Shown here piece after piece: positions 1 through 64,000 of a stretch of DNA of 64,000 nucleotides (positions are counted from its first letter, which is position 1; every line of letters begins with the position of its first letter). The notes beneath the pieces are model-generated. The model saw only the letters and a program-made list of their open reading frames with translations, had not been told where the DNA came from and did not search any database. Source of the stretch: Methanobacteriota archaeon (GTDB taxonomy: Archaea > Halobacteriota > Methanosarcinia > Methanosarcinales > Methanosarcinaceae); the NCBI GenBank assembly GCA_016841265.1, contig JAENZL010000003.1:1-64000 (forward strand), written 5' to 3'. The translations under genes and the position numbers were made by a program.

Positions 1-55
1 AATTGTAGTTTTAATTGTAGTTTTAATTGTAGTTTTAATTGTAGTTTTAATTGTA
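1..55. repeat. 12-bp tandem repeat, about 4.5 copies
   Basis: The window opens with the unit AATTGTAGTTTT repeated perfectly four times plus a partial copy. It lies downstream (3') of the minus-strand gene ending at 143. It may extend to the left of the window. No function is evident; it is one of many short tandem arrays in the spacers here. Confidence 0.85.
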
Positions 56-142
56 CTATTATTGCGTCAAAGGTATAATGTCGTATAAAATCGGTTACTA
101 CTATTCAGAATCGTTCAATCTTTGATGATTGACGCGACACTA

Positions 143-2245
<2,103 letters not shown>

Positions 2246-3003
2246 TGCAATTTCCCCTTTTATCAGGCTCCTGTTCCTCTTCGGGCAAGTATCCTGCCTT
2301 TCAGGATTTTTAATTTCCCAATACCTCCCCGGGTAAGGATCAGGGGAGCCTTTCTTAGCTCTCCTTTTCCTGGCAGTTCCATATAATCTTGAAAGTACTC
2401 CCTCCCCGGATCCAAAAGCGCTTCATCCCCCGATTCCCTGATCCCCTGCAGGTGGATCTTGCAGGAATGTGGATTCAATTGTTTAAAGATAATATCCGTT
2501 CCAACTCCCCCAATTTCACACAGATTATTCGATCCAGTTTTTTATTTCCGGATGCTCAAGGTTTATACTATTAGGTTTTTGGATAATGGTTATGAATGAT
2601 TATGAGTACTGACCCCGAATAGTTTCATAAATACTGAACGCTAATGAAATTCTGTTGTCAATTGAGCTCATATATTTAATGAAATTCTGTTGTCAACTGA
2701 ACATATATTTAATGAAATTCTGTTGTCAGCTGAACTCATATATTTAATGAAATTCTGTTGTTAAATGAGATCACGTCTTAAATGAAATTATTTTGTTAAT
2801 TATGTTGATCTCTACCCCGATTGCTCTCTGTCCAAAGCCTAAGATCTCAATTAATGCCTGAAAAAATTCGATTATAAAATCCCCATTTTAGATAGTAGTC
2901 CCCTGAATATCAATATATCGGTATTTCAGGAGGTTTTGCGATATTTCAATGGGTTTTCAGGTATTTTTAGGGTTCAGACTTCTTATTCCTGGCTTTTGAA
3001 ATT
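2246..3003. other. long AT-rich spacer
   Basis: No convincing coding sequence is seen on either strand. The spacer carries the roughly 35-bp tandem array at 2642-2800. The rest is AT-rich DNA with only short open frames that lack a ribosome-binding site or recognisable protein features. Confidence 0.6.
2642..2800. repeat. 33-35 bp tandem repeats, 4.5 copies
   Basis: Units start at 2642, 2677, 2710, 2745 and 2779. Each begins TAATGAAATTCTGTTGT and ends in an AT-rich segment such as CATATATT; the last is degenerate and partial. Units abut without unique spacers, so this is not a CRISPR array. Confidence 0.85.
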
Positions 3004-3693
3004 TTACCGCCTGAAAAGCATTGTTCTCAGGCTGTCAGCGGCTATTGCGGCTCTGTCCGCAACATCACCTATTTTCTCTACGAGAAAAGTCAGGTGGCAG
3101 ATTCCGGCTCCTCCAAAGATCTTTTCGTTTGCGAATATCTTTTTTAAAAGTTCGCTCTCTATAAGGTCCACCTCATGTTCCAGTTTTTCCACTTGGGGGA
3201 CAAGAGCCAGGGTTTGCCTGATTTTATCTTTATCCGGATTGTTGAAGATTTCGTAAAAACTGGAAACAAGCTCTTCGTAGACCCTGACAGTCTCAAGAGT
3301 AGCCCCTGAAAGCCTGAAGAAACCCGTTTTCATGTCTTCAGGGAGGGAATCGGCCCGGAGAGTCAGCCAGTAAGCGGCACTCTGAGCACTGTTCATGATT
3401 TCGTCCTGTTGGTTTAAAAAAAAGAGAAGGTCTTTTGCGTCTACAGGCAATAGCAGGGAAGACGGAAGGCTTTTTCGGATCTCATGCTTTATGGCATCAG
3501 CTTCTGTCTCTATCAGGTCAGCCTCGGAACTTTTAAGTTCCACAAGTTCCATGTTCCCTGAACAGTATGCCTCCACCCCCTCTTTCAATTTCCCGGCTGC
3601 AAGTACCCCCTTCCCGGCGTGCTCTTTAAAAGGAAGCGGCGGCACTTTTGAAAAAGGCCCTAAGAGGAAACGGATAAAATCCCTGTATTTCAT
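3004..3693 (-). CDS. DUF47 family (PhoU-like) protein
   Basis: A 229-aa all-helical protein resembling the DUF47/TIGR00153 family of PhoU-like proteins. Family members often sit next to Pit-type phosphate transporters and are thought to modulate phosphate uptake. Visible features are the helical heptads with acidic/basic spacing, for example ELKSSEADLIETEADAIKHE near residues 52-71 and KLEHEVDLIESELLKKIFA in the second half, which match the two-fold repeated metal-binding E/DxxxD pattern of PhoU-like folds. No phosphate transporter gene adjoins it in this window, so the partner is unknown. The ATG start follows a short AT-rich leader. Confidence 0.75.
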   Translation of the reverse strand: MKYRDFIRFLLGPFSKVPPLPFKEHAGKGVLAAGKLKEGVEAYCSGNMELVELKSSEADLIETEADAIKHEIRKSLPSSLLLPVDAKDLLFFLNQQDEIMNSAQSAAYWLTLRADSLPEDMKTGFFRLSGATLETVRVYEELVSSFYEIFNNPDKDKIRQTLALVPQVEKLEHEVDLIESELLKKIFANEKIFGGAGICHLTFLVEKIGDVADRAAIAADSLRTMLFRR

Positions 3694-3865
3694 ATCCTTC
3701 GACCCCCCGAAATAAATATAATATATATAAGGGGAATTATGTGCCGGAAAGATATGAACCTTCGCTTTCAGCCACCTCTTCGTGGAACTTATTAAAAAGT
3801 TTCAATTGATTGAAATGATGGCTCTCCAGCTCCTTTTTTCTCCGGGAAGTCCTTCCGGATATTCT

Positions 3866-4804
3866 TCAGGAAAAGCCCTGTCTTTTAATCGGCCTGAGAT
3901 GTCCGAGCTCTTCTAATTTTTCGTCGTATTTTCCGGCTCCGAACATCTTTACTATTTTTAAAGCCCGGACCGAATTTTCCCGCTTCTTTTCGGCTCTTCT
4001 CACCTGGTAGACCCGGATAGAACGAAGAAGGTCAATTTTCCGGAACTCGGGCCAGTACGGAGCGCAGAAATAGGCCGCACATTCGCTTCCGTTAGCCTGC
4101 CAGGGCAGGAAGTTGGAAACCCGCTCGTCCCCCCCCGTCCTGATGATAAGGTCTACATTCGGGACTGCCAGCCCGGGAGACGGATAAAGGTGGTTTGAGA
4201 TCAGGTTTTCGCTCACGTCCTCAAGGGAGAGCTCTCCCCTTGAAACCCGGCATGCGATTTCCCTCACGGCCTGGATAATGTCCTGCCTCCCGCCGTAGGC
4301 AATGGCTACGTTCAGGTAAAACCTGTCGTAGTGTTCGGTTGCCTTTTCGATCCTGTTAATTGTCTTGTTCAGGAAATCAGGCAGTTTGCTCCTGTCCCCT
4401 ATAACCCTGACCCTCATCCCTTTTTCATGGGTCCGGGGGTCCTTATAAAGTTTTAAAAACTTCCCTTCAATCAGGTTGAAGAGCCCGTCTACCTCCTCTT
4501 CGGAGCGCTGGAAATTTTCTGTAGAAAAAGCATAGAGAGTAAGCTGCCGGACCCCAATCTCGTGGCACCACTCAATCACCTGCTCGGTGGTCTCCGCTCC
4601 CATGGAGTGCCCGAAACTGCGGGCTTTTCCTAGCTGTCCCGCAAACCTCCGGTTCCCGTCCATGATCACCGCAATATGCGCGGGGATCTCCGAGTGATGA
4701 ATTTCTTTTGAGAGCCTCCGCTCGTATTCCCGGTAAAATACACTGAAAGTCCGGTTTTTCAAAAATCGGAGCCCCACCTTGAAGCCGGAGTTTATTGATT
4801 TCAT
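3866..4804 (-). CDS. uppS: polyprenyl diphosphate synthase (cis-prenyltransferase)
   Basis: A 312-aa cis-prenyltransferase. It extends an allylic diphosphate with isopentenyl diphosphate to make the long-chain polyprenyl phosphate used as glycan carrier lipid in the archaeal membrane (dolichol-type in archaea). The catalytic P-loop-like signature IMDGNRRFA (Asp49) and the substrate motif [11 protein letters not shown] near 91-101 are present. The C-terminal [16 protein letters not shown] and YWPEF motifs are also intact. The N-terminal extension of about 40 residues before AHIAVIMDG is slightly longer than in bacterial UppS. It is single-gene and minus strand. It may supply the lipid carrier for the glycan genes further along, although it is not in the same operon. 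Confidence 0.93.
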
Positions 4805-5242
4805 TTTTAAGTTTCTTATGTGTTTTCCCCCTAATATATAAAGCTGAACAATCTGTATAGTTTTTTATCTCATTATGTACTCTGATACCTTCTTTTATTC
4901 AAGGTATTTATAATTTCTTTTGGTGGGGGTTCTCTGCAAAAATAAGCAGTGCGATTATTCCAAATTCTGAATCGAAATTCGAAACACTTTATTTGAACTA
5001 ATTTTTTAATTTTTTTCTATTTCCTTTTCTACTTCTTTCCTATTTTCTTTCCTATACCTTTTCTATTTCTTTTAAACTTCTTCTTTTAATTCCTTCTTTC
5101 GAAAGACAAACTAATTATGAACTTTTTGAAGCCGAGCAGCGCTCTGGCAGAATAAAATCAGAAGCTCAAAGAAATTCATACAAAAAAGAATGTCAATAAG
5201 GGGCAATAAACCCCGGTAAAAGGAAAAGTAATATGTTGCGGC
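4805..5242. other. spacer with pyrimidine-rich tract
   Basis: No gene is seen. Positions about 5005-5090 are strongly pyrimidine-biased on the plus strand, with repeated TTTTCTATTTC and TTTCCTATT words. This may reflect replication slippage. It has no clear terminator hairpin. Confidence 0.5.
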
Positions 5243-5545
5243 TCAGTAGTTTTCAAGCACAGAGCCGACGATAGTTTTGTAAGTATTTTTCAGGGAGTAA
5301 ACGTTATGGTCTCCTGTAACATTAATGCTCAGGATTCCTAATCTAGTGTTCATTAGCCCGACCATGGCCGACACCCCCCGGTAGCTTACCTCGAATTCCC
5401 CATTGTCAAGGAACTCATAAACTTCACCGGTGGTGAACTTGTCTCCGGTCAGGAAGAGATTGAGCACAACCTTGCGTATCCCGCTCTCGTCCCTGCCGAG
5501 ATACTTAATCAATCTCGCTCTTACCCTTTCTTCCGTAGTCTGCAG
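5243..5545 (-). CDS. DUF2551-like small protein, probable CTG start
   Basis: A small protein resembling the archaeal DUF2551 family, with the segment VSYRGVSAMVGLMNTRLGI and a C-terminal GDHNVYSLK. It may be a winged-helix-like regulator, but family function is not established. An initiating TTG at 5512 gives 89 aa with no good ribosome-binding site. Coding-like sequence continues upstream (TTEERVRARLIKYLGRDE), and a GAGGTG ribosome-binding site stands 7 bases before a CTG at 5545, giving 100 aa. No ATG or GTG occurs in that frame before the TAA stop just upstream, so CTG is the best-placed start. The gene stands alone. Confidence 0.7.
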   Translation of the reverse strand: MQTTEERVRARLIKYLGRDESGIRKVVLNLFLTGDKFTTGEVYEFLDNGEFEVSYRGVSAMVGLMNTRLGILSINVTGDHNVYSLKNTYKTIVGSVLENY

Positions 5546-6328
5546 TTTCTGACACCTCAGTTAATGATAAATTAGAATTATTATGGGTACTGGATTATAT
5601 TATATGTTACTATTTGATTCTTAGCTATAAAGGTATGCGACCTGCTTTTCAGGGCACTGAGAATCGAATACCCTATATCCTTATCGTTTATATATTTTAG
5701 GATTACTTTTTGAGGATTGTTTACATTAAAGTATAAAATCGGTCTATGTTGTCAAAATTAAAAATAAGGAAGTTCCAGATTTTAGCAGGTTATAGGGCAT
5801 CCGGGGTACAGGTTAATTTTGATATGTTTCTCTCAAGAACTCAATAAGAGTATAAAGTAATTTTAAATCTAAAAAAGCATTAATACCGTTCTTATTTCTC
5901 TCACCCAGAAGTATGATTGGTAAAAATGTTATTCAATTTTTCAAACAGGTTCCTTGCAAAATCAAAATTTAGCAAGTCATTTTCTCTTCCGTTCCTTTTC
6001 ATGTCAATTCTATTTTTTTAAATAAGCTCTCTAACTGTCGTTATTATACCCGGTCGCTGCGACTTCTTCAGAAACATTTTTCAGGAACTCGGTTTCCAAA
6101 ACTATTTAGTTATTTTTAACCATTACTTCTTATTAAAGTATGAATGTCTTAATTTGGTAACAGTTCCTCATGAGTCAGACTTTTCTTAGCAGTTCCCTGA
6201 ATTATTCCCCCGGTTGGGTGTTATTGGCCGTTTTTACGGTGCAGGCGCTGCTCATAAATTAAAAAAATTGGCTGGGTATAAGCTTTTGGGATAAATTTTG
6301 CTATAAATATGGGGTAAGTGGGTTTGCA
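5546..6328. other. AT-rich spacer between divergent genes
   Basis: This is the shared upstream region of the DUF2551-like gene (minus) and the membrane hydrolase-like gene (plus). No open frame with a ribosome-binding site, RNA gene or clear repeat was recognised. It marks the left edge of the AT-rich accessory region. Confidence 0.5.
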
Positions 6329-6850
6329 ATGTTAATTTTCGGGCATCTGGTCTTTACGGTTGGGGTTTTCTTCATACTTGGGCGTATTCTTCCGGCACTG
6401 AAGGGCAGGCTTGACTACCGTTACATAGCTTTCGGAGCCCTGCTGCCGGACATTCTCGATAAACTGATCGGTAGGGTGATCTTTGCCGAGACTCTTGCAA
6501 ATGGGCGGATTATCGGGCATACACTTGTGTTCTGTCTTTTTATTGCATTGCTGGGTTATTACCGCTACGCGAAGAGCAGGGACACAGGTGTGTTCCTTAT
6601 ATCAGGAGCCTGTTTTTTCCACCTGCTTGAAGATCGCATGTGGAAGACGCCTTATACCCTTTTCTGGCCGGCTTTTGGCTGGGAATTTCCTGTGGGCTGC
6701 TATTATGGGGGAGTGCTCGATTACTTCCTGAAAATGGGCACGATCGGTTATGTCCCTTCTCTTTGCCCCTGTTTCATTATCGAGTTTATAGGTTTAATCA
6801 TAGCGGTAATAATATCTGCAATTTACCTGAGACACAGGTTAAGTCATTGA
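6329..6850 (+). CDS. membrane-bound metal-dependent hydrolase-like protein (YdjM/DUF457-like)
   Basis: A 173-aa integral membrane protein with about four hydrophobic segments. It carries the scattered His/Asp pattern of the YdjM/DUF457 family: GHLVFT at the N-terminus, LLPDILDK near 38-45, IIGHTLVF near 60-67 and HLLEDRMW near 97-104. These residues are thought to bind metal, and family members are often annotated as LexA-regulated hydrolases; no substrate is established. The ATG follows a GGGTAAGTGGG stretch that can serve as a ribosome-binding site. It directly precedes the phosphopantetheinyl transferase. A distant family relative lies at 19872, so one copy sits at each end of the accessory region. 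Confidence 0.7.
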   Translation: MLIFGHLVFTVGVFFILGRILPALKGRLDYRYIAFGALLPDILDKLIGRVIFAETLANGRIIGHTLVFCLFIALLGYYRYAKSRDTGVFLISGACFFHLLEDRMWKTPYTLFWPAFGWEFPVGCYYGGVLDYFLKMGTIGYVPSLCPCFIIEFIGLIIAVIISAIYLRHRLSH

Positions 6851-6916
6851 TTTGTAGGCACTTGCTTTTATAGGGGTTGTAATAGATATTTTGTAACAGA
6901 TATCTCGTGAACAGGC

Positions 6917-7633
6917 ATGCAAACTGAAAATTTAAAGGCAGCATCTCAGGTTATTCTGGAAGTATCTCCAATTACTCTGGAAAATAATCTTTCGGAAAAT
7001 ATACCCTGCTTATGGGAACAGAATGATATTCTTATCTTTCTGGTTGACCTGGAAGATTACGGCACATTGAGTACGGAATGCTTTGACGATATGGAAATGG
7101 GAGGCCTGGAGAGATTAAAAACCGGGTATTTCAGGAAAAGGTACATTACTTCCCGAATGGTCCTGAAATATATTTTGTGCAGCATTCTTGAAGAAAGGTC
7201 AGTTTCCGATATAGCTACTTATAAGGACAAATACGGAAAAGTCCATGTACGCAACCATGAAGAATTACATGTCTGCATCTCATATACTGAAAATATTGTT
7301 GCCCTTGCAGTCTCAAAGTTCGAGCTTGGGGTTGATATTGAGGTTAAAAAAAGGCGGGCTCTTACGAACATTTCCAAATATCTGGATAAAAAAACTTTTC
7401 AAACCGATAAACCCGTAAATTGTCTCGATCTCTTAACGACCTGGACCCTGAAAGAAGCGTATTGCAAGTTTTGGAATAAAAGTATTTTTTCTACTTTTTA
7501 CAGGGAAGTGAATCTTAATAATGTCAGTTATTCAAGCTATATTATAGACAACGAATACATACTTTCTATCATCACTGATGACGACCGGAATGCGATCAAT
7601 ATAAGTCGTCTTCAGAAAATAGCTTATCTATGA
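6917..7633 (+). CDS. 4'-phosphopantetheinyl transferase (Sfp-type)
   Basis: A 238-aa member of the Sfp/AcpT superfamily. It moves the phosphopantetheine arm of CoA to a serine of a carrier protein, turning apo into holo form. Both signatures are present: ELGVDIEVKK (Asp140, Glu142; Mg2+/CoA binding) and WTLKEAYCKF (residues 176-185), with HVCISYTEN near 118-126 as the upstream HxSxS-like motif. The length is normal for Sfp-type enzymes. The carrier protein starting at 8135 is the obvious substrate, 500 bases downstream. Carrier-protein modification is rare in archaea, which generally lack type II fatty acid synthesis, so transfer from bacteria is a reasonable inference. Codon use is AT-rich like its neighbours. 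Confidence 0.88.
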   Translation: MQTENLKAASQVILEVSPITLENNLSENIPCLWEQNDILIFLVDLEDYGTLSTECFDDMEMGGLERLKTGYFRKRYITSRMVLKYILCSILEERSVSDIATYKDKYGKVHVRNHEELHVCISYTENIVALAVSKFELGVDIEVKKRRALTNISKYLDKKTFQTDKPVNCLDLLTTWTLKEAYCKFWNKSIFSTFYREVNLNNVSYSSYIIDNEYILSIITDDDRNAINISRLQKIAYL

Positions 7634-8134
7634 AAATACGAAAACGATGCTTTTTGGATGCCGGGAGCAATTTTTACTTCGTTATTCCCTGGGTTTTGCG
7701 GGGCTTATGTACAGAACCTTTTATAATGGGCTGCATTTAAACATTTCAAGAAACATTATTTCTCAATATTTTTAAGAAATTTTATCTCCGAAGGCGGGAA
7801 GACTCCTTCCTCAGAGGCCGCAGGCCGACAGGTGGGAGATGGGAGCCGTCAACTTCCCAACACTACACTCAGAGAAAACGATATTATGAACAATTGTGAA
7901 AATTGAAATGACATCTGGATAAAGTGGGATAATTGATAGGGGCAACAACGTAACAAATGATAATGAGAACAATGTAAATAATTTATATGAGAAACAATAT
8001 AAATAATTGATAATACGTAAATACTAATGGGGATTACTCAAATATTTACAGGGATATTAACACAATGATATACTAAAGTGTATACTACTCATGTTGTTTT
8101 ATCCACTATATGAAATTAGGGGGGCTAAGGTCGA
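7634..8134. other. spacer with transposon-end-like remnant
   Basis: No gene is seen between the phosphopantetheinyl transferase and the carrier protein. The spacer holds a GC-rich structured patch at 7785-7852 (listed separately), then AT-rich DNA at 7905-8030 with repeated AATAATTGATAAT-like words. The carrier-protein promoter probably lies in 8040-8120. Confidence 0.5.
7785..7852 (+). mobile_element. possible IS200/IS605 (TnpB) right-end remnant
   Basis: A GC-rich island in AT-rich DNA. It begins TCCGAAGGCGGGAAGACTCC, contains a GGCCGCAGGCC hairpin, and ends GGTGGGAGATGGGAGCCGTC. This layout resembles the structured right ends of archaeal IS605/IS1341 elements, which also form the TnpB guide RNA scaffold. 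No tnpA or tnpB coding sequence remains nearby. The match is from memory of the pattern, not a database hit. Confidence 0.33.
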
Positions 8135-8380
8135 ATGGAACCTATAAAGAATGATATACTTGATTATCTGAAAGACAATTCTTTTATGGATACGAACATT
8201 GGCTTGGAAGATAATGATTCTCTCACCCAGAACGGCATCATGGATTCGATTGGGTTGCTTGAATTGATGGACTATATCTGTGAAAAATATGCTATAGAAG
8301 TTCCCGAAGATATGCTGACACCGGAAAATTTTGACTCACTGCAGGGGATCACTAACCTGATTGTCAAACTGGTGAAGTGA
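8135..8380 (+). CDS. acyl/peptidyl carrier protein
   Basis: An 81-aa carrier protein of normal length and predicted four-helix fold. The phosphopantetheine attachment site is Ser38 in GIMDSIGLLELMDYI, matching the D-S-[IL] core of carrier proteins; the rest is acidic, as usual. The ATG lies after an AGGGGGGCTAAGG ribosome-binding region. The gene overlaps the start of the AMP-ligase (stop TGA inside the next gene's GTG), which indicates translational coupling and a carrier loaded by that ligase. Its arm is presumably installed by the transferase at 6917. The layout resembles the DltA/DltC (D-alanyl carrier) or NRPS-like stand-alone adenylation arrangement rather than fatty acid synthesis. Confidence 0.88.
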   Translation: MEPIKNDILDYLKDNSFMDTNIGLEDNDSLTQNGIMDSIGLLELMDYICEKYAIEVPEDMLTPENFDSLQGITNLIVKLVK

Positions 8381-9864
8381 GAGATATGAGGATCGATGCT
8401 TATATCACGGAATATGCCAGAAGAACTCCTCAGCAAATCGCTCTGGAAGAAGGCAAAAACTCCATCTCCTATAGCTGTCTCGATGAAGATATAGATACTA
8501 TTGCTTCTTCCATGGGGGACTTTGGGCATTGTAGGTTTGCAATCCTGGCAGAGTCCGGCATACAATATATAAAGATTCTCATGGCAGTATACCGGTCAGC
8601 CAACATTGCAATACCTCTTCCGATAGAATTCCCGAAATTCAGTCTGGAGCAGATTCTTGATAATGCCCACGTCAATAATATAATTGCAACAGAGTCACAA
8701 TACTCTAGATATGGTGAGGATTTTTTTGGGCTTTTTGGAACGGTTGTTGTTGTTTCAAATGACACTTCAGTAACGACCCTGCGTAAAAATATAGTAAATG
8801 AGACCAACAATCCGGACCTGAGGCTGGTGCTTTACACGTCCGGCACGACAGGTACTCCAAAAGGGGTCATGTTAAGTGATCGAAATTTGATAGCAAATGC
8901 AGAATCGATAATTGAGGTTCTCGGTATAAGTTCCGGTGATAAGGGTGCACTGGTAATATCTCCACACCACGCTTTTGGTAATTCCATAATAGATTCCCAC
9001 CTGATGGCCGGGGGGGCTGTCAGAATCGGAAGCATGAATTTTATGGAATCTACATTCAGCCTTATTGAATCGGGAGTCTCCGTATTCTACGGAGTCCCAA
9101 GTACCTATCGGATCCTCCTCCGCTATCCAGAGAGGTTCAAAAAGGCATTTAAAAATGTCAGAACTGCCGCATCCGCAGGTGGGGGAATGGATGCACTAAC
9201 CGTGAAAGAGATAAATGAGTTATGCCCCGGTACGGTGATTCTGCCGATGTACGGCCAGACTGAAGCTACAGCACGGTTGGCCTACCTGCCACCGGAGGAT
9301 GTGGCCGAGTTCGTTGATTCGATAGGGAAGCCGATTCCCGGCGTTATGCTTGACGTATTCGACGATGAAAACAGGTCGGTAGGGCTGAACACAAGGGGTG
9401 AACTGGTTGCCAGGGGCGAGAATATTCTACTAGGTTATCTGGACGACGAGATCGCAACTGAAAAGAAGCTCATAAATGGATGGATGCACACGGGGGACTT
9501 GGCACAGAAATTGCCCAACGGTTATTTCAGGCTACTTGGCCGAAAGGACGACCTCATAAAAATAGGCGATCATCGTGTGAATCCGAGGGAAATTGAAAAA
9601 CATATAGAAAGTAACACGGAAGTTTCCAGGGTTTTTGTCGTACCGGTTTTCCACGAACTTATGGGAACTGCGATTAGCCTCATGATCATCCCGAAGGAAG
9701 GGACAGAACTTGATGCTCTTTTTTCATTCTGCCGGAAAAATTTGCCCGGATACCTGTGTCCAAGGGAGATTCTTTTCATCGATCATCTTCCATTAAGCGA
9801 GAATGGGAAGATATCCAATAGGTCAATTATAGGGGAGTACCAAAATGTCAAGAATAGTGTGTAA
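8377..9864 (+). CDS. AMP-forming acyl/aminoacyl ligase (adenylation enzyme)
   Basis: A 495-aa stand-alone ANL-family enzyme. It activates a carboxylate with ATP to an acyl-AMP and probably loads it onto the adjacent carrier protein. Core motifs are intact: TSGTTGTPKG (154-163), MYGQTE, ELVARGEN with LLGYLDDE, HTGDLAQ, LLGRKDDLIKIGDHRVNP, and the catalytic-lysine region LSENGKISNR near the C-terminus. The substrate (amino acid, short acyl or other) cannot be told by eye. The start is either GTG 8377, overlapping the carrier gene stop, or ATG 8386. The 3' end overlaps the next gene by about 20 bases, so 8135-10849 is one operon. Confidence 0.9.
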   Translation: MRDMRIDAYITEYARRTPQQIALEEGKNSISYSCLDEDIDTIASSMGDFGHCRFAILAESGIQYIKILMAVYRSANIAIPLPIEFPKFSLEQILDNAHVNNIIATESQYSRYGEDFFGLFGTVVVVSNDTSVTTLRKNIVNETNNPDLRLVLYTSGTTGTPKGVMLSDRNLIANAESIIEVLGISSGDKGALVISPHHAFGNSIIDSHLMAGGAVRIGSMNFMESTFSLIESGVSVFYGVPSTYRILLRYPERFKKAFKNVRTAASAGGGMDALTVKEINELCPGTVILPMYGQTEATARLAYLPPEDVAEFVDSIGKPIPGVMLDVFDDENRSVGLNTRGELVARGENILLGYLDDEIATEKKLINGWMHTGDLAQKLPNGYFRLLGRKDDLIKIGDHRVNPREIEKHIESNTEVSRVFVVPVFHELMGTAISLMIIPKEGTELDALFSFCRKNLPGYLCPREILFIDHLPLSENGKISNRSIIGEYQNVKNSV

Positions 9865-10849
9865 AAAGTGTGTTCTGGACTCGGATATGCCAGGCATAGA
9901 TATTAATGAGGAAAGCGGGCTCTGTCATTTTTGTGAGACTTATGTCCCTTTTTCTGCTCAGGAAAAGAGTGACTATCTGGAGAAAATGGAAGAACTCTTC
10001 AGGGAATACGGGGGTAGGGGTAACTACGATGTGGTCTTTGCGCTTTCCGGGGGCAAGGACTCTTCATACACGCTTCACAAACTCAAAAATGAATATCCTT
10101 TCCTTAAAGTCCTGGCTGTCCAGTTCGATAATGGGTTCATATCTGATAACGCGGTAGAAAACGCGAAAAAAATGTGTGAGCTCACGGGATCTGATTATTT
10201 TAAGCTGACGATGGAAAATGAGGTCCTGTACGAAACTTTCCGGAAAGCTGCGGAATCCCGTGATGCATTCCCCAGGTTAGCCAAATACAGGGCGAGCGAC
10301 ATATGCAACACCTGTATCAGTATCATCAAGCAAAAGTTGATAGAAGAGGCTATTGTTCAGGATGCCCCTTTTATTATGTTTGCCTTCACCCCGGGACAGT
10401 CTCCTAATCCCATAATCCCCCTGAAGGCTAATTTTATACGGTGGTCCAGGAGCATTTTTGAGAAACAACTTCAAAAAATTGGTGTTGAAGATAAGGATGA
10501 AAAGTTCCTGATTAAAAACGAGGTTATTGAAAGTATGGGCAAGGAGGGACCGAGGATGCTCCATCCTCTGTGTCTGTGGGATTATAACGAAGGTCAGATA
10601 CTAGAGTCCCTGGTGGAGATAGGGTGGAACCCTCCGGATCTCAATGACAGCAATTCAACTAACTGTACATTGAATTCTTTTGCCTGTCAAAACCATCTGG
10701 AAAAATACGGGATCCACCCGTATGCCTTTGATATAGCAGGAATTGTGCGAAGTGGAGATATGTCCAGGGAGGAAGGCCTGGAAAAACTCCACCAGGCGCT
10801 ATCACAGCCATTGATTGAGGAAGCTGCAAAGAAACTAAATTGCAGGTGA
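9845..10849 (+). CDS. zinc-finger PP-loop ATPase, N-acetyl sugar amidotransferase-like
   Basis: A 334-aa protein. An N-terminal zinc-binding module with CxxC pairs (Cys6/Cys9 and Cys27/Cys30) is followed by an N-type ATP pyrophosphatase domain with the PP-loop SGGKDSS at 68-74. This layout is typical of WbpG/LegG-like sugar amidotransferases, which adenylate a carbonyl or amide for attack by ammonia, and of other adenosine-nucleotide alpha-hydrolases. Such enzymes usually pair with HisH/HisF-like ammonia donors. None is in the window, so the nitrogen or sulfur source is open. Later cysteines (DICNTC near 150-156, NCTLNSFACQN near 276-286) could bind a further metal or cluster. The start overlaps the ligase gene and has a GGGGAG ribosome-binding site. 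Confidence 0.78.
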   Translation: MSRIVCKKCVLDSDMPGIDINEESGLCHFCETYVPFSAQEKSDYLEKMEELFREYGGRGNYDVVFALSGGKDSSYTLHKLKNEYPFLKVLAVQFDNGFISDNAVENAKKMCELTGSDYFKLTMENEVLYETFRKAAESRDAFPRLAKYRASDICNTCISIIKQKLIEEAIVQDAPFIMFAFTPGQSPNPIIPLKANFIRWSRSIFEKQLQKIGVEDKDEKFLIKNEVIESMGKEGPRMLHPLCLWDYNEGQILESLVEIGWNPPDLNDSNSTNCTLNSFACQNHLEKYGIHPYAFDIAGIVRSGDMSREEGLEKLHQALSQPLIEEAAKKLNCR

Positions 10850-11125
10850 GTAGCTCTCAAAATCTGTTACCAGAGATCTAGTATCTGATCCATTGCCATT
10901 CAAGATCTGGACACAGGTGACTAAAAATATGGCTCTTGTTGGGTGAGTAAAGAGAATTCCAGGATCATTGGTAGCCATTTCCTTAAAATTGATTTGAGCT
11001 ATTTCCTCAAAGTCGAGGGTGGCTATTCCCTTTAAATTACGGGGGCTATCCCCTCAAAATCAACGGGTTAAATTACTTACTTTGTAATTTAATGTGAATC
11101 TTCTATCCATTGTGGGGGTAATATC
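10850..11125. other. spacer with 24-bp repeats inside the cassette
   Basis: The spacer separates the carrier operon from the NAD-synthetase-like gene. It contains the tandem array at 10971-11066 and AT-rich DNA before the ribosome-binding site GGGGGT of the next gene. A promoter for 11126 may lie at 11065-11100. Confidence 0.5.
10971..11066. repeat. degenerate 24-bp tandem repeat, four copies
   Basis: Four units aligned on the core GGCTATTYCCT..AAA begin near 10971, 10995, 11019 and 11042 (spacing 24, 24 and 23). Examples are GTAGCCATTTCCTTAAAATT and GTGGCTATTCCCTTTAAATT. They lie between two genes of the same orientation. Function unknown. Confidence 0.8.
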
Positions 11126-12124
11126 ATGCAAGTAATGGATATTCAATTAAATAACATACAAATAATGGACAAACTTAACGGAGACATTGAAAATCTTGCA
11201 ATGAAGCTCAGGGGCTTTATCAAAGACCAGGTTGTCGGTTTTAAGAAAAAGGGGGTAGTAATAGGAGTCTCGGGAGGAGTGGATTCGGCTGTAGCTCTTA
11301 CGCTTTGCGTACAGGAACTTGGGAAGGAAAAGGTTTACGGTCTGCTCCTTCCTGAAATAGAATCGGCTCCTTCGAGTAAAACTCTTGGGGCAGAAATCTG
11401 TAAAAGCTTGGGTGTGGCTTATGAAGAGGTCACTATCTCTCCTATACTGGAATCCCTTGATATCTATGAGAAGAAGGACCGGATCATAAAGAGGACCTGC
11501 CCTGAATATGATCCTGGGATCCATAAAACGTCCCTTATATTGCCTGATTTCCTGAACCAGGGATTGTTGAACGTTCCTTATATACAGTTGATAAAAGACG
11601 GGGAATCAGTTGGAAAATACAGGTTGAAGGCAAGCGATTATCTGGAACTTATCGGACTGCAGAACGTCAAACAGAGGTCCAGGATGATAGTCCAGTATAT
11701 GTATGCTGAGAAGATGAACTATGTAGTTTGCGGCACGACCAACAAGACAGAAATGGTTCTTGGCCAGTTCGTGAAATACGGGGATGGAGGTGTGGATATT
11801 GAACCCCTGGCGGATTGCTATAAGACTCAGGTCTATGCTCTGGCAAAATATCTTAATGTCAACGAAGAAATTATACGAAGGCCTCCAAGTGCTGACACCT
11901 GGAGCCATTACACCTCTGATGAAGACTTCTACTGGCGCATGCCCATTCATGTCATGGATCAATTACTGTATGGCCAGGAACATCAAATGCCCGTAGAAGT
12001 AATTGAGAAGAACACCGGACTGTCCGGAGAGACCATACTCAAAGCTCAAAGGCACATTTCTAGAATTAAAGATACTACCGAATATGTGCGGGCAACAGCA
12101 CCTATCTACTCTCTGGACCTTTAA
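11126..12124 (+). CDS. NAD synthetase-like PP-loop amidating enzyme
   Basis: A 332-aa protein of the NadE family (ammonia-dependent amidation of an adenylated carboxylate). The PP-loop is SGGVDS at 49-54; GTTNKTE (203-209) and KYGDGGVDIEPLAD (217-230) match the NadE nucleotide and product-binding motifs. It differs from housekeeping NadE by an insertion at about 125-165 and a long C-terminal part, which suggests another carboxylate as substrate. It is placed among carrier-protein genes, so it may amidate a biosynthetic intermediate; being the genome's true NAD synthetase remains possible. The ATG is preceded by TGGGGGTAATATC. The 24-bp repeat array lies immediately upstream. Confidence 0.8.
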   Translation: MQVMDIQLNNIQIMDKLNGDIENLAMKLRGFIKDQVVGFKKKGVVIGVSGGVDSAVALTLCVQELGKEKVYGLLLPEIESAPSSKTLGAEICKSLGVAYEEVTISPILESLDIYEKKDRIIKRTCPEYDPGIHKTSLILPDFLNQGLLNVPYIQLIKDGESVGKYRLKASDYLELIGLQNVKQRSRMIVQYMYAEKMNYVVCGTTNKTEMVLGQFVKYGDGGVDIEPLADCYKTQVYALAKYLNVNEEIIRRPPSADTWSHYTSDEDFYWRMPIHVMDQLLYGQEHQMPVEVIEKNTGLSGETILKAQRHISRIKDTTEYVRATAPIYSLDL

Positions 12125-12206
12125 GCCACAGTTTTTCTCCGGATGGTTGTTTTCTCATGGGCCGCCTCTGGATAGTTGAGTACATGAGGTACGTATAGGA
12201 GGAGAA

Positions 12207-12947
12207 ATGCTCACAGGCAAAGTGGTGCTGGTAACAGGCGCAAGTCGGGGGATTGGAAGAGCTACAGCCTTGCTGGCAGCAGAGAACCACGCACATGTGA
12301 TCATAAACTACAACCGGAGTGAGGAAAAGGCAGTCGAACTTGCGTACCTGATCCACGGGAAAGGGTTTCAGGCTTCGATGATCAGGGCCGATGTTTCATC
12401 CGAAGACGAGGTCAGGGCCATGTTCCGGTCTATCCGGGAGAAACATTCCAGGCTCGATGTGCTGGTAAACAATGCGGGAATCATGCAAAATAACTTTCTG
12501 ATGCTGAGCAATACGGAACTCTTTGACCGTACCATTGCGACTAACCTGAAGGGGACGTTCCTGTGTTCCAGATACGCATCAAACATGATGAAGAAGCAGG
12601 GGTCCGGCAGGATCATCAATCTATCTTCCACCATAGGACTCCACGGGAATGCCGGGCAGACAGTATATTCTGCAAGCAAGGCGGCTGTTGTCGGATTCAC
12701 AAAATCCGCGGCCATGGAACTGGGCAGGTATGGCATAACTGTTAATGCTATTGCCCCCGGTTTCATTGAAACCGACCTTATCAAGGATCTTAAACCTGAC
12801 ATCAGGGAAAAAATTATTTCCAATATCGCTCTCGGAAGGATCGGTAAACCCGAAGATGTTGCAAAGGTTGTATTGTTTTTGAGCTCGGATCTCGGGGGGT
12901 ATGTCAGTGGCGAGGTCGTTGTGGTCGACGGCTGCCAGATGATGTGA
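12207..12947 (+). CDS. short-chain dehydrogenase, FabG-like 3-oxoacyl-ACP reductase
   Basis: A 246-aa classical SDR. TGASRGIG (10-17) binds NAD(P)H, NNAG (88-91) is structural, and the catalytic set is Ser140/141, Tyr154 and Lys158 in YSASK. The C-terminal tail GYVSGEVVVVDGCQMM matches the GYxTGxxxxVDGGxxM pattern of FabG. FabG reduces 3-oxoacyl groups on carrier proteins, so with the carrier protein 4 kb upstream it could reduce a carrier-bound beta-keto intermediate. Related SDRs also act on sugars. A strong AGGAGGAG ribosome-binding site precedes the ATG. It lies 82 bases after the NadE-like gene, probably in the same transcript, and is the last gene of the cassette. Confidence 0.85.
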   Translation: MLTGKVVLVTGASRGIGRATALLAAENHAHVIINYNRSEEKAVELAYLIHGKGFQASMIRADVSSEDEVRAMFRSIREKHSRLDVLVNNAGIMQNNFLMLSNTELFDRTIATNLKGTFLCSRYASNMMKKQGSGRIINLSSTIGLHGNAGQTVYSASKAAVVGFTKSAAMELGRYGITVNAIAPGFIETDLIKDLKPDIREKIISNIALGRIGKPEDVAKVVLFLSSDLGGYVSGEVVVVDGCQMM

Positions 12948-13275
12948 TTGTGGGCCATAACAGTGTTTATAGTTCTGTCATGGCTTTTGTGTCAGGACTT
13001 AGAGTAAGTAAAGTTTAACGGTTTTTTTAAGGTCTTTATTGATGGTGTGCGCTCTTTTTCGAATTCACCATCATTTATGGGTTCATAAATCGTGCTAAAA
13101 ATTGGCCAATTAATTAGCTTAAATTCCTTAACCTATGCCTATGACCTGATCTTTGAATAGTATTTTGTTCATCTTAATTTTGAAAACACGTGTTTGAATG
13201 GCCGGGGAAGTTTCCAGAAAAACGATCGCAGAAAAAATTGTGGAAATTGAAAAAGATAGCTGTTGAAAGTGGGAT
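12948..13275. other. spacer before the insertion sequence
   Basis: No firm gene is seen. A GATGGTG/CACCATC inverted pair at 13041-13047 and 13066-13072 could form a hairpin after the reductase gene. A 22-codon open frame at 13198-13266 (MAGEVSRKTIAEK...) stops just before the IS and might be a remnant of a gene damaged there. Its reading frame is not continuous with the coding-like sequence beyond the IS. Confidence 0.4.
13268..13275. repeat. left target-site duplication of the IS
   Basis: AGTGGGAT here is identical to 15430-15437, directly outside the right end of the IS. The two copies flank the inverted ends exactly. Confidence 0.75.
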
Positions 13276-13333
13276 CTTTCATTCGGCAGGTAAACGTATA
13301 ATTTAATACACATTATTTTGTATTTCCATTTTA

Positions 13334-15407
13334 GTGAAACTTGGCAATCCAAAAAACGGTAGTATAAACGTTGATTCTACTGTAAAACGTACAAGTTTTT
13401 TAGGTCACCTTGGTCTCGTAGCTGGAGTTTTTCAGGAACTTGAAGTTGACAAAGTGATTGATGAGAAGCTCCCGAAGAAAAGAGACCATAAAGTACCCCA
13501 TTCGATCTGTATCCTTGCTATGGTGATCAATGGCCTTGGTTTTGTAGGGCAACGTTTGTACCTGTTTCCTGACTTTTTCAAAAACATTTCTACAGAACGG
13601 CTCTTTGGAGAAGGCATAACCAGGGAAGACCTGAATCAATACGCTATCGGAGAGACTCTTGATAGGATTGCTGAGTATGGTCCAACAAAACTCTTTACGG
13701 AAATTGTTCTTCATGTCATGAGCCGTTTACCGATTTCTTGTCACCTCTTACACGCTGACACTACAAGTGTCAGTGTATACGGTGACTACGAAAATGATGA
13801 AGAAGAGGCAATAGACATTACTTTTGGAGTACCTAAGAATGGTAGATGGGATCTCAAGCAATTCGTGTTGAGTTTGATTGTGAACCAGCAAGGTATACCT
13901 CTATTCATGAGTACTCACTCGGGAAACGCTTCGGACAAAATCACTATCCTGGGAGCTATCAAATCCCTGAAATCAAGCTTGATTCCCGATAACAAAGTGT
14001 ACTATGTTGCTGACAGTTCCTTCTACACCGAAGATAATATCAAAAATATGGGAAAGACATTCTGGGTCAGTCGAGTTCCTGCAACGATTACTGAGGCAAA
14101 GGATTTACTCAATGCAAATTTGAGCCTGAAAACTCTAAAAAGCGACGATAGATACTCATTTTATCAAACTTTTGTGGATTATGGTGGGGTCAAGCAAAAG
14201 TGGGTTTTGCTGCTTTCTCATAAGCTGAAGGAGAAGAAAGAGAAAACTCTGAGTAACAGATTTGATAAAGAAGTTGAGAAAGCAAGGAAGTCTTTGAAAA
14301 AGCTGAAAGGAAAAGACTTCTTCTGCGAAGAAGATGCTTTAAAGGCTGCTGAGGACTGGATTAAAGATTTCCCTTCTGTTGTATTTGATAAAATAGAGTT
14401 GAAGTCTATTAAAAAACGTGAATCTGGAAAGAGAGGTAGACCTTCAAAAGATGAGATTTTGAAGACTTATTATGGGATTGAAGCTGACATAAAGATTAAT
14501 GATGCCTTTGTTTTGGAAGAAATGGAAAAAATGGGTCTTTTCATTATTGCAAGCAATAACATCAGTCTTTCTCCTGAAGATATGCTGGAGTATTACAAAG
14601 GACAAGATAAGGTGGAAAAAGGGTTCAGACCCATCTTTCAAAGAGATGGAAAAAACACTAACAACCGACGGCGCAAGCCCAAATTTTGTAGAAAACTGAT
14701 CCTACTGATGGCGATTTTCCATTACTTTTGCATTTTTTTGTTTTTTGAAATCGATAAGAGTAGACCCTGTTCACTTAAGACTATTTTTGATTTGGTACTA
14801 CATTTGATGTTTTGATCACTGGCATTTTTGTATTAATATATTATACAATTTGGCAACTTTAGCAGAGTTATTTCTGTTAATACATCTCACAAATCAAGAT
14901 AATTGTCCTAAATAGGCAAAACTTTCTGAATTGACCAACTCTAAACAGTGCTAATATTTTTTTCATAATCAGTAGGACCAGTTTTGTGATTTTTGCACCT
15001 TAGGCACTACGTATTTTCAATAGCAAGAGGGTCATTCAGCCAATATCTTTGAAACTACAGTCAGATTCTTGAAAAGTAACACCTTCAGTGTATCGAAAGT
15101 TTACCTCAAAAAGAAAACAAGGATAGAAGCACTTGTAATGATAATGGTTCTCTGCCTTATGATTTATTCCATTGCAGAATGGAAGTTAAGGACAAGATTG
15201 GAAGAAGAGAATGAAACGGTTCCAGATCAGAAAGGAAAGCCTACAAAAACTCCCACTATGAGATGGATATTTTTCATATTTCAGGGAATTACAGAGCTTA
15301 TTACACAAAAAGAAGAGGAAATTGAGTTTGAAATTTTGAATATGGAAGAGATACATTGGAAAGTATTGAGTCTTATGGGAGAGAAGTATGAAAATATCTA
15401 TCTCTGA
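13334..15407 (+). pseudogene. IS1634-family (IS4-like DDE) transposase, split by insertion
   Basis: The N-terminal 432 codons run 13334-14629 from a GTG start, and the C-terminal 113 codons resume at 15066-15407. Removing 14630-15065 (the insert plus one TCAGA copy) restores a single frame of about 545 aa reading ...KVEKGFR-FLKSNTFSV.... Catalytic features of the IS4-type DDE fold remain: LHADTTS and YYVADSSFY for the aspartates, and Y..GQDKVEKGFR with the glutamate just before the break. As it stands the first part reads 61 codons into the insert before a stop, and the C-terminal portion would need its own start. The transposase is therefore probably inactive. Confidence 0.9.
14630..15060. 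mobile_element. 431-bp MITE-like insertion nested in the transposase
   Basis: The segment is flanked by a 5-bp direct repeat TCAGA (14625-14629 and 15061-15065), and its removal exactly restores the transposase frame. Its ends are inverted relative to each other: TTTCAAAGA near the left end against TCTTTGAAA near the right end. A longer inner inverted pair, AAAACTGATCCTACTGAT at 14692-14709 and its complement with one mismatch at 14968-14985, gives it a folded-back structure. No full transposase is encoded. Short open frames at each arm look alike when read inward, suggesting derivation from transposase-end sequence of another IS. Confidence 0.85.
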
Positions 15408-15429
15408 TCACAGAGACCTGCCGAAAGCA

Positions 15430-15437
15430 AGTGGGAT
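15430..15437. repeat. right target-site duplication of the IS
   Basis: AGTGGGAT, identical to 13268-13275. It marks the right border of the IS1634-family element. Confidence 0.75.
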
Positions 15438-15699
15438 TTAATGATTTTAGAGTAATTACCCATCTCCGCAGAAAGTTTCGGCTATTGGCTGAAGCAAAAT
15501 ACCAGGTGAATTCGCTCGATCCCAGAAACTTTCATCCAATAAGTACACTTTTGAATCTTATCGATTCCTTATGATGCAATGCTCTGCAGAGGATGGGATA
15601 CGCAAGTTACAATCCAGAGATAGGATGGTATGTCCTGCAGGTTCCGGAAAATCCTATTACTCAGTCATGGTTAAATCCTGTAACACTTTTTGAATCGTA
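15438..15699 (+). pseudogene. degenerate coding remnant with in-frame stop
   Basis: Directly after the IS the plus strand reads as plausible protein in one frame. It starts GFNDFRVITHLRRKF, reaches a TGA after NLIDSL, and continues in the same frame as QRMGYASYNPEIGWYVLQVP up to a TAA at 15697-15699. The 3' part overlaps the C-terminal codons of the minus-strand gene ending at 15661. The family is not recognised. It could be the truncated end of a gene hit by the IS, or a chance open frame. Confidence 0.3.
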
Positions 15700-17556
15700 A
15701 ATTTTGTTATACATTATTAAATCGTCCCATAATGTACCTTCCTGGTAATGATAAACTAAATTACCTTCCCATGTAGATTCAGATACAAATTCTTTGCCAT
15801 GTGCTGAATATAATTTCAAAGGTCTCTTTTCTAACTCGGATTCTCTAATCAAAAAGACATCATCCGGTTCATCCCTTAAAATTTTATTGTTTGTACTGCC
15901 TACCTCTATAATATGGCTTTTATCTTTGTATTCGGAAAAGGAAAAATAACGAGAAGTCACATAATCAGCCATTATATATCCTTCAGTGACGGAAGCAATA
16001 TGGTTAAAACTTGTCTCTTCTTCATTGGTTAAATAATACGTATAAAATGGTCTTTTAACTAAAGGATTATCTGAAGCAGTAAAGTCATTTGATACTGTTA
16101 GGAATGTCATTGATATAAAGAGTATTACTGCAAAAATTTTTAAATATTTTTTAGATTTTGAGTACATTTCATAAAATCCAATTGAACCGGTTAATCCGAT
16201 AAACAAAAAAGTATATTCTCCAAACCTCGCAAGATTAAAATTACTGGCAAGCTTATTAAAAAGCAAAGTCGGGCCAGGGAAGGTGATAGCCACTGTAAAG
16301 AGTCCGATCATGCAGAATATTTTTCCAAAAGTGGGTGTTCTCTTGGATTGTAACGTTGAAAAGAACCCAATTATTACAAAAAGTAACAGTGGAGTATATT
16401 GTAAATAATTAAACAACTCACTTAATGGTGTATAAAATACAGATTCTGTTAATACTCCGGAAGGTGCAGACCTCATGATGTTGTACACTAAAGTCTCAAA
16501 CAATATTATCCCGTAATATAACCAGTAAACTAATGTCATGCATATTGCTAAAATTATAAACTTGAATGATAGAAGAGATTCATCATTCTCTTTATTATAA
16601 ATTTTTTCCAGAACATAAATCGCAAACAGGATCGATAATACAAATGGCATCGAAGCCGTGTGGAATGCGATCAATGAAAAGACAAGGATGATAGCTGCGA
16701 ATACTTTTGCCGGATTGTGAGGGTCCAGTAAGACTAATATTAGCATAATCTCTAAAAATGACACAACGCTCCTTGGAATCGATTGCATCCCATAAAGTAT
16801 AACTTCAGGGTAAATAGAAACAAATAGTGCTGATAACAATGCGATTTTGCTATCTTTAAATATTTTTATTGAAACAAGATATGAAACTACAGGTACAAAA
16901 GAATAGATTACTCCATTTGTTAAGAACATTATTTTTTGAGCAGATAATGAGATTCCAAGGACATTTTGCATAAATGCGCATAAAATATGCCACAAAGGAA
17001 ACGGTTTGTATACATCAAATATTTCAGTTACAAATGCGACATTTATTACACTTTCAACAAGTCTCAAATGGCCAATCGGATCTGTTCTTCCAATGAAGAA
17101 ATCATAATTTAGAGTCACTCCCCAAATTATATTTACAGTTAAGATTACCATTTGAAGCAGGATAATGGGCACTTTTTTTTCTGACACTTCAAACATTAGT
17201 ATTTCAAGCAATACTAAACCATACATGACTGCAATGACCAGATAATAGGCAAATGGTCTAACATCAAATACCTGGAGCAGGCTTATTGAAATAAAAAAGA
17301 AAATAAAATAAATACTGACAAAAGATGAAAATAATTTAGGATTAAATGTCTCAAAGCTGGTTTCGTTTCCTCTTAGTTTAATGTGGATTATTGGTGCCAG
17401 AATCATAGGGACTGCAAGATAGGTTCCCAATAGAGAAAGATTACTCTGTCCAATAATTAGTGGAATCGTTACTCCTGCAACTCCTAAAATAGGTAGCAGG
17501 TAGAGAAAAGTTTTACTGATTAGTGTGAAGTTATTCAATCTGGCCATACAGTTCAC
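15661..17556 (-). CDS. large polytopic membrane protein, probable glycan-synthesis membrane enzyme
   Basis: A 631-aa protein with roughly a dozen or more hydrophobic helices over the first 470 residues, then a soluble C-terminal domain of about 150 residues. This layout is common to archaeal membrane glycosyltransferase-like or polymerase-like proteins. A loop FFIGRTDPIGHLRLVESV near 153-170 with acidic and basic residues resembles the first extracytoplasmic loop of GT-C enzymes such as GT39. Specific activity cannot be assigned. The start is GTG 17556 or ATG 17547 (MARLNNF). It is the last gene of the minus-strand glycan set; the flippase lies upstream across a repeat-bearing 628-base leader. 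Confidence 0.65.
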   Translation of the reverse strand: MNCMARLNNFTLISKTFLYLLPILGVAGVTIPLIIGQSNLSLLGTYLAVPMILAPIIHIKLRGNETSFETFNPKLFSSFVSIYFIFFFISISLLQVFDVRPFAYYLVIAVMYGLVLLEILMFEVSEKKVPIILLQMVILTVNIIWGVTLNYDFFIGRTDPIGHLRLVESVINVAFVTEIFDVYKPFPLWHILCAFMQNVLGISLSAQKIMFLTNGVIYSFVPVVSYLVSIKIFKDSKIALLSALFVSIYPEVILYGMQSIPRSVVSFLEIMLILVLLDPHNPAKVFAAIILVFSLIAFHTASMPFVLSILFAIYVLEKIYNKENDESLLSFKFIILAICMTLVYWLYYGIILFETLVYNIMRSAPSGVLTESVFYTPLSELFNYLQYTPLLLFVIIGFFSTLQSKRTPTFGKIFCMIGLFTVAITFPGPTLLFNKLASNFNLARFGEYTFLFIGLTGSIGFYEMYSKSKKYLKIFAVILFISMTFLTVSNDFTASDNPLVKRPFYTYYLTNEEETSFNHIASVTEGYIMADYVTSRYFSFSEYKDKSHIIEVGSTNNKILRDEPDDVFLIRESELEKRPLKLYSAHGKEFVSESTWEGNLVYHYQEGTLWDDLIMYNKIYDSKSVTGFNHD

Positions 17557-18184
17557 ATCTGAATCATAGTCACAATTTCAATTTTAGTTAATTGACCAAC
17601 TCAGTTTCAAAACCCGGTGAGTTATAACCAGTTTTCTAGGTAACACTTACTTTCCAGGTAGCTTCAATGCCGGAATCGCCCAACGAATGGAATTTGATGA
17701 AATAAAGCATCTAGCTCTAACTCATTATTTTTAATAAAAGAGCTGAGACCTTCGAGAATTTCTAATCTCTATGGTGTTTTTCCTCCCCCAAAAAGGAAAT
17801 ATGAGATTTAGGTGTAATTGCTTCCAAATTAGTTAGGCAATCATAATTACTCTCGAGAATGTTTGATCTCTCTATGGTATTTTTCCTCCCCCACAAAGGA
17901 AATATGAGATATTAAGAGCCCGCAACGAAATAACCTATGCAACTTATATTATTCATTGTAAGTTCAATTGGATGCTTTGATATTGAAAATCAAGATGTTT
18001 AATCGGAAATATGCAGAGGTTTTTTTGCAACGTGTCCGAAGTCCAATTATTTCCACATTCGAAAGCCATCACTTCGTGTAATTACTCTCAAGAACGCTTA
18101 ACCACTCAATGATAATTTTTCCCTTCCCCCAATAAAGGAAACATAATATGTCTGGTGTAACATGTCCCGTTTCGGACTATTACT
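17557..18184. other. long leader/spacer with three leader-like repeats
   Basis: The spacer lies between the flippase stop and the start of the membrane protein on the minus strand. It contains no gene, but holds the three related segments listed at 17750-18155. AT-rich DNA fills the rest. Confidence 0.6.
17750..18155 (-). repeat. three dispersed copies of a ~65-bp leader-like repeat
   Basis: Copies lie at about 17752-17815, 17847-17915 and 18079-18150. On the plus strand each reads TC(G/A)AGAA(T/C), a short variable stretch, then TTTTTCC(T/C)(T/C)CCCCCA, then AAAGGAAA(T/C)AT. On the minus strand, the sense of the flanking genes, each gives a GGGGGAGGAAAAA block like an oversized ribosome-binding site, but no good open frame follows. 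They may be duplicated untranslated leaders or regulatory RNA elements. Confidence 0.65.
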
Positions 18185-19462
18185 TTATGCAATGTATGGA
18201 AGTTTTGGTATATATAGTTTTATGAAGTATACTCTTACTAACGCTGTGAATATTAAAGAGGTGGATGTGGCAATTGCCGCTCCCGTTATTCCGTATTTAG
18301 GTATCATAAAGATATTAAGTACCACGTTCATCAGTGCACATATTAATGATATTTTAAACATGACATTCACTTTTCCTATACCTGGCAGGGTGCCATTAAT
18401 AGAAGAAATGGGGCCATATATCAAGCTACCAACTAATAGAATTAATAGAGGTTCGTATGCCGATAGAAAATCTTCTCTAAATAACATCTCTATCAAAAAT
18501 TGACCCAGTAGTAATATTGAAAGCGAAGCAAATAAGGTGATAATGAAAACTCTTAGTACACTAATTTTTATTAGTTTGGTTATATTTCTATAATCATTTT
18601 TCCCATGGTAATTTGCTATAGCAGGTGTTATTATTTTTTGAACAGAGTCGGGAATTAACCTTAATCCTTCTACAAAAAGTATCGCAACCGCATAGTACCC
18701 AACCTCAATTTCATTCATGTAATGACCTACCATAAGGCTGTCAATCTGTACATTGAGCATCCCTATGGAATCTGCGAGGACGATGTAGAAGCCGAACCAT
18801 AAGACCTTTTTTAAGACTGTGTGCAGGATCGCCTGTTCGGAAGCAAAGTACTCTCTGATAAGGATCAATGATAATGGTCCTACTACAATTGTCGGTGCAA
18901 CCAAACCAATTACAGCACCTTTTACACCCATGTTCAGAAGCATCACCAGAGCGATTGACACAGCCATCACCGATCCATGCTGGGCGATGTTCACAATGGC
19001 ATACCATTTCATCTTACGTAAACCATTCAGAGTGCCAAGGACTGCTTTCTGCATAGCTATGAAGGGAAAACATAATGCCGTGATCTTCAGAAGATCAACC
19101 ATTTCGGGGTTATGGAAGAACTGAATCGAAATAAATCCTGATAGCAGGTACATCAACACACTCATAAAAGATCCGGTTACAATAGACCCAACGATTCCAG
19201 AGGAAACAAAACCCTTGATCTGAGGCAGGTCATCATTATATTCGGCAACGTATTTAATCAAAGCTGAACTAATTCCGAATGCTGCATACTGCATGCCGAG
19301 CATGTAGATGGTAAAGACCAGGGTGTATAAGCCGAGTCCTGAGGGGCCCAGTTCCTTCCCCAGTACTATCCTGAGCAGCAGATGTGCAAAAGAGGCTGTC
19401 GCAAGACTGATGAACGACCACTGGATATCTTTCATCGTTTTGCTGAATTTTAGATTGAACAT
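18185..19462 (-). CDS. polysaccharide flippase, Wzx/MATE-like
   Basis: A 425-aa integral membrane protein with about 12 to 14 hydrophobic helices, resembling the polysaccharide-biosynthesis branch of the MOP/MATE exporters (Wzx/RfbX). Family features include the N-terminal amphipathic start before the first helix (KDIQWSFISLATASFAHLLL), LGKELGPSGLGLYTL (the common EYG-type motif after helix 1), and the late segment IPKYGITGAAIATSTSLI. It would move lipid-linked oligosaccharide across the cytoplasmic membrane. The ATG has an AAAGGT ribosome-binding site. It is probably co-transcribed with the membrane protein downstream. Confidence 0.85.
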   Translation of the reverse strand: MFNLKFSKTMKDIQWSFISLATASFAHLLLRIVLGKELGPSGLGLYTLVFTIYMLGMQYAAFGISSALIKYVAEYNDDLPQIKGFVSSGIVGSIVTGSFMSVLMYLLSGFISIQFFHNPEMVDLLKITALCFPFIAMQKAVLGTLNGLRKMKWYAIVNIAQHGSVMAVSIALVMLLNMGVKGAVIGLVAPTIVVGPLSLILIREYFASEQAILHTVLKKVLWFGFYIVLADSIGMLNVQIDSLMVGHYMNEIEVGYYAVAILFVEGLRLIPDSVQKIITPAIANYHGKNDYRNITKLIKISVLRVFIITLFASLSILLLGQFLIEMLFREDFLSAYEPLLILLVGSLIYGPISSINGTLPGIGKVNVMFKISLICALMNVVLNIFMIPKYGITGAAIATSTSLIFTALVRVYFIKLYIPKLPYIA

Positions 19463-19871
19463 TGAATTTACCTTTGAAATCTAAAAGATAAGTAGTGATA
19501 CATTCACATTCTACCATATAAAAGTTTGAGGATCTAAAATCAGAATTTTAACTTAAAAGTTTAATAACTCGTATGGCTTCCTATGATCATAAACGCTTCT
19601 TGAAACTTTACGATAATCAAGCTCATCATAAACAGAAACGTTATTTATTGAGTCATAGAGTATTAATAACTCTTCTTAATTCCTATGTAATTGTAAAAAA
19701 ATTGATAGGACTAAACTTAAGATATCTAATGCGCCTCAAAGATGTAGCGTCAAGAAGGAATTAATGCTGTTCCAGGTTTTCGATAGCTTTCAAATTTCAT
19801 CTGATATTCTAATGTAATATTCTTTAAGAGGACCAGACATCCCTATATACCTTTAATAAAATATTCTAATT
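19463..19871. other. spacer between divergent genes
   Basis: This is the upstream region of the flippase (minus) and the membrane protein at 19872 (plus). A 63-codon frame at 19573-19764 lacks a ribosome-binding site and recognisable features. Only the promoter of the plus-strand gene is supported here. Confidence 0.5.
19843..19871 (+). promoter_or_regulatory. TATA box of a probably leaderless gene
   Basis: CTATATAC at 19843-19850 lies about 22 to 29 bases before the ATG at 19872, and no ribosome-binding site precedes that ATG. The usual archaeal TATA-to-start distance would put transcription start at or next to the ATG, giving a leaderless mRNA. Confidence 0.5.
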
Positions 19872-20456
19872 ATGCCCTATCCAGTTGCACATGTTCTATT
19901 CTTTGTGTTCTGTATCTGTGCAGTAGCAGTCTATGCTACTGCAGGGGAACTCTTTCGCAAGGAACTTTCACCAAGGGGCATCAAACATATCTTATTACTA
20001 CTATTTGTGGGTGGTTTATGTTCACTGTTCCCGGACAGCATAGTTGTTTATAACTTCCTAATGAATGGAACTCTTGAACACTGCTGGATCGGCCCGATCC
20101 CGACACATTCATTATTATTCAGTTTTTCTGCAATCCTATTTGGAGCGTTTATCGGATATGTAGTATATCGGAATTTTGGGAAAGCCCTATATATGAGCCT
20201 TTTTGCCGAGGCTGCGTTCCTTTCACATCTCTTACTTGACGATATTGATGAAGGGGGCGTGGTTTATTTTTATCCGATATACAATCAACCAATCAGTGTG
20301 TTCTCGTATATGGGCGTGGGTTTTTTTAAAGTTAATTTCTTCCATTACCTGATAGCATCTTTTGTATCAGTTTTCTTTATTTTCATAATAATTATGATTG
20401 CATTGTTTGCATTGAATCGTTTTGGTTTTGAGTTCAGATTCAGATCCGAAAAGTGA
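19872..20456 (+). CDS. membrane-bound metal-dependent hydrolase-like protein (YdjM/DUF457-like)
   Basis: A 194-aa integral membrane protein with about five hydrophobic segments and the His/Asp pattern of the YdjM/DUF457 family: PVAHVLFF at residues 3-10, SLFPDSIV near 54-61, IPTHSLLFS near 76-84 and SHLLLDDIDEGG near 117-128. The likely metal ligands are these His and Asp residues; substrate and role are unknown. It is related in design, though not closely in sequence, to the protein at 6329. It is the only plus-strand gene within the minus-strand glycan locus. Confidence 0.7.
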   Translation: MPYPVAHVLFFVFCICAVAVYATAGELFRKELSPRGIKHILLLLFVGGLCSLFPDSIVVYNFLMNGTLEHCWIGPIPTHSLLFSFSAILFGAFIGYVVYRNFGKALYMSLFAEAAFLSHLLLDDIDEGGVVYFYPIYNQPISVFSYMGVGFFKVNFFHYLIASFVSVFFIFIIIMIALFALNRFGFEFRFRSEK

Positions 20457-20531
20457 CCGTATCCCAAGTTTCGCAGAATTTGAAACTTTGTATTTTTTCC
20501 GTCGGGCACAAAATGTGGCCAAATAACTCTG

Positions 20532-20756
20532 GTGGATAAAATCATTAGCAGAAAAAGAAGAAGAATTCCGTCATTAAATAATATTCATTCCTTTTGCAAA
20601 TCCGGATTGGAATCATTGTATGAAATTCCAAATATTTTTTTGAAAACTGCAAACTGGGTTGCCTGGCAAAAGCCGGAGAATATTACATCAAAAGAGAATA
20701 ACCAAATTCATGAAAAAGTTAGGGATATTAATCTAAAGTCACTGTTAATCAATTGA
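20532..20756 (+). other. weak 74-codon open frame, possibly not a gene
   Basis: A basic 74-aa frame (MDKIISRKRRRIPSLNN...) starting at TTG or a nearby codon without a good ribosome-binding site. It ends four bases before the left end of the 20761-21043 repeat element. No family is recognised. It could be the remnant of a gene truncated when the element inserted. Confidence 0.2.
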
Positions 20757-20760
20757 CCTA

Positions 20761-21043
20761 CTTTCGGCAGGTCGACATTAGGAATTAAAATATTTTTACT
20801 GATGCCATTTTTGAATATAATCAAACTTTGAATATAATCAAACTACATATTTGGTTAAAAGTTGGTTAACTGTGGCTCAAATCCAATGACGTATATAAAT
20901 ACTGAATCATTTTTTCATTAAAGTTTAGTATGAGATATTAATTGGTCATATGTAAACCTAAAAACTACATTCAATTAGAGGGCATCTTTTCAATATCGCC
21001 ATCAACAAAAATTATGAAAAATTAAATGTCGACCTGCCGAAAG
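20761..21043. mobile_element. 283-bp MITE with IS1634-like ends
   Basis: Perfect 19-bp terminal inverted repeats, CTTTCGGCAGGTCGACATT at 20761-20779 and its exact complement at 21025-21043, enclose AT-rich DNA with no transposase. The TTTCGGCAGGT core matches the ends of the IS at 13276-15429, so that family probably mobilised it. A possible 6-bp target duplication AATTGA lies at 20751-20756 and 21048-21053 if the element extends four bases beyond each repeat. An internal direct repeat TTTGAATATAATCAAAC occurs twice at about 20810-20842. Confidence 0.85.
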
Positions 21044-21094
21044 AAATAATTGATAATCTGCCGCTACACTCGCGGATAAAAAGGGTGACAACTG

Positions 21095-21748
21095 TCAAAG
21101 CCGGGTCTTAATTCTACCAGTAACATCCGGTCGTGAGGGCGAGTTACTGTCCGTGTCTTGAGAAACAGATTCATTAGATTTATTCTGATTAATTTGGGAC
21201 TCTTCATTTTGCTGACGGTTTTCATGAATTCCTCCCCAGGACTCAACATCCAGTTTTTTTACAACTCGAGCCGGGAATCCCAGAGCAAGGCTATTCGGAG
21301 AGATATCACGGCTAACCACGGACCCAATTCCGATTATAGAATTTTCTCCGATTTCAACCCCTTGTGTGATTATACATCCCGGATTTACACCAACACCGCG
21401 GCCGATTTTTATGGGGGCCGTGGTTCTTGGATAAGCATCTCTGGTGGTTAAACTGCCTCTTGTGTGGGCAGACAGTATACAGCGGTCCCCAATTTCGGCA
21501 TAATCTCCTATAGTGATTAAATCAGGGTGAATCCTATCAAAAATCACATCATAACCGATGTATACATTTTTACCTATATTTACGCCTCTCATTTTATGAA
21601 ATTTCGCTCTCCAGGAAGGGACTGGAAGACATGAGGCAAGTCTTTCCAAAACCCAATTTTTGAAATATTTCATTCCAAACAGGATTTTATTACTCTGATA
21701 ATAATCAGCCACTTCACTATAAGTTATTTTATCCCTGTCAGATATCAC
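21095..21748 (-). CDS. left-handed beta-helix (hexapeptide) acyltransferase
   Basis: A 217-aa member of the hexapeptide-repeat transferase family (maltose/galactoside O-acetyltransferase, WcaF type). Isoleucine-rich hexapeptides run from GVNIGKNVYIG near 54-64 through TIGDYAEIGDRCIL, VGVNPGCIITQGVEIGENSIIGIGSVV and end at the typical ALGFPARVVKK near 152-162. The last 50 residues are polar, Asn/Gln/Ser-rich and probably disordered. It likely transfers acetyl or another acyl group to a sugar of the local glycan; the carrier-protein cassette at 8-10 kb is a speculative acyl source. GTG start with a strong GGGGGGA ribosome-binding site. Confidence 0.85.
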   Translation of the reverse strand: MISDRDKITYSEVADYYQSNKILFGMKYFKNWVLERLASCLPVPSWRAKFHKMRGVNIGKNVYIGYDVIFDRIHPDLITIGDYAEIGDRCILSAHTRGSLTTRDAYPRTTAPIKIGRGVGVNPGCIITQGVEIGENSIIGIGSVVSRDISPNSLALGFPARVVKKLDVESWGGIHENRQQNEESQINQNKSNESVSQDTDSNSPSRPDVTGRIKTRL

Positions 21749-21893
21749 GGTAGTCCCCCCATCTTACGGTGAAAATCACATGCCACACTTACAATTACTC
21801 TTCCACCAATAAATACATATTTCCGTACCCTTCTCTATTATGTCTATCAAAGTAACAGTGCCATTTATTTTGTGACATACTCTCTACTGGTTT

Positions 21894-23027
21894 TTATCCC
21901 CTGTTTACAATTTTTACGAGCATTGTTTTTTTGATTTCTACCGCATCGTTAGGACATAGTTCGCGGCAACAATAACACTGAATACATTTTTCATCGTTGA
22001 TCCTGAGTGTATCTTCCATTTCCTCAATGGCATTTGCCGAACAGTTCAAAACGCATGCTTTGCAAAGCGTGCATTTTGAAGTGTTGATGAAGGGCTTTAC
22101 TGTTAAATACCTCCTGAGAGTCTTTCGGAGAAACGGCGGTATTAGGGTGGTGATTCCACCAATTGGCTTTTTGAAACTGACCTTTACCTCCTCCAGTGGA
22201 GTTCCTAAAAGCTCCGGATGCCTGGTACCAAATCCCCTTTCAAGTGAGGCTTTGTTTGTCGGGACTTGCATTGGGTCAAAACCGATTAGTTCCGAAGCCA
22301 CCATATCCAGGGCCACACAGTCATAACTTGCCATGACCACTCCCACATATGCAGGAGTACCTCTCGCCGGGCCATTCCCCTCCATTCCTACCACCCCGTC
22401 CATAACTGCAAGATGAGGTTTGACAACAGAGTAGATATCTACAACCGCTTCCCCAAAAAGTTCACGGTCTTCCAGGAAATGCGCCTGTTTTCTGATTTTC
22501 CGGGGCACCGTGCCAAAAAAGTTTTTGACTGCTCCGGTGTAGAATGTAAGCTCATGGGTCTTGAGCTTCGGAAGAGAAATTATCACATCCGCCTCAAGCA
22601 CGGCCTTTGATATGTACAGACGCGGAAACTGCCTCGCAGCGGGTACATCAACCTCGACAAAACCCCAAGTCTCAAAATTGATGAGTTCCGCACCGAAACC
22701 CGATGCAGCAGCTTCAATTCTTGATACCCTGAACGCTTCCGCAGTGGCAGTGGAATCAGGCCTTGTAACTCCGGCCCCATCCCCTATAAGAGGAATACCC
22801 CCTGCCTCTGAAACCAGTTCACACATCGCCGATACCACTGCAGGGTGAGTGGTGACTGCATCTTCCGGGGGTCGAATGGCAAGTACATTGGGTTTAAGCA
22901 ACACACGGGAACCAGGAACTATTAAATTCTCAAGGCCGCCGATAAGGTCAAGAGCTTCTCTAATGGCATTTTTTACATCTGAATAATCAGAGCAATGCAC
23001 GATGGAAACTCCGGTGTTCATGATCAC
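21894..23027 (-). CDS. DUF362 protein with C-terminal 2[4Fe-4S] ferredoxin domain
   Basis: A 377-aa protein. The DUF362 domain (LLKPNVL, TTHPAVVSAM, LPKLKTHELTFYTGAVKNFFG) is followed by a bacterial-type ferredoxin domain with two Cx2Cx2Cx3C sets: CTLCKACVLNC near 317-327 and CIQCYCCRELC near 347-357. DUF362 proteins are putative iron-sulfur enzymes with unproven reactions; the second domain suggests electron transfer. It lies within a glycan-gene cluster and may carry out a redox step there, although co-transcription is uncertain because 286 bases separate it from the dehydrogenase upstream. The first residues are MIMNTG or MNTG. Confidence 0.85.
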   Translation of the reverse strand: MIMNTGVSIVHCSDYSDVKNAIREALDLIGGLENLIVPGSRVLLKPNVLAIRPPEDAVTTHPAVVSAMCELVSEAGGIPLIGDGAGVTRPDSTATAEAFRVSRIEAAASGFGAELINFETWGFVEVDVPAARQFPRLYISKAVLEADVIISLPKLKTHELTFYTGAVKNFFGTVPRKIRKQAHFLEDRELFGEAVVDIYSVVKPHLAVMDGVVGMEGNGPARGTPAYVGVVMASYDCVALDMVASELIGFDPMQVPTNKASLERGFGTRHPELLGTPLEEVKVSFKKPIGGITTLIPPFLRKTLRRYLTVKPFINTSKCTLCKACVLNCSANAIEEMEDTLRINDEKCIQCYCCRELCPNDAVEIKKTMLVKIVNRG

Positions 23028-23132
23028 ACATCGACATTAAGTTTTGATATCTATATTATAAAGGCCTCTTTTGCCTTTATTACGGAATCTTACGTGGTGG
23101 AAAGCACACTCCCAGTTGATTGTAGTGGGGTG

Positions 23133-23188
23133 TTTGTAGTTTAAATGTTGCAGACTAAATTGATCACATGTAATATTTAAACTACAAA
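23133..23188. promoter_or_regulatory. 17-bp inverted repeat (hairpin) in spacer
   Basis: TTTGTAGTTTAAATGTT at 23133-23149 is matched by AATATTTAAACTACAAA at 23172-23188 with one mismatch and a 22-base loop. It lies between the nucleotide-sugar dehydrogenase stop and the DUF362 start on the minus strand, so it could be a terminator-type structure, an operator, or a small mobile remnant. Confidence 0.55.
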
Positions 23189-23313
23189 AGTTGGTTTTCT
23201 CGACCTTTTTTGTCAGAGTAAGTTTCCATTATGACTGAGTAGTTTTTTGTATGTGGGATAATTTTTTCATCTCCATTTTTGATGTGCAGGGATTAATATG
23301 CTCTCGAAAACTG

Positions 23314-24633
23314 TCAGTACCCCTTCCCAAGGCCTAAATATTCAATGTTGGCAATACTTGGAAAAATATTTTTACAATCAACTACCACAGGAGATTCCAT
23401 TAGTTTGGTGAAATCACTGGTATTTATTTGTTTGAATTGATCATGATCAACGACAAATATTACACAATCTACACCTTTTAATGCATCTTCCATGTTCTTT
23501 TCAGAACAGAACTCTCCGACATCAGTCTTTATCAATTTTGCATAAGGGTCATAAACCTTAACGCGGGAACCAAGATTCACAAGTTCTTCTAGTATTTTTT
23601 TAGCTGGTGATTCTCTTGTGTCAGCAATATTTTTCTTATATGCTATTCCCATCACTGCAACTGTTGATCCGTATATTCTCTTACCTACCTTTTTCAGACC
23701 ATTTTCGACCAAATTCACAGCGTGTATTTTCATGTAATTATTGATCTCGCCGGACGTTTCAATAAATCTCGGTATAAAACCATATTTTTTCGCCTTATAT
23801 GACATATAGAAGGGGTCCAGGGGGATGCAATGACCTCCAATCCCGGGGCCCGGATAAAATGGCATAAACCCATACGGTTTTGTCGATGCAGCATCAACGA
23901 CCTCCCATGTGTCGACACCCATTTTTTCAAAGATTAAGGCTAATTCATTCACGAGAGCAATATTGACATTTCTGAAGATGTTCTCTACAATTTTTACTGA
24001 TTCAGCTGTTCGAGCATCTTTTACATTCACAACCTTGTTGATAATGCTTCCATAAAGCAAAGATGCAATTTTTGTACATTCTTCATTAATACCCCCAACT
24101 ACTTTTGGAGTGTTGATAACAGTATATTCCTTATTTCCAGGGTCGATCCGTTCCGGTGAATAAGCAAGACCAAAATCAACTATGGCTTTAAGTCCGGAAT
24201 TTTCTAATATTGGAAGAACAACTTCTTCGGTAGTTCCGGGATAGGTTGTACTCTCTAATATCACAAATTGCCCTTTCCTCAGAATATTAGCAATTGTGCT
24301 GCATGAACTCTTTATGTAACTCAAATCAGGTTCGTTCTCATTTGCTAGAGGTGTCGGGACACATATTATTATAAAATCACATTTTTTGAGATCTTCACAT
24401 TTATTTGTTGGATAAAATGACTTATTCAAATGAACGTTTAAATCTTCATCAGATATGTCCTGTATATGGGAGGTTCCCTTCAGTAAATGGTTAACCAATG
24501 AGTCATTTACTTCATACCCTACTACATTGAACTTTTCTGAAAACGAGATCGCAAGTGGAAGACCTACATAACCGAGGCCTATTACACCGATATTTGCTGT
24601 TCCATCTTCGATTTTTGTAATTAGTTCTTTCAT
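23314..24633 (-). CDS. UDP-sugar 6-dehydrogenase (WecC/TviB/WbpA type)
   Basis: A 439-aa nucleotide-sugar dehydrogenase that oxidises the C6 hydroxyl of a UDP-hexose or UDP-HexNAc to a uronate using two NAD+. The Rossmann motif GVIGLGYVGLPLA lies near the N-terminus. The catalytic cysteine is in GIGGHCIPLDP (about residue 269), with the invariant lysine in the VKDARTAESVKIVEN helix. The C-terminal UDP-binding domain contains MGIAYKKNIADTRESP. It resembles the UDP-N-acetyl-sugar group (WecC, WbpA). The start is taken at ATG 24633 (MKELITK), behind a GGGGGG ribosome-binding site, rather than the in-frame ATG at 24651. It follows the DUF354 gene by about 40 bases in one operon. Confidence 0.9.
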   Translation of the reverse strand: MKELITKIEDGTANIGVIGLGYVGLPLAISFSEKFNVVGYEVNDSLVNHLLKGTSHIQDISDEDLNVHLNKSFYPTNKCEDLKKCDFIIICVPTPLANENEPDLSYIKSSCSTIANILRKGQFVILESTTYPGTTEEVVLPILENSGLKAIVDFGLAYSPERIDPGNKEYTVINTPKVVGGINEECTKIASLLYGSIINKVVNVKDARTAESVKIVENIFRNVNIALVNELALIFEKMGVDTWEVVDAASTKPYGFMPFYPGPGIGGHCIPLDPFYMSYKAKKYGFIPRFIETSGEINNYMKIHAVNLVENGLKKVGKRIYGSTVAVMGIAYKKNIADTRESPAKKILEELVNLGSRVKVYDPYAKLIKTDVGEFCSEKNMEDALKGVDCVIFVVDHDQFKQINTSDFTKLMESPVVVDCKNIFPSIANIEYLGLGKGY

Positions 24634-24670
24634 GGCATTCCCCCCACTCATGAAAAAAATACTTCAATTC

Positions 24671-25711
24671 TTAATTATGTTGTCCTACAAGATCAAACAC
24701 GAGATCAACCATAAACTTTGTAACATCGATCTTATCTGCCAGCAACTTCTCCCGTTTAGTTTTTCCGTCTTGTCTCAAATTAGGATCTTTCAATAGTTCG
24801 ATTGCCTTACCAAATGCCTCTCTTTCCATTGATTCTGGATTTGTGCAATTATATACCAGGTCATATTTTTCCTCTTCCTCATCCATGTACCCCAGCCTTA
24901 GAGTATTAACATAAATCGCATGAGTACCCAGAATAGCACATTCAGAAGCTGTCGTTGCCCCTTCCCCTATGTACAATGTGGCATAATACAACAGGTCATG
25001 CAATTTTTCCGGAGAAATTTTCATTTTATATTTTTCTAACTCAGGGTCAAGTTTTGCCTCCGAAGTGATCAATACACGCCCATATTTTTCGAGCTCTTTT
25101 ACGAATTCCATCTTGTTCTGTATTCCATGCTGACCAATATCATGGCTTGCACCCCAGGATACAAATCTCAAAATTATGAATGTGTCATCCTCAGTTAGTC
25201 CAAGTTCTTTGAGAACTTCCGGGTTTGGGGTGAAATAACTCGGATGCAAGTATGCAAGTTCATGGTAACCATTGTATTGAACATGTTTTTTGCCCAGATC
25301 TTTAGTATAACATTCGGGAGTGCAAATACACGATACAAAGGGAAAAGATGCATGATTGATAAGTTTTGCATGTTCTGTATCCGTAAAACTAATTGATTTT
25401 GCTTTTGTGATTTTTGAGACGTGTGCGCCAAATATATTCCCAATACCAACAATAATATCTATATCGTACTTTTGTTGTGTTTTGTAAGTTTTCAAATCCC
25501 CTTTGCTTAGAAGCTTTGCATACCCTAATAAGCCATTGGCGCTTTTTCCATAAACTTCATACTTAAAATTATATTTATTCAAAAGGTCTAAGGAAACCTC
25601 CTTATCAACCGTGTTTATAACCACTTTATGATCACGTTTTTGCATCTCCCAAATAAAATTTTTAAAAAAATGCACATGCGCAGGATGGCCAATATCAACC
25701 AGAATTTGCAT
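24671..25711 (-). CDS. DUF354 protein, GT-B glycosyltransferase-like
   Basis: A 346-aa DUF354-family protein with a predicted GT-B fold, related in design to UDP-GlcNAc 2-epimerases and MurG-like transferases. The N-terminus ILVDIGHPAHVHFFKN and the mid-region FVSWGASHDIGQHG followed by IGEGATTASECAILGTHAI are family hallmarks. A sugar transferase or epimerase role is likely but unproven. A GGGGAT ribosome-binding site precedes the ATG. The next gene in the operon is the UDP-sugar dehydrogenase, whose product it might use. Confidence 0.82.
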   Translation of the reverse strand: MQILVDIGHPAHVHFFKNFIWEMQKRDHKVVINTVDKEVSLDLLNKYNFKYEVYGKSANGLLGYAKLLSKGDLKTYKTQQKYDIDIIVGIGNIFGAHVSKITKAKSISFTDTEHAKLINHASFPFVSCICTPECYTKDLGKKHVQYNGYHELAYLHPSYFTPNPEVLKELGLTEDDTFIILRFVSWGASHDIGQHGIQNKMEFVKELEKYGRVLITSEAKLDPELEKYKMKISPEKLHDLLYYATLYIGEGATTASECAILGTHAIYVNTLRLGYMDEEEEKYDLVYNCTNPESMEREAFGKAIELLKDPNLRQDGKTKREKLLADKIDVTKFMVDLVFDLVGQHN

Positions 25712-25930
25712 AATTCAATCCCCATTATTACTTTTCTAAATTTGTCCACTAATTACGTCCATTCTTTGAATTTCATAAATTTACCCGGTTATTTACTAAA
25801 TCGATTCTCTCATCCAGATATTTTTTTGTTCATGCCTGGATGAGTAGGGACAGTCAAGTTTTTAGTTGTCATCTTTTCAGCTACTGGGAAATCTGGAGAT
25901 TTTTCATAGAGCAGGTGTGGAAGTGAGTTT

Positions 25931-26845
25931 TCAAGAGATGGAATTTTCAAAAAGTTCATTTACATTTTTGTAACTCGAAAAGGCATAACCGGAAACCGAT
26001 GGGATATAGTGCCAGTCTTCAATTTCGACTGTAGCCGAGAACTTATTATTTCTTATCCCCCTCATACGCTGGCTCTCACTGTTACGTTTCATCAAAATCT
26101 TTTTTCCGATATTGACTGCCAGATCCGCTGAATAATATAAGCCCCATCCAGCAATACTTGAAGACCATCTCTCCGGATGGGTTAAAATATAAAAATTATT
26201 ATATTCGCCCTTCTTTATCAACTCTATAAGATCCTCTGTTGTATTTGCAAAGACCTGTTCATTTTTGCCGGGAATATAATCTCTTATATTGTTTTCAAAG
26301 CTCCACGTTCTTCCGGTATCAGATAAGTAGTTGAGGTCATCTCCTGCGGAGAGGTAGGCTTCCCCTATTATTTCGAAGTCCCTGAAATCATGGGTATTCC
26401 AGAGGTCGAGGTTATTGTATTTTGATAGAGGTTTCCCGTGCATGGAGACTGTTCTGACTTCACAGATCTTTCTGAAATCGTCCAGACGGGATCGGAACAG
26501 GTCGATGGCTTCTTTGGGATTTCCATCTGTCTCACTTAAGGTCTCGTAGTGATAGCCGATTTCATGCCCCATATCTCTGATCTTGCGTATGATGTTGGGT
26601 TTGAATACACTTTTAATTGACCTGAAATAGTATGTTGCTCTTATGCCAAGTTCTTGTTCAATCTTTGCCGTCGTGAGAGAATGTCCCGGCATTCTGTCAA
26701 CATCGTGGCGCATCAATATGAAACGTTCCGGATGTTTGTTATTCAGGTATTCGGTTATTGTTACTGTGGGGTAGGTACTGGATATTGTCTCACAGAGTTG
26801 GCGGAACCTATGGACCGTGAAATCATGTTCTTTAATGGTCAACAT
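25931..26845 (-). CDS. polysaccharide deacetylase-like (NodB-fold) protein
   Basis: A 304-aa protein with a NodB-like catalytic core. RHDVDRMPGHSL (His47, Asp48, Asp50) gives the metal/base aspartates, and the HEIGYHYET segment near 94-102 gives the second motif. A later THPERW near 215-220 supplies a further histidine. These enzymes remove N- or O-acetyl groups from glycans or act as related amidohydrolases. There is no signal peptide, so it probably acts on cytoplasmic lipid- or nucleotide-linked sugars. It stands at the upstream end of the minus-strand glycan genes, 219 bases before the DUF354 gene. Confidence 0.78.
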   Translation of the reverse strand: MLTIKEHDFTVHRFRQLCETISSTYPTVTITEYLNNKHPERFILMRHDVDRMPGHSLTTAKIEQELGIRATYYFRSIKSVFKPNIIRKIRDMGHEIGYHYETLSETDGNPKEAIDLFRSRLDDFRKICEVRTVSMHGKPLSKYNNLDLWNTHDFRDFEIIGEAYLSAGDDLNYLSDTGRTWSFENNIRDYIPGKNEQVFANTTEDLIELIKKGEYNNFYILTHPERWSSSIAGWGLYYSADLAVNIGKKILMKRNSESQRMRGIRNNKFSATVEIEDWHYIPSVSGYAFSSYKNVNELFENSIS

Positions 26846-28007
26846 TAAAGATCACCACAATCATTTTGTTTGGATGTTTGAAGCTATTTAACTCAACCCA
26901 GTACATGATGTTTGCAATGTTCATTCCTGGTCATCTCTCTCACACTTGCCATCTTTTTTCTTGAAGGTCTTAAGGTTCCATCTGGCAGGCATTATTTTGA
27001 TTGTTGGCGCTTGTTATGGGTGCACCGTTACTTCTGAACCTTCTCGACAGGCCCATTGACAATATTGAGCGCTATTTTGTGATTGCAACCTGCTGTTCAC
27101 ATGGCTTGAGTTCTTCGAATCATCTTTTTTAGAGGTAAATCTACGACGATCATGTGACTACGTACTGCTTTGAGAGTTTTGCAACTGTCCCTATGGCGAT
27201 CTCCCATTAAAAGAGGTAAGAGTCTCTCCGTAATTTCCTTTAGGTGTCTAAGTTAAATTCATACCCCTCCCCGGCGCCAAGGTCTTAATTTCTGGCTCTA
27301 TTAAATTCTGAAAAAAATTTATTTTTCGAAAGATAAGTCTGGACATAACCTTAAATTTGCAGGCAATAAATCCCCCATTTGTTCTGCAAATTTCGGTTAA
27401 AAATATGTCTGCTTACTTATCTTGTTCTCAAAGTTATACAACTAATTGCAAAATACTATTTGTAAAAATAAATAATTTTGGAAACAATGTTTCTGAAAAG
27501 TGTTGTCTAAAACTATATATATTAAAAAGAGGAGGTAACTTTTCATTTTGGATAAAACAATGTAAGTGATCTTCTTTTCCAATAATCTGGGACGCAAACA
27601 TCCATAGGTTTGTTTGCTTTAATTATGTCGAATATGTTTGTTTTTTTCTCTGGATTGTGTAATTATGTGCTTAAATTTGAATCCTCAAAATCAATCTCAT
27701 TAGGCTGATTTTGCTTGCGCTTAACAGCGCATGTGATTCGGTAGAAAATCCTGATACTTAAGATTCGTCTCTAAAAAATAAGGGGACAAGAGTCTTTGTA
27801 AAACTCGCTCCTCGTGCACTTTTTATAATACCAAAGTTTAATTTACAGTAAATTCAACAATTAACTAAAATTTTTATTTTTTCATCAAATGTTTTCAATA
27901 TTTAATACAAATTTAATATAATTCAAAAATAAATTCTGTTTTTCAGCTTATCTCTCCAGATAAAAAAACTCTGGGGGAAATTCCGGAAATACTTGGCGGT
28001 GAAATAT
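26846..28007. other. 1.16-kb non-coding stretch at the right edge of the glycan locus
   Basis: No gene is supported. A coding-like minus-strand stretch around 27105-27245 (reads EITERLLPLLMGDRHRD...) ends in stops and may be a transposase or gene fragment. A GCAAACA/TGTTTGC inverted pair lies at 27594-27600 and 27611-27617. The remainder is AT-rich with no recognised RNA gene. Confidence 0.45.
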
Positions 28008-28241
28008 TCAACGTTTTGAGTTTGCATAAGAAAATACGTTGAATAAAATCCACGCCCCGCAGCAGACCCAGAATATAGGACCGGCAGCATTTATCAAGAA
28101 CTCACCAGCAGCGGGATTTTCTGGATTCATTTCAATATACAGGGACCCGGCAGTCATAAGCAGAAAGCTTCCTATGGTAAAAAAAAGGAATACAAACCTT
28201 GCTCTGGATGTCTTTGGATCGGGGCGGGAAAATCCATTCAT
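28008..28241 (-). CDS. small two-helix membrane protein
   Basis: A 77-aa protein with a charged N-terminus (about 14 residues), a hydrophobic helix at about 15-36, a polar loop with MNPENPAAGE, and a second helix at about 47-70 ending NSKR. The composition and two clear helices support a real gene, but no family is recognised. It stands alone upstream of ThiI on the same strand with no close partner. Confidence 0.55.
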   Translation of the reverse strand: MNGFSRPDPKTSRARFVFLFFTIGSFLLMTAGSLYIEMNPENPAAGEFLINAAGPIFWVCCGAWILFNVFSYANSKR

Positions 28242-28714
28242 AAGTTAACATTAACATGAGAAAATAAATAATTTTTTAAATTTTCCGACGGTCAACAGCG
28301 TGAAGGCTTACATGTAACTAAAAATGCAAAAGTATAAAACGAAAAGCTAAAATACACCTGAAAAAGCGGGCGTTAACTGTTCATAAGATGAGATTGTGGA
28401 TTGAACCTGTGGATTGAACTTGTGGATTGAACTGGAGGTTGGTTGAGAATCTCCAAAAGATAACGCCCTAATTATTTACACCGGAGATATGTTATATAAA
28501 GTATCTCAGTTATTTATATTTATAAAAGAATATATGTTACATATTTATAAATTAAAATTATATTACGTACATATATATCACATTTGTTAATATTTTTTCC
28601 CCAGTTCATTGTACAGGCCCTGGTCCATATTTTTTCCCTTAATTATTATTGAAATAATGGACGGAAACCCGTATTTCCGTATGCCTCGGAGAACACGGGA
28701 ATTCTCCTTAACTC
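28242..28714. other. AT-rich spacer with 13-bp tandem repeat
   Basis: TGTGGATTGAAC(C/T) occurs three times in a row at 28395-28433. The rest is AT-rich DNA with no open frame of interest. It follows the ThiI stop on the minus strand. Confidence 0.6.
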
Positions 28715-30031
28715 TCAAAGTTTATAGATTTTTGCTTCGCTGAGAGCTTTCTGAACCATTGCTTCAATATCCAGTTTTTTTTCCTCAAGAACAATAAGGT
28801 CATATTCCGCCTTAACCTCCGGGTGTTCTGGAACGGCGGTGCAACCCCCCGAGGGCCGGGTGGAGATATCATAAGTCCCTATCTTGCGGGCAATATCCAC
28901 TATTTCACTTTTGTCAAAGGCGATCAGGGGATGGTAGACAGGAACCGCAAGCTGGTAGATTTCAGCGTACATGTTAGCAGCTGTCTGGGACGCAACCTGC
29001 CCCAGGGACGAACCTGTAATAACGCCGCTTGAGCCTTCTTTTTTCATTACTTCATAAGCCACCCGGTACATCATGCGCTTGCAGATGAGGCAGGTATTTT
29101 TCCGGCCGCAGGTATCAATGAAGGCACGGAGGTTAGAGCCGTGAGGAAGTTCATAAGTCGTGAACTGGTGTCCCGGCGCCCAGGCTTGAAGCTGGCGGAT
29201 ACATTCAAAGGCACGCTCCCTTGCGGCATCCTCGGCGTAGGGGGAACCGTTGCAGTAGACGGGAATGACCATGACCCCGCGTTTCATCAGGAGCCATGCC
29301 GCAACAGGGGAATCGATACCTCCGGACATGAGCACCACCATGCTTCCCTGAGTCCCAAGAGGAAGGCCACCTACGCCAGGGAATGTTTCCAGGTAGATAT
29401 AAGCAAGTTTCTGCCGGACCTCTACAAAGATCTCCTTGGTTGGAGATGTCAGATCCACTCTTGGAGTTTTTCCATCCATTTCCAGAGCTTCCCATACAGC
29501 GTCCCCACATGTTTTCCCAACATCGGCTGAGGAAAAAGGATGATTCCCACTTCTCCTGGCCCGGATGGCAAAGGACTCCCCTTCCAGAATAAGCCCCGAC
29601 CCAAGGGCAGCACAGACCCCGGCGGCACTCTCAAGGCCAGGTTCTGATGTCACTGCAGGGGATGCGGAGACAACCCCAAAAACATCCGCTGCTGCCTTTG
29701 CTGCACGGTGATCAGTAGTTTCAATGAAGATCCTGCCCCATTCCCGTCTGATCTGAGTAAACTCAATGTCTCTGGAAGCCAGCATTGCTGCTATGTTCTT
29801 CACAAGGACTTTCTCATACCAGTTCCGGACTCCCGTGCTTTTCAGAGCAAGTTCTCCATACCGGACAATGATGACATCAACAGGAACCTCTATGTTTTGG
29901 GGACCTGAGATGGAACCGGAATCACCAAAGGTTCCTCCGGAAGCAATAACCTTACTTTTGCTCTTGTTTCCGGGCCCGCTGGCAGAACCGGTTCCAAGAA
30001 AATTTTCGGTGTCAGTAGAACGGTCTTTCAT
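28715..30031 (-). CDS. thiI: tRNA 4-thiouridine synthase-type PP-loop enzyme ThiI
   Basis: A 438-aa ThiI without the C-terminal rhodanese domain, the common archaeal form. ThiI adenylates U8 of tRNA and sulfurates it, and in some organisms serves thiamine thiazole synthesis. From about residue 50 the NFLD/THUMP region begins with VIIVRYGELALKSTG; the PP-loop is SGGIDSP at 236-242, and GRKNTCLICKRMM with ITGSSLGQVASQT follows. The first 48 residues are a Gly/Ser-rich, probably unstructured extension that the family does not usually have, so a later start cannot be excluded, though no good internal ATG with a ribosome-binding site is evident. Single gene. Confidence 0.9.
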   Translation of the reverse strand: MKDRSTDTENFLGTGSASGPGNKSKSKVIASGGTFGDSGSISGPQNIEVPVDVIIVRYGELALKSTGVRNWYEKVLVKNIAAMLASRDIEFTQIRREWGRIFIETTDHRAAKAAADVFGVVSASPAVTSEPGLESAAGVCAALGSGLILEGESFAIRARRSGNHPFSSADVGKTCGDAVWEALEMDGKTPRVDLTSPTKEIFVEVRQKLAYIYLETFPGVGGLPLGTQGSMVVLMSGGIDSPVAAWLLMKRGVMVIPVYCNGSPYAEDAARERAFECIRQLQAWAPGHQFTTYELPHGSNLRAFIDTCGRKNTCLICKRMMYRVAYEVMKKEGSSGVITGSSLGQVASQTAANMYAEIYQLAVPVYHPLIAFDKSEIVDIARKIGTYDISTRPSGGCTAVPEHPEVKAEYDLIVLEEKKLDIEAMVQKALSEAKIYKL

Positions 30032-30547
30032 AGATACCTACGAGTAAGGACGACATGGGGTTTAAAGCTTTCAGGAAAAAAGAATTTTTTCTGGTAGAGA
30101 TGGAAACCCAAAAAGAAAATAGAACGAAAATTTGGGGAATTAGAGGGAGACTGAACGAGAATTTGAGGACTTAGATGGGGCAGGGAGAAAATTAGAAAAA
30201 CGAGAGATAATACTGTGGAAACATCCTCTAAAACGAACCCGTGGACTCTCAAAAATGTAAAACTTCGGGAACCTGAATACTTAAATACACTGCAGTTTTT
30301 CTATTTATTCAAAGCGGGAAAGTTATAATAAACGGGGGCATGAGATGGGTACAATTATTCCGCATTACTAATTATACAAACTGCAATATTATTTTTGGAA
30401 AATCTATATAAGTTAGTAAGTGCATAATAATGTATGGTATTGTGTAACATGCACAATATCATGGACATTGGATAAGACTGGGAAAATTGCCCACTATCGG
30501 AACGACGCAAGCAAAGAGAAAATAACCACGCCAGGGGTGGAGTACCA
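30032..30547. other. spacer with promoter of the small membrane peptide
   Basis: Upstream region shared by ThiI (minus) and the 59-aa peptide gene (plus). A TATA-like AATCTATATA lies near 30401-30410, followed by the inverted repeat at 30434-30462. No other gene is seen. Confidence 0.5.
30434..30462 (+). promoter_or_regulatory. 11-bp inverted repeat downstream of a TATA box
   Basis: ATGGTATTGTG (30434-30444) and CACAATATCAT (30452-30462) pair with one G-T mismatch around a 7-base loop. The repeat begins about 25 bases after the TATA-like box at 30401-30410, at the expected transcription start. It could therefore be an operator or a 5' RNA hairpin for the peptide gene at 30548. Confidence 0.45.
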
Positions 30548-30727
30548 ATGGATACTCTGAAAGAGCTTGCAGGGAAATCGATAGTAACAGTTGTTGTATT
30601 TTACAGTCTGTTGCTTGTTCTGTTCCCTGTTGGCTGGATCGTTTTGCTCGGGACTGCCGTTCGGAGGCCGAGCACCGATAAAAGATCTGTAGAAGCGAGA
30701 ATCCTTGGGGCAGACATTGATGTCTGA
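30548..30727 (+). CDS. 59-aa single-helix membrane peptide
   Basis: A short gene below usual length cut-offs. ATG start behind a GGGGTGG ribosome-binding site. The product begins MDTLKELAGKS, has one hydrophobic helix (about 11-36, with LLLVLFPVGWIVLL), and ends in a charged tail with RILGADIDV. It is clearly paralogous to the peptide at 40493: both show AGKS, LLL.LFP.GW and ILG.DI in the same order with the same ribosome-binding site. The conserved helix and tail suggest a small membrane-protein partner or regulator; function unknown. It is followed by the repeat/hairpin region at 30728-31036. Confidence 0.75.
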   Translation: MDTLKELAGKSIVTVVVFYSLLLVLFPVGWIVLLGTAVRRPSTDKRSVEARILGADIDV

Positions 30728-31036
30728 AACCCGAGATAAGGGCATGGGTGTCAGAAACATAACAAGGAAGCCCGAAAGGGAATCTAGACAACATTCTCGT
30801 CGCTCAGCACCGGTGTCGAAACAAACAAGGAAACCCATAAGGGTTCTCTGGTAAACATTCGCACCACCCTCTTGTAATCTGCAAATTGGTTTCAAGCGGG
30901 TGTCAGAAGTAAACAAGGAAATAGCAGCTTCAAGTTATATTCGGCAACTCACGGAATTAGAGACCGTTTCGGAGGAATACCGAAATCAACGAAGGGCCGC
31001 AGTTTCCAGGAAACATTCGGGCAACCCACTTTTTTT
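30728..31036 (+). ncRNA. candidate structured RNA with degenerate tandem repeats
   Basis: Three copies of GTGTC(A)GAA...ACAAGGAA lie at 30748-30769, 30813-30832 and 30900-30920. Next to these are small hairpins whose stems differ in sequence but still pair: CCC-GAGATAA-GGG (30730-30742), CCC-GAAA-GGG (30771-30780) and AACCC-ATAA-GGGTT (30832-30845). AACATTC(T/G) blocks recur after them. The region ends in a T-run at 31030-31036 resembling an archaeal terminator. It may be the structured 3' part of the peptide mRNA or a separate small RNA. No protein frame explains the conservation between copies. Confidence 0.4.
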
Positions 31037-31416
31037 ATTATATTTTTGAGTTTTATCCCATCGGTTTCAATTTTTCATTTTACCCTTATTGTGTAAAACT
31101 TTAACTCCCTGGCGTCACAATGGAGTTCCTCTGCCCCGGACAAGGATCTCCGGATCAACTAAAAAACATTTCCTCTTTTTTTTGTGTGTAACCCTCACAA
31201 AAACAGATGTGGTCTTGAATTGAAACTTGTCTTACCACGTGAAATGATGAAGAACCAAAAAATTAGCCCGGAAACCTGGGAATTTACTCCCAGCATGCAC
31301 TAAATTATAACGTACATACAGGGAGTTGCATTCGGAAAAGGACTGACCGACAAAAACATTTTTTCTTTGCCAATTATTCGCTCTGGTTCCTCAAGACTAT
31401 ACCCTTACTTTCGGGT
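31037..31416. other. spacer downstream of the first TPR gene
   Basis: No gene or clear repeat is seen. The region separates the T-run of the candidate RNA from the 3' end of the large TPR gene. Confidence 0.5.
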
Positions 31417-34400
31417 TTATTCACCGGCTTCGGGGATGTAGTAACCGGTCCGGTTAGATTCATCAGAATCTTTATCCGACTCATTATCCTGTTCTTCATC
31501 AGTCACTTCATCCTGTTCTTCGTCAATCACTTCATCCTGTTCTTCGTCAATCACTTCACCAGCTTCCGGGATGTAGAAACTGCCATTTTCATCAGTCACT
31601 TCATCCGGTTTTTCATCAGTCACTTCATCCTGTTCTTCGTCAATTAGTTCACCGGCTTCGGGGATGTAGAAATTTTCGTATTCATCCGGTTCGGGGACAT
31701 AGTCTGCAGGCAGGGGATTTGCGGTCATGTTTTCTGCCGTATATTCCGAGAAGTTTTCTGAGTCTCCATACCACCTGTTTGGCAGGGTAAAGTCAAGGTC
31801 TCCTCTGTACGTATCAGGAAGGAAGAGCTTTGTTCCCCTGTCTTCAAGGGCTCCCACAAAGCCAGGGTCAAGGCTATCCAGCTTACTCTTGGATGCTGAA
31901 GCTTCATCATATTTTTTTATACGGTAAAGGGCAAAGCGCTTATTGTAAAGAGCCGGAGCCGAGTTTGGGTTGATTGCAAGAGCCCTGTCGTAGGACTCAA
32001 TTGCTTCTTCGACTTCTCCCTGCACGTTGTAAATGTAACCTTTATTGTACCAGGCCGTAATGCAGTCGGGCTTTAACTGAGCTGCTTTATCGAAGGACCC
32101 CAGGGCAGCGGTATGGCTGCTTCTTGCATAATAAGCGCATCCTTTGTAATACCAGGCAGCAGCATTGTTGGGGTCATATTCCAGAGTTTTGTCATAACAA
32201 TCGATGGCTTCCTGATACCTCTCGAGCTTGTAGAATGCAAAGCCCTTGCTGTTATGAGCATCGGCATTTGCCGGGTCAAGTTCGAGGATCCTGTCATAAG
32301 AGCCGATTGCTTTCTCGAAGTCCCCGAGTTCTTCCAGGGCTTTAGCCTGCCTGTACATTACCTCCCTGTTACCCGGGGAGGCATCAAGGATCTTCCCATA
32401 ACACTCAACGGCTTCCTCATACCTGCCAAGCCCTTCGAAAGCCGAAGCTTTCTCGGCCAGGGCTCCGGAATTAGTAGGTTCGAACTCCAGGATTTTATCG
32501 TAATCATCCAGTGCTTCTTCAGATCTTTCCAGCTTCACGAGTACTGAAGCCCTGCCTTCCAGAGCCCCAACATTATTTGGCTCAGACTCAAGAAGTGTAT
32601 TGTAACAGGAAACTGCTTCCTCATATTTTCCAAGGCTGGCAAGGACCCGACCTTTCTCCTGGAGGGCCATGGCATTTTGGGGATCAATTTCAAGCACCCG
32701 GTCAAAGTAAGTTATTGCCTCTTCGGACCTTCCCAGGCTGTTAACAGTCGATGCCATCCCGTACCAGGCAACGCCGGATTGAGGGTCCAGATCTACGGCT
32801 CTCTTATAACATTCCATGGCTTCCTCGTTCCTGCCAAGCAGGTCAAGGACCGAACCTTCTTCATACCAGGCCTCGGTGCGCTCCGGGTTGATCATAAGAA
32901 CTAACTCATAAGAACTCAGGGCATCTTCATACTGCCCCATTTCCTTGCAGACGGAAGCTTTGCCGTACCAGACAGAGTCGAAACTGAAGAGAGGGTCCAG
33001 GAGCTCGACATTTTTGGGATCAGACCCTGTTCCGTACTTTCTTGAATCCGGTTTTTCAGAGCTCGGGAAATAAGCCCAGAACCCTCCCGCAAGGGCTCCT
33101 TCAAGGTTGACATCCCTGCTCTCTTCCGTCAGGGAACGGGAAACTTCGGTTCCTGAAAGTTCCACACCCTCTTTAAGTTTGAAAAGGGCAGGGGCATACT
33201 CCGGGTCGAGCTGGAGAGTCTGGTTGTAATAGTCTTCAGCCTCCTCGTGTTTGCCAAGCTGGTCCAGGGTCAGGCCTTTGTTATACCGGATTTCAGTACT
33301 TTCCGGGGCAAAGGCCAGGAGACGGTTATAACACTCGATAGAAGCATCGTATTCCTCAAGCCGTACAAGGGAAGACGCTTTGCCATACCAGGCAAGGTAA
33401 TAGTTTTCGTCCAGTTCCAGGGCTTTGTCGTAGCTTTTTAGGGCTTGCCTATGCTCTCCAAGCCTTGCGGAGTCGAAGCCCTTCCGATACCATACTTTGG
33501 CATAGTCTGGATCCAGCTTTAAGGCTTTTTCGTAAGCTACGACTGCTTCTTCGTACCTTCCAAGTCTGTCAAGATCCAGGGCTTTCCTGTACCAGACCAC
33601 AGCGTGTCCGGGTTCCTTTTCCAGGACTTGCCCGTAACATTCCGCAGCACTCTCGTAGTTTCCAAGTTTATCCAGAGCCAGGCCCTTGTCGTACAGGATC
33701 TTAACAGGTTCGGACCTGAACTTCGGGGTGTCGGGATAACTTGCAAGTGAAGCATCGTAAGCGTTCATTTTTTCAAGCAGAGCAGTCTCGACTTCTTCTG
33801 TCTGGATCCCGGAACCCGGGTCAAGGGCCATTTGAGCCATGGAGTAGCAGGCTACAGCTTCATCATACTGTCCCATCGCGTCAAGCAGGGAACCTTTGCT
33901 GTGCCAGGCTTCGTAGTTGTAAGGCTCGTAAGAAATGATTTCGCTGTAGGACTGGATCGCTTCGGCAGGTCTGCCAAGCTGTTCGAGGCAGAAACCTTTT
34001 CCCTGCAGAGCCTCGATAGAATCGGGCTCAGAGCGAAGGACATATTCATAGCAAGTTAAGGCTTCCTGATAATAGCTTAAAGCTTCCTGATGCGTCTCTT
34101 CATTGTCAAGTTCCCTGCCCAGCTTTTCAAGCCCCAGACCTTTACGGTACCAGGCTTCAGCCGAGTCGGGATTAAGGGAAAGGCCCTGCTCATAGCACCC
34201 CACAGCAGCCTCGTAGTTTCCAATTTTGTCAAAAAGCATTCCCTTCTGGTACCAGATTTCGGGGTCATCCGGGGTAATCTTCACGGCTCTGTCGAAACAG
34301 CTCATTGCTTTTTCATGTCTGTCGAGTCCGGCGTAAGCCAGTCCCTGCATATATAGGGCCCTGGAAGAGCTGGAACCGTACTCAAGGGACTTTTCATAAG

Positions 34401-34968
34401 AGATTAGGGCTTGCTCGTTATCTCCCAGCTTTTCAAATGCCAGGCCTTTTCGGAACCAGACTCCGGCAAGATAAGAGTCTGCAGCGAGACCTTTCTCGTA
34501 ACAATTTATGGACTCCTGGTAATTCATAACGCCGATAAGTTCATTCCCCATCTTGTACCAGTCCTGAGATGAATCAGGGGACGTTTCAAGGGCTTTATCG
34601 TAACAATCAAGCGAATCCTCATACAACCCGGACTCTTCCAGGGAAAGCCCCATGGCATACCACGCTGCCGAAGAAGCAGGGTCTAAAGAAAGTGCTTTCT
34701 TATAGAAGTCAACGGAAATTTCGTATTCTCCCAGAGAATACAGAGCATTGCCTTTAGCAATTAGGCCTTCAACGGAAGTCGGGTTCTGCGCAAGTACTTC
34801 TTCAAGGGAGGGAAAATCTCCGGCCCCACGGGCGTCTTCTGCAACCAATCCCTGGGTTGAAACAGCTCCTTCAACAGGTAAAGGACCTGCGGAAGAGACG
34901 ATGAATAAAGTGAAAACCAGGAGAACAAAGAAATTAACAATCGAATTAACTTTTTTAATTGGGCTCAT
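31417..34968 (-). CDS. very large secreted TPR-repeat protein
   Basis: A 1183-aa protein. A signal peptide (about 1-35, VKKVNS-like basic start then FFVLLVFTLFIVSSAG) is followed by roughly 25 to 28 tetratricopeptide repeats of 34 residues from about 50 to 1050. Typical units read AWYxKGxxLxxLGxYEEAxxCYDKALELDP. A linker near 610-660 interrupts the array. The C-terminal 120 residues are acidic, with DEEQDEV-type repeats and three copies of YIPEAGE, the last being the very end. TPR arrays are protein-binding scaffolds, so an extracytoplasmic scaffold is likely. The paralog at 35614 lies directly upstream in the same orientation with an identical GGGGTATTTAATGAGC start region. The acidic tail is absent from that paralog. 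Confidence 0.9.
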   Translation of the reverse strand: MSPIKKVNSIVNFFVLLVFTLFIVSSAGPLPVEGAVSTQGLVAEDARGAGDFPSLEEVLAQNPTSVEGLIAKGNALYSLGEYEISVDFYKKALSLDPASSAAWYAMGLSLEESGLYEDSLDCYDKALETSPDSSQDWYKMGNELIGVMNYQESINCYEKGLAADSYLAGVWFRKGLAFEKLGDNEQALISYEKSLEYGSSSSRALYMQGLAYAGLDRHEKAMSCFDRAVKITPDDPEIWYQKGMLFDKIGNYEAAVGCYEQGLSLNPDSAEAWYRKGLGLEKLGRELDNEETHQEALSYYQEALTCYEYVLRSEPDSIEALQGKGFCLEQLGRPAEAIQSYSEIISYEPYNYEAWHSKGSLLDAMGQYDEAVACYSMAQMALDPGSGIQTEEVETALLEKMNAYDASLASYPDTPKFRSEPVKILYDKGLALDKLGNYESAAECYGQVLEKEPGHAVVWYRKALDLDRLGRYEEAVVAYEKALKLDPDYAKVWYRKGFDSARLGEHRQALKSYDKALELDENYYLAWYGKASSLVRLEEYDASIECYNRLLAFAPESTEIRYNKGLTLDQLGKHEEAEDYYNQTLQLDPEYAPALFKLKEGVELSGTEVSRSLTEESRDVNLEGALAGGFWAYFPSSEKPDSRKYGTGSDPKNVELLDPLFSFDSVWYGKASVCKEMGQYEDALSSYELVLMINPERTEAWYEEGSVLDLLGRNEEAMECYKRAVDLDPQSGVAWYGMASTVNSLGRSEEAITYFDRVLEIDPQNAMALQEKGRVLASLGKYEEAVSCYNTLLESEPNNVGALEGRASVLVKLERSEEALDDYDKILEFEPTNSGALAEKASAFEGLGRYEEAVECYGKILDASPGNREVMYRQAKALEELGDFEKAIGSYDRILELDPANADAHNSKGFAFYKLERYQEAIDCYDKTLEYDPNNAAAWYYKGCAYYARSSHTAALGSFDKAAQLKPDCITAWYNKGYIYNVQGEVEEAIESYDRALAINPNSAPALYNKRFALYRIKKYDEASASKSKLDSLDPGFVGALEDRGTKLFLPDTYRGDLDFTLPNRWYGDSENFSEYTAENMTANPLPADYVPEPDEYENFYIPEAGELIDEEQDEVTDEKPDEVTDENGSFYIPEAGEVIDEEQDEVIDEEQDEVTDEEQDNESDKDSDESNRTGYYIPEAGE

Positions 34969-35613
34969 TAAATACCCCTATTTTTTATAATGAGTTCCTT
35001 GTGAAAATCTTCCAGCATCTCTGCCGGAACACATCCCTTGCCGTGATTCAGCATTGGGCTCACAACTCATTTGGGATCTGGATCATAATGTAATCAGTAT
35101 CGGCATCATAATGCATTTGGGACCTGCATCATAATGCATTCGGGAACGGTATCATAATGCAGTATCCGAATAGGTTTCGACAGCATGTAAGTATCAGATT
35201 AATCAAGTTCTTCAAATGTAATGTACTGAACCATGTAAATTGAGATATCAAGAGATAAATCATGACTACATAAATTCTTATTGCCTGATACTCAAATAGT
35301 TTGCGCAGTTCATATACAAATGAGTATTTTTATCCTTGCTTTTTAGTAAGGAATACGTATAATTCAAACCGAATACACAAAAAAACTCAAACAAATAAAA
35401 AAGTCAGAAGCAGAAAGGAGTCTGGCATTGTAAATAATTAGGCACACAAAAAGTCAGAATCATTAAAACAGGGGACCGGAAAAGTCAACTGAGCAGTAAC
35501 TATGAACTCTTTTGTTGCCACATCAGTTTTACTCAGGTTTGATCGTATATGGCTCAATTATCTCAGTTATCTACTCGGGTATAGGCCCCGCATATCGGCT
35601 CATTCAGAGATCA
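34969..35613. other. spacer with 23-30 bp tandem repeats
   Basis: Between the two TPR genes. Degenerate repeats with the core ATCATAATG(C/T)A(T/A)T(T/C)(G/T)GG occur about four times at 35060-35162. The rest is AT-rich with no gene. Confidence 0.6.
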
Positions 35614-38600
35614 TCAGGTGGGGGCAGGGTCGGCAGGCTGGGAACCTGCAGACTCATTTTTGCTCACACTCCCCGTGACGTTTCCAGAATCCACATGCCA
35701 CCTTGTTGGTAGGGTGTAGTCCAGGGTCCCACTGTAGGTATCAGGGAAGAAAAACTTTGTTCCCCTGTCCTGCAGGGCTCCCACAAAGCCCGGGTCAAGA
35801 GCATCGAGTTTGGTCTTGCAATCCGAAGCTTCGGTGTATCTCTTTATGCGGTAGAGGGCAAAACGCTTATTATAAAGGGCTGAAGGCGAGTTGGGGTCGA
35901 TTGCAAGAGCCCTGTCATAGTTAATGATGGCTTCTTCAACATCTCCCAGCAAGTTGTAGATGTAACCCTTGTTGTACCAGGCCGTGATGCAGTTCGGTTT
36001 CAACTGGACAGTTTTATCGAAACTTGCCAGGGCTGCGGTATGGCTGCTTGCCGAATACTGGGCAAGCCCTTTGAAATACCAGGCTGCGGCGTTATTGGGG
36101 GCGTACTCCAGGGCCTTATTATAGCAAGCGATAGCTTCCTGGTACCTTTCCATCCGATGAAGGGCAAAGCCTTTTCTGTTGTACGCCTCGATGCTTACAG
36201 AGTTCAGCTCAAGGACTTTGTCATAACAGCCAATTGCTGCCTCGAAATTTCCGAGCATTTCCAGGGCAGCAGCCTTCCTGAATAGCACGTCCGTACTGCC
36301 AGGCTGGAGTTCAAGGATCCGGTCATAACTTGCAACCGCCTCTTCGTACTTCCCAATTTCTTCAAGAACCGAAGCTTTCCCAATTTCTGCTTGAATATTT
36401 ACAGGTTCAAGCTTCAGGATCCGGTCATAATCGGATACTGCTTCCTCATGCCTCCCGAGCTTTACCAGAGCCGAAGCCCTGCCGCTAATGGCCTCGAGGT
36501 TATCAGACTCAAGCTCAAGGAGCGTGTTGTAGCACGGAACGGATTCCTCGTACCTCCCTAAGCCAACAAGGACCGAAGCTTTCTCAGCCAGGGCTCCGGT
36601 ATTCCCGGGTTCAAGCACGAGTACCCTGTCGTAGTACGTTAGTGCTTCATCGTATCTCCCTAGTTTGTTGACAGCCGAAGCCATACCGTACCAGGCTTTC
36701 CCGGACTGCGGGTCCAGAGTGGCGGCTTTTTTGTAGGCTTCAAAAGCATTCACATACCTTCCTAGCTTTCCCAGGACCAGGGCTTGCTCGTACCAGGCGT
36801 CAACATGTTCGGGGTTGATCATCAAAGCCATGTCATAACAGGTAAGGGCATCCTCGTACATCTCCAGTTTTCTGCTGGCTGAAGCTTTCCCGTACCAGGA
36901 TGCATCATAGCCGAAACCTGAATCCAGAAACTCAACACTCCTGGGATCAAAGTTCTGAGAATACTCTCCTGAATCCAGGTTCTGGTAGCCCAGGAGATAG
37001 GACCAGAATCCGCTTGCAAGAAGTCCGTCAAGGGCGCTGGCACCTGTGGTATTTCCTGAAGACGGTTCGAAGGTCTCGGTATTCGAAAGTAACTCGAGGT
37101 TCTCATTTAGTTTGAAACGGGCAGGGGCATACGCTGGGTTGAGTCTGAGTGCTTCATTGTAGCATTCTATGGCTTCCCCGTACATGCCAAGCTGGTCAAA
37201 GGCAAGGCCCTTGTTATACCAGATCTCGACGCTTTCCGGAGCAAAAGCGAGAACTCTGTCATAACATTCGAGTGCCCCTTTATATTCCCCAAGTTGGGTC
37301 TGAGCAGAAGCTTTGCTGTACCAGGCAAGGGTATAATTTTCATCCTGGGCAAGAGCCTTATCATAGGATTTCACGGCATCTTTATGCTTCCCGAGCCTTG
37401 AGTAATCGAACCCTCTCTCGTACCAGGCTTTAGGACAGTCAGGGTCCAGTTTCAGGGCTTTGCCGTAACATTCCACAGCTTCTCCGTACCTGTCAAGACG
37501 GTCAAGGTTCCGGGCCTTTCGATACCAGACTACAGGATGTCCGGGCTCTTCTTCAAGGGCCTGGGTATAGCAATCTATTGCAGCTTCGTAATTCTCAAGT
37601 TTATCGAAAGCCAGACCCTTATCGTACAGGATCCTGACAGCTTCCGAATCGAAGTCCGGGGCAGCCGGGTAACATACCTGGGAAGAATCGTAAGCTTTCA
37701 GTTTCTGAAGAAGTGTGTCTCCGGCTTCTTCAACCTCAACTCCTGTATCCGGGTTGAGGGCCATTTCATAACATGTTATTGCGGCATCGTACTGTCCCAT
37801 TGCATAAAGTGCGGCACCCTTGCCGTACCAGGCATCGGAGTTGTCAGGGTCGTATGTAAGGATTTTATCGTAGCACTGAATAGCTTCGGAATATTTTTCA
37901 AGCTTTTCAAGATCCGCACCTTTTCTCTGAAGAGCATCGAGATTATCGGGGTCCGAAATGAGGACAGAGTTGTAACAGGTTAAAGCTTCCTGGTAACGTG
38001 TTCTCGCTTCCTGATTATACTTTAACGCTTCTTGTGTCTCTCCCTGGTTTTCAAAGTCCTTACTCAGGTTTTCAAGTTCTGTCCCCATTATGTCAAAGTC
38101 CATTCCCCTGTTGTACCAGGCTTCAACCGAGACAGGATCAAGAGAAAGAGCCACATCATAACATCCCACGGCAGCCTCGTAATCCTCAAGACTGTCGAAA
38201 ACTACCCCCTTCTGGTACCAGAGTTCGGAATTGTCAGGGGTGATATTCAGGGCTTCATTAAAACATCCTGTTGCCTCTTCATACTTTTCAAAACCTGCAT
38301 AAGCCATCCCCTGCATGTAAAGGGCTCTGGAACAGTTTGCATTGTACCCAATCGATTTATCATAAGAAACAAAAGCATGCTGGTCCAGTCCCAGTTTCTC
38401 AAATGCCATCCCCTCACGATAAAGGATCCTGGCACGGTAAGAATCAAAAAACAGAGCGTTCTCATAACAATCGGCGGCCTTAGCATAGCTTTTAATCCCG
38501 TAAAACTCATCCCCCCTTTCATACCAGCTTTCAAAGGAGTCAGGAGAAGTTTCAAAAGCCTTGCTATAAATTTCGATTGCGTCTTCATACATACTGAGTT

Positions 38601-38931
38601 CGTCAAGGGAACAGGCTTTACCATACAAGGCCATCGAGGAATCAGGGTCCAGTTCAAGAGCTTTATCATAGCACTCTATCGAAAGCTCGTATTCCCCAAA
38701 AGAATAAAGTGCATTACCTTTGTCAAGTAACCCTTCCACAGAAGAAGGGTTCTGGGCGATTATCTCCTCGAGAGGAGAAGTATTTTCAGGTCCTCCGGCA
38801 CTTGCAACCAGTCCTTTAAATGTAATAGCTTCAGCAGTAGGGAAGAAAGTTCCCGCTGAAATGAAGAGCAAACAAGCACTCAAGATAACTAATGAATTAA
38901 TAACCGACCGCACTTTTTTAACTGAGCTCAT
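35614..38931 (-). CDS. very large secreted TPR-repeat protein, paralog
   Basis: A 1105-aa paralog of the protein at 31417, with the same order: signal peptide (about 1-35; VKKVRSVINSLVILSACLLF), then more than 25 TPRs. A non-TPR linker lies near 615-670, and the final region NRW/TRWHVDSGNV matches the other copy's NRWYGDSEN. It ends shortly after the last TPRs and lacks the acidic YIPEAGE tail. Within the array many units are nearly alike, a sign of expansion by unequal exchange. The start shares the leader GGGGTATTTAATGAGC with the downstream copy. Exported scaffold function is inferred from the fold; partners are unknown. Confidence 0.9.
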   Translation of the reverse strand: MSSVKKVRSVINSLVILSACLLFISAGTFFPTAEAITFKGLVASAGGPENTSPLEEIIAQNPSSVEGLLDKGNALYSFGEYELSIECYDKALELDPDSSMALYGKACSLDELSMYEDAIEIYSKAFETSPDSFESWYERGDEFYGIKSYAKAADCYENALFFDSYRARILYREGMAFEKLGLDQHAFVSYDKSIGYNANCSRALYMQGMAYAGFEKYEEATGCFNEALNITPDNSELWYQKGVVFDSLEDYEAAVGCYDVALSLDPVSVEAWYNRGMDFDIMGTELENLSKDFENQGETQEALKYNQEARTRYQEALTCYNSVLISDPDNLDALQRKGADLEKLEKYSEAIQCYDKILTYDPDNSDAWYGKGAALYAMGQYDAAITCYEMALNPDTGVEVEEAGDTLLQKLKAYDSSQVCYPAAPDFDSEAVRILYDKGLAFDKLENYEAAIDCYTQALEEEPGHPVVWYRKARNLDRLDRYGEAVECYGKALKLDPDCPKAWYERGFDYSRLGKHKDAVKSYDKALAQDENYTLAWYSKASAQTQLGEYKGALECYDRVLAFAPESVEIWYNKGLAFDQLGMYGEAIECYNEALRLNPAYAPARFKLNENLELLSNTETFEPSSGNTTGASALDGLLASGFWSYLLGYQNLDSGEYSQNFDPRSVEFLDSGFGYDASWYGKASASRKLEMYEDALTCYDMALMINPEHVDAWYEQALVLGKLGRYVNAFEAYKKAATLDPQSGKAWYGMASAVNKLGRYDEALTYYDRVLVLEPGNTGALAEKASVLVGLGRYEESVPCYNTLLELESDNLEAISGRASALVKLGRHEEAVSDYDRILKLEPVNIQAEIGKASVLEEIGKYEEAVASYDRILELQPGSTDVLFRKAAALEMLGNFEAAIGCYDKVLELNSVSIEAYNRKGFALHRMERYQEAIACYNKALEYAPNNAAAWYFKGLAQYSASSHTAALASFDKTVQLKPNCITAWYNKGYIYNLLGDVEEAIINYDRALAIDPNSPSALYNKRFALYRIKRYTEASDCKTKLDALDPGFVGALQDRGTKFFFPDTYSGTLDYTLPTRWHVDSGNVTGSVSKNESAGSQPADPAPT

Positions 38932-39046
38932 TAAATACCCCGGTTTTTTCCCGATGAGTTCCCTTCGAATAAGTTAGACACTTAGCATAGGATTCAGAAT
39001 GATATGACTATCCAGCACTTTATACAATCCAACAAATACATTTTTT

Positions 39047-39162
39047 ATCTGTACTTATACACTAATGTCCTTAATATCTGTACTTATACACTAATGTCCT
39101 TAATATCTGTACTTATACACAAACATCCTTAATATTTGTAATCTAAACTAACATTCTTAATA
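39047..39162. repeat. 29-bp tandem repeat, four copies
   Basis: Units start at 39047, 39076, 39105 and 39134, each beginning ATCTGTACTTATACACTAAT and ending in TCCTTAAT. The fourth is diverged (ATTTGTAATCTAAACTAAC). Units abut with no spacers. Confidence 0.88.
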
Positions 39163-39483
39163 TATATTAAGTGTCCAATTATTCATTACTTATCATTCAA
39201 GTTTTTTTCCTATATTACGGATTAAACAATATCAAAGTATGCAGATTTTTAAAAGTGTTTAAAATGCAAAAAAACTCGAGCAAACAAGAAGCTTGAGCAG
39301 AAATAAACTTGAGAGCAGAAAAAATATCTTAAGGGCAGATCCCCTCAAATGAATGTCCACTGTCATTATCTTCCGAGCTTGAATGTTTCGATCTAGAGCA
39401 CCTTAATCCGGGGAAAATATGTTCCTGCGGTAACAAAGTCCCGGAATTATCCTGTATCATAATTTTCGGGGATATCCGCACAA

Positions 39484-39513
39484 AATATATACAATGAAAT
39501 TTCCTATCCAAAC
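39484..39513 (+). promoter_or_regulatory. TATA box of a probably leaderless HD gene
   Basis: AATATATAC at 39484-39492 lies about 22-30 bases before the ATG at 39514. There is no ribosome-binding site before the ATG, so transcription probably starts at or next to the start codon. Confidence 0.5.
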
Positions 39514-40308
39514 ATGCAAAAAGAGGACCTGACTTTTTTCCGAAAATGGTTCATGGACTATACGAAAAATTTCTATTCATCTGATCCTTTTGTCCGGGAA
39601 AACATAGAACTCAAAGTCAAACATACAAATAAAGTCTGCGAAAATATCCTTTTGCTTGCAAAAGCTGAAAAACTTGGGGAAAAGGAATCCCTTCTTGCCG
39701 AGACTGTAGCTCTTTTCCATGACCTGGGACGTTTTGAACAGTTCCTCAAATACAAAACTTTCAAAGATTCCGAGTCCGAAAACCATGCTGTTCTGGGGGT
39801 GAAAATCCTGAAAAAAGCCGGGATACTTTCTCACCTGTCCCCGGAGGAGAGCGACATCATTCTAAAAGCTGTGGAATACCACAACCTCATGGAGATCCCT
39901 GAATCCGCCTCAAACTTCCCGGAAATGCTTTTTTACTCAAAGCTGATCAGGGATGCCGACAAACTTGACATCCTCCGGATCATATGCGAGGACTATGAAG
40001 AAGGAAAAGAATGTCAGAATCCGGCCCTTGAACTTTATTTGCCCGACACCCCGGAATGCTCGGAAGCCGTAATAGAAGATATAATGAACAACAGGATGGC
40101 AAAAATAAGGGACGTCCGCAACCGTAACGACGTAAAACTCCTTCGCCTGAGCTGGGTCTTTGACATCAATTTTCCCAAAACTTTTGTCCTCCTTAAAGAA
40201 AAACGCTACCTTAAAATAATCATGTCTTCACTTCCAAAAACCGACGAAATCCAAAAGGTCATAAGGCACCTTGATGCCTATCTCGAAAAACAGCTCGCGA
40301 AGAAGTAG
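39514..40308 (+). CDS. HD-domain phosphohydrolase
   Basis: A 264-aa HD-superfamily protein. Metal-binding residues appear in order: His39-type position in VKHTNKV, the HD pair in LFHDLGRF (His69, Asp70), His91 in ENHAVLG, His123 in EYHNL, and Asp147 in RDADKLDILR. This order matches HDIG-type nucleotide or cyclic-nucleotide phosphohydrolases. The substrate is unknown. It is a single gene with a probably leaderless promoter, opposite in direction to the TPR genes. Confidence 0.85.
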   Translation: MQKEDLTFFRKWFMDYTKNFYSSDPFVRENIELKVKHTNKVCENILLLAKAEKLGEKESLLAETVALFHDLGRFEQFLKYKTFKDSESENHAVLGVKILKKAGILSHLSPEESDIILKAVEYHNLMEIPESASNFPEMLFYSKLIRDADKLDILRIICEDYEEGKECQNPALELYLPDTPECSEAVIEDIMNNRMAKIRDVRNRNDVKLLRLSWVFDINFPKTFVLLKEKRYLKIIMSSLPKTDEIQKVIRHLDAYLEKQLAKK

Positions 40309-40423
40309 CCTTGTTAAAAGTTGCCTATGATTTAATCGGCATATCGGGTGTAAGCTGTTAGTGTGAGCTGTCTATAATATAAGCTAAAGAAAGTGTTAAT
40401 ATAACATCCTGTACATATACTGT

Positions 40424-40475
40424 ATAAAGCCTTCTAAAGCATAAAGCCTTCTAAAGCATAAAGCCTTTCAAAAGC
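40424..40475. repeat. 17-bp tandem repeat, three copies
   Basis: ATAAAGCCTTCTAAAGC occurs at 40424-40440 and 40441-40457, then a variant ATAAAGCCTTTCAAAAGC follows. It lies just upstream of the small membrane peptide gene at 40493, in its probable leader. Confidence 0.85.
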
Positions 40476-40492
40476 ACACGGGGGTGGCTAAG

Positions 40493-40693
40493 GTGAGCAC
40501 AAGAGGGTTCGCAGGAAAGTCAGTTATATTTGCGATTTCAGCATATTGCCTCTTATTGGCCCTGTTTCCTTTCGGATGGGTTATTTTAATTTCAGGCGCA
40601 ATGCTGCAATCAGAAACGGCAAAAAAGATATTGGGAATTGACATTCCAGCTACAAAGACAATAGAAAACCGGCAAATAGAAAATAATCGATAA
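40493..40693 (+). CDS. 66-aa single-helix membrane peptide
   Basis: Paralog of the 59-aa peptide at 30548. The product begins STRGFAGKS after the start, with one hydrophobic helix (about 11-36, LLLALFPFGWVILISG) and the tail KKILGIDIPA followed by a polar end. The start is taken at GTG 40493, five bases after GGGGGTGG, because this matches the paralog's ribosome-binding site and spacing. An in-frame GTG at 40484 overlaps that site. Function unknown; the conserved LFP.GW helix and ILG.DI tail suggest a shared membrane role. Confidence 0.72.
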   Translation: MSTRGFAGKSVIFAISAYCLLLALFPFGWVILISGAMLQSETAKKILGIDIPATKTIENRQIENNR

Positions 40694-40903
40694 GCAGGCG
40701 ACAGCCTTCCTACAAGAAAATAAAGCCGTCAATCCAAGTTCCAGAGAGATAAGAGTGGACACTTTAAACTTTTAGAAATGATGAAATAAGATCTCATAAT
40801 AAGTAAGAATTTGTAAAATGTAAGAGTTCCTCAGAAGTAAGTGTTTATAATATGTAAGAGTCGTAAAAAGCATGACCTGAAGTACAGTTTCACTCTTTAC
40901 GTC

Positions 40904-41065
40904 TCACTCCTTATATCGCCTGCCAGATTCATTTCCGAGGCTTCGCCTGTAATCGGAGCGGATCTGTTTTTTGCACTGTTCGCAAAGCAGAGCTTCCAGG
41001 TTTTTATCATTCAGTTTTTCTTCATTTTCCCTTTCTTTTTCCTTGATGTCTTTTCTAATTTCCAT
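40904..41065 (-). CDS. 53-aa CxxC-containing small protein
   Basis: A gene below usual length cut-offs. ATG at 41065 behind a GAGGTG ribosome-binding site six bases away. The product starts MEIRKDIKEKE, is highly charged, and has one CEQCKKQ pair at about 28-34, which could be half a zinc ribbon or a redox pair. It follows the Nif3-like gene on the same strand, across the 16-bp repeat array. No family is recognised; support rests on the ribosome-binding site and composition. Confidence 0.5.
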   Translation of the reverse strand: MEIRKDIKEKERENEEKLNDKNLEALLCEQCKKQIRSDYRRSLGNESGRRYKE

Positions 41066-41094
41066 ATTCCGGCACCTCGAAGTTCAGGTAAATA

Positions 41095-41150
41095 GTAATT
41101 CGGATAATAAGTAATTCGGATAATAAGTAATTCGGATAATAAGTAATTCA
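41095..41150. repeat. 16-bp tandem repeat, 3.5 copies
   Basis: GTAATTCGGATAATAA is repeated perfectly at 41095, 41111 and 41127, then GTAATTCA at 41143. The array separates the small CxxC protein from the Nif3-like gene and touches that gene's stop codon. Confidence 0.9.
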
Positions 41151-41897
41151 GCCCCATTCTATTGTTTTGAGCCCTGAAGGCTGTTCTATAAATTCAACAT
41201 CGAGGCCGAGTAGTTCCCGGAGCCTGGGGCAGAGGGCTTCCATCCCTGGATTTTCTGTTGCGTAGTGGGTGGCATCTATCAGGCAGAGGTCTCCGTTCGA
41301 CCTGAGGACGTCGTGCTTCAGTTCGGAGGATACAAAGGCTTCAGCACCCATTTCCCGGGCAATCTGAATATACTCGTTCCGAAAACCACTGCCTCCGTAA
41401 ACCATTACACGCCTGACTTCCTCTTTTTCTCCGGCATACATGACAGGGGTTCTCAGGCACTTTGAGATGCGTGCAGCCAGTTCTGCGGAAGAGCAGGGAT
41501 CAATTTCTCCGATCCTTCCCATTCCTGCTTCCTCAACATCCCGGAGCCCCAGACGTTCCGCAAGCACGTCATTTACCCCTCCTTTAGCCCGGTCATAATT
41601 GGTATGCATGCTGTAGAGGGATATCTTGTTCTCAAGGGCAAATCTGAGAGACGTTGCAAGAGGCTTTGAAATTATGCTTACCGGTTTGAAGATCAGGGTA
41701 TGATGGGTAATTAGCAAGTCTGCCCTGATTTCAGCAGCTTTTTCAAGGACATAAGCGTTCGCGTCCAGGGCAACTGCAATTTTTTGAACATCATTTTCCA
41801 GGTCCAGGACTAGCCCTATCCTGCCTTCGTCGAAGTCCTCCGCAAGTTCAGGAGGTGCAATTTCTTTAAGAGTTTCTACTATTTTTTCAAGTTCCAT
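41148..41897 (-). CDS. Nif3-like dinuclear metal-centre protein
   Basis: A 249-aa protein of the Nif3/YbgI (GTP cyclohydrolase I type 2 homolog) family, which forms toroidal hexamers with a dinuclear metal site. Metal ligands are visible in ITHHTLIFKP (about 63-72), MHTNYDRAKGGVND (about 97-110, Asp) and DATHYATENPGME (about 213-225, His and Glu). Enzymatic function is uncertain across the family despite the name. The start has an AGGGGC ribosome-binding site. Confidence 0.88.
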   Translation of the reverse strand: MELEKIVETLKEIAPPELAEDFDEGRIGLVLDLENDVQKIAVALDANAYVLEKAAEIRADLLITHHTLIFKPVSIISKPLATSLRFALENKISLYSMHTNYDRAKGGVNDVLAERLGLRDVEEAGMGRIGEIDPCSSAELAARISKCLRTPVMYAGEKEEVRRVMVYGGSGFRNEYIQIAREMGAEAFVSSELKHDVLRSNGDLCLIDATHYATENPGMEALCPRLRELLGLDVEFIEQPSGLKTIEWG

Positions 41898-42598
41898 GGA
41901 AAAGCCCCTCTAATGATGTAAATTTCATTTCTTCAGGATATTTCACGTACTAAGTTGCCCTGGATATTTAAATATCTCCTTCATGTGATCATGTCCTCTT
42001 CCCGATTGCATCTCTTTCATAGTGCCTCAGCAGGAAATCCCCCCTTTTTTAGTTTAGGGGGTCGTTAGCTTAAACATCCTTTGCACGTGAACTACCCCTC
42101 CCTGCCTCTTTCGGAATCGAGAACGGGGCTTCCCTCGAAGTTAAACAATGAACTTTTTTAAAGCCTAATTTTCGGGGAGGTTGACCCCTATTTATACTTT
42201 TCTTTAATTCCGCACAGCAGGTTCAGAGGTAAAAGGGAATGGTTCATAAAACTTCACCAAACAACAATCTCAAAAAATTTATTATAAATATCTACAAAAC
42301 TTAAAATATGTTAAACAAAGATATTTACAAAGACATATGTCAAATTACAGGCACAAAGGCAAAAATAATACAATAAAAATGAGACGAAAGCTGCAAAATT
42401 AAATTGCCTGATGATAAATTTTAGTCATGTTATATAATCAACGTTCCAAGCTATAACGATTATCACTTAAAAAAATTCAATAAAAAAACTCAATAAAAAA
42501 ATTCAATAAAAAAATTCAATAAAAAATATGGGAATGTGTGAATATTTCCAGAGCATGAAGGCACTGTATCACCAGTGTCAATTCAGGGAGGGATAACT
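41898..42598. other. spacer with 13-bp A-rich repeats
   Basis: No gene is seen between the Nif3-like gene (minus) and the surface protein (plus). At 42476-42528 the unit TCAATAAAAAAAT is repeated about four times just upstream of the surface-protein ribosome-binding site GGGAGGG. A long 5' leader for that gene is possible. Confidence 0.6.
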
Positions 42599-44218
42599 AT
42601 GGTTAAAAAAACCTTACTTCTGGCATTACTCATCGTTTTTATCCTCTCCTGCCTTTCTACTGCTGCTTTTGCTGCAGATGATGTGGAGTGGGTGGAGAAG
42701 CTTAACGATAAAAAACTTTACTGGGGAGATTCCGTCACAGTCGGAGGCTATGTGGTTAAAGCAGAAGACTTTCATGATGAAGGGACGGTGTTTGTCACTA
42801 TTTCAAAAGATGGGGAAGAACTGAAAAGCGGCCCTCTTACCGCGGGCCTGGAACTCGAATATGACGATGAAATAAAGGTCTATGCCCAGAAAGTGGACCC
42901 TAATTATGAAATCATTAAAAAGAATGGTGTAGAGTTCAAAACCGACAACTGGAACCCTTACGCCCAGCTGGATATTCTCCTGAGGGGAAAACCCGGTTTC
43001 GATATCGATGTTGACACGGACCAGGGCAGCTACGACCCGAAATCTGCTTCCGACAGCAGGATCGAGGTGACGATAAACGTTAAGAACGACGGAGACGCAA
43101 AAGCAGAAAACGTTGTGCTGACAATTGACACTGCAGGGCTTGAGGTAATAAGCGGAAAAACAAAGTACACTTACACAAAGGTCCTGAAAGGTGAAGCATT
43201 GGAGCCGATCACTTTCACATTGAAGACCCCTGCACCCTGGGACGATACCGATTACAAAATTATCGCAAAGACCGAGTTCGAGGATTTCAAGGATGAGGAG
43301 TACGAAGACGAAGGGTCAAAGACCGTAAAGATCAAGCGGAAATGGGACCTTATAGTCTCGAAGAGCACCACAAAAGAGCGCCATATGGGTGAGCCTGTAT
43401 ACGTTTCGATAACAGTCCGGAACGGCGGTCTCTGCGACATCAACGATATCGAACTTACGGATACGCTGGTCTCGGGCATGCGGCTTGAAGAAGATCTAGA
43501 GCTTGGTACAACCCTTTCCCTTGAAGCGGGGGAAGTTGCTGCGGACGTCTTCAAGTACACCCTTATCCCGGAAAAACCAGGTGATTTCACATTCCCCAAA
43601 GCAGTTGCCACTTTCACCCTGCCCAACGGGGCGAGCAAGAAAATCGAATCCGACAATTCCGATAAGACCAAAATCTACGGTCCGAACATAATACTTACCA
43701 AATCGCTCAGCACCCAGCAACTTGAAGAAGGGGACGAACTTACGGTCACGGTCACCGTAAAGAACTCAGGCAACGTTGACTCCAGCGTGACGGTAACCGA
43801 TGCCGTTCCCCCCGAAGCAAAATTCATAAGTGGGGAAACAAGCTACAAAGGAGTCCTCCAGAGCGGCGGTGGGACAAAGACCATCAAATACGTCCTGCAG
43901 ATGCACAGCGAAGGGGAAGTCCAGCTGTCCCCCTGCAAGGCAACTTTCCTTGACCTTGAAAGCTACAAGGGAGAAGTCGATTCCAATACCCCTGCTGTCG
44001 TGAATGTGGGGACCCTGACCCTGGAAGCAAGCAGCGAACAGAAGCAACCGGCAGGGTCAACGGAATCCAGCCAGGAAAAGAAAGAAGAACCTGATGATAC
44101 CCATGTGAAAACCGGCGGTGCCGAAGAGGATTACGGGGACACCCCGGGCTTCGATTCCCTGGTTGCAGCCTTCGGGCTGCTGGGAGTTGCAGGGCTCAGG
44201 AAAAAAGGGCTCGTCTGA
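42599..44218 (+). CDS. secreted S-layer/CARDB-type surface protein with PGF-CTERM-like tail
   Basis: A 539-aa exported protein. The signal peptide is MVKKTLLLALLIVFILS... with a probable cut after AFA. Three beta-sandwich modules of DUF11/CARDB type follow (about 115-205, 245-335 and 365-455; each with VTVxNxGxxDxxxVTxxD-like strands). An acidic, Ser/Thr-rich linker leads to the C-terminal DTPGFDSLVAAFGLLGVAG and a basic end. That end matches the archaeosortase PGF-CTERM pattern (PGF, hydrophobic helix, basic residues), so the protein is probably anchored to a lipid. The start at ATG 42599 is chosen because GGGAGGG precedes it; an in-frame ATG at 42575 lacks a ribosome-binding site. Confidence 0.85.
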   Translation: MVKKTLLLALLIVFILSCLSTAAFAADDVEWVEKLNDKKLYWGDSVTVGGYVVKAEDFHDEGTVFVTISKDGEELKSGPLTAGLELEYDDEIKVYAQKVDPNYEIIKKNGVEFKTDNWNPYAQLDILLRGKPGFDIDVDTDQGSYDPKSASDSRIEVTINVKNDGDAKAENVVLTIDTAGLEVISGKTKYTYTKVLKGEALEPITFTLKTPAPWDDTDYKIIAKTEFEDFKDEEYEDEGSKTVKIKRKWDLIVSKSTTKERHMGEPVYVSITVRNGGLCDINDIELTDTLVSGMRLEEDLELGTTLSLEAGEVAADVFKYTLIPEKPGDFTFPKAVATFTLPNGASKKIESDNSDKTKIYGPNIILTKSLSTQQLEEGDELTVTVTVKNSGNVDSSVTVTDAVPPEAKFISGETSYKGVLQSGGGTKTIKYVLQMHSEGEVQLSPCKATFLDLESYKGEVDSNTPAVVNVGTLTLEASSEQKQPAGSTESSQEKKEEPDDTHVKTGGAEEDYGDTPGFDSLVAAFGLLGVAGLRKKGLV

Positions 44219-44594
44219 ATATTCTCCGGAGAGCATTTTTAAGCGCTCTTTTTGAGAATTCTTTTTTCAGACCCTTTTTTGAAGTTTTCTCCCTGATTTC
44301 CAGGGAGAATTAACTTTTCTCTTATTTATTTCTCAAAATTTTCTTCTTTTAAATTCTCGATTTTTTCATTCCTTTTTTTTGCACACTCCATTTTGAACCC
44401 TTCTATCTGCAAATTCCCTCCACTCTTTTCATTTGTTCATATATTTTTCAACCAGTTCTTCTATTTACCGGAATAAACTGATTTTTCAAGTTCTCTTTCT
44501 GGAGAATAACACATTTGTCGGAAAATAAGTAAAAGCTTAAAAATAAGAAAGGAAACTTCTTTACTCTCTATTCAAAGAAAAAAGGAAGCCCAGA
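44219..44594. other. T-rich spacer after the surface-protein gene
   Basis: A CTCCGGAGAG palindrome follows the stop codon, and several T-runs follow within 44240-44460, consistent with archaeal termination. No gene is seen. Confidence 0.45.
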
Positions 44595-45593
44595 ATGAAA
44601 GAACCCCAAAACCTGCTATTAGCAAAAACCCTGATCCTTACCCATGGAGATTCGGATGGGATATGCTCGGGTGCCATTGCACAAAGTGCCTACCCCGACG
44701 CATCAGTCTACTTCACAAATCCGGTTAGCCTTCTGGATAAGCTGAACGAGATCAGATCTGTTAAAAACCTCATAATCTGTGACATCGCAATTAATGAAAG
44801 GCACTGCTTCGAACTTTACTCCAGGCTCCAGGAACTTGCCAAAAAGTGTAACCTCTGCTACATCGACCACCACCCTCTCCCGGAAAGCTGCATGGAATAT
44901 GAAAACGGGGGAGAAGAATGGTTTTACAATGACTGCACAGGGCCCTGCAGCTCAGAACTAACCTTCCGCGTCTTTGAAGACCTCCTGAGCCGGGATATGA
45001 GGAGGGTTGCCATTTACGGGGCTATAGGAGACTTTTGCGACAACACGCCCCATGTAAAGAATTGGGTGAAGGACTGGGACAAACGAAGCCTTTACTTCCA
45101 GGCAGGGACCCTGATCCAGGCGGTGCTCCAGAAAGGCAAGGACTACGAATTCAAGAGGACTCTCCTGACCCCTCTCTCAAGGGACAGGATTCCTTCAAGG
45201 ATACCGGACCTTCTGGAACTTGCCCGGGATGCGGCTCTGAACGAAGAAAAGATCCGGATCTTTGTCAAACAAAACGTGAAAGTCTTGAAAAACAGCGCGT
45301 ATATTGTAAATACGAATAACTCCATTTCAAAAGCAGCTATCTACGCAGCCTCATACGGACGGAAGGAAATTGGCATTGCAGCCGAACGCCGTCCGAAAAA
45401 AGGGATATACGATCTGAGTATCCGTTCCAGGGGACAGGCAGACGTGAACCGGCTCCTGCGCAGCATTGCTCCCCGGTTCGGAGGAAGCGGTGGAGGGCAT
45501 CCTCACGCGGGAGGGGCACGCATCCCCGAAGATTCCTTTGAGGCCTTTCTCCATGCCTTCGATGCCGAGCTTGGAGAAGCAGAAATGAGGTAA
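44595..45593 (+). CDS. DHH-family phosphoesterase (RecJ/NrnA-like)
   Basis: A 332-aa DHH/DHHA1 protein. Metal motifs are HGDSDGICSG (17-26), CDIAIN (62-67) and IDHHPLPES (90-98). The C-terminal DHHA1 motif GGSGGGHPHAGGARI is present near 296-310. Such proteins hydrolyse short oligonucleotides, pAp or related phosphodiesters in the cytoplasm. An AAGGAAG ribosome-binding site precedes the ATG. It is followed after only seven bases by the EngB-like GTPase, so the two are co-transcribed. Confidence 0.88.
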   Translation: MKEPQNLLLAKTLILTHGDSDGICSGAIAQSAYPDASVYFTNPVSLLDKLNEIRSVKNLIICDIAINERHCFELYSRLQELAKKCNLCYIDHHPLPESCMEYENGGEEWFYNDCTGPCSSELTFRVFEDLLSRDMRRVAIYGAIGDFCDNTPHVKNWVKDWDKRSLYFQAGTLIQAVLQKGKDYEFKRTLLTPLSRDRIPSRIPDLLELARDAALNEEKIRIFVKQNVKVLKNSAYIVNTNNSISKAAIYAASYGRKEIGIAAERRPKKGIYDLSIRSRGQADVNRLLRSIAPRFGGSGGGHPHAGGARIPEDSFEAFLHAFDAELGEAEMR

Positions 45594-45600
45594 AGAAAAA

Positions 45601-46230
45601 ATGAAAGCAAGCAAAACCGTGGAACAAAACGGTACAAACCTTGAAATCCTTTTCGTCGGGCGCTCCAACGTGGGCAAATCCTCTCTCATAAAGGAACTTT
45701 TCGGAGCAAAATTAAGGGTCGGAAAACGCCCCGGAGTTACCCTGCGTCCCTTTCACGTCCAGCTCTCTGACCTGCTCGTCACCGACATGCCGGGCTTTGG
45801 TTTCATGAGTGGGGTCAAGGACCGGAAACAGGATATCGTGAAAGATAAGATTGTACACTACATCGAAAACAATGCCGAAAGGATCAAGCTTGGAGTCCTG
45901 GTGATAGACGGCCCCTTCTTCCCGGATGTCGTCGACCGCTGGGATGCCAGGGACCAGATCCCCATTGACATTGAAATGTTTGATTTCCTTAGGGAAGTCG
46001 GAATTGATACCCTGATAGCTGCAAACAAGATGGACAAAATCAAAGAAAACGAGTACGACCCTCTCCTGGATGAAATCGCAGGCCGCCTTGGGCTTGAGCC
46101 CCCATGGGAAAACTGGAAACACCTGATCGCCCCGATCAGTGTCAAGAAAGGGGACTTAAAACCCCTCAAAAGCCTCCTGAAGGACAGGCTGCACGAAATG
46201 AAGCGGGATGACCTGTTCAAGTATATTTGA
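45601..46230 (+). CDS. engB: EngB/YihA-like ribosome-assembly GTPase
   Basis: A 209-aa TRAFAC-class GTPase. The P-loop is GRSNVGKSS (20-28), G2 is in RPGVT (43-47), G3 is DMPGFGF (62-68) and G4 is NKMD (142-145), giving a full guanine-specific set. It matches EngB, which acts in large-subunit assembly in bacteria; the archaeal role is inferred by family. It is translationally close to the DHH gene upstream and convergent with DNA ligase. Confidence 0.88.
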   Translation: MKASKTVEQNGTNLEILFVGRSNVGKSSLIKELFGAKLRVGKRPGVTLRPFHVQLSDLLVTDMPGFGFMSGVKDRKQDIVKDKIVHYIENNAERIKLGVLVIDGPFFPDVVDRWDARDQIPIDIEMFDFLREVGIDTLIAANKMDKIKENEYDPLLDEIAGRLGLEPPWENWKHLIAPISVKKGDLKPLKSLLKDRLHEMKRDDLFKYI

Positions 46231-46338
46231 GATTAAGGATTTGAAACTCAGGAATTAAAACCGGGATTAAACTCAGTTCGGAACTAATTACAAAATTAAA
46301 AGATACCAATAAATTTAAAAAGTATTCCCAGCCAATGT

Positions 46339-48042
46339 TCAAAGCTTTTTCCGCTGCTGGGAATAGACCCTTTCGATCCGCTGGATGCTGTCGGCTTCAT
46401 CAGGGGCTTTATCGTCTCGGATGCGGATGAAACGGGGGAAGCGCATGGCGAAACCCGAATCGTAGTTAGGGCTCTTCTGTATTTCTTCGAAAGCAATTTC
46501 AACCACTACTTTTGGCCGGACGGCAAAGACTCCTCCGGCTTCCCCGCCCATGAGCCCGGAGAGCATTTCTGTGAGCTCTTTTAGCTGTTCGTCACTCAGG
46601 CCGGTGCCTACCTTGCCGATTTGCAGGAAGCGGGTTGTATCGGGGTCGTAGCAGCCGACTGTGTATGAGCCTATAAGGTTTGCCCGTCTCCCGAAACCCC
46701 ATTCGGCACCGATAACCACAAGGTCAAGGGTCTCCATGAGGGGCTTTTTCTTGAGCCAGTTCTTACCGCGTTTTCCCGGGGAATAAATGGAATCCGGATT
46801 TTTGACCATTATGCCTTCGTGCCCGGAATCCAGGGCTTCCTGATAGATCTTTTCCACAAGTTCTAGATCGCCTGTGATGACCTGCTCGTCTACGGAAATG
46901 GACTTCGAGTTTTCAACCGAACTTTCCACGCAGGACCTGAGGGCTTTTCGCCGTTCGCGGAGGGGGAGGTAGATAAGGGTCTCCCCGTTCAGGTACATGA
47001 TGTCAAAGAGATTGAGTTGAATCGGAATAGAGGCGGCTTTCTCAGCCACGTCATACTTGCGCCGGAAACGCTTCAGGATCTCCTGAAAAGCCCTCGGTTT
47101 GCCGTCTTCTGCCACAGCTACGGCTTCCCCGTCCAGGATTGCGGAGTCAGCTTTTACATGCTTCCGGACGATGTCCACAAGGTCGGGGAGGGAGTTTGTT
47201 ACATTTTCGAGTTTCCTTGAGAAAATGGTTACCGAATCTCTGTCCTTGTGGATCTGGACCCTGGCCCCGTCAAACTTCCATTCGATTGCAGCTTCCTTCA
47301 TGTCCCTTATATCAGTCTCGATGTTCGGGCTTATCTGGGAGAGCATCATCTTGATGGGGCGGTTTATTTCGATCCCGAGCATTTTCAGGCCCTCAACGCC
47401 TTTGGTTTTGGCTGCGGCAGCCACATCCCCGAGGTCGTTCGTGACCATAAAAGCTTGTTCCACAACATCTGCAGGCACATTGAAAGCCTTTGCAATAGCA
47501 TCCCTGACGACGCCTTCCCCAACTCCGATGCGCAGTTCTTCAAGGGCGAGGCGGGCGATGTACTTTGCTTCCCTGGGGTTGGAAGAGTTGAAAAGAAACT
47601 GGAGGTTTTTGATTTTCAAGTTCTGGGACCCTTTTCCCGTGGCTTCGGAAGCGGTAATGAAACGCTGGTAGACTTCGGAGATGGAAAATTCGGACTCTTC
47701 TTCCAGGAAAGAAGTAAAAGTGACCTGGTTTTTCTTCTTTTCCTTCAGGATCAGGAGGGCTGTCTCTCCTATGTCCCCTGTGGTCCGGATTAGGGCTTCA
47801 ATACTCTTTACCGACATCCCCGACGCTTTCGAGAGTGCCATATAAAGGAGGCTGGTCCCGATCCCCAGCTGTTTTCCTGTCCAGGCAGGGAAAACTTCAC
47901 TCATGATGAAGTGGGTTGCCAGGGGCAATTCTTCAACTTCCACTTTCTGTAGAAATTCCGCAACCTTATTTGTGGTTTCTATGGTACTCGATATCTTCTC
48001 GATGGCCTGGCATGTTTCTGCAAATTCCCTGAAGCTCGTCAT
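46339..48042 (-). CDS. lig: ATP-dependent DNA ligase
   Basis: A 567-aa archaeal replicative DNA ligase. Helical DNA-binding domain about 1-225; adenylation domain with the nucleotidyl-lysine motif EWKFDGARV (Lys256), ILDGEAVAV and later [12 protein letters not shown] and WLKKKPLM. The OB-fold domain ends in [15 protein letters not shown]. It seals nicks during replication and repair using ATP. Length and motif order are normal. It lies 96 bases downstream of the homoserine dehydrogenase stop, on the same strand. Confidence 0.95.
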
Positions 48043-48138
48043 GGTCCCAGCAGCTTTTATTTTTTTGGTTTAGCGATGTGTTAGCTATTTTAGCTCTTCA
48101 GGCATCCGGATTTTGATCCGCAGCCTTCCCGTTTTCGT

Positions 48139-49137
48139 TCACTGCTCCCTGTAAATCGAGACAAGGTCACTGAGAATTGCACTTGCAGTCTCCACAGAGC
48201 CGGCACCCTTGCCTGTTACAGTGATTTCTCCTGCAAGTTCGGTATCCAGGGAAGCCACATTGAGGGTCCCTCCAACAGCCAGGGGGTGGTTAATGGGAAC
48301 AAGCCTGGGAGCCACATGGATCCGGTCCCTGCTGACCTCCCCTATGAGTTTGATCACGTGTCCGTTTTCGTAAGCCATTTCCAGGGCTTCGGGAGTGATT
48401 TTCGTGATTCCCGTAACGTCGACATCCCCATAGGTGGTGTCCAGCCCGAAGATAGCGTTTGCAAGGATTACGAGTTTACAGGCGGTATCGATTCCTTCCA
48501 CATCGTAAGTCGGATCTGTCTCCGCAATCCCGAGTTCCATGGACTCGGCAAGGATGTCGGTGTAACTTGCTCTTTCTTCCAGCATCCTTGTCAGGATATA
48601 GTTACAGGTCCCGTTCAGGATGCCTTTAATGCTTCTGATATTGTTCCCGGCCAGGACTTCTTTTGCAAAGTTGATGACAGGCATCGAACCGCCAACAGTT
48701 GCCTCAAACCTGAACTTCGAACCTGCTGCCTTTGCGGTTTCCACCAGTTCCCGGTATTTTAGGGTAAGAGGACCCTTGTTAGAAGTAACCACATCCAGTC
48801 CTTTTTCGAAGGCTGCAAGCATGTTCTGGAGCCCGGCTCCCCCGGTTTCAATATTAGTAGGAGTGGTTTCGATTACCAGTTCATGGTCGATGGACTTGAT
48901 GACTTCAAGGCCCGTGATTTTTTCCTGGGCAACTGTTCCCTTTTCTTTTTTGCGGGCAAGGCAGTCAGCAAGGTCCACCCCTTCGGGAGAGAGGGTCGCA
49001 CCTCTAGAGTCCACTACCGCAATCACGCGGACGTCAAGGCCCATATTTTCCAGGTACTCTTTCTTCATCAGGAGCACTTCGGCTACACCCTGTCCGATCG
49101 CACCGAATCCGATTATGGAACAGCGTACTGTTTTCAT
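48139..49137 (-). CDS. hom: homoserine dehydrogenase
   Basis: A 332-aa homoserine dehydrogenase. It reduces aspartate-semialdehyde to homoserine in methionine/threonine biosynthesis. The NAD(P) motif is [14 protein letters not shown] near 10-23, followed by TSNKGPLTL near 118-126 and the substrate-region segment [13 protein letters not shown] near 184-196, with GIDTACKL nearby. It lacks a C-terminal ACT domain; the ACT protein encoded 26 bases upstream probably provides allosteric control as a separate polypeptide. Confidence 0.93.
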
Positions 49138-49163
49138 TTTAAAATTCTCCTAAAATTTTTCTT

Positions 49164-49667
49164 TCAAGCCTGGACGTCTATTGGCAGGACCATCAGCAGG
49201 TCTTTCTTCGCTGACACTTCTTTCAGAATGTTGAGCGACTTCTGGATTTCCTCTTTCCCCACGGCATTGATTTTTATGAGAGCCGAAGAAAGTATATCAA
49301 TACCTGGCATGGAAAGGGTAAGGTCCGCAACCTCGGCAAACCCGGTCTTGTCTATTTCATCAATTGTATCCTGAATCCCGGTATGAACCACATGCCCTAT
49401 CAGGACCACGTTAATACTTTCCCTGAAACGGTGCTCACCGACCCTTACAACTTTGATTCCGTTCTCTTCGAGCCTTGCCTTGATGTCCGGGATATTTTCG
49501 GGTCTGGTTTCGAGTACGAGCTGCACAGGAACCGTTTTTCGGGGGGTAAGCTTCTGGTGGTGGTGCAGAACAGTTATCAGGTTAGCCCTGCATTCCGACA
49601 GAGGTTGAAGGGCTAAAAGCATCTGACCGGGCACGTCCTTTAATTCAATGTCCATGGAAACTCGCAT
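49164..49667 (-). CDS. ACT-domain regulator of homoserine dehydrogenase
   Basis: A 167-aa protein with an N-terminal ACT-like domain (MRVSMDIELKDVPGQMLLALQPLSE, then strand-rich LITVLHHHQ and LVLETRPENI) and a second alpha/beta half. The gene order ACT then hom in one operon with a 26-base gap is the known archaeal arrangement for the stand-alone allosteric regulator of homoserine dehydrogenase. It probably binds threonine or another end product. The start has an AGGGAT-type ribosome-binding site. Confidence 0.83.
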   Translation of the reverse strand: MRVSMDIELKDVPGQMLLALQPLSECRANLITVLHHHQKLTPRKTVPVQLVLETRPENIPDIKARLEENGIKVVRVGEHRFRESINVVLIGHVVHTGIQDTIDEIDKTGFAEVADLTLSMPGIDILSSALIKINAVGKEEIQKSLNILKEVSAKKDLLMVLPIDVQA

Positions 49668-49937
49668 ATTATCCCTCGGTGTAATTTCATTTATGAAGTA
49701 TCTTCAAGATATGAGAAGCAAAAAGGGTATTAACTAAAATCATAACATCTAAAAATATTTCAACTTCATCTCATCTCAAATGTATTCTATTTCAAATGTA
49801 TTCCCATACTTCCTGCTGTTAGTAGGTGAATTCAGTTATATAATTTGCTATTTTCGGTTTTTCTGAAGAAATCTCTTTCCTGGAGAGGAAGTATTAAATT
49901 AAGGGATCTTCAATCATTCAAGCGAATTTCTACTATT

Positions 49938-51125
49938 TTAGGGACTTTTCCCTTTCCTATCCTTTTTATTTCCATTATCCCTTTTTAAGACCTGCTCATC
50001 CGGAATCCTTATAATATTTCCCCTTCCTTTCTTGAATTTTTCAATCATCCCCCGCTCTTCGAGGTCCGAGAGCATCAGGCTTACCTTGGACTCGGAATAG
50101 CGGGATTTCTTTCTGAGTTCCAGCTGGGTGATCCGGTTCCCGCTCACACGGATGAGTTCCAGAACCTCCTTAAGATCTTCCGGAAGGTAAGTTTCGGGAT
50201 CCCCCATAACTTCCGGATCAGGCTCTACAGACTCCTGTGAAATTGAAGGAGGTACAGCGACTCCAGGTTCCCTCAGGACTTCCCCTGCTCCGTCTTCAGA
50301 TATTTCCTTTTCCGGACTTTTTTCTTCAAAAACTACCCCTTTCAGCCCTTCCTCTTCCGGTATATCTTCTTTCAAGGTCTCCACTCCGGGTCCCTGAACA
50401 TTTGTCCCGGGCCCCCGAGCCTCTTCTTCAACAGCCTGTAAAACAGGAGAGTCAGAACCCTGTTTTGGGAATTCTTCAAAAGTTCCGCCATTTTTTCCTG
50501 ACTCTTCTAAGTTTTCGGATTCGGTCCCGGATTCGGTCCCGGATTCATATTCCTTCCCGAGAGCCCCTGGTTGTACTCTGCTTTTGCCACCCGGAGATTT
50601 TTGTAAATTATTTGACATATCCAGAGGTTTCCTGGGACCTTTTTTCCAGAAATAACCGGCAATTAACAGAGCGCAGAGAGTGAGTAGTATGAATGCGTAG
50701 ATGCTGTTCCTGGAGCTTTCTTCGGTTACAAGCTCCGTTTCTTCAAAATCCTGATCAAAGTCTGCAAATTCGCTCTGGTCCAGAAGTTCTTCCTCGTAGG
50801 TGGGAAACAGGAGAAGGTCAAGCACATAATCCCCGTTCTCGGTAATAGTTACCGTCTCCTCTGCCGCATACACTACAGTCCCCCCTTCAAAATAGCTTGC
50901 CGCTATAAGGTAGCTTCCCGGCGTCAGGTTGAAGGAATATACCGCATCAGACGCAACAAAATACTGTTCGGGGGTGGAATTTACTTCAACAACTGCGTTT
51001 TCGAGCGGCTCGAAACTGTACCACTCGTAAACAGTCCCATGCACTGTGGCAGCAAGAGCGTCTCCTGGGATGAGCAGGAGGAAAAAAAACATACAACCGA
51101 TTGTGCAGAACTTTTTAAAATTCAC
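49938..51125 (-). CDS. membrane-anchored winged-helix regulator with extracellular carboxypeptidase-regulatory-like domain
   Basis: A 395-aa protein. A signal peptide/anchor (1-25, ending LAA) and a beta-sandwich of carboxypeptidase-regulatory type (about 26-108; VHGTVYEW, NAVVEVNS, YSFNLTPGSYLIAASY) are followed by one membrane helix (about 143-162). A long acidic Pro/Glu/Gly-rich linker leads to a C-terminal winged helix (about 315-385; ELIRVSGNRITQLELRKKS, SKVSLMLSDLEERGMIEKF). This design matches the archaeal membrane-associated transcriptional regulators of the COG2512 type. It may sense an outer-surface signal, but its target genes are unknown; the duplicated secreted-protein locus begins divergently 220 bases away. 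Confidence 0.8.
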   Translation of the reverse strand: MNFKKFCTIGCMFFFLLLIPGDALAATVHGTVYEWYSFEPLENAVVEVNSTPEQYFVASDAVYSFNLTPGSYLIAASYFEGGTVVYAAEETVTITENGDYVLDLLLFPTYEEELLDQSEFADFDQDFEETELVTEESSRNSIYAFILLTLCALLIAGYFWKKGPRKPLDMSNNLQKSPGGKSRVQPGALGKEYESGTESGTESENLEESGKNGGTFEEFPKQGSDSPVLQAVEEEARGPGTNVQGPGVETLKEDIPEEEGLKGVVFEEKSPEKEISEDGAGEVLREPGVAVPPSISQESVEPDPEVMGDPETYLPEDLKEVLELIRVSGNRITQLELRKKSRYSESKVSLMLSDLEERGMIEKFKKGRGNIIRIPDEQVLKRDNGNKKDRKGKSP

Positions 51126-51348
51126 GCAGTGTTAAATGGGTTTTTAACATAAATCTTTTGCTTTCCTCACGTGATGTCCACAATATAAAGGCATAATAAA
51201 GTTTTATATTTCAAATACGGGCATAATCAAGCTTTAAAACTACTGTGTTTTAACTCATCAAGTGTTTTTCAGAAAGTATGCTTATATTTTCTCCTTTCCA
51301 ATAGAGCATCAGTTACAAAATTATGAAAGATTAAATGGAGGCAGTCAG

Positions 51349-52452
51349 ATGGAAAAATCAAATAAAGTAATACGGTATGTATCATGTTTCACCGTCTTAC
51401 TTATTCTCCTCAGTATCCTGCCGGCTACCGCCTTTGCCGGGAACGACAAGGCAGTGAATGGAGCTGAGAACGGGAAGTCATGGAAAGTAGCAGATTCCGA
51501 AGGTTCAAACACTGAAGAGGATGCAGATACTGAAGAGGAAGTAGACGATGAAGATTCAGCTTCCGAACCTCTCAATAAAAAGGAATTGATACAGCAAAGG
51601 GTCCTGGAAAAGAAACAGTTTAAAGAACAAATCCAGATCCAGAAAAGAGAATATCAGGATGCAAAAGGGGCTTTTCTCAGGATTCGGAGCCAGATCCGGG
51701 CTGGAGAATTTGGGGAGTCGGAAAGGGAAGTTACCAGGGCATATCTTACCTCAAGCATCGACTACATGATAGCCCACCTCGAGAACATAATATACAACCT
51801 TGAGCAGTCAAACAGCAACAGTACAGAAGAAAGAATTGACGCTATTGAAGAACAGATAGACCAGCTTGAGGAAGAAAAAGAAGATATTGAAAATGCAGAT
51901 GACCTCGAAGAATTCGCAAATTCTGCCACATCCGTAAGGGGAGTCTGGAACAACGCCAGGAAAAACGCATCTCTCGAAGCAGGCCAGACTGTCAGTGAGA
52001 AAATGGAGGAATCCCTGGACAAGTCCGAATCCCTCTCAGAGGTGCTCCGCGATAGAATCCAGATTCTGAAAGGAAACACCGAGGATACCGAGGAACTCGA
52101 TGAGCTGGAGGAAATGGAAGACAAACTTGACCAGTACGACGATTTAATGGAAGAAGCCCGGAAAAAGCAGGAAGAAGCCAAAGAAACCTACCGGACGGAA
52201 AATCCAGATGAAGAGGAAATGGAAGAAGCAAACAACCAGTTGCGTGAAGCTCTTGGCATCATAAACGAAGCAAACGATCTATTGAAAGAAATCTTTAACG
52301 AACTGAAAGAATACGAAACCGAAGATAACAACGAAGAAACTGGTTCTGACAACCTAAGTTCAAATGAAACAGATGGCAATTCAACCGGCAATTCAACCGG
52401 CAATTCAACCGGCAATTCAACCGACGATGCAAACAATGAAACCGGGATCTAA
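51349..52452 (+). CDS. secreted coiled-coil protein (intact copy)
   Basis: A 367-aa exported protein. The signal peptide is MEKSNKVIRYVSCFTVLLIL... with a cut near AFAG. An acidic linker and then long charged coiled coils with ERxxxEEQ-type heptads (about 80-335) follow. The C-terminus is Asn/Ser/Thr-rich with GNSTGNSTGNST repeats, likely glycosylation sites. ATG 51349 is chosen because GGAGGCAG precedes it; a longer frame from 51262 would hide the signal peptide. The gene immediately precedes a small lipoprotein gene. The pair is duplicated at 53219-54788. Family not recognised. Confidence 0.78.
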   Translation: MEKSNKVIRYVSCFTVLLILLSILPATAFAGNDKAVNGAENGKSWKVADSEGSNTEEDADTEEEVDDEDSASEPLNKKELIQQRVLEKKQFKEQIQIQKREYQDAKGAFLRIRSQIRAGEFGESEREVTRAYLTSSIDYMIAHLENIIYNLEQSNSNSTEERIDAIEEQIDQLEEEKEDIENADDLEEFANSATSVRGVWNNARKNASLEAGQTVSEKMEESLDKSESLSEVLRDRIQILKGNTEDTEELDELEEMEDKLDQYDDLMEEARKKQEEAKETYRTENPDEEEMEEANNQLREALGIINEANDLLKEIFNELKEYETEDNNEETGSDNLSSNETDGNSTGNSTGNSTGNSTDDANNETGI

Positions 52453-52463
52453 GGAGGAATTCA

Positions 52464-52727
52464 ATGGTTAAATTTGCTCACCTGCTGATCCTTTCTGCCC
52501 TTATGGTCTGGATTGTAGGTTCCGGATGCGTCGGGAACGATGCTGCTGAAGTCGAAGAATCGGAAATTAACTCCGATGCTGTTAAAGCAGGAGAAGAAGC
52601 CCAGGATGCGAGAGATCTGGAACTTAATGAAGCAGAAATTCTGGAACTTGATGCAGATATGGCAGAACTCGAGGCTCTGCTCGAAAATGTGAGCCTTGAG
52701 GAAGACATCGTGATTGAAGATCTGTAA
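52464..52727 (+). CDS. small lipoprotein (intact copy)
   Basis: An 87-aa protein with a lipoprotein signal: hydrophobic MVKFAHLLILSALMVWIVG then the lipobox SGCVG with the modifiable Cys23. The mature part is acidic and helical (ELDADMAELEALLENVSLEED), probably a short coiled coil. A GGAGG ribosome-binding site lies in the 11-base gap after the coiled-coil gene, so the two are co-expressed. They may form a surface complex. Its paralog at 54522 has a nonsense codon. Confidence 0.75.
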   Translation: MVKFAHLLILSALMVWIVGSGCVGNDAAEVEESEINSDAVKAGEEAQDARDLELNEAEILELDADMAELEALLENVSLEEDIVIEDL

Positions 52728-53218
52728 AAAGGTATATCCCACCTGCAAAAACAGAACCTCAAAAATATAATCTTAAAAACAGATATATATAGTGACAAGA
52801 CCTTTACCAAAAAAGAAAAGATGTTTTTCAAGTGAAAACGGTCTTTTCTTTATTTTTAATTTTTTGGACATATTTTTTCCTGAGCTTCTTTCTGTTTTCA
52901 GGCTTTATAACTTCTTTTCTGGGGACTCACTCTACCGGGTACTTTATCTCTACTGACATTTCCCTCGGGCGTCGCCCGGGGTAGAGGGGCCTGGAGACGA
53001 GAGTTAAAGGTATGGAATAAATTTTTATGAAAAAATTGAGGAAACTACAGGGGAGATATAAAATTCAATGTATATTCAAGTTTTGTCAGGGAAATAAAAA
53101 AACTATCAAGCTTTAAAATCTGCCTGATTCGGTTTATCAAGCGTTATCAGGAAAGTATGCTTATATTTTCCTCTCCCCAATAAAACAGCATTCACAAAAC
53201 ATTAAGTGGGGGAGTTAG
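52728..53218. other. spacer between the duplicated units, with structured patch
   Basis: The right part (53100-53218) matches the upstream region of the first copy (51215-51348), showing that the duplication includes the promoter and leader: both share GAAAGTATGCTTATATTTTC. A GC-rich structured stretch at 52930-52990 is listed separately. No gene is seen. Confidence 0.6.
52930..52990. other. GC-rich inverted repeats, possible RNA structure
   Basis: CTCTACCGGG near 52930-52939 pairs with CCCGGGGTAGAG near 52976-52987 (a two-base bulge). Inside it lies CGGGCGTCGCCCG at 52965-52977, which can form a tight hairpin. The patch stands out in AT-rich DNA after the first lipoprotein gene and may be a terminator-type or regulatory RNA structure. 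Confidence 0.4.
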
Positions 53219-54379
53219 ACGAAATCAAGAAAAGCAATACGATATTTATCTTATTTAACTGTCGTACTTCTCATTTTTAGCACCCTGCCAGTAACTGCCT
53301 TTGCAGGGAATGGAGCCGTAAGTGGAGGTAGTGAAAATGGCCAGCAGGGTGGTGGAACTGATAACTCCCAGCAGGGAGGCGGAACCGATAACGCCCAGCA
53401 GGGTGGTGGAACTGATAACTCCCAGCAGGGAGGCGGAACCGATAACGCCCAGCAGGGTGGCGGAACCGATAACGCCCAGCAGGGAAGTGACAACGCACAG
53501 TCAGGGGGCAGTGATGGTGGAAATGGAACCGGAAACGGAGCCACCATACAGTCCGGGGAGCAGGAAAGAACCAGAATCCAGGAAATGGAACAACTCAGGG
53601 AAAGAACCCAGGAAATGGAGCAGCAAAGAGAGCTGATGAGGGAACAGCTTCAGATTTGCAAAAGCGATTACCAGGATGCAAAGGGAGACTTCCTCAGGAT
53701 AAGGGACCGGATCCGGACCGAACAATTTGGGGACCCTGAGAGGGAAACTACCAGACTATATCTTAACGCAAGCGTCTGCTATATGATCGCCCAGCTTGAA
53801 AATGTGCAGTATAACCTGAATAACTCCAATGGCTCCGGCAAGGATGCAAGAATTTCCGGGATTGAAAACCGGATAATCCAGCTGAAGGCGGAACAGGAAA
53901 ACATTGAAAATGCCGAAGAAATTGAAGATTTCGCCATCGTGTCCAAATCCGTAAACGGCACCTGGAATAATGCCCGGAAAGACGCAGCTTTCGGCGCAGG
54001 ACAGGCAGTAAGTGAAAGGTTAGACAAATCCCTCGACAAATCCGAAGCTCTTTCAGACAGGCTTGATGACAGAGTCCAGCAATTGAACGAAAACGGTGTG
54101 GACACCACAGAACTTGAGGACAAACTAATCCTGTATAATGAACTGACAGGATATGCCCGGGAAAAACATACAGAGGCCAATGTCATATACCAGAACGAAA
54201 AGGCAACCGGAGAAGACCTGGAGAATGCAAATGACCTCCTGCGTGACTCCCTGGACAATGTCAACGAAGCGAATCAGGTTCTTAAAGATATCTTCAACGA
54301 ACTGAAGCAGTATGGGATTGGAGACCAAGATCAGGTGAAGCAACAAGATCAGGACCAAATACAGGGCCGTACCCGGTGA
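53219..54379 (+). pseudogene. secreted coiled-coil protein, decaying paralog with ACG start and frameshift
   Basis: Second copy of the gene at 51349. An open frame of 386 codons runs from an ACG at 53219, where the paralog has ATG, at the proper distance from a GGGGGAG ribosome-binding site. It encodes a full signal peptide ending LPVTAFAG, a Gly/Gln repeat region (QQGGGTDN units), and the same coiled coil. There is no ATG, GTG or TTG start before the signal-peptide end; the first in-frame ATG (53585) would give a 264-aa cytoplasmic protein. Near the 3' end a 41-bp duplication shifts the frame and creates the TGA at 54377. It may be weakly translated from ACG or be a pseudogene. Confidence 0.7.
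53335..53490 (+). repeat. 30-bp coding repeat (QQGGGTDN units)
   Basis: A segment reading CAGCAGGG(T/A)GG(T/C)GGAAC(T/C)GATAAC repeats about six times in the N-terminal part of the decaying coiled-coil gene. It encodes alternating QQGGGTDNS and QQGGGTDNA. The intact paralog has no such block. Confidence 0.8.
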
Positions 54380-54416
54380 AGCAACAAGATCAGGACCAAA
54401 CACAGGACCTGGACCA
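54335..54416 (+). repeat. 41-bp tandem duplication that shifts the frame
   Basis: The copy at 54335-54375 and the copy from 54376 both begin GTGAAGCAACAAGATCAGGA. Since 41 is not a multiple of three, the second copy is out of frame and the TGA at 54377-54379 ends the gene. Read in the frame of the first copy, the second would continue as VKQQDQDQTQDLDQDQIQSQ to a TAG. Confidence 0.85.
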
Positions 54417-54521
54417 GGATCAAATCCAGAGTCAGGCCTAGATGAAAGATCAAGACCAGCTGAAAGATCAAGAAATGATTAATAACGAAAATGAGGAATT
54501 CGAGAATTAAGGAGGCATTTA

Positions 54522-54788
54522 ATGGTCAAGTTAACTCATCTGCTTATCCTCTCTGCGTTAATGACCTGTATTGTGGGATCCGGCTGCGTTGGGGATGATG
54601 CCTCTTAAGTGGAGGGATTCGAACAAGACTCAAAAGCTGCTGAAGCAGGGGAAGAAGCCGGAAATTCTTCCGGGGAACTGGAGATTAATGAAACTGAAAT
54701 TCAGGAACTTGGAGCAGAAATCGCAGAACTCAAGGCTCTTCTTGAAAATGCGAGTCTTGAGGAAGACATAGTGATTGAAGAACTGTAA
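54522..54788 (+). pseudogene. small lipoprotein, nonsense-mutated paralog
   Basis: Second copy of the lipoprotein at 52464, with GGAGG ribosome-binding site and ATG. Signal and lipobox (CIVGSGCVG) are intact, but codon 29 is TAA (54606-54608) where the intact copy has GAA. The same frame then continues to the family ending (ELKALLENASLEEDIVIEEL) and stops at 54788. As written it would yield only a 28-residue lipopeptide. TAA is not the pyrrolysine codon, so readthrough by that route is not expected. Confidence 0.82.
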
Positions 54789-54902
54789 CAAATATATTCT
54801 TCCTTAAATCACATAACATGAAATCACAGAAACTCAAAAACAAAAATAGAAAAAAAGGACAAAAGGGGCAGTAAGGGATAAAACCCAACCAAAAGACCCT
54901 TC

Positions 54903-55229
54903 TCACTTGAAAAACATCTTTTCTTTGTTTTTCATTTTCCGGACTTCTTCTTCCAGGGTTGCGATTCTGGCTTCAAGTTCCTGTACATCTTTTCTGGAAA
55001 TAAAATCGGCTTTTGAGATAGTTTCCTGAATTTTCTCGGAAATTTTCTTCTCAAGATCGTTTTTCTGTTTTTTGCTCTCTTCGAGCATATCCATAACCAG
55101 TTTTTTGCCTTCTTCCTTATTTATGTCCCCTTTATCGACCAGATCCTTTACGAGCACATCGATCTTTTCTTCGGTCATTGCACAGAGGCCGGCCCCTATG
55201 AGCCCCAGTTTTTTGATGGAGTTTTTCAT
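54903..55229 (-). CDS. phasin-like / polyhydroxyalkanoate granule-associated-type coiled-coil protein
   Basis: A 108-aa helical protein. It begins MKNSIKKLGLIGAGLCAMTEE, a hydrophobic patch, then heptad-rich KIDVLVKDLVDKGDINKEEGKK and a coiled-coil tail ELEARIATLEEEVRKM. This pattern matches the phasin-like family (KLVDKGxxxxEEGKxLVxEL). Such proteins coat granules or interact with membranes in bacteria; in archaea the role is unknown. An AGGTG ribosome-binding site precedes the ATG. Confidence 0.7.
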   Translation of the reverse strand: MKNSIKKLGLIGAGLCAMTEEKIDVLVKDLVDKGDINKEEGKKLVMDMLEESKKQKNDLEKKISEKIQETISKADFISRKDVQELEARIATLEEEVRKMKNKEKMFFK

Positions 55230-55298
55230 ATTAACACCTGGATTGGAATTATTAATCTTGATCTAATTATTTGCATGATAATGGGTAATTCCCAAAGA

Positions 55299-55568
55299 TC
55301 AGGAGGCTTTTTTGCCTTCTTCCCTGCTCTCAAGCCTGTCTATTATTTTCGGCCAGAGGGACATTGAAATGATCATGGTTATCACAAAGACAAAAATGGC
55401 ACCTGCCGCCATATCCACCTGGGTGAAGGACATGTCCCCCCGAATTATATTGGTCAGGATCGCCCCTAATAAAAAAAGGTTTAAGAGCACTATCGAGGTT
55501 GCAAAGCTTGCAAGGAGTACAAGTCTTGTCCTTTTGTCCTTCGGTCCGAATTTCACCATGGGGATCAC
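55299..55568 (-). CDS. small two-helix membrane protein
   Basis: An 89-aa protein with two clear hydrophobic helices (about 16-38, VLLASFATSIVLLNLFLLGA, and about 52-74, AAGAIFVFVITMIISMSLW) and a charged tail ending EEGKKAS. The start is GTG 55568 or ATG 55559 (MVKFGPKDKRTR); neither has a strong ribosome-binding site. It follows CopA on the same strand, across 130 bases. Family not recognised. Confidence 0.6.
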   Translation of the reverse strand: MIPMVKFGPKDKRTRLVLLASFATSIVLLNLFLLGAILTNIIRGDMSFTQVDMAAGAIFVFVITMIISMSLWPKIIDRLESREEGKKAS

Positions 55569-55700
55569 ATTTTCGCTTTAAAGATTGGTTATCTAAAAAT
55601 TGTTAAAGATATAATCGTTCCGGACATCTTCCTTAAATCATTTCTTCCTTAAATCATTTCTTCCTTAAATTATTGAACCATAGAAGTATCCACCCTGAAA

Positions 55701-58565
55701 TTATTTAATCTTACTTCTTTTCATGAGCAACGAATTGGTTGTCACTGAAACCGAACTAAGGGCCATGAACGCTGCTGCAAGTTCCGGGGAGATCAGGATA
55801 CGCTCCACAAAAGGATAGAGAATTCCTGCAGCTATGGGGATACCAAGGGCATTGTATCCGAAAGCCCAGAGCAGGTTCTGCTTGATCTTGCGGATGGTCA
55901 GCCGGCTCAGGCGAAGAGCAGCGACCACGTCCATGATATCGTTTTTGATCAGCACGATTTCAGCAGATTCCATAGCCACATCAGTTCCCGCGCCCATGGC
56001 GATCCCCACGTCGGCCTGGATCAGGGCAGGGGCATCATTGATCCCGTCGCCCACCATTCCTACGAGTTTTCCTTCTTTCTGAAGTTTCTTGACTTCTCCC
56101 GCCTTGTCTTCAGGCAGCACTTCGGCAAACACCCTTTCAATCCCGACCTGAGCTGCAATGGCATTTGCGGTTGAGGCATTGTCTCCGGTTATCATCACAA
56201 CTTCGATTCCCATTTTCCGGAGGGTCTGAACCGCGTCTTTTGAACTTCCTTTTAGGGTATCGGCTACGGCAACCAGTCCCAGGGCTTCGGCTTCAAGGGC
56301 TATGAGCATTGCCGTCTTTCCGTTTTCCTCAAGGTTACGCATATCGGCTTCAAGTTCCCTGAATAAAATCCCGTTTTCTTCCATCAGCTTCCGGGTGCCC
56401 AGGAGAACCCTTTTTCCTTCGAAGTAGGCTTCCACCCCTTTACCGGGAATTGATCTGAAATCCGCTGCATTTCCGGGCTTTATACCCTGTTCCTCAGCTC
56501 CTTTGACCACCGCTTCTCCCAGAGGGTGTTCCGAACCTTTTTCAGTCGTGGCTGCAATGAAAAGCACCTCATTTTTTTCCCTGCCGGGAGCTGCCAGCAC
56601 GTCCGTAAGTTTCGGGGTACCTTCGGTAAGGGTCCCGGTCTTGTCAAAAACGATCGCGTCAAGTTTGTGTGCCCTCTCAAGAGCTTCCCCCCCTTTTATA
56701 AGGATCCCGTTTTCTGCGCCTTTGCCCGTGCCTACCATGATTGCTGCCGGGGTTGCCAGGCCCACGGCGCAGGGACAGGAGATCACAAGGACGGTGATTG
56801 CTATGAGCAGGGAAAAGAGGAAGGGGCTAATTCCCAGGAGGGCTTCGGACTCTCCTACGCCGTAGCGCCAGTATCCTATAAAGAACCAGAAGAAAAATGC
56901 AAGCAGGGCGATTATGTGCACGGCTACGATAAAATTTCCGGCAAAGACATCGGCAACCCGCTGGATGGGTGCTTTCATGGTCTGGGCGCTTTCAACGAGC
57001 TTGATGATCTGGGCAAGGGCAGTGTCTGCCCCGACTTTTGTGGCCCTGAACTTAAAAGCCCCTGTCTTGTTCAGGGTAGCCCCTATAACCGTATCGCCTT
57101 TCCCCTTCTCCACGGGAATGCTCTCCCCGGTCAGCATGGACTCGTCCACAGCCGAGTTTCCTTCCACCACAACCCCGTCGACAGGGATCTTTTCTCCGGG
57201 GCGGACAACCACTATGTCCCCTACGCCGACTTCTTCCACAGGGACTTCCTTTTCCTCCCCGTCAACCAGGATTCGGGAAGTCTTTGCTCTGAGACCCATC
57301 AGTTTCCGGATTGCTTCCGAAGTTCTTCCCCTTGCCCTGGCTTCCAGGTAGCGGCCGAGGATAATGAAAATAATCAGGAAAGAAACCGTGTCGTAGTATG
57401 TACTGTCATATCCGGGCCCCAGGTCCAGGAAAGTCGAGGCCACGCTTATCAGGTAAGCTGACCCTGTCCCGGCGGCAATCAGGAGGTTCATGTCGGTTAC
57501 GCCGTGTTTGAAACCCTTGAAAGTCCCCACGAAAAACTGCCTCCCCGGAAAGAGGAGGACCAGGGTTGCCAGCACGAATAACACAATCGGGTCAGAAAGA
57601 AAGACGGGCACGAAGGAAAAAAAAGGAAACATCATCCTCATGTTCCCGAAAAAAATGGGGATCCCCAGGGCAATGGCGATGATCAGGTTATTCCTTTGCT
57701 TACGGATCTCAGCTTCCCGAAACTCCCGTTCCCTATCCTCATATTCCGCCGTTTCGACCTTTACGGAAGCCCTATAACCGATGCTCTCGACAGCTACAAT
57801 CATTTCCCGGACCGAGACCCGGGAAGAATCGAATTCCACAACAGCTTTTTCCAGAGGGAAATTTGCGGAAGCCGAAATGACTCCTTCGGTTTTGTTCAGG
57901 ACCTTTTCAATGTTTGCAGAGCAGGCTGAACAAGTCATACCCTGCAGGTCCAGGGTAACAGTATCCTTTTCCACCCCGTATCCGATTGACTCGATGGCTT
58001 CCTCTATTTCTTTCGGAGAAATCCGGGACGGCTCAAAACTCACACTGGCTTTTTCGAGCGGAAGATTTACGGCTGCTGATTCCACGCCTTCCTTCTTTTT
58101 CAGGACCCTCTCGATATTTGCCGCACAGGCGGCGCAGGTCATGCCCGAAACCCGGAGAGTGATTTCTTTAGGGGAGGCTTTTTGCACAGCCTTTTTCTCT
58201 ATTTTTTCACCGGCTTCCACAGCTTTAATGGCCCCTGCCATTCCACCAGCTTCCGGAACCTCCTCTTCTTTCGGAGTCTCTTCCCCTTCTTCCGGGACCT
58301 TTTCCGCTTCTTTCCTATCAGCTGCATTTTCAGGGGGGACTTCCAAACCTCCAGTTTCTTCTTTTTCGGTAGCGTACCCTGTTTTACTTACAGCCTCTTT
58401 TATGTCTTCCAGGCTTACTTTTTCGGGGTCGAAGCTACCTCTAGCCTCTCCTGCTTCGAGATCTACCTCTACGAATTCTATCCCCTCCAGCGAGGATATA
58501 GCATCAGCTACCCTTTTCTGGCAATGACCGCAGGTCATGCCGTAGACATTTATCCTGAAATCCAT
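55701..58565 (-). CDS. copA: copper-translocating P1B-type ATPase with three HMA domains
   Basis: A 954-aa CopA-type exporter that moves Cu+ out of the cytoplasm using ATP. Three N-terminal heavy-metal domains carry CxxC sites: GMTCGHC (Cys12, Cys15), GMTCAAC (about 143-146) and GMTCSAC (about 211-214). A Glu/Pro/Lys-rich linker of about 60 residues lies between the first and second. The core has LTGES, the membrane metal motif [11 protein letters not shown], phosphorylation site [15 protein letters not shown], and GDGINDAP, all intact. The first HMA (GHC) resembles the small chaperone-like proteins encoded next to it more than the other two, suggesting capture of a separate domain. The whole set 55701-59512 forms a copper-handling region. 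Confidence 0.95.
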
Positions 58566-58666
58566 TGAAATGTCGCCTGCTCCGGAACCTGTAATTTCTG
58601 GAAGGACCTCCAGCCCTGTATCCGGGTCCTGAATTGGTTACAGCCTGTACCCAAGCCCTGAATAGC

Positions 58667-58855
58667 TTAAAGCCTGTACCCGGCTTCGAGCAGGGTAATT
58701 TTTATGACGTATTCATCGGTTTTCTGGCTGTCATAGGTCACATTTACAGTCCTGTCCGGAACATTTACGTTTACACGAGAAACTCCGTTGATAGAGCTAA
58801 CAAGTCTGGTGACCATGTTCTTGCAGTACCTGCAGACCATGTCATCCACGATCAT
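58667..58855 (-). CDS. small HMA-domain protein, atypical metal motif
   Basis: A 62-aa heavy-metal-associated domain. The metal site reads VDDMVCRYCKNMV (Cys8 and Cys11), so the family's GMxCxxC motif has become DMVCRYC. The remaining ferredoxin-like core (VSSINGVSRVNVNVPDRTVNVTY ... LLEAGYRL) is intact. It lies directly upstream of CopA on the same strand with a GGGAGAC ribosome-binding site. It may be a metal chaperone or a sensor-like binding protein; the metal is not certain. Confidence 0.75.
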   Translation of the reverse strand: MIVDDMVCRYCKNMVTRLVSSINGVSRVNVNVPDRTVNVTYDSQKTDEYVIKITLLEAGYRL

Positions 58856-59013
58856 TGATGTCTCCCTGATGTTTTCACCCCCAAAGCATCAGCAGTTAAA
58901 CACACGCTTGCGTTTCCCTGTATATAAAAATCTGCACTTATTCGTATATAATGATTCTGTACAGCTGCCCCCACTGTTGTAAAAACCGGTCCTGGCTTCA
59001 AGAACAGGATAAA

Positions 59014-59235
59014 TCATACAGGTTCATACCCTGCTTCCTTTACTGCAGCCCTGATATCCTCAAGCTTGACCTTTTTTTCGTCATATTCAACAACTGCCAT
59101 TTTATCTTCCAGACTCACATCTGCTCCCTTTACGCCTTCCAGGGATTCAATTGCTTTTTTGACAGTCATGACGCAGTGTCCGCAGGACATGCCTTCAACT
59201 CTTATGGTTTCCTGAGTAATGTTCAAACCCCCCAT
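59014..59235 (-). CDS. HMA-domain copper chaperone (CopZ-like)
   Basis: A 73-aa single HMA domain with the canonical VEGMSCGHCVMTVKKAIESL (Cys17 and Cys20) and the closing AVKEAGYEPV. It presumably delivers Cu+ to CopA. It is about 60% alike by eye to the adjacent domain at 59291, with the same HCVMxV core, so the two arose by duplication. All four copper genes share the minus strand. Confidence 0.85.
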   Translation of the reverse strand: MGGLNITQETIRVEGMSCGHCVMTVKKAIESLEGVKGADVSLEDKMAVVEYDEKKVKLEDIRAAVKEAGYEPV

Positions 59236-59290
59236 TTAAAAAGTTAATAATAAACAAAATAATCAGTAATAAACCATCAATGCCCCTGTT

Positions 59291-59512
59291 TCACCTGGGC
59301 TCATACCCTGCATCCCTTATGGCAGCCTTGATCTCTTCCAGATTGGTTTCATCCTCTTCAAAATCTATAACCGCTTCTTTTTTCTCAAGGTTTACATCGA
59401 CTTCCGTTACCCCTTTAACGGCAGCAATAGCTCTCCCGACCCGCATGACGCAGTGATCGCACTCTATATTTTCGATTTTTATAGTTTCCTGCACCAGGGC
59501 AGTCACCCCCAA
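59291..59512 (-). CDS. HMA-domain chaperone, paralog with altered motif
   Basis: A 73-aa HMA protein, tandem paralog of the one at 59014. Its metal site is IENIECDHCVMRV, with GMSC replaced by NIEC; both cysteines (about 17 and 20) remain. The end AIRDAGYEPR is typical. It is the first gene of the copper set. The change before the first cysteine may alter metal preference or partner binding. Confidence 0.82.
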   Translation of the reverse strand: MGVTALVQETIKIENIECDHCVMRVGRAIAAVKGVTEVDVNLEKKEAVIDFEEDETNLEEIKAAIRDAGYEPR

Positions 59513-59643
59513 ATTAATGGATCTTAATTTTTAAGTTTCCATTTATTTTATACTCTCTTTTATTAGAGCTTTTTTATCAAAAATCATAGATAGCCGTTGA
59601 CAGCCACTCGCAGATAGCCGTTGACAGCCAATCATCAACCACT

Positions 59644-61299
59644 TCAGGAGGCCCGGAGAAGCGCAATTACCCAGATAAGAAGCGTCCCCGCAAACCCGAC
59701 TGCCCCTATCCAGGCAAAAGCCCCCCCACTCAGCAGGATATATGTGGAGAGGATAAGCAGGACGGTAAGATAAAATTCCTTTGAAAAGCCCCGGGCTCCT
59801 CCTTCTTTTTGTTGTCCCTCATGAAAGCTACCTCCCATTTCCCCCATCCTGTCAGCCAGTTCCCGGACAGCAGCCCTGATCTCGGCCTTCTCATCCCGGG
59901 GTTCGGTGGAAAGTTCGATATGGAGGCCAGCCCCTTTCGGGGTGCTGAGTTTCTTGTAGGCGTCCATCAAAACGGGAATCGCGATGGTCTGGATTTTATA
60001 GCGCGGGTCGAGTTCCAGGCAGACCCCTTCAATCAGGAGGATTGCTCGCTGGAGGGTTGAAAACTCCCCGGGGAGTTTGATGTCATATTTCATCCCGAGT
60101 TTTGCGTAGTTGTCGCTCTGTCTTCCTTCAAGTCCGTAGTTCTGGCTTGCGATAAGGTCATCCATGTCCTTCTTGAGCCTGCGCAGGTCCACATCCCCGG
60201 GCTTTGCCTTCCCGATCTTCAGGAAGCCTTCCGTGGCCCCTTCAACGTCCCGGTTGTTGACCGCGTAGTAAAACTCCAGCATGTTCCGCTTGAGTTCGTC
60301 ATCAATGCTCCCGACTGCCCCGAAATCGATAACTGCAATAGTGTCATCTTCCCGGACAAGCATGTTTCCCCCATGGGGGTCTGCGTGGTAGAAGCCGTCG
60401 ATGTAGACCTGTTTGAGGTAGCTCCGTGTTATTATTCTTGTATACTCGGATTTTTTCGACCCGGGCACGTCCATGTCAAAGACGTCTTTTATCTGGACCC
60501 CCTCGATGAACTCCATGGTAAGGACATTTGCTGAGCAGTAATCAGGATAAATTTTCGGTACCGATACTTTTTTCTCATTTTTGAAATTGTCCTCGAAACG
60601 CCGCATGTTCATGGCTTCGATCCTGAGGTCAACTTCCCGCGTAAGCATATCCCGGATTTCTTCAAGAAATGCGTCTATGTCAAAGTTCTTCCCGATCCCT
60701 AGCACTCTCTTTACGATGGGCTTGAAATCATCAATAATGGAAAGGTCCGTATTTATGATGTCAATAAGGTTAGGGCGAAGAATTTTAACAGCCACGGGCT
60801 CCCCGTCCAGGACCCCCTTATAGACCTGGGCAATCGAGCCGCTTGCAATGGGCGTGGTATCAAACTCATCAAATATTTCAATGAAAGCCTGGCTCTTCCT
60901 CTTTCCGGAAGCCTCCATTTCTTCCCGGCTCTTTTTCTTTTTCCGCAGCGCAGGAGGGTCGTACTCGCAGACGCAGGCAAGGTCCAGGGAATCCGTCATC
61001 TCCTCAAAAGAAAGGAGTTTAACCTTATCCTGAAGGTTCATCATCTCCACGACATAGGTCTGGGGCACAAGGTCCGGACGCTTGCTCATGGTCTGCCCCA
61101 TCTTGATAAAAGTAGGGCCCAGCTCCTCAAACGCCTTCCTGAGCTTGACAGCCGTGTCCCGGTTCTCCAGGTCATAGGTACAGGTGCATTGAGGGGTTGA
61201 AATATAATCAGTGCGAAGGTCCCTGTAAAGCCCGAGCAGCAGGTTGTACTTCAAAATGACCCGTGTAACCTGAAGGTAGCGCTTTGTTTTCCCCAGCAT
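59644..61299 (-). CDS. ABC1/UbiB-type atypical kinase-like protein
   Basis: A 551-aa member of the ABC1/ADCK/UbiB family. Diagnostic motifs are the KxGQ segment [17 protein letters not shown] (about 45-61), the Ala-rich loop [11 protein letters not shown] (in place of a Gly-rich loop), [17 protein letters not shown] and VIDFGAVG. Two hydrophobic helices at the C-terminus (about 508-550) anchor it to the membrane. Family members support isoprenoid-lipid or quinone synthesis in bacteria and eukaryotes. In methanogens the natural analogue would be methanophenazine or lipid metabolism, an inference. Single gene. Confidence 0.9.
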
Positions 61300-61909
61300 C
61301 CATTTAAGAATTAGTTATTATTGTTTAATAGAGTATCTTTTGAATAAATAACTCTAAGTATGGTGCCTTAGTCCGAACTGGCGGCCCTCACAAAAAGTAA
61401 ATGAAAAATAGAATAAACTAAAATAAATTAAATAAGTAAATAGTATTTGAAAAACTATTTACAGGTTGTATCTACTTCTTTTTTGCATCCACTACTACCG
61501 GTTTATCAGACTACTTTCAATTTTCTTCTCTTTTCTTCTGGAAAAGCCGTTCACCTTCAGTGAACGGGAACAAACAAGAACGACGTGAGATGACAAGTTC
61601 CGGTTGTTTGGGATTCTCCAAACACAAAAAGCTCCAAACACAAAAGTCCCAAAAATACGGTAGATCAGGGAAAGCGATTCATATTTATCTGTTTGGAACA
61701 ATACCACGCGACAGACTTTGAGTATTCTTCCTGCTTGCTGGACAGGCAGCAAAATTTCAATACCAAATTAATATCATCTCAAATCAGACCATACCGAAAA
61801 TTAATACAAACTCATATCCACAAACCATTCATACATATATATCGCACAAATATATCGCACAAATATATCGCATAAATTCATTTCATAAAGATCATACAGA
61901 GGGACCCAG
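61300..61909. other. spacer between divergent genes, with hairpin and 13-bp repeats
   Basis: Upstream region of the ABC1 gene (minus) and argH (plus). A perfect 8-bp hairpin CCGTTCAC-CTTCA-GTGAACGG lies at 61547-61567. At about 61836-61874 the unit ATATATCGCACAA is repeated three times before the argH ribosome-binding site GAGGGAC. An 85-codon minus-strand frame at 61495-61752 spans the hairpin and has no supporting feature. Confidence 0.55.
61547..61567. promoter_or_regulatory. 8-bp perfect inverted repeat
   Basis: CCGTTCAC and GTGAACGG are separated by five bases. It lies 340 bases upstream of argH and 250 bases upstream of the ABC1 gene, so it may be an operator or an RNA hairpin. No T-run follows on either strand. 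Confidence 0.45.
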
Positions 61910-63385
61910 ATGAGTAATATTTTACGCAGAGGCAGGTTAGAAGCAGCCCCGGACGAGGAAATTTTGCGCTATACCTCCTCCATGGAAGCTGACAGGTGGA
62001 TTTTTGATGCAGATATCGCGGTGGACCTTGCCCATACCGTGATGCTGAAGGAGCAGGGGATCATTGAGGCCGAGGACTGCGGCAAAATCCTGGACGGGCT
62101 TTTGAAGATCAGGGAAGATGGTATGGAAAAGCTCGATTTCAGCTATGAGGACATCCACATTTCCCTTGAATCCAGGCTGATCGATATGGTGGGGGAAGAT
62201 GTGGGCGGCAGGATGCACTCGGGGCGCTCCAGGAACGATGAGGTTGCGACCTGTATCAGACTGACTCTCAGAGAAGAACTGCTGGGGCTGCTCGAGGAAC
62301 TTCTCGTCCTCAGGAAGACTTTCCTTGCTCTTGCCGAAGAGCACGCAAACACCCTCATGCCTGGCTTTACCCATCTTCAGCACGCCCAGCCAACGACCCT
62401 GGCTCACCACTTATGCGCCCATGAAGCAGCGCTTGGAAGGGACTTTGACCGGGTGCTTGACGCCTTTTCCAGGGTCAACCTCTGTCCCCTGGGGGCTGCG
62501 GCTTTCGCGTCCACGGGCTTTGACCTCAACCGGAAGCGGACCCAGGAACTCCTGGGCTTTGCAGGCATGCTGGAAAATTCCATGGACGCTGTTAGCAGCA
62601 GGGATTTCCTCATCGAGTGCGCCTCCGTATTTGCAAACCTCATGATTAACCTGAGCAGGATGGCCGAGGAACTGGTTGTCTGGTCCTCTTCCGAATTCAA
62701 CTTTATCGAACTGGACGACACTTACGCTTCCACCTCCTCTATCATGCCCCAGAAGAAAAACCCGGACACTGCCGAACTTCTGCGCGGGAAAACAGGCGTG
62801 GCGGTCGGGGCTCTCATGACCCTGCTCTCAATCTGCAAGGCCCTTCCCCTGAGCTACAACCGGGACCTGCAGGAAGCTACCCCGAACATCTGGCGCTCAG
62901 TGGAAACCGTAAGGGCGTCAGTCAGGGTAATGGAAGGTATGATCAGGACCATGAATGTCCGCCCCGGAGTGCTTGAAGCCCAGGCGGTCACAGGGTTTAC
63001 TACCGCCACCGAACTTGCGGACACCTTTGTCCGGGAAACCGGAATTCCTTTCAGGACCGCCCACCAGCTCGTCGGGGTGCTGGCAAGGGAAAAGGAATCT
63101 CCCACCCTGGAAAAAATAGACTCCGTGGCCGAAGTCGTGCTAGGGGAATCCCTCTCAGGCAGGGGATTGACAGAAAAAATGGTGCTGGAAGCCCTTGACC
63201 CGGTATCGAATATCGAGAGGCGGAAAGTAACCGGAGGCCCGGCCCCCGAAGAAATGGAACGCTACCTCTCAAAAAGAAGTTCCGAAACCGAGTTCAATTC
63301 CCAGGAAATCATAACCCTGAAGGACTCCATAGACTCAGCCTTTGAAGCCCTGCTAGGGGTGGTGGAAGAGTACAGGAAAGGTTGA
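61910..63385 (+). CDS. argH: argininosuccinate lyase
   Basis: A 491-aa fumarase/aspartase-superfamily enzyme that splits argininosuccinate into arginine and fumarate, the last step of arginine synthesis. Motifs: DVGGRMHSGRSRNDEVAT (about 97-114), the catalytic-histidine region FTHLQHAQPTTLAHH (about 153-167) and the signature SSIMPQKKNPDTAE (about 277-290). A GAGGGAC ribosome-binding site lies before the ATG. Single gene with 13-bp repeats in its upstream region. Confidence 0.95.
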   Translation: MSNILRRGRLEAAPDEEILRYTSSMEADRWIFDADIAVDLAHTVMLKEQGIIEAEDCGKILDGLLKIREDGMEKLDFSYEDIHISLESRLIDMVGEDVGGRMHSGRSRNDEVATCIRLTLREELLGLLEELLVLRKTFLALAEEHANTLMPGFTHLQHAQPTTLAHHLCAHEAALGRDFDRVLDAFSRVNLCPLGAAAFASTGFDLNRKRTQELLGFAGMLENSMDAVSSRDFLIECASVFANLMINLSRMAEELVVWSSSEFNFIELDDTYASTSSIMPQKKNPDTAELLRGKTGVAVGALMTLLSICKALPLSYNRDLQEATPNIWRSVETVRASVRVMEGMIRTMNVRPGVLEAQAVTGFTTATELADTFVRETGIPFRTAHQLVGVLAREKESPTLEKIDSVAEVVLGESLSGRGLTEKMVLEALDPVSNIERRKVTGGPAPEEMERYLSKRSSETEFNSQEIITLKDSIDSAFEALLGVVEEYRKG

Positions 63386-63607
63386 ATGCACGGGAAAGAC
63401 TGATTGTACAGAAAAAGTTGATTTCAAATCAGCTTTCAATTAACTTTTCCCTTCAATTAACTTTTTAATAGTACATTTACCTCTTAAGTATGGAAAATTA
63501 AGGGATGAATAATTCGGGTATAGAATATTCCGAAATTAAACTTCACTATATCACGCAAAAAAATCACGATCACTCAATACTTCAAAACTCAGAAAAAGGG
63601 ACTGATC
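63386..63607. other. spacer with T-rich repeats before gatD
   Basis: TTTCAATTAACTTTT and TTCAATTAACTTTTT occur close together at 63435-63468 and probably contain the argH terminator. No separate gene is seen. Confidence 0.4.
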
Positions 63608-64000
63608 ATGGAATTCAAACAGGGCGACTGGGTACGCATAGAGAAGAACGGCAGCGTGTACGAAGGCAAGGTTATGCCTTCCATGGAAGGGTACATTACA
63701 ATTAAGATGAAAAGCGGCTATAATGCGGGCTTTTGCAGGGATGAAGTCCGGGTTACCCTTCTTGAAAGCGAAAAGGAAAAAGAGGCCGGGACCGGAATAA
63801 AAGAAGCAAAACCCGAGCCAGAGGCCGCGGCACGCGGGAAGGAAAAGCTTCCGAAAGTTGCGATTCTCTCCACGGGCGGGACAATTGCGAGCAAGATTGA
63901 CTACCGGACAGGGGCCGTTACCTCCCAGTTTACCGCTGATGACATCCTTTCCGCGATTCCCGAACTTACGGAAATTGCCGATTTCAAGGGCAGGGTAATC
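63608..64000 (+). CDS. gatD: glutamyl-tRNA(Gln) amidotransferase subunit D (5' part)
   Basis: The first 131 codons of GatD, cut by the window end. The N-terminal domain ([20 protein letters not shown]) is followed by a short charged linker and the start of the asparaginase-like domain, with the catalytic [19 protein letters not shown]. GatD releases ammonia from glutamine or asparagine, and GatE uses it to convert Glu-tRNA(Gln) to Gln-tRNA(Gln), an archaeal system. The start ATG 63608 is chosen by family N-terminus; upstream frames have no homology. Confidence 0.93.

Follow-up and report, generated by a model that had tools for sequence, protein, structure and literature searches.

What does an archaeon do with a stand-alone carrier protein whose gene overlaps that of an acid-activating ligase, which in turn overlaps the gene of a zinc-binding PP-loop enzyme? 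Archaea rarely use carrier-protein chemistry, and we know of no thiotemplate pathway that has been worked out in an archaeon. A sequence-only reading of the window (the entire 64,000-nucleotide stretch of Methanosarcinaceae DNA analysed) had described here a unit of six same-strand genes and proposed a new pathway that activates, amidates or reduces a carrier-bound acid with no condensing enzyme. All six open reading frames were confirmed on the plus strand with their motifs and overlaps, and their family matches bear the description out: a phosphopantetheinyl transferase (PPT), a carrier protein (ACP), a ligase (LIG), the PP-loop enzyme (PPL), a paralog of NAD+ synthetase (NADE) and a FabG-like reductase. 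ACP and LIG overlap by 4 nt and LIG and PPL by 20 nt; the gaps are 82 nt for NADE-FabG, 276 nt for PPL-NADE and 501 nt for PPT-ACP, so that PPT may form its own transcription unit. No condensing enzyme lies within the cassette. The expectation that the system is undescribed also stands, as the literature searched (Methanosarcina ACP/PPTase, NAD synthetase, thioamide and gene clusters, and N-acetyl sugar amidotransferases with ACP) held no account of it.

Extent and conservation of the cassette

The order PPT-ACP-LIG-PPL-NADE recurs across Methanosarcinaceae and is therefore not a product of chance; the carrier-based activation module is real and conserved. ACP is present in 58 of the 62 loci scanned, every one of the 58 with the serine of its DSIGL motif, and the four loci without ACP are short or end-of-contig pieces; carrier loss and scattered gene order, which the sequence-only reading had named as evidence against itself, are thus not what the relatives display. 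Among the high-quality Methanosarcinaceae genomes (≥90% complete, n = 41), the presence of PPL and that of PPT agree in 41 of 41, even where the two genes are unlinked (genome G065). PPT occurs in these genomes as one strong copy, only alongside PPL, and a single PPT serves genomes with two or three cassettes.

The unit is nevertheless narrower than six genes. The reductase (12207..12947, plus strand; adh_short_C2 221 bits, TIGR01830 270 bits) is found in 17 of 35 cassettes and is missing beside the cassette in most Methanosarcina, where only SDR paralogs of ~40% identity, or none, occur. We reject it as a core step on this ground and regard it as a dispensable accessory, so the proposed reduction drops out. 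The core consists of ACP, LIG, PPL and NADE, served by one dedicated PPT. After the cassette in Methanosarcina come genes for a DUF362-ferredoxin protein and a hexapeptide transferase; in this window the two occupy 21.1-23.0 kb, both on the minus strand: a hexapeptide-repeat acyltransferase (21095..21748; Hexapep 38 bits; found nearby in 22 of the 35 cassette loci) and a DUF362 protein with two [4Fe-4S] motifs (21894..23027; DUF362 198 bits; following NADE or FabG in 19 of them).

Nor is the system confined to archaea; ACP, LIG and PPL recur together in anaerobic bacteria of several phyla at 34-38% identity. PPL is absent from most genomes of a Methanolobus-like genus (g10, its name being inferred) and from all g9 genomes, a distribution on which we reject methanophenazine, a product prompted by the host lineage. 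A role in defence is likewise rejected, as PADLOC gave no match.

Proposed loading of the carrier

PPT (6917..7633, plus strand) is a 4'-phosphopantetheinyl transferase of the Sfp type and is predicted to turn apo-ACP into holo-ACP; it scores 39 bits to AusB and 23.6 bits to ACPS, narrowly below Pfam's threshold of 25. ACP (8135..8380, plus strand; 81 aa) carries its phosphopantetheine site at Ser38 within GIMDSIGLLEL, and scores 45 bits to AmcB and 20.3 bits to PP-binding, again just under the cut-off (20.8). LIG (8377..9864, plus strand, GTG start) is an AMP-forming acid:carrier ligase of the acyl/aryl type (AMP-binding 178 bits, C-domain 44 bits), with a TEATAR motif and the pocket motif HHAFGNS. 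When LIG is tested as an NRPS adenylation domain, Gly or Ala occupies the position at which Asp 235 of GrsA binds the alpha-amine. Because LIG lacks the Asp that binds this group, an alpha-amino acid is unlikely to be the substrate; we reject such loading on the A4 motif, and the aminoacyl option of the sequence-only reading is correspondingly improbable.

Two known systems resemble this part of the cassette. The Dlt system (DltA/DltC/DltB) likewise pairs a stand-alone ligase with a stand-alone carrier, and PPL-ACP-LIG is adjoined by the gene of an MBOAT-type acyltransferase in two relatives, L213 and L215. However, LIG reaches only 143 of 560 bits to DltA and ACP 21 of 68 bits to DltC, far under the cut-offs; Dlt has no counterpart of PPL or NADE, and MBOAT is absent from the present cassette. 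LIG and the AsnB-type amide former of the bacterial versions also resemble the ligase and amidotransferase of the exosortase/XrtA exopolysaccharide system (TIGR03098, TIGR03108), and some loci have an XrtW exosortase, XrtA-type deacetylases or hexapeptide transferases nearby, but the scores again fall far below the cut-offs (LIG 211 of 592, AsnB 464 of 817) and the definitions of that system do not include PPL or NADE.

Proposed sulfur or nitrogen insertion by PPL

PPL (9845..10849, plus strand) is a PP-loop enzyme of the AANH type with a zinc tetracysteine motif (C6, C9, C27, C30) and the loop SGGKDS. The zinc motif, PP-loop and overall fold are held in common with the N-acetyl sugar amidotransferases, or NASATs (WbuX/WbpG/LpNASAT, PMC10607449). 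WbuX (TIGR03573) is the best-scoring sequence family, at 108 bits (150 bits for a bacterial relative), and among solved folds the nearest is that of an amidotransferase (8wex), LpNASAT being the best structural match at TM 0.68-0.71. Let us assume, then, that PPL is a nitrogen-inserting amidotransferase, which with ATP and ammonia would turn a carrier or sugar amide supplied by NADE into an amidine, yielding an amidine-bearing surface decoration; the glycan neighbourhood described below would suit this as well. We consider such a scenario unlikely, though not so unlikely as to be set aside lightly. The 108 bits lie under the curated WbuX cut-off of 203.2. Cysteines C154, C157 and C274, aligned with those of NcsA, are present in 28 of 28 PPL relatives and 0 of 12 true NASATs, and in all 49 rows of a wider PPL set; certain NASAT-like proteins under the WbuX cut-off also bear the triad. 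NASATs, which act on sugar N-acetyl groups, use HisH/HisF partners, and a HisH signature is found near 8 of 13 NASAT loci, the partner being usual rather than universal there, versus 1 of 98 PPL loci. On score, triad and HisH we reject plain NASAT membership.

The triad, of the CxxC+C type carried by [4Fe-4S] thiolases, directs attention to the thioamide synthetase CtaC of the closthioamide pathway, which depends on C154, C157 and C284 and requires ATP, sulfide and a substrate bound to a carrier (PMC6772006). The CNTC codons for Cys154 and Cys157 (10304..10315, plus strand) and the Cys274 codon within STNC (10664..10666, plus strand) are invariant, and the encoded cysteines are predicted iron-sulfur ligands, the third comparable to CtaC C284; likewise D72/S73 of PPL compare with D77/S78 of CtaC. 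This kinship is set by published residue numbers (PMC6772006) rather than by the CtaC sequence, and when the closthioamide locus was sought by a class search centred on one Clostridia genome, 5 of 46 genomes matched, none with a recognisable locus. The CtaC/CtaE pathway further resembles the cassette in its stand-alone carriers and acid-activating ligase, its independence of a canonical NRPS and its occurrence mostly in anaerobes (PMC6772006), but the cassette has no peptide transferase or transglutaminase and adds NADE, a glycan context and an archaeal host.

Because the triad is absent from NASATs, the HisH partner is rare and the requirements of CtaC are as above, we favour sulfur over nitrogen as the inserted atom and predict PPL to be a [4Fe-4S]-dependent, thioamide-forming enzyme. 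Its dependence on a carrier is suggested by the homologous AANH domain that in other bacteria sits inside NRPS adenylation domains, between A8 and A10 and ahead of the PCP; the full-length examples read retain the whole triad. PPL is linked to thiotemplate enzymes both in archaea, where its gene overlaps or adjoins the ACP/LIG genes, and in distant bacteria, where it is fused into NRPS and not into sugar enzymes, which also speaks against the amidine.

NADE as the probable amide-forming step

NADE (11126..12124, plus strand) is a paralog of NH3-dependent NadE of the NF002048/PRK00876 type, scoring 477 bits to NF002048 (cut-off 313), 179 to TIGR00552 (cut-off 63.65) and 186 to NAD_synthase, with 2e18 as the best structure match. 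It retains the fold, the PP-loop and the GTTNKTE and GDGGVD motifs of NAD+ synthetase, but has a ~50-residue insertion, and where canonical NadE has the substrate loops TSESDS and SAGLWAGQTDEAELG, NADE has SAPSS and SADTWSHYTSDEDF. Given homologies to NAD synthetase and tRNA thiolases, the two enzymes NADE and PPL might be assigned routine roles in cofactor or tRNA modification, with their position beside the carrier genes a coincidence. We find this very hard to credit, as a canonical NadE is encoded elsewhere in the same genome and an NcsA-like thiolase at C66, and both proteins track the carrier module across phyla. Among 345 Halobacteriota genomes, NADE above the family cut-off is confined to the 25 with PPL, always within ~2 kb of it. 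The separate NadE and this phyletic distribution disfavour NAD synthesis by NADE.

The bacterial ACP-LIG-PPL loci point to another role: 22 have NADE, 15 have AsnB, one has both and 10 have neither. This exclusivity gives a Fisher p of 3.4e-5 before tree correction, with 6 switches on the tree; after correction the 6 pairs give a median p of 0.25, an underpowered comparison. Since NADE and AsnB replace each other across these loci, NADE is probably an amide-forming step, the part of the earlier proposal of amidation that appears to hold; for PPL, with its sulfur-inserter triad and no HisH, amidation is the less likely role. Nine full-flank bacterial loci have neither gene, so that amide formation at the locus itself is sometimes dispensable.

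A possible pathway and its destination

We propose, at about even confidence, that the cassette carries out stand-alone, carrier-bound amide/thioamide tailoring, probably decorating surface glycans. PPT would place phosphopantetheine on ACP, and LIG would adenylate a carboxylic acid, not of the alpha-amino kind, and load it as a thioester. NADE would then form a carboxamide from ATP and ammonia, a step perhaps taken by the glutamine-dependent AsnB-type enzyme in many bacterial versions. PPL, acting like CtaC, might adenylate the carrier-bound amide at its oxygen and replace that oxygen with sulfur from sulfide. Finally, an acyltransferase (the hexapeptide protein here; GNAT or MBOAT in relatives) might transfer the finished group to its acceptor, for which a surface polysaccharide is the likeliest candidate. 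The most specific form of this proposal, in which a primary thioamide made by NADE and then PPL is moved to a methanogen surface glycan, we regard as distinctly tentative.

The destination is suggested by the neighbours: the archaeal cassettes, like those of most anaerobic bacteria, lie among glycan genes (flippase, UDP-sugar dehydrogenase, deacetylase, exosortase). A diffusible secondary metabolite with a thioamide or amide, such as a signal, metal chelator or antibiotic, would instead accord with the TonB-receptor and HupE/UreJ genes near the NRPS-embedded homologs, and with a Clostridia version accompanied by acyl-CoA dehydrogenase, TPP-enzyme and KAS-like genes. We think this doubtful given the glycan genes, and no dedicated exporter was seen within the cassette.

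Implications

The cassette is conserved across Methanosarcina, and one genome with two copies matches what we take to be M. acetivorans C2A, a genetically tractable organism; with this probable host, the question is directly testable. The findings suggest that the name NAD(+) synthase, which the database gives to family NF002048, is wrong for these members. They also set a triad-bearing, predicted sulfur-inserting branch apart from the sugar amidotransferases, and flag, in several groups of bacteria, NRPS adenylation domains that are interrupted by an AANH domain. We know of no thioamide chemistry on any glycan; a thioamide on polysaccharide, if the proposal is true, would to our knowledge be a new glycan chemistry.

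Conservation of the cassette and its dedicated partners

All six reading frames lie on the plus strand with the overlaps described in the sequence-only reading: a phosphopantetheinyl transferase (PPT, 6917-7633), a stand-alone carrier (ACP, 8135-8380), an AMP-forming ligase (LIG, 8377-9864), a zinc-finger PP-loop (AANH) enzyme (PPL, 9845-10849), a NadE-like enzyme (NADE, 11126-12124) and FabG (12207-12947). The carrier serine reported as intact in the DSI motif is present as Ser38. LIG, NADE and FabG are clear Pfam matches; PPT and ACP fall slightly under their cut-offs and are still recognisable. A PF00550 search of the whole host genome (3.65 Mb, Methanosarcinaceae-type) reported no carrier because the cassette ACP is so divergent. 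A transposase-like ORF (13334-14815) lies immediately downstream of the cassette, and fragments of a similar ORF (L036:6212-7764) adjoin the second cassette of a relative, G074. Elsewhere in the window, 31417-34968 and 35614-38931 encode two long tandem TPR-repeat proteins, mutual paralogs with signal peptides and acidic C-termini.

PPL has a strong, near full-length match in about half of 112 family genomes, and the order PPT-ACP-LIG-PPL-NADE is retained across 35 loci (mostly 20 kb). The sequence-only reading, which proposed a six-gene pathway activating, amidating or reducing a carrier-bound acid, correctly recognised the system, and that it is new for archaea, but was partly wrong on its chemistry and gene set. 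FabG comes next in 17 of the 35 loci. It is absent from the cassette in most Methanosarcina, which hold SDR paralogs at only ~40% identity, or none. The cassette is often followed by a DUF362-ferredoxin (19/35) and a hexapeptide transferase (22/35), found in the window at 21.1-23.0 kb on the opposite strand. ACP was detected in 58 of 62 loci, with DSIGL in every one; the family thus does not show the carrier lost while the ligase persists. Three Methanosarcina genomes (L036, L043, L045) carry extra, PPT-less cassettes with CooC-like and IorAB-like genes located upstream of them.

Strong matches to PPT and to PPL are concordant in all 41 family genomes at least 90% complete, and discordant in three, all drafts at 60-86% completeness. 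Genomes holding two or three cassettes have a single PPT, which in Methanomethylovorans-type genomes (G065) is unlinked to the cassette. NF002048-type NADE above the cut-off occurs in exactly the 25 PPL-bearing genomes of 345 Halobacteriota, each time close to PPL; a 26th has a weak match below it. The co-occurrence of NADE and PPT with PPL suggests a single carrier module that has an activating enzyme to itself, and that the cassette is one functional carrier module we regard as nearly certain.

In Methanococcoides-type genomes (L041:7188-7862; G015, G018, G020, G022, G025) PPT terminates at an in-frame TAG, beyond which ~20 further residues match the C-terminus of PPT relatives; this TAG is possibly a pyrrolysine codon. 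Short PPT relics with several stops occur at G021:C74:592-759 and G023:C4:83024-83191, the latter beside a cassette in a genome with an intact PPT on a different contig.

Fold and likely reaction of PPL

The best NCBIfam match of PPL is WbuX, at 108 bits against a cut-off of 203 bits. Its AlphaFold2 model (pLDDT 93) best matches LpNASAT, an N-acetyl-sugar amidotransferase of WbuX type (TM 0.68-0.71), and next the [4Fe-4S] thiolases NcsA and TtuA. Besides the zinc tetracysteine, PPL and 27 aligned relatives keep C154, C157 and C274 (CNTC and STNC in PPL itself), predicted [4Fe-4S] ligands that are also retained in the wider PPL set and missing from 12 of 12 aligned true NASATs; in the alignment the CxxC coincides with its counterpart in the host's own NcsA-type thiolase. 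Of 13 NASATs, 8 have a HisH-type partner signature nearby, as against 1 of 98 PPL loci; one EPS cluster is listed with WbuX, HisF2 and HisH genes (PMC11340318). The closthioamide thioamide synthetase CtaC, an Fe-S AANH enzyme, needs ATP and sulfide, accepts only a carrier-bound substrate, and requires C154, C157, C284 and D77/S78 for activity (PMC6772006).

NASAT-like proteins also occur in Methanosarcinaceae (L154, L155, L158, L159), and those under the WbuX cut-off often bear the CxxC+C triad (e.g. L178, L187, L180), so that the amidotransferase label may conceal a second group of sugar-linked enzymes that possibly insert sulfur.

In Bacteroidota and others, a homologous AANH domain interrupts the adenylation domain of an NRPS, where it sits between A8 and A10 and upstream of the PCP (L133:7355-11452; also L136, L149, L152 and L072, from a Roseovarius pelagicus plasmid), with STNC and CNxC in the full-length examples read. 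The overlapping ACP-LIG-PPL genes would therefore be the counterpart of single-chain A-AANH-PCP, a correspondence that supports PPL acting on a carrier-bound group. TonB-receptor-like, HupE/UreJ, acyl-CoA dehydrogenase and PhyH genes neighbour these NRPS genes and may hint at a metal-binding product.

Probable amide formation and versions beyond archaea

A PPL-profile search of a genome collection gathered relatives from Methanosarcinaceae, from Methanomicrobiales (49-55% identity by alignment), from Deltaproteobacteria, Syntrophaceae, Clostridia, Omnitrophota, Elusimicrobia and Nitrospirota (34-38%), and from Bacteroidota, Acidimicrobiales, Paenibacillus and roseobacters (25-31%). Beyond archaea, ACP, LIG and PPL remain grouped though rearranged. 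Among 48 non-redundant loci, 22 have NADE, 15 an AsnB-type amidotransferase and one has both, while the remaining 10, of which one lies on a short contig, have neither; the exclusivity gives a Fisher p of 3.4e-5, uncorrected for kinship. The PPL tree holds six NADE/AsnB switches, and in a low-power test on six independent pairs whose members differ in NADE, no pair has AsnB shifting in the same direction. We read this as one amide-forming enzyme replacing another, and NADE therefore probably makes the amide. Loci with neither show that PPL is able to act without a local amide former.

The NADE model matches NadE, with two substrate loops that differ and ~50 residues inserted; canonical NadE is encoded separately in the host genome, at C24. 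NCBIfam NF002048 (PRK00876), named NAD(+) synthase, appears cassette-dedicated in Halobacteriota, and that name is probably wrong for its members in these cassettes, including 11126-12124.

Substrate and destination

LIG lacks the Asp at the alpha-amine position, and the arginine of its TEATAR motif, kept in nearly all relatives, could, speculatively, bind a second carboxylate of the substrate acid. The cassette is a genuine conserved carrier-bound tailoring system, in which the carrier-bound group is probably converted first to an amide and then to a thioamide. The full mechanism proposed here we would give an even chance. Among the neighbours of the cassette in the window are a flippase, a UDP-sugar dehydrogenase and a DUF354 protein, and cassettes of relatives are accompanied by polysaccharide deacetylases (one above the XrtA-system cut-off), an XrtW exosortase, and GNAT-like or MBOAT acyltransferases. 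The likeliest candidate destination of the carrier-bound group is decoration of a surface glycan.
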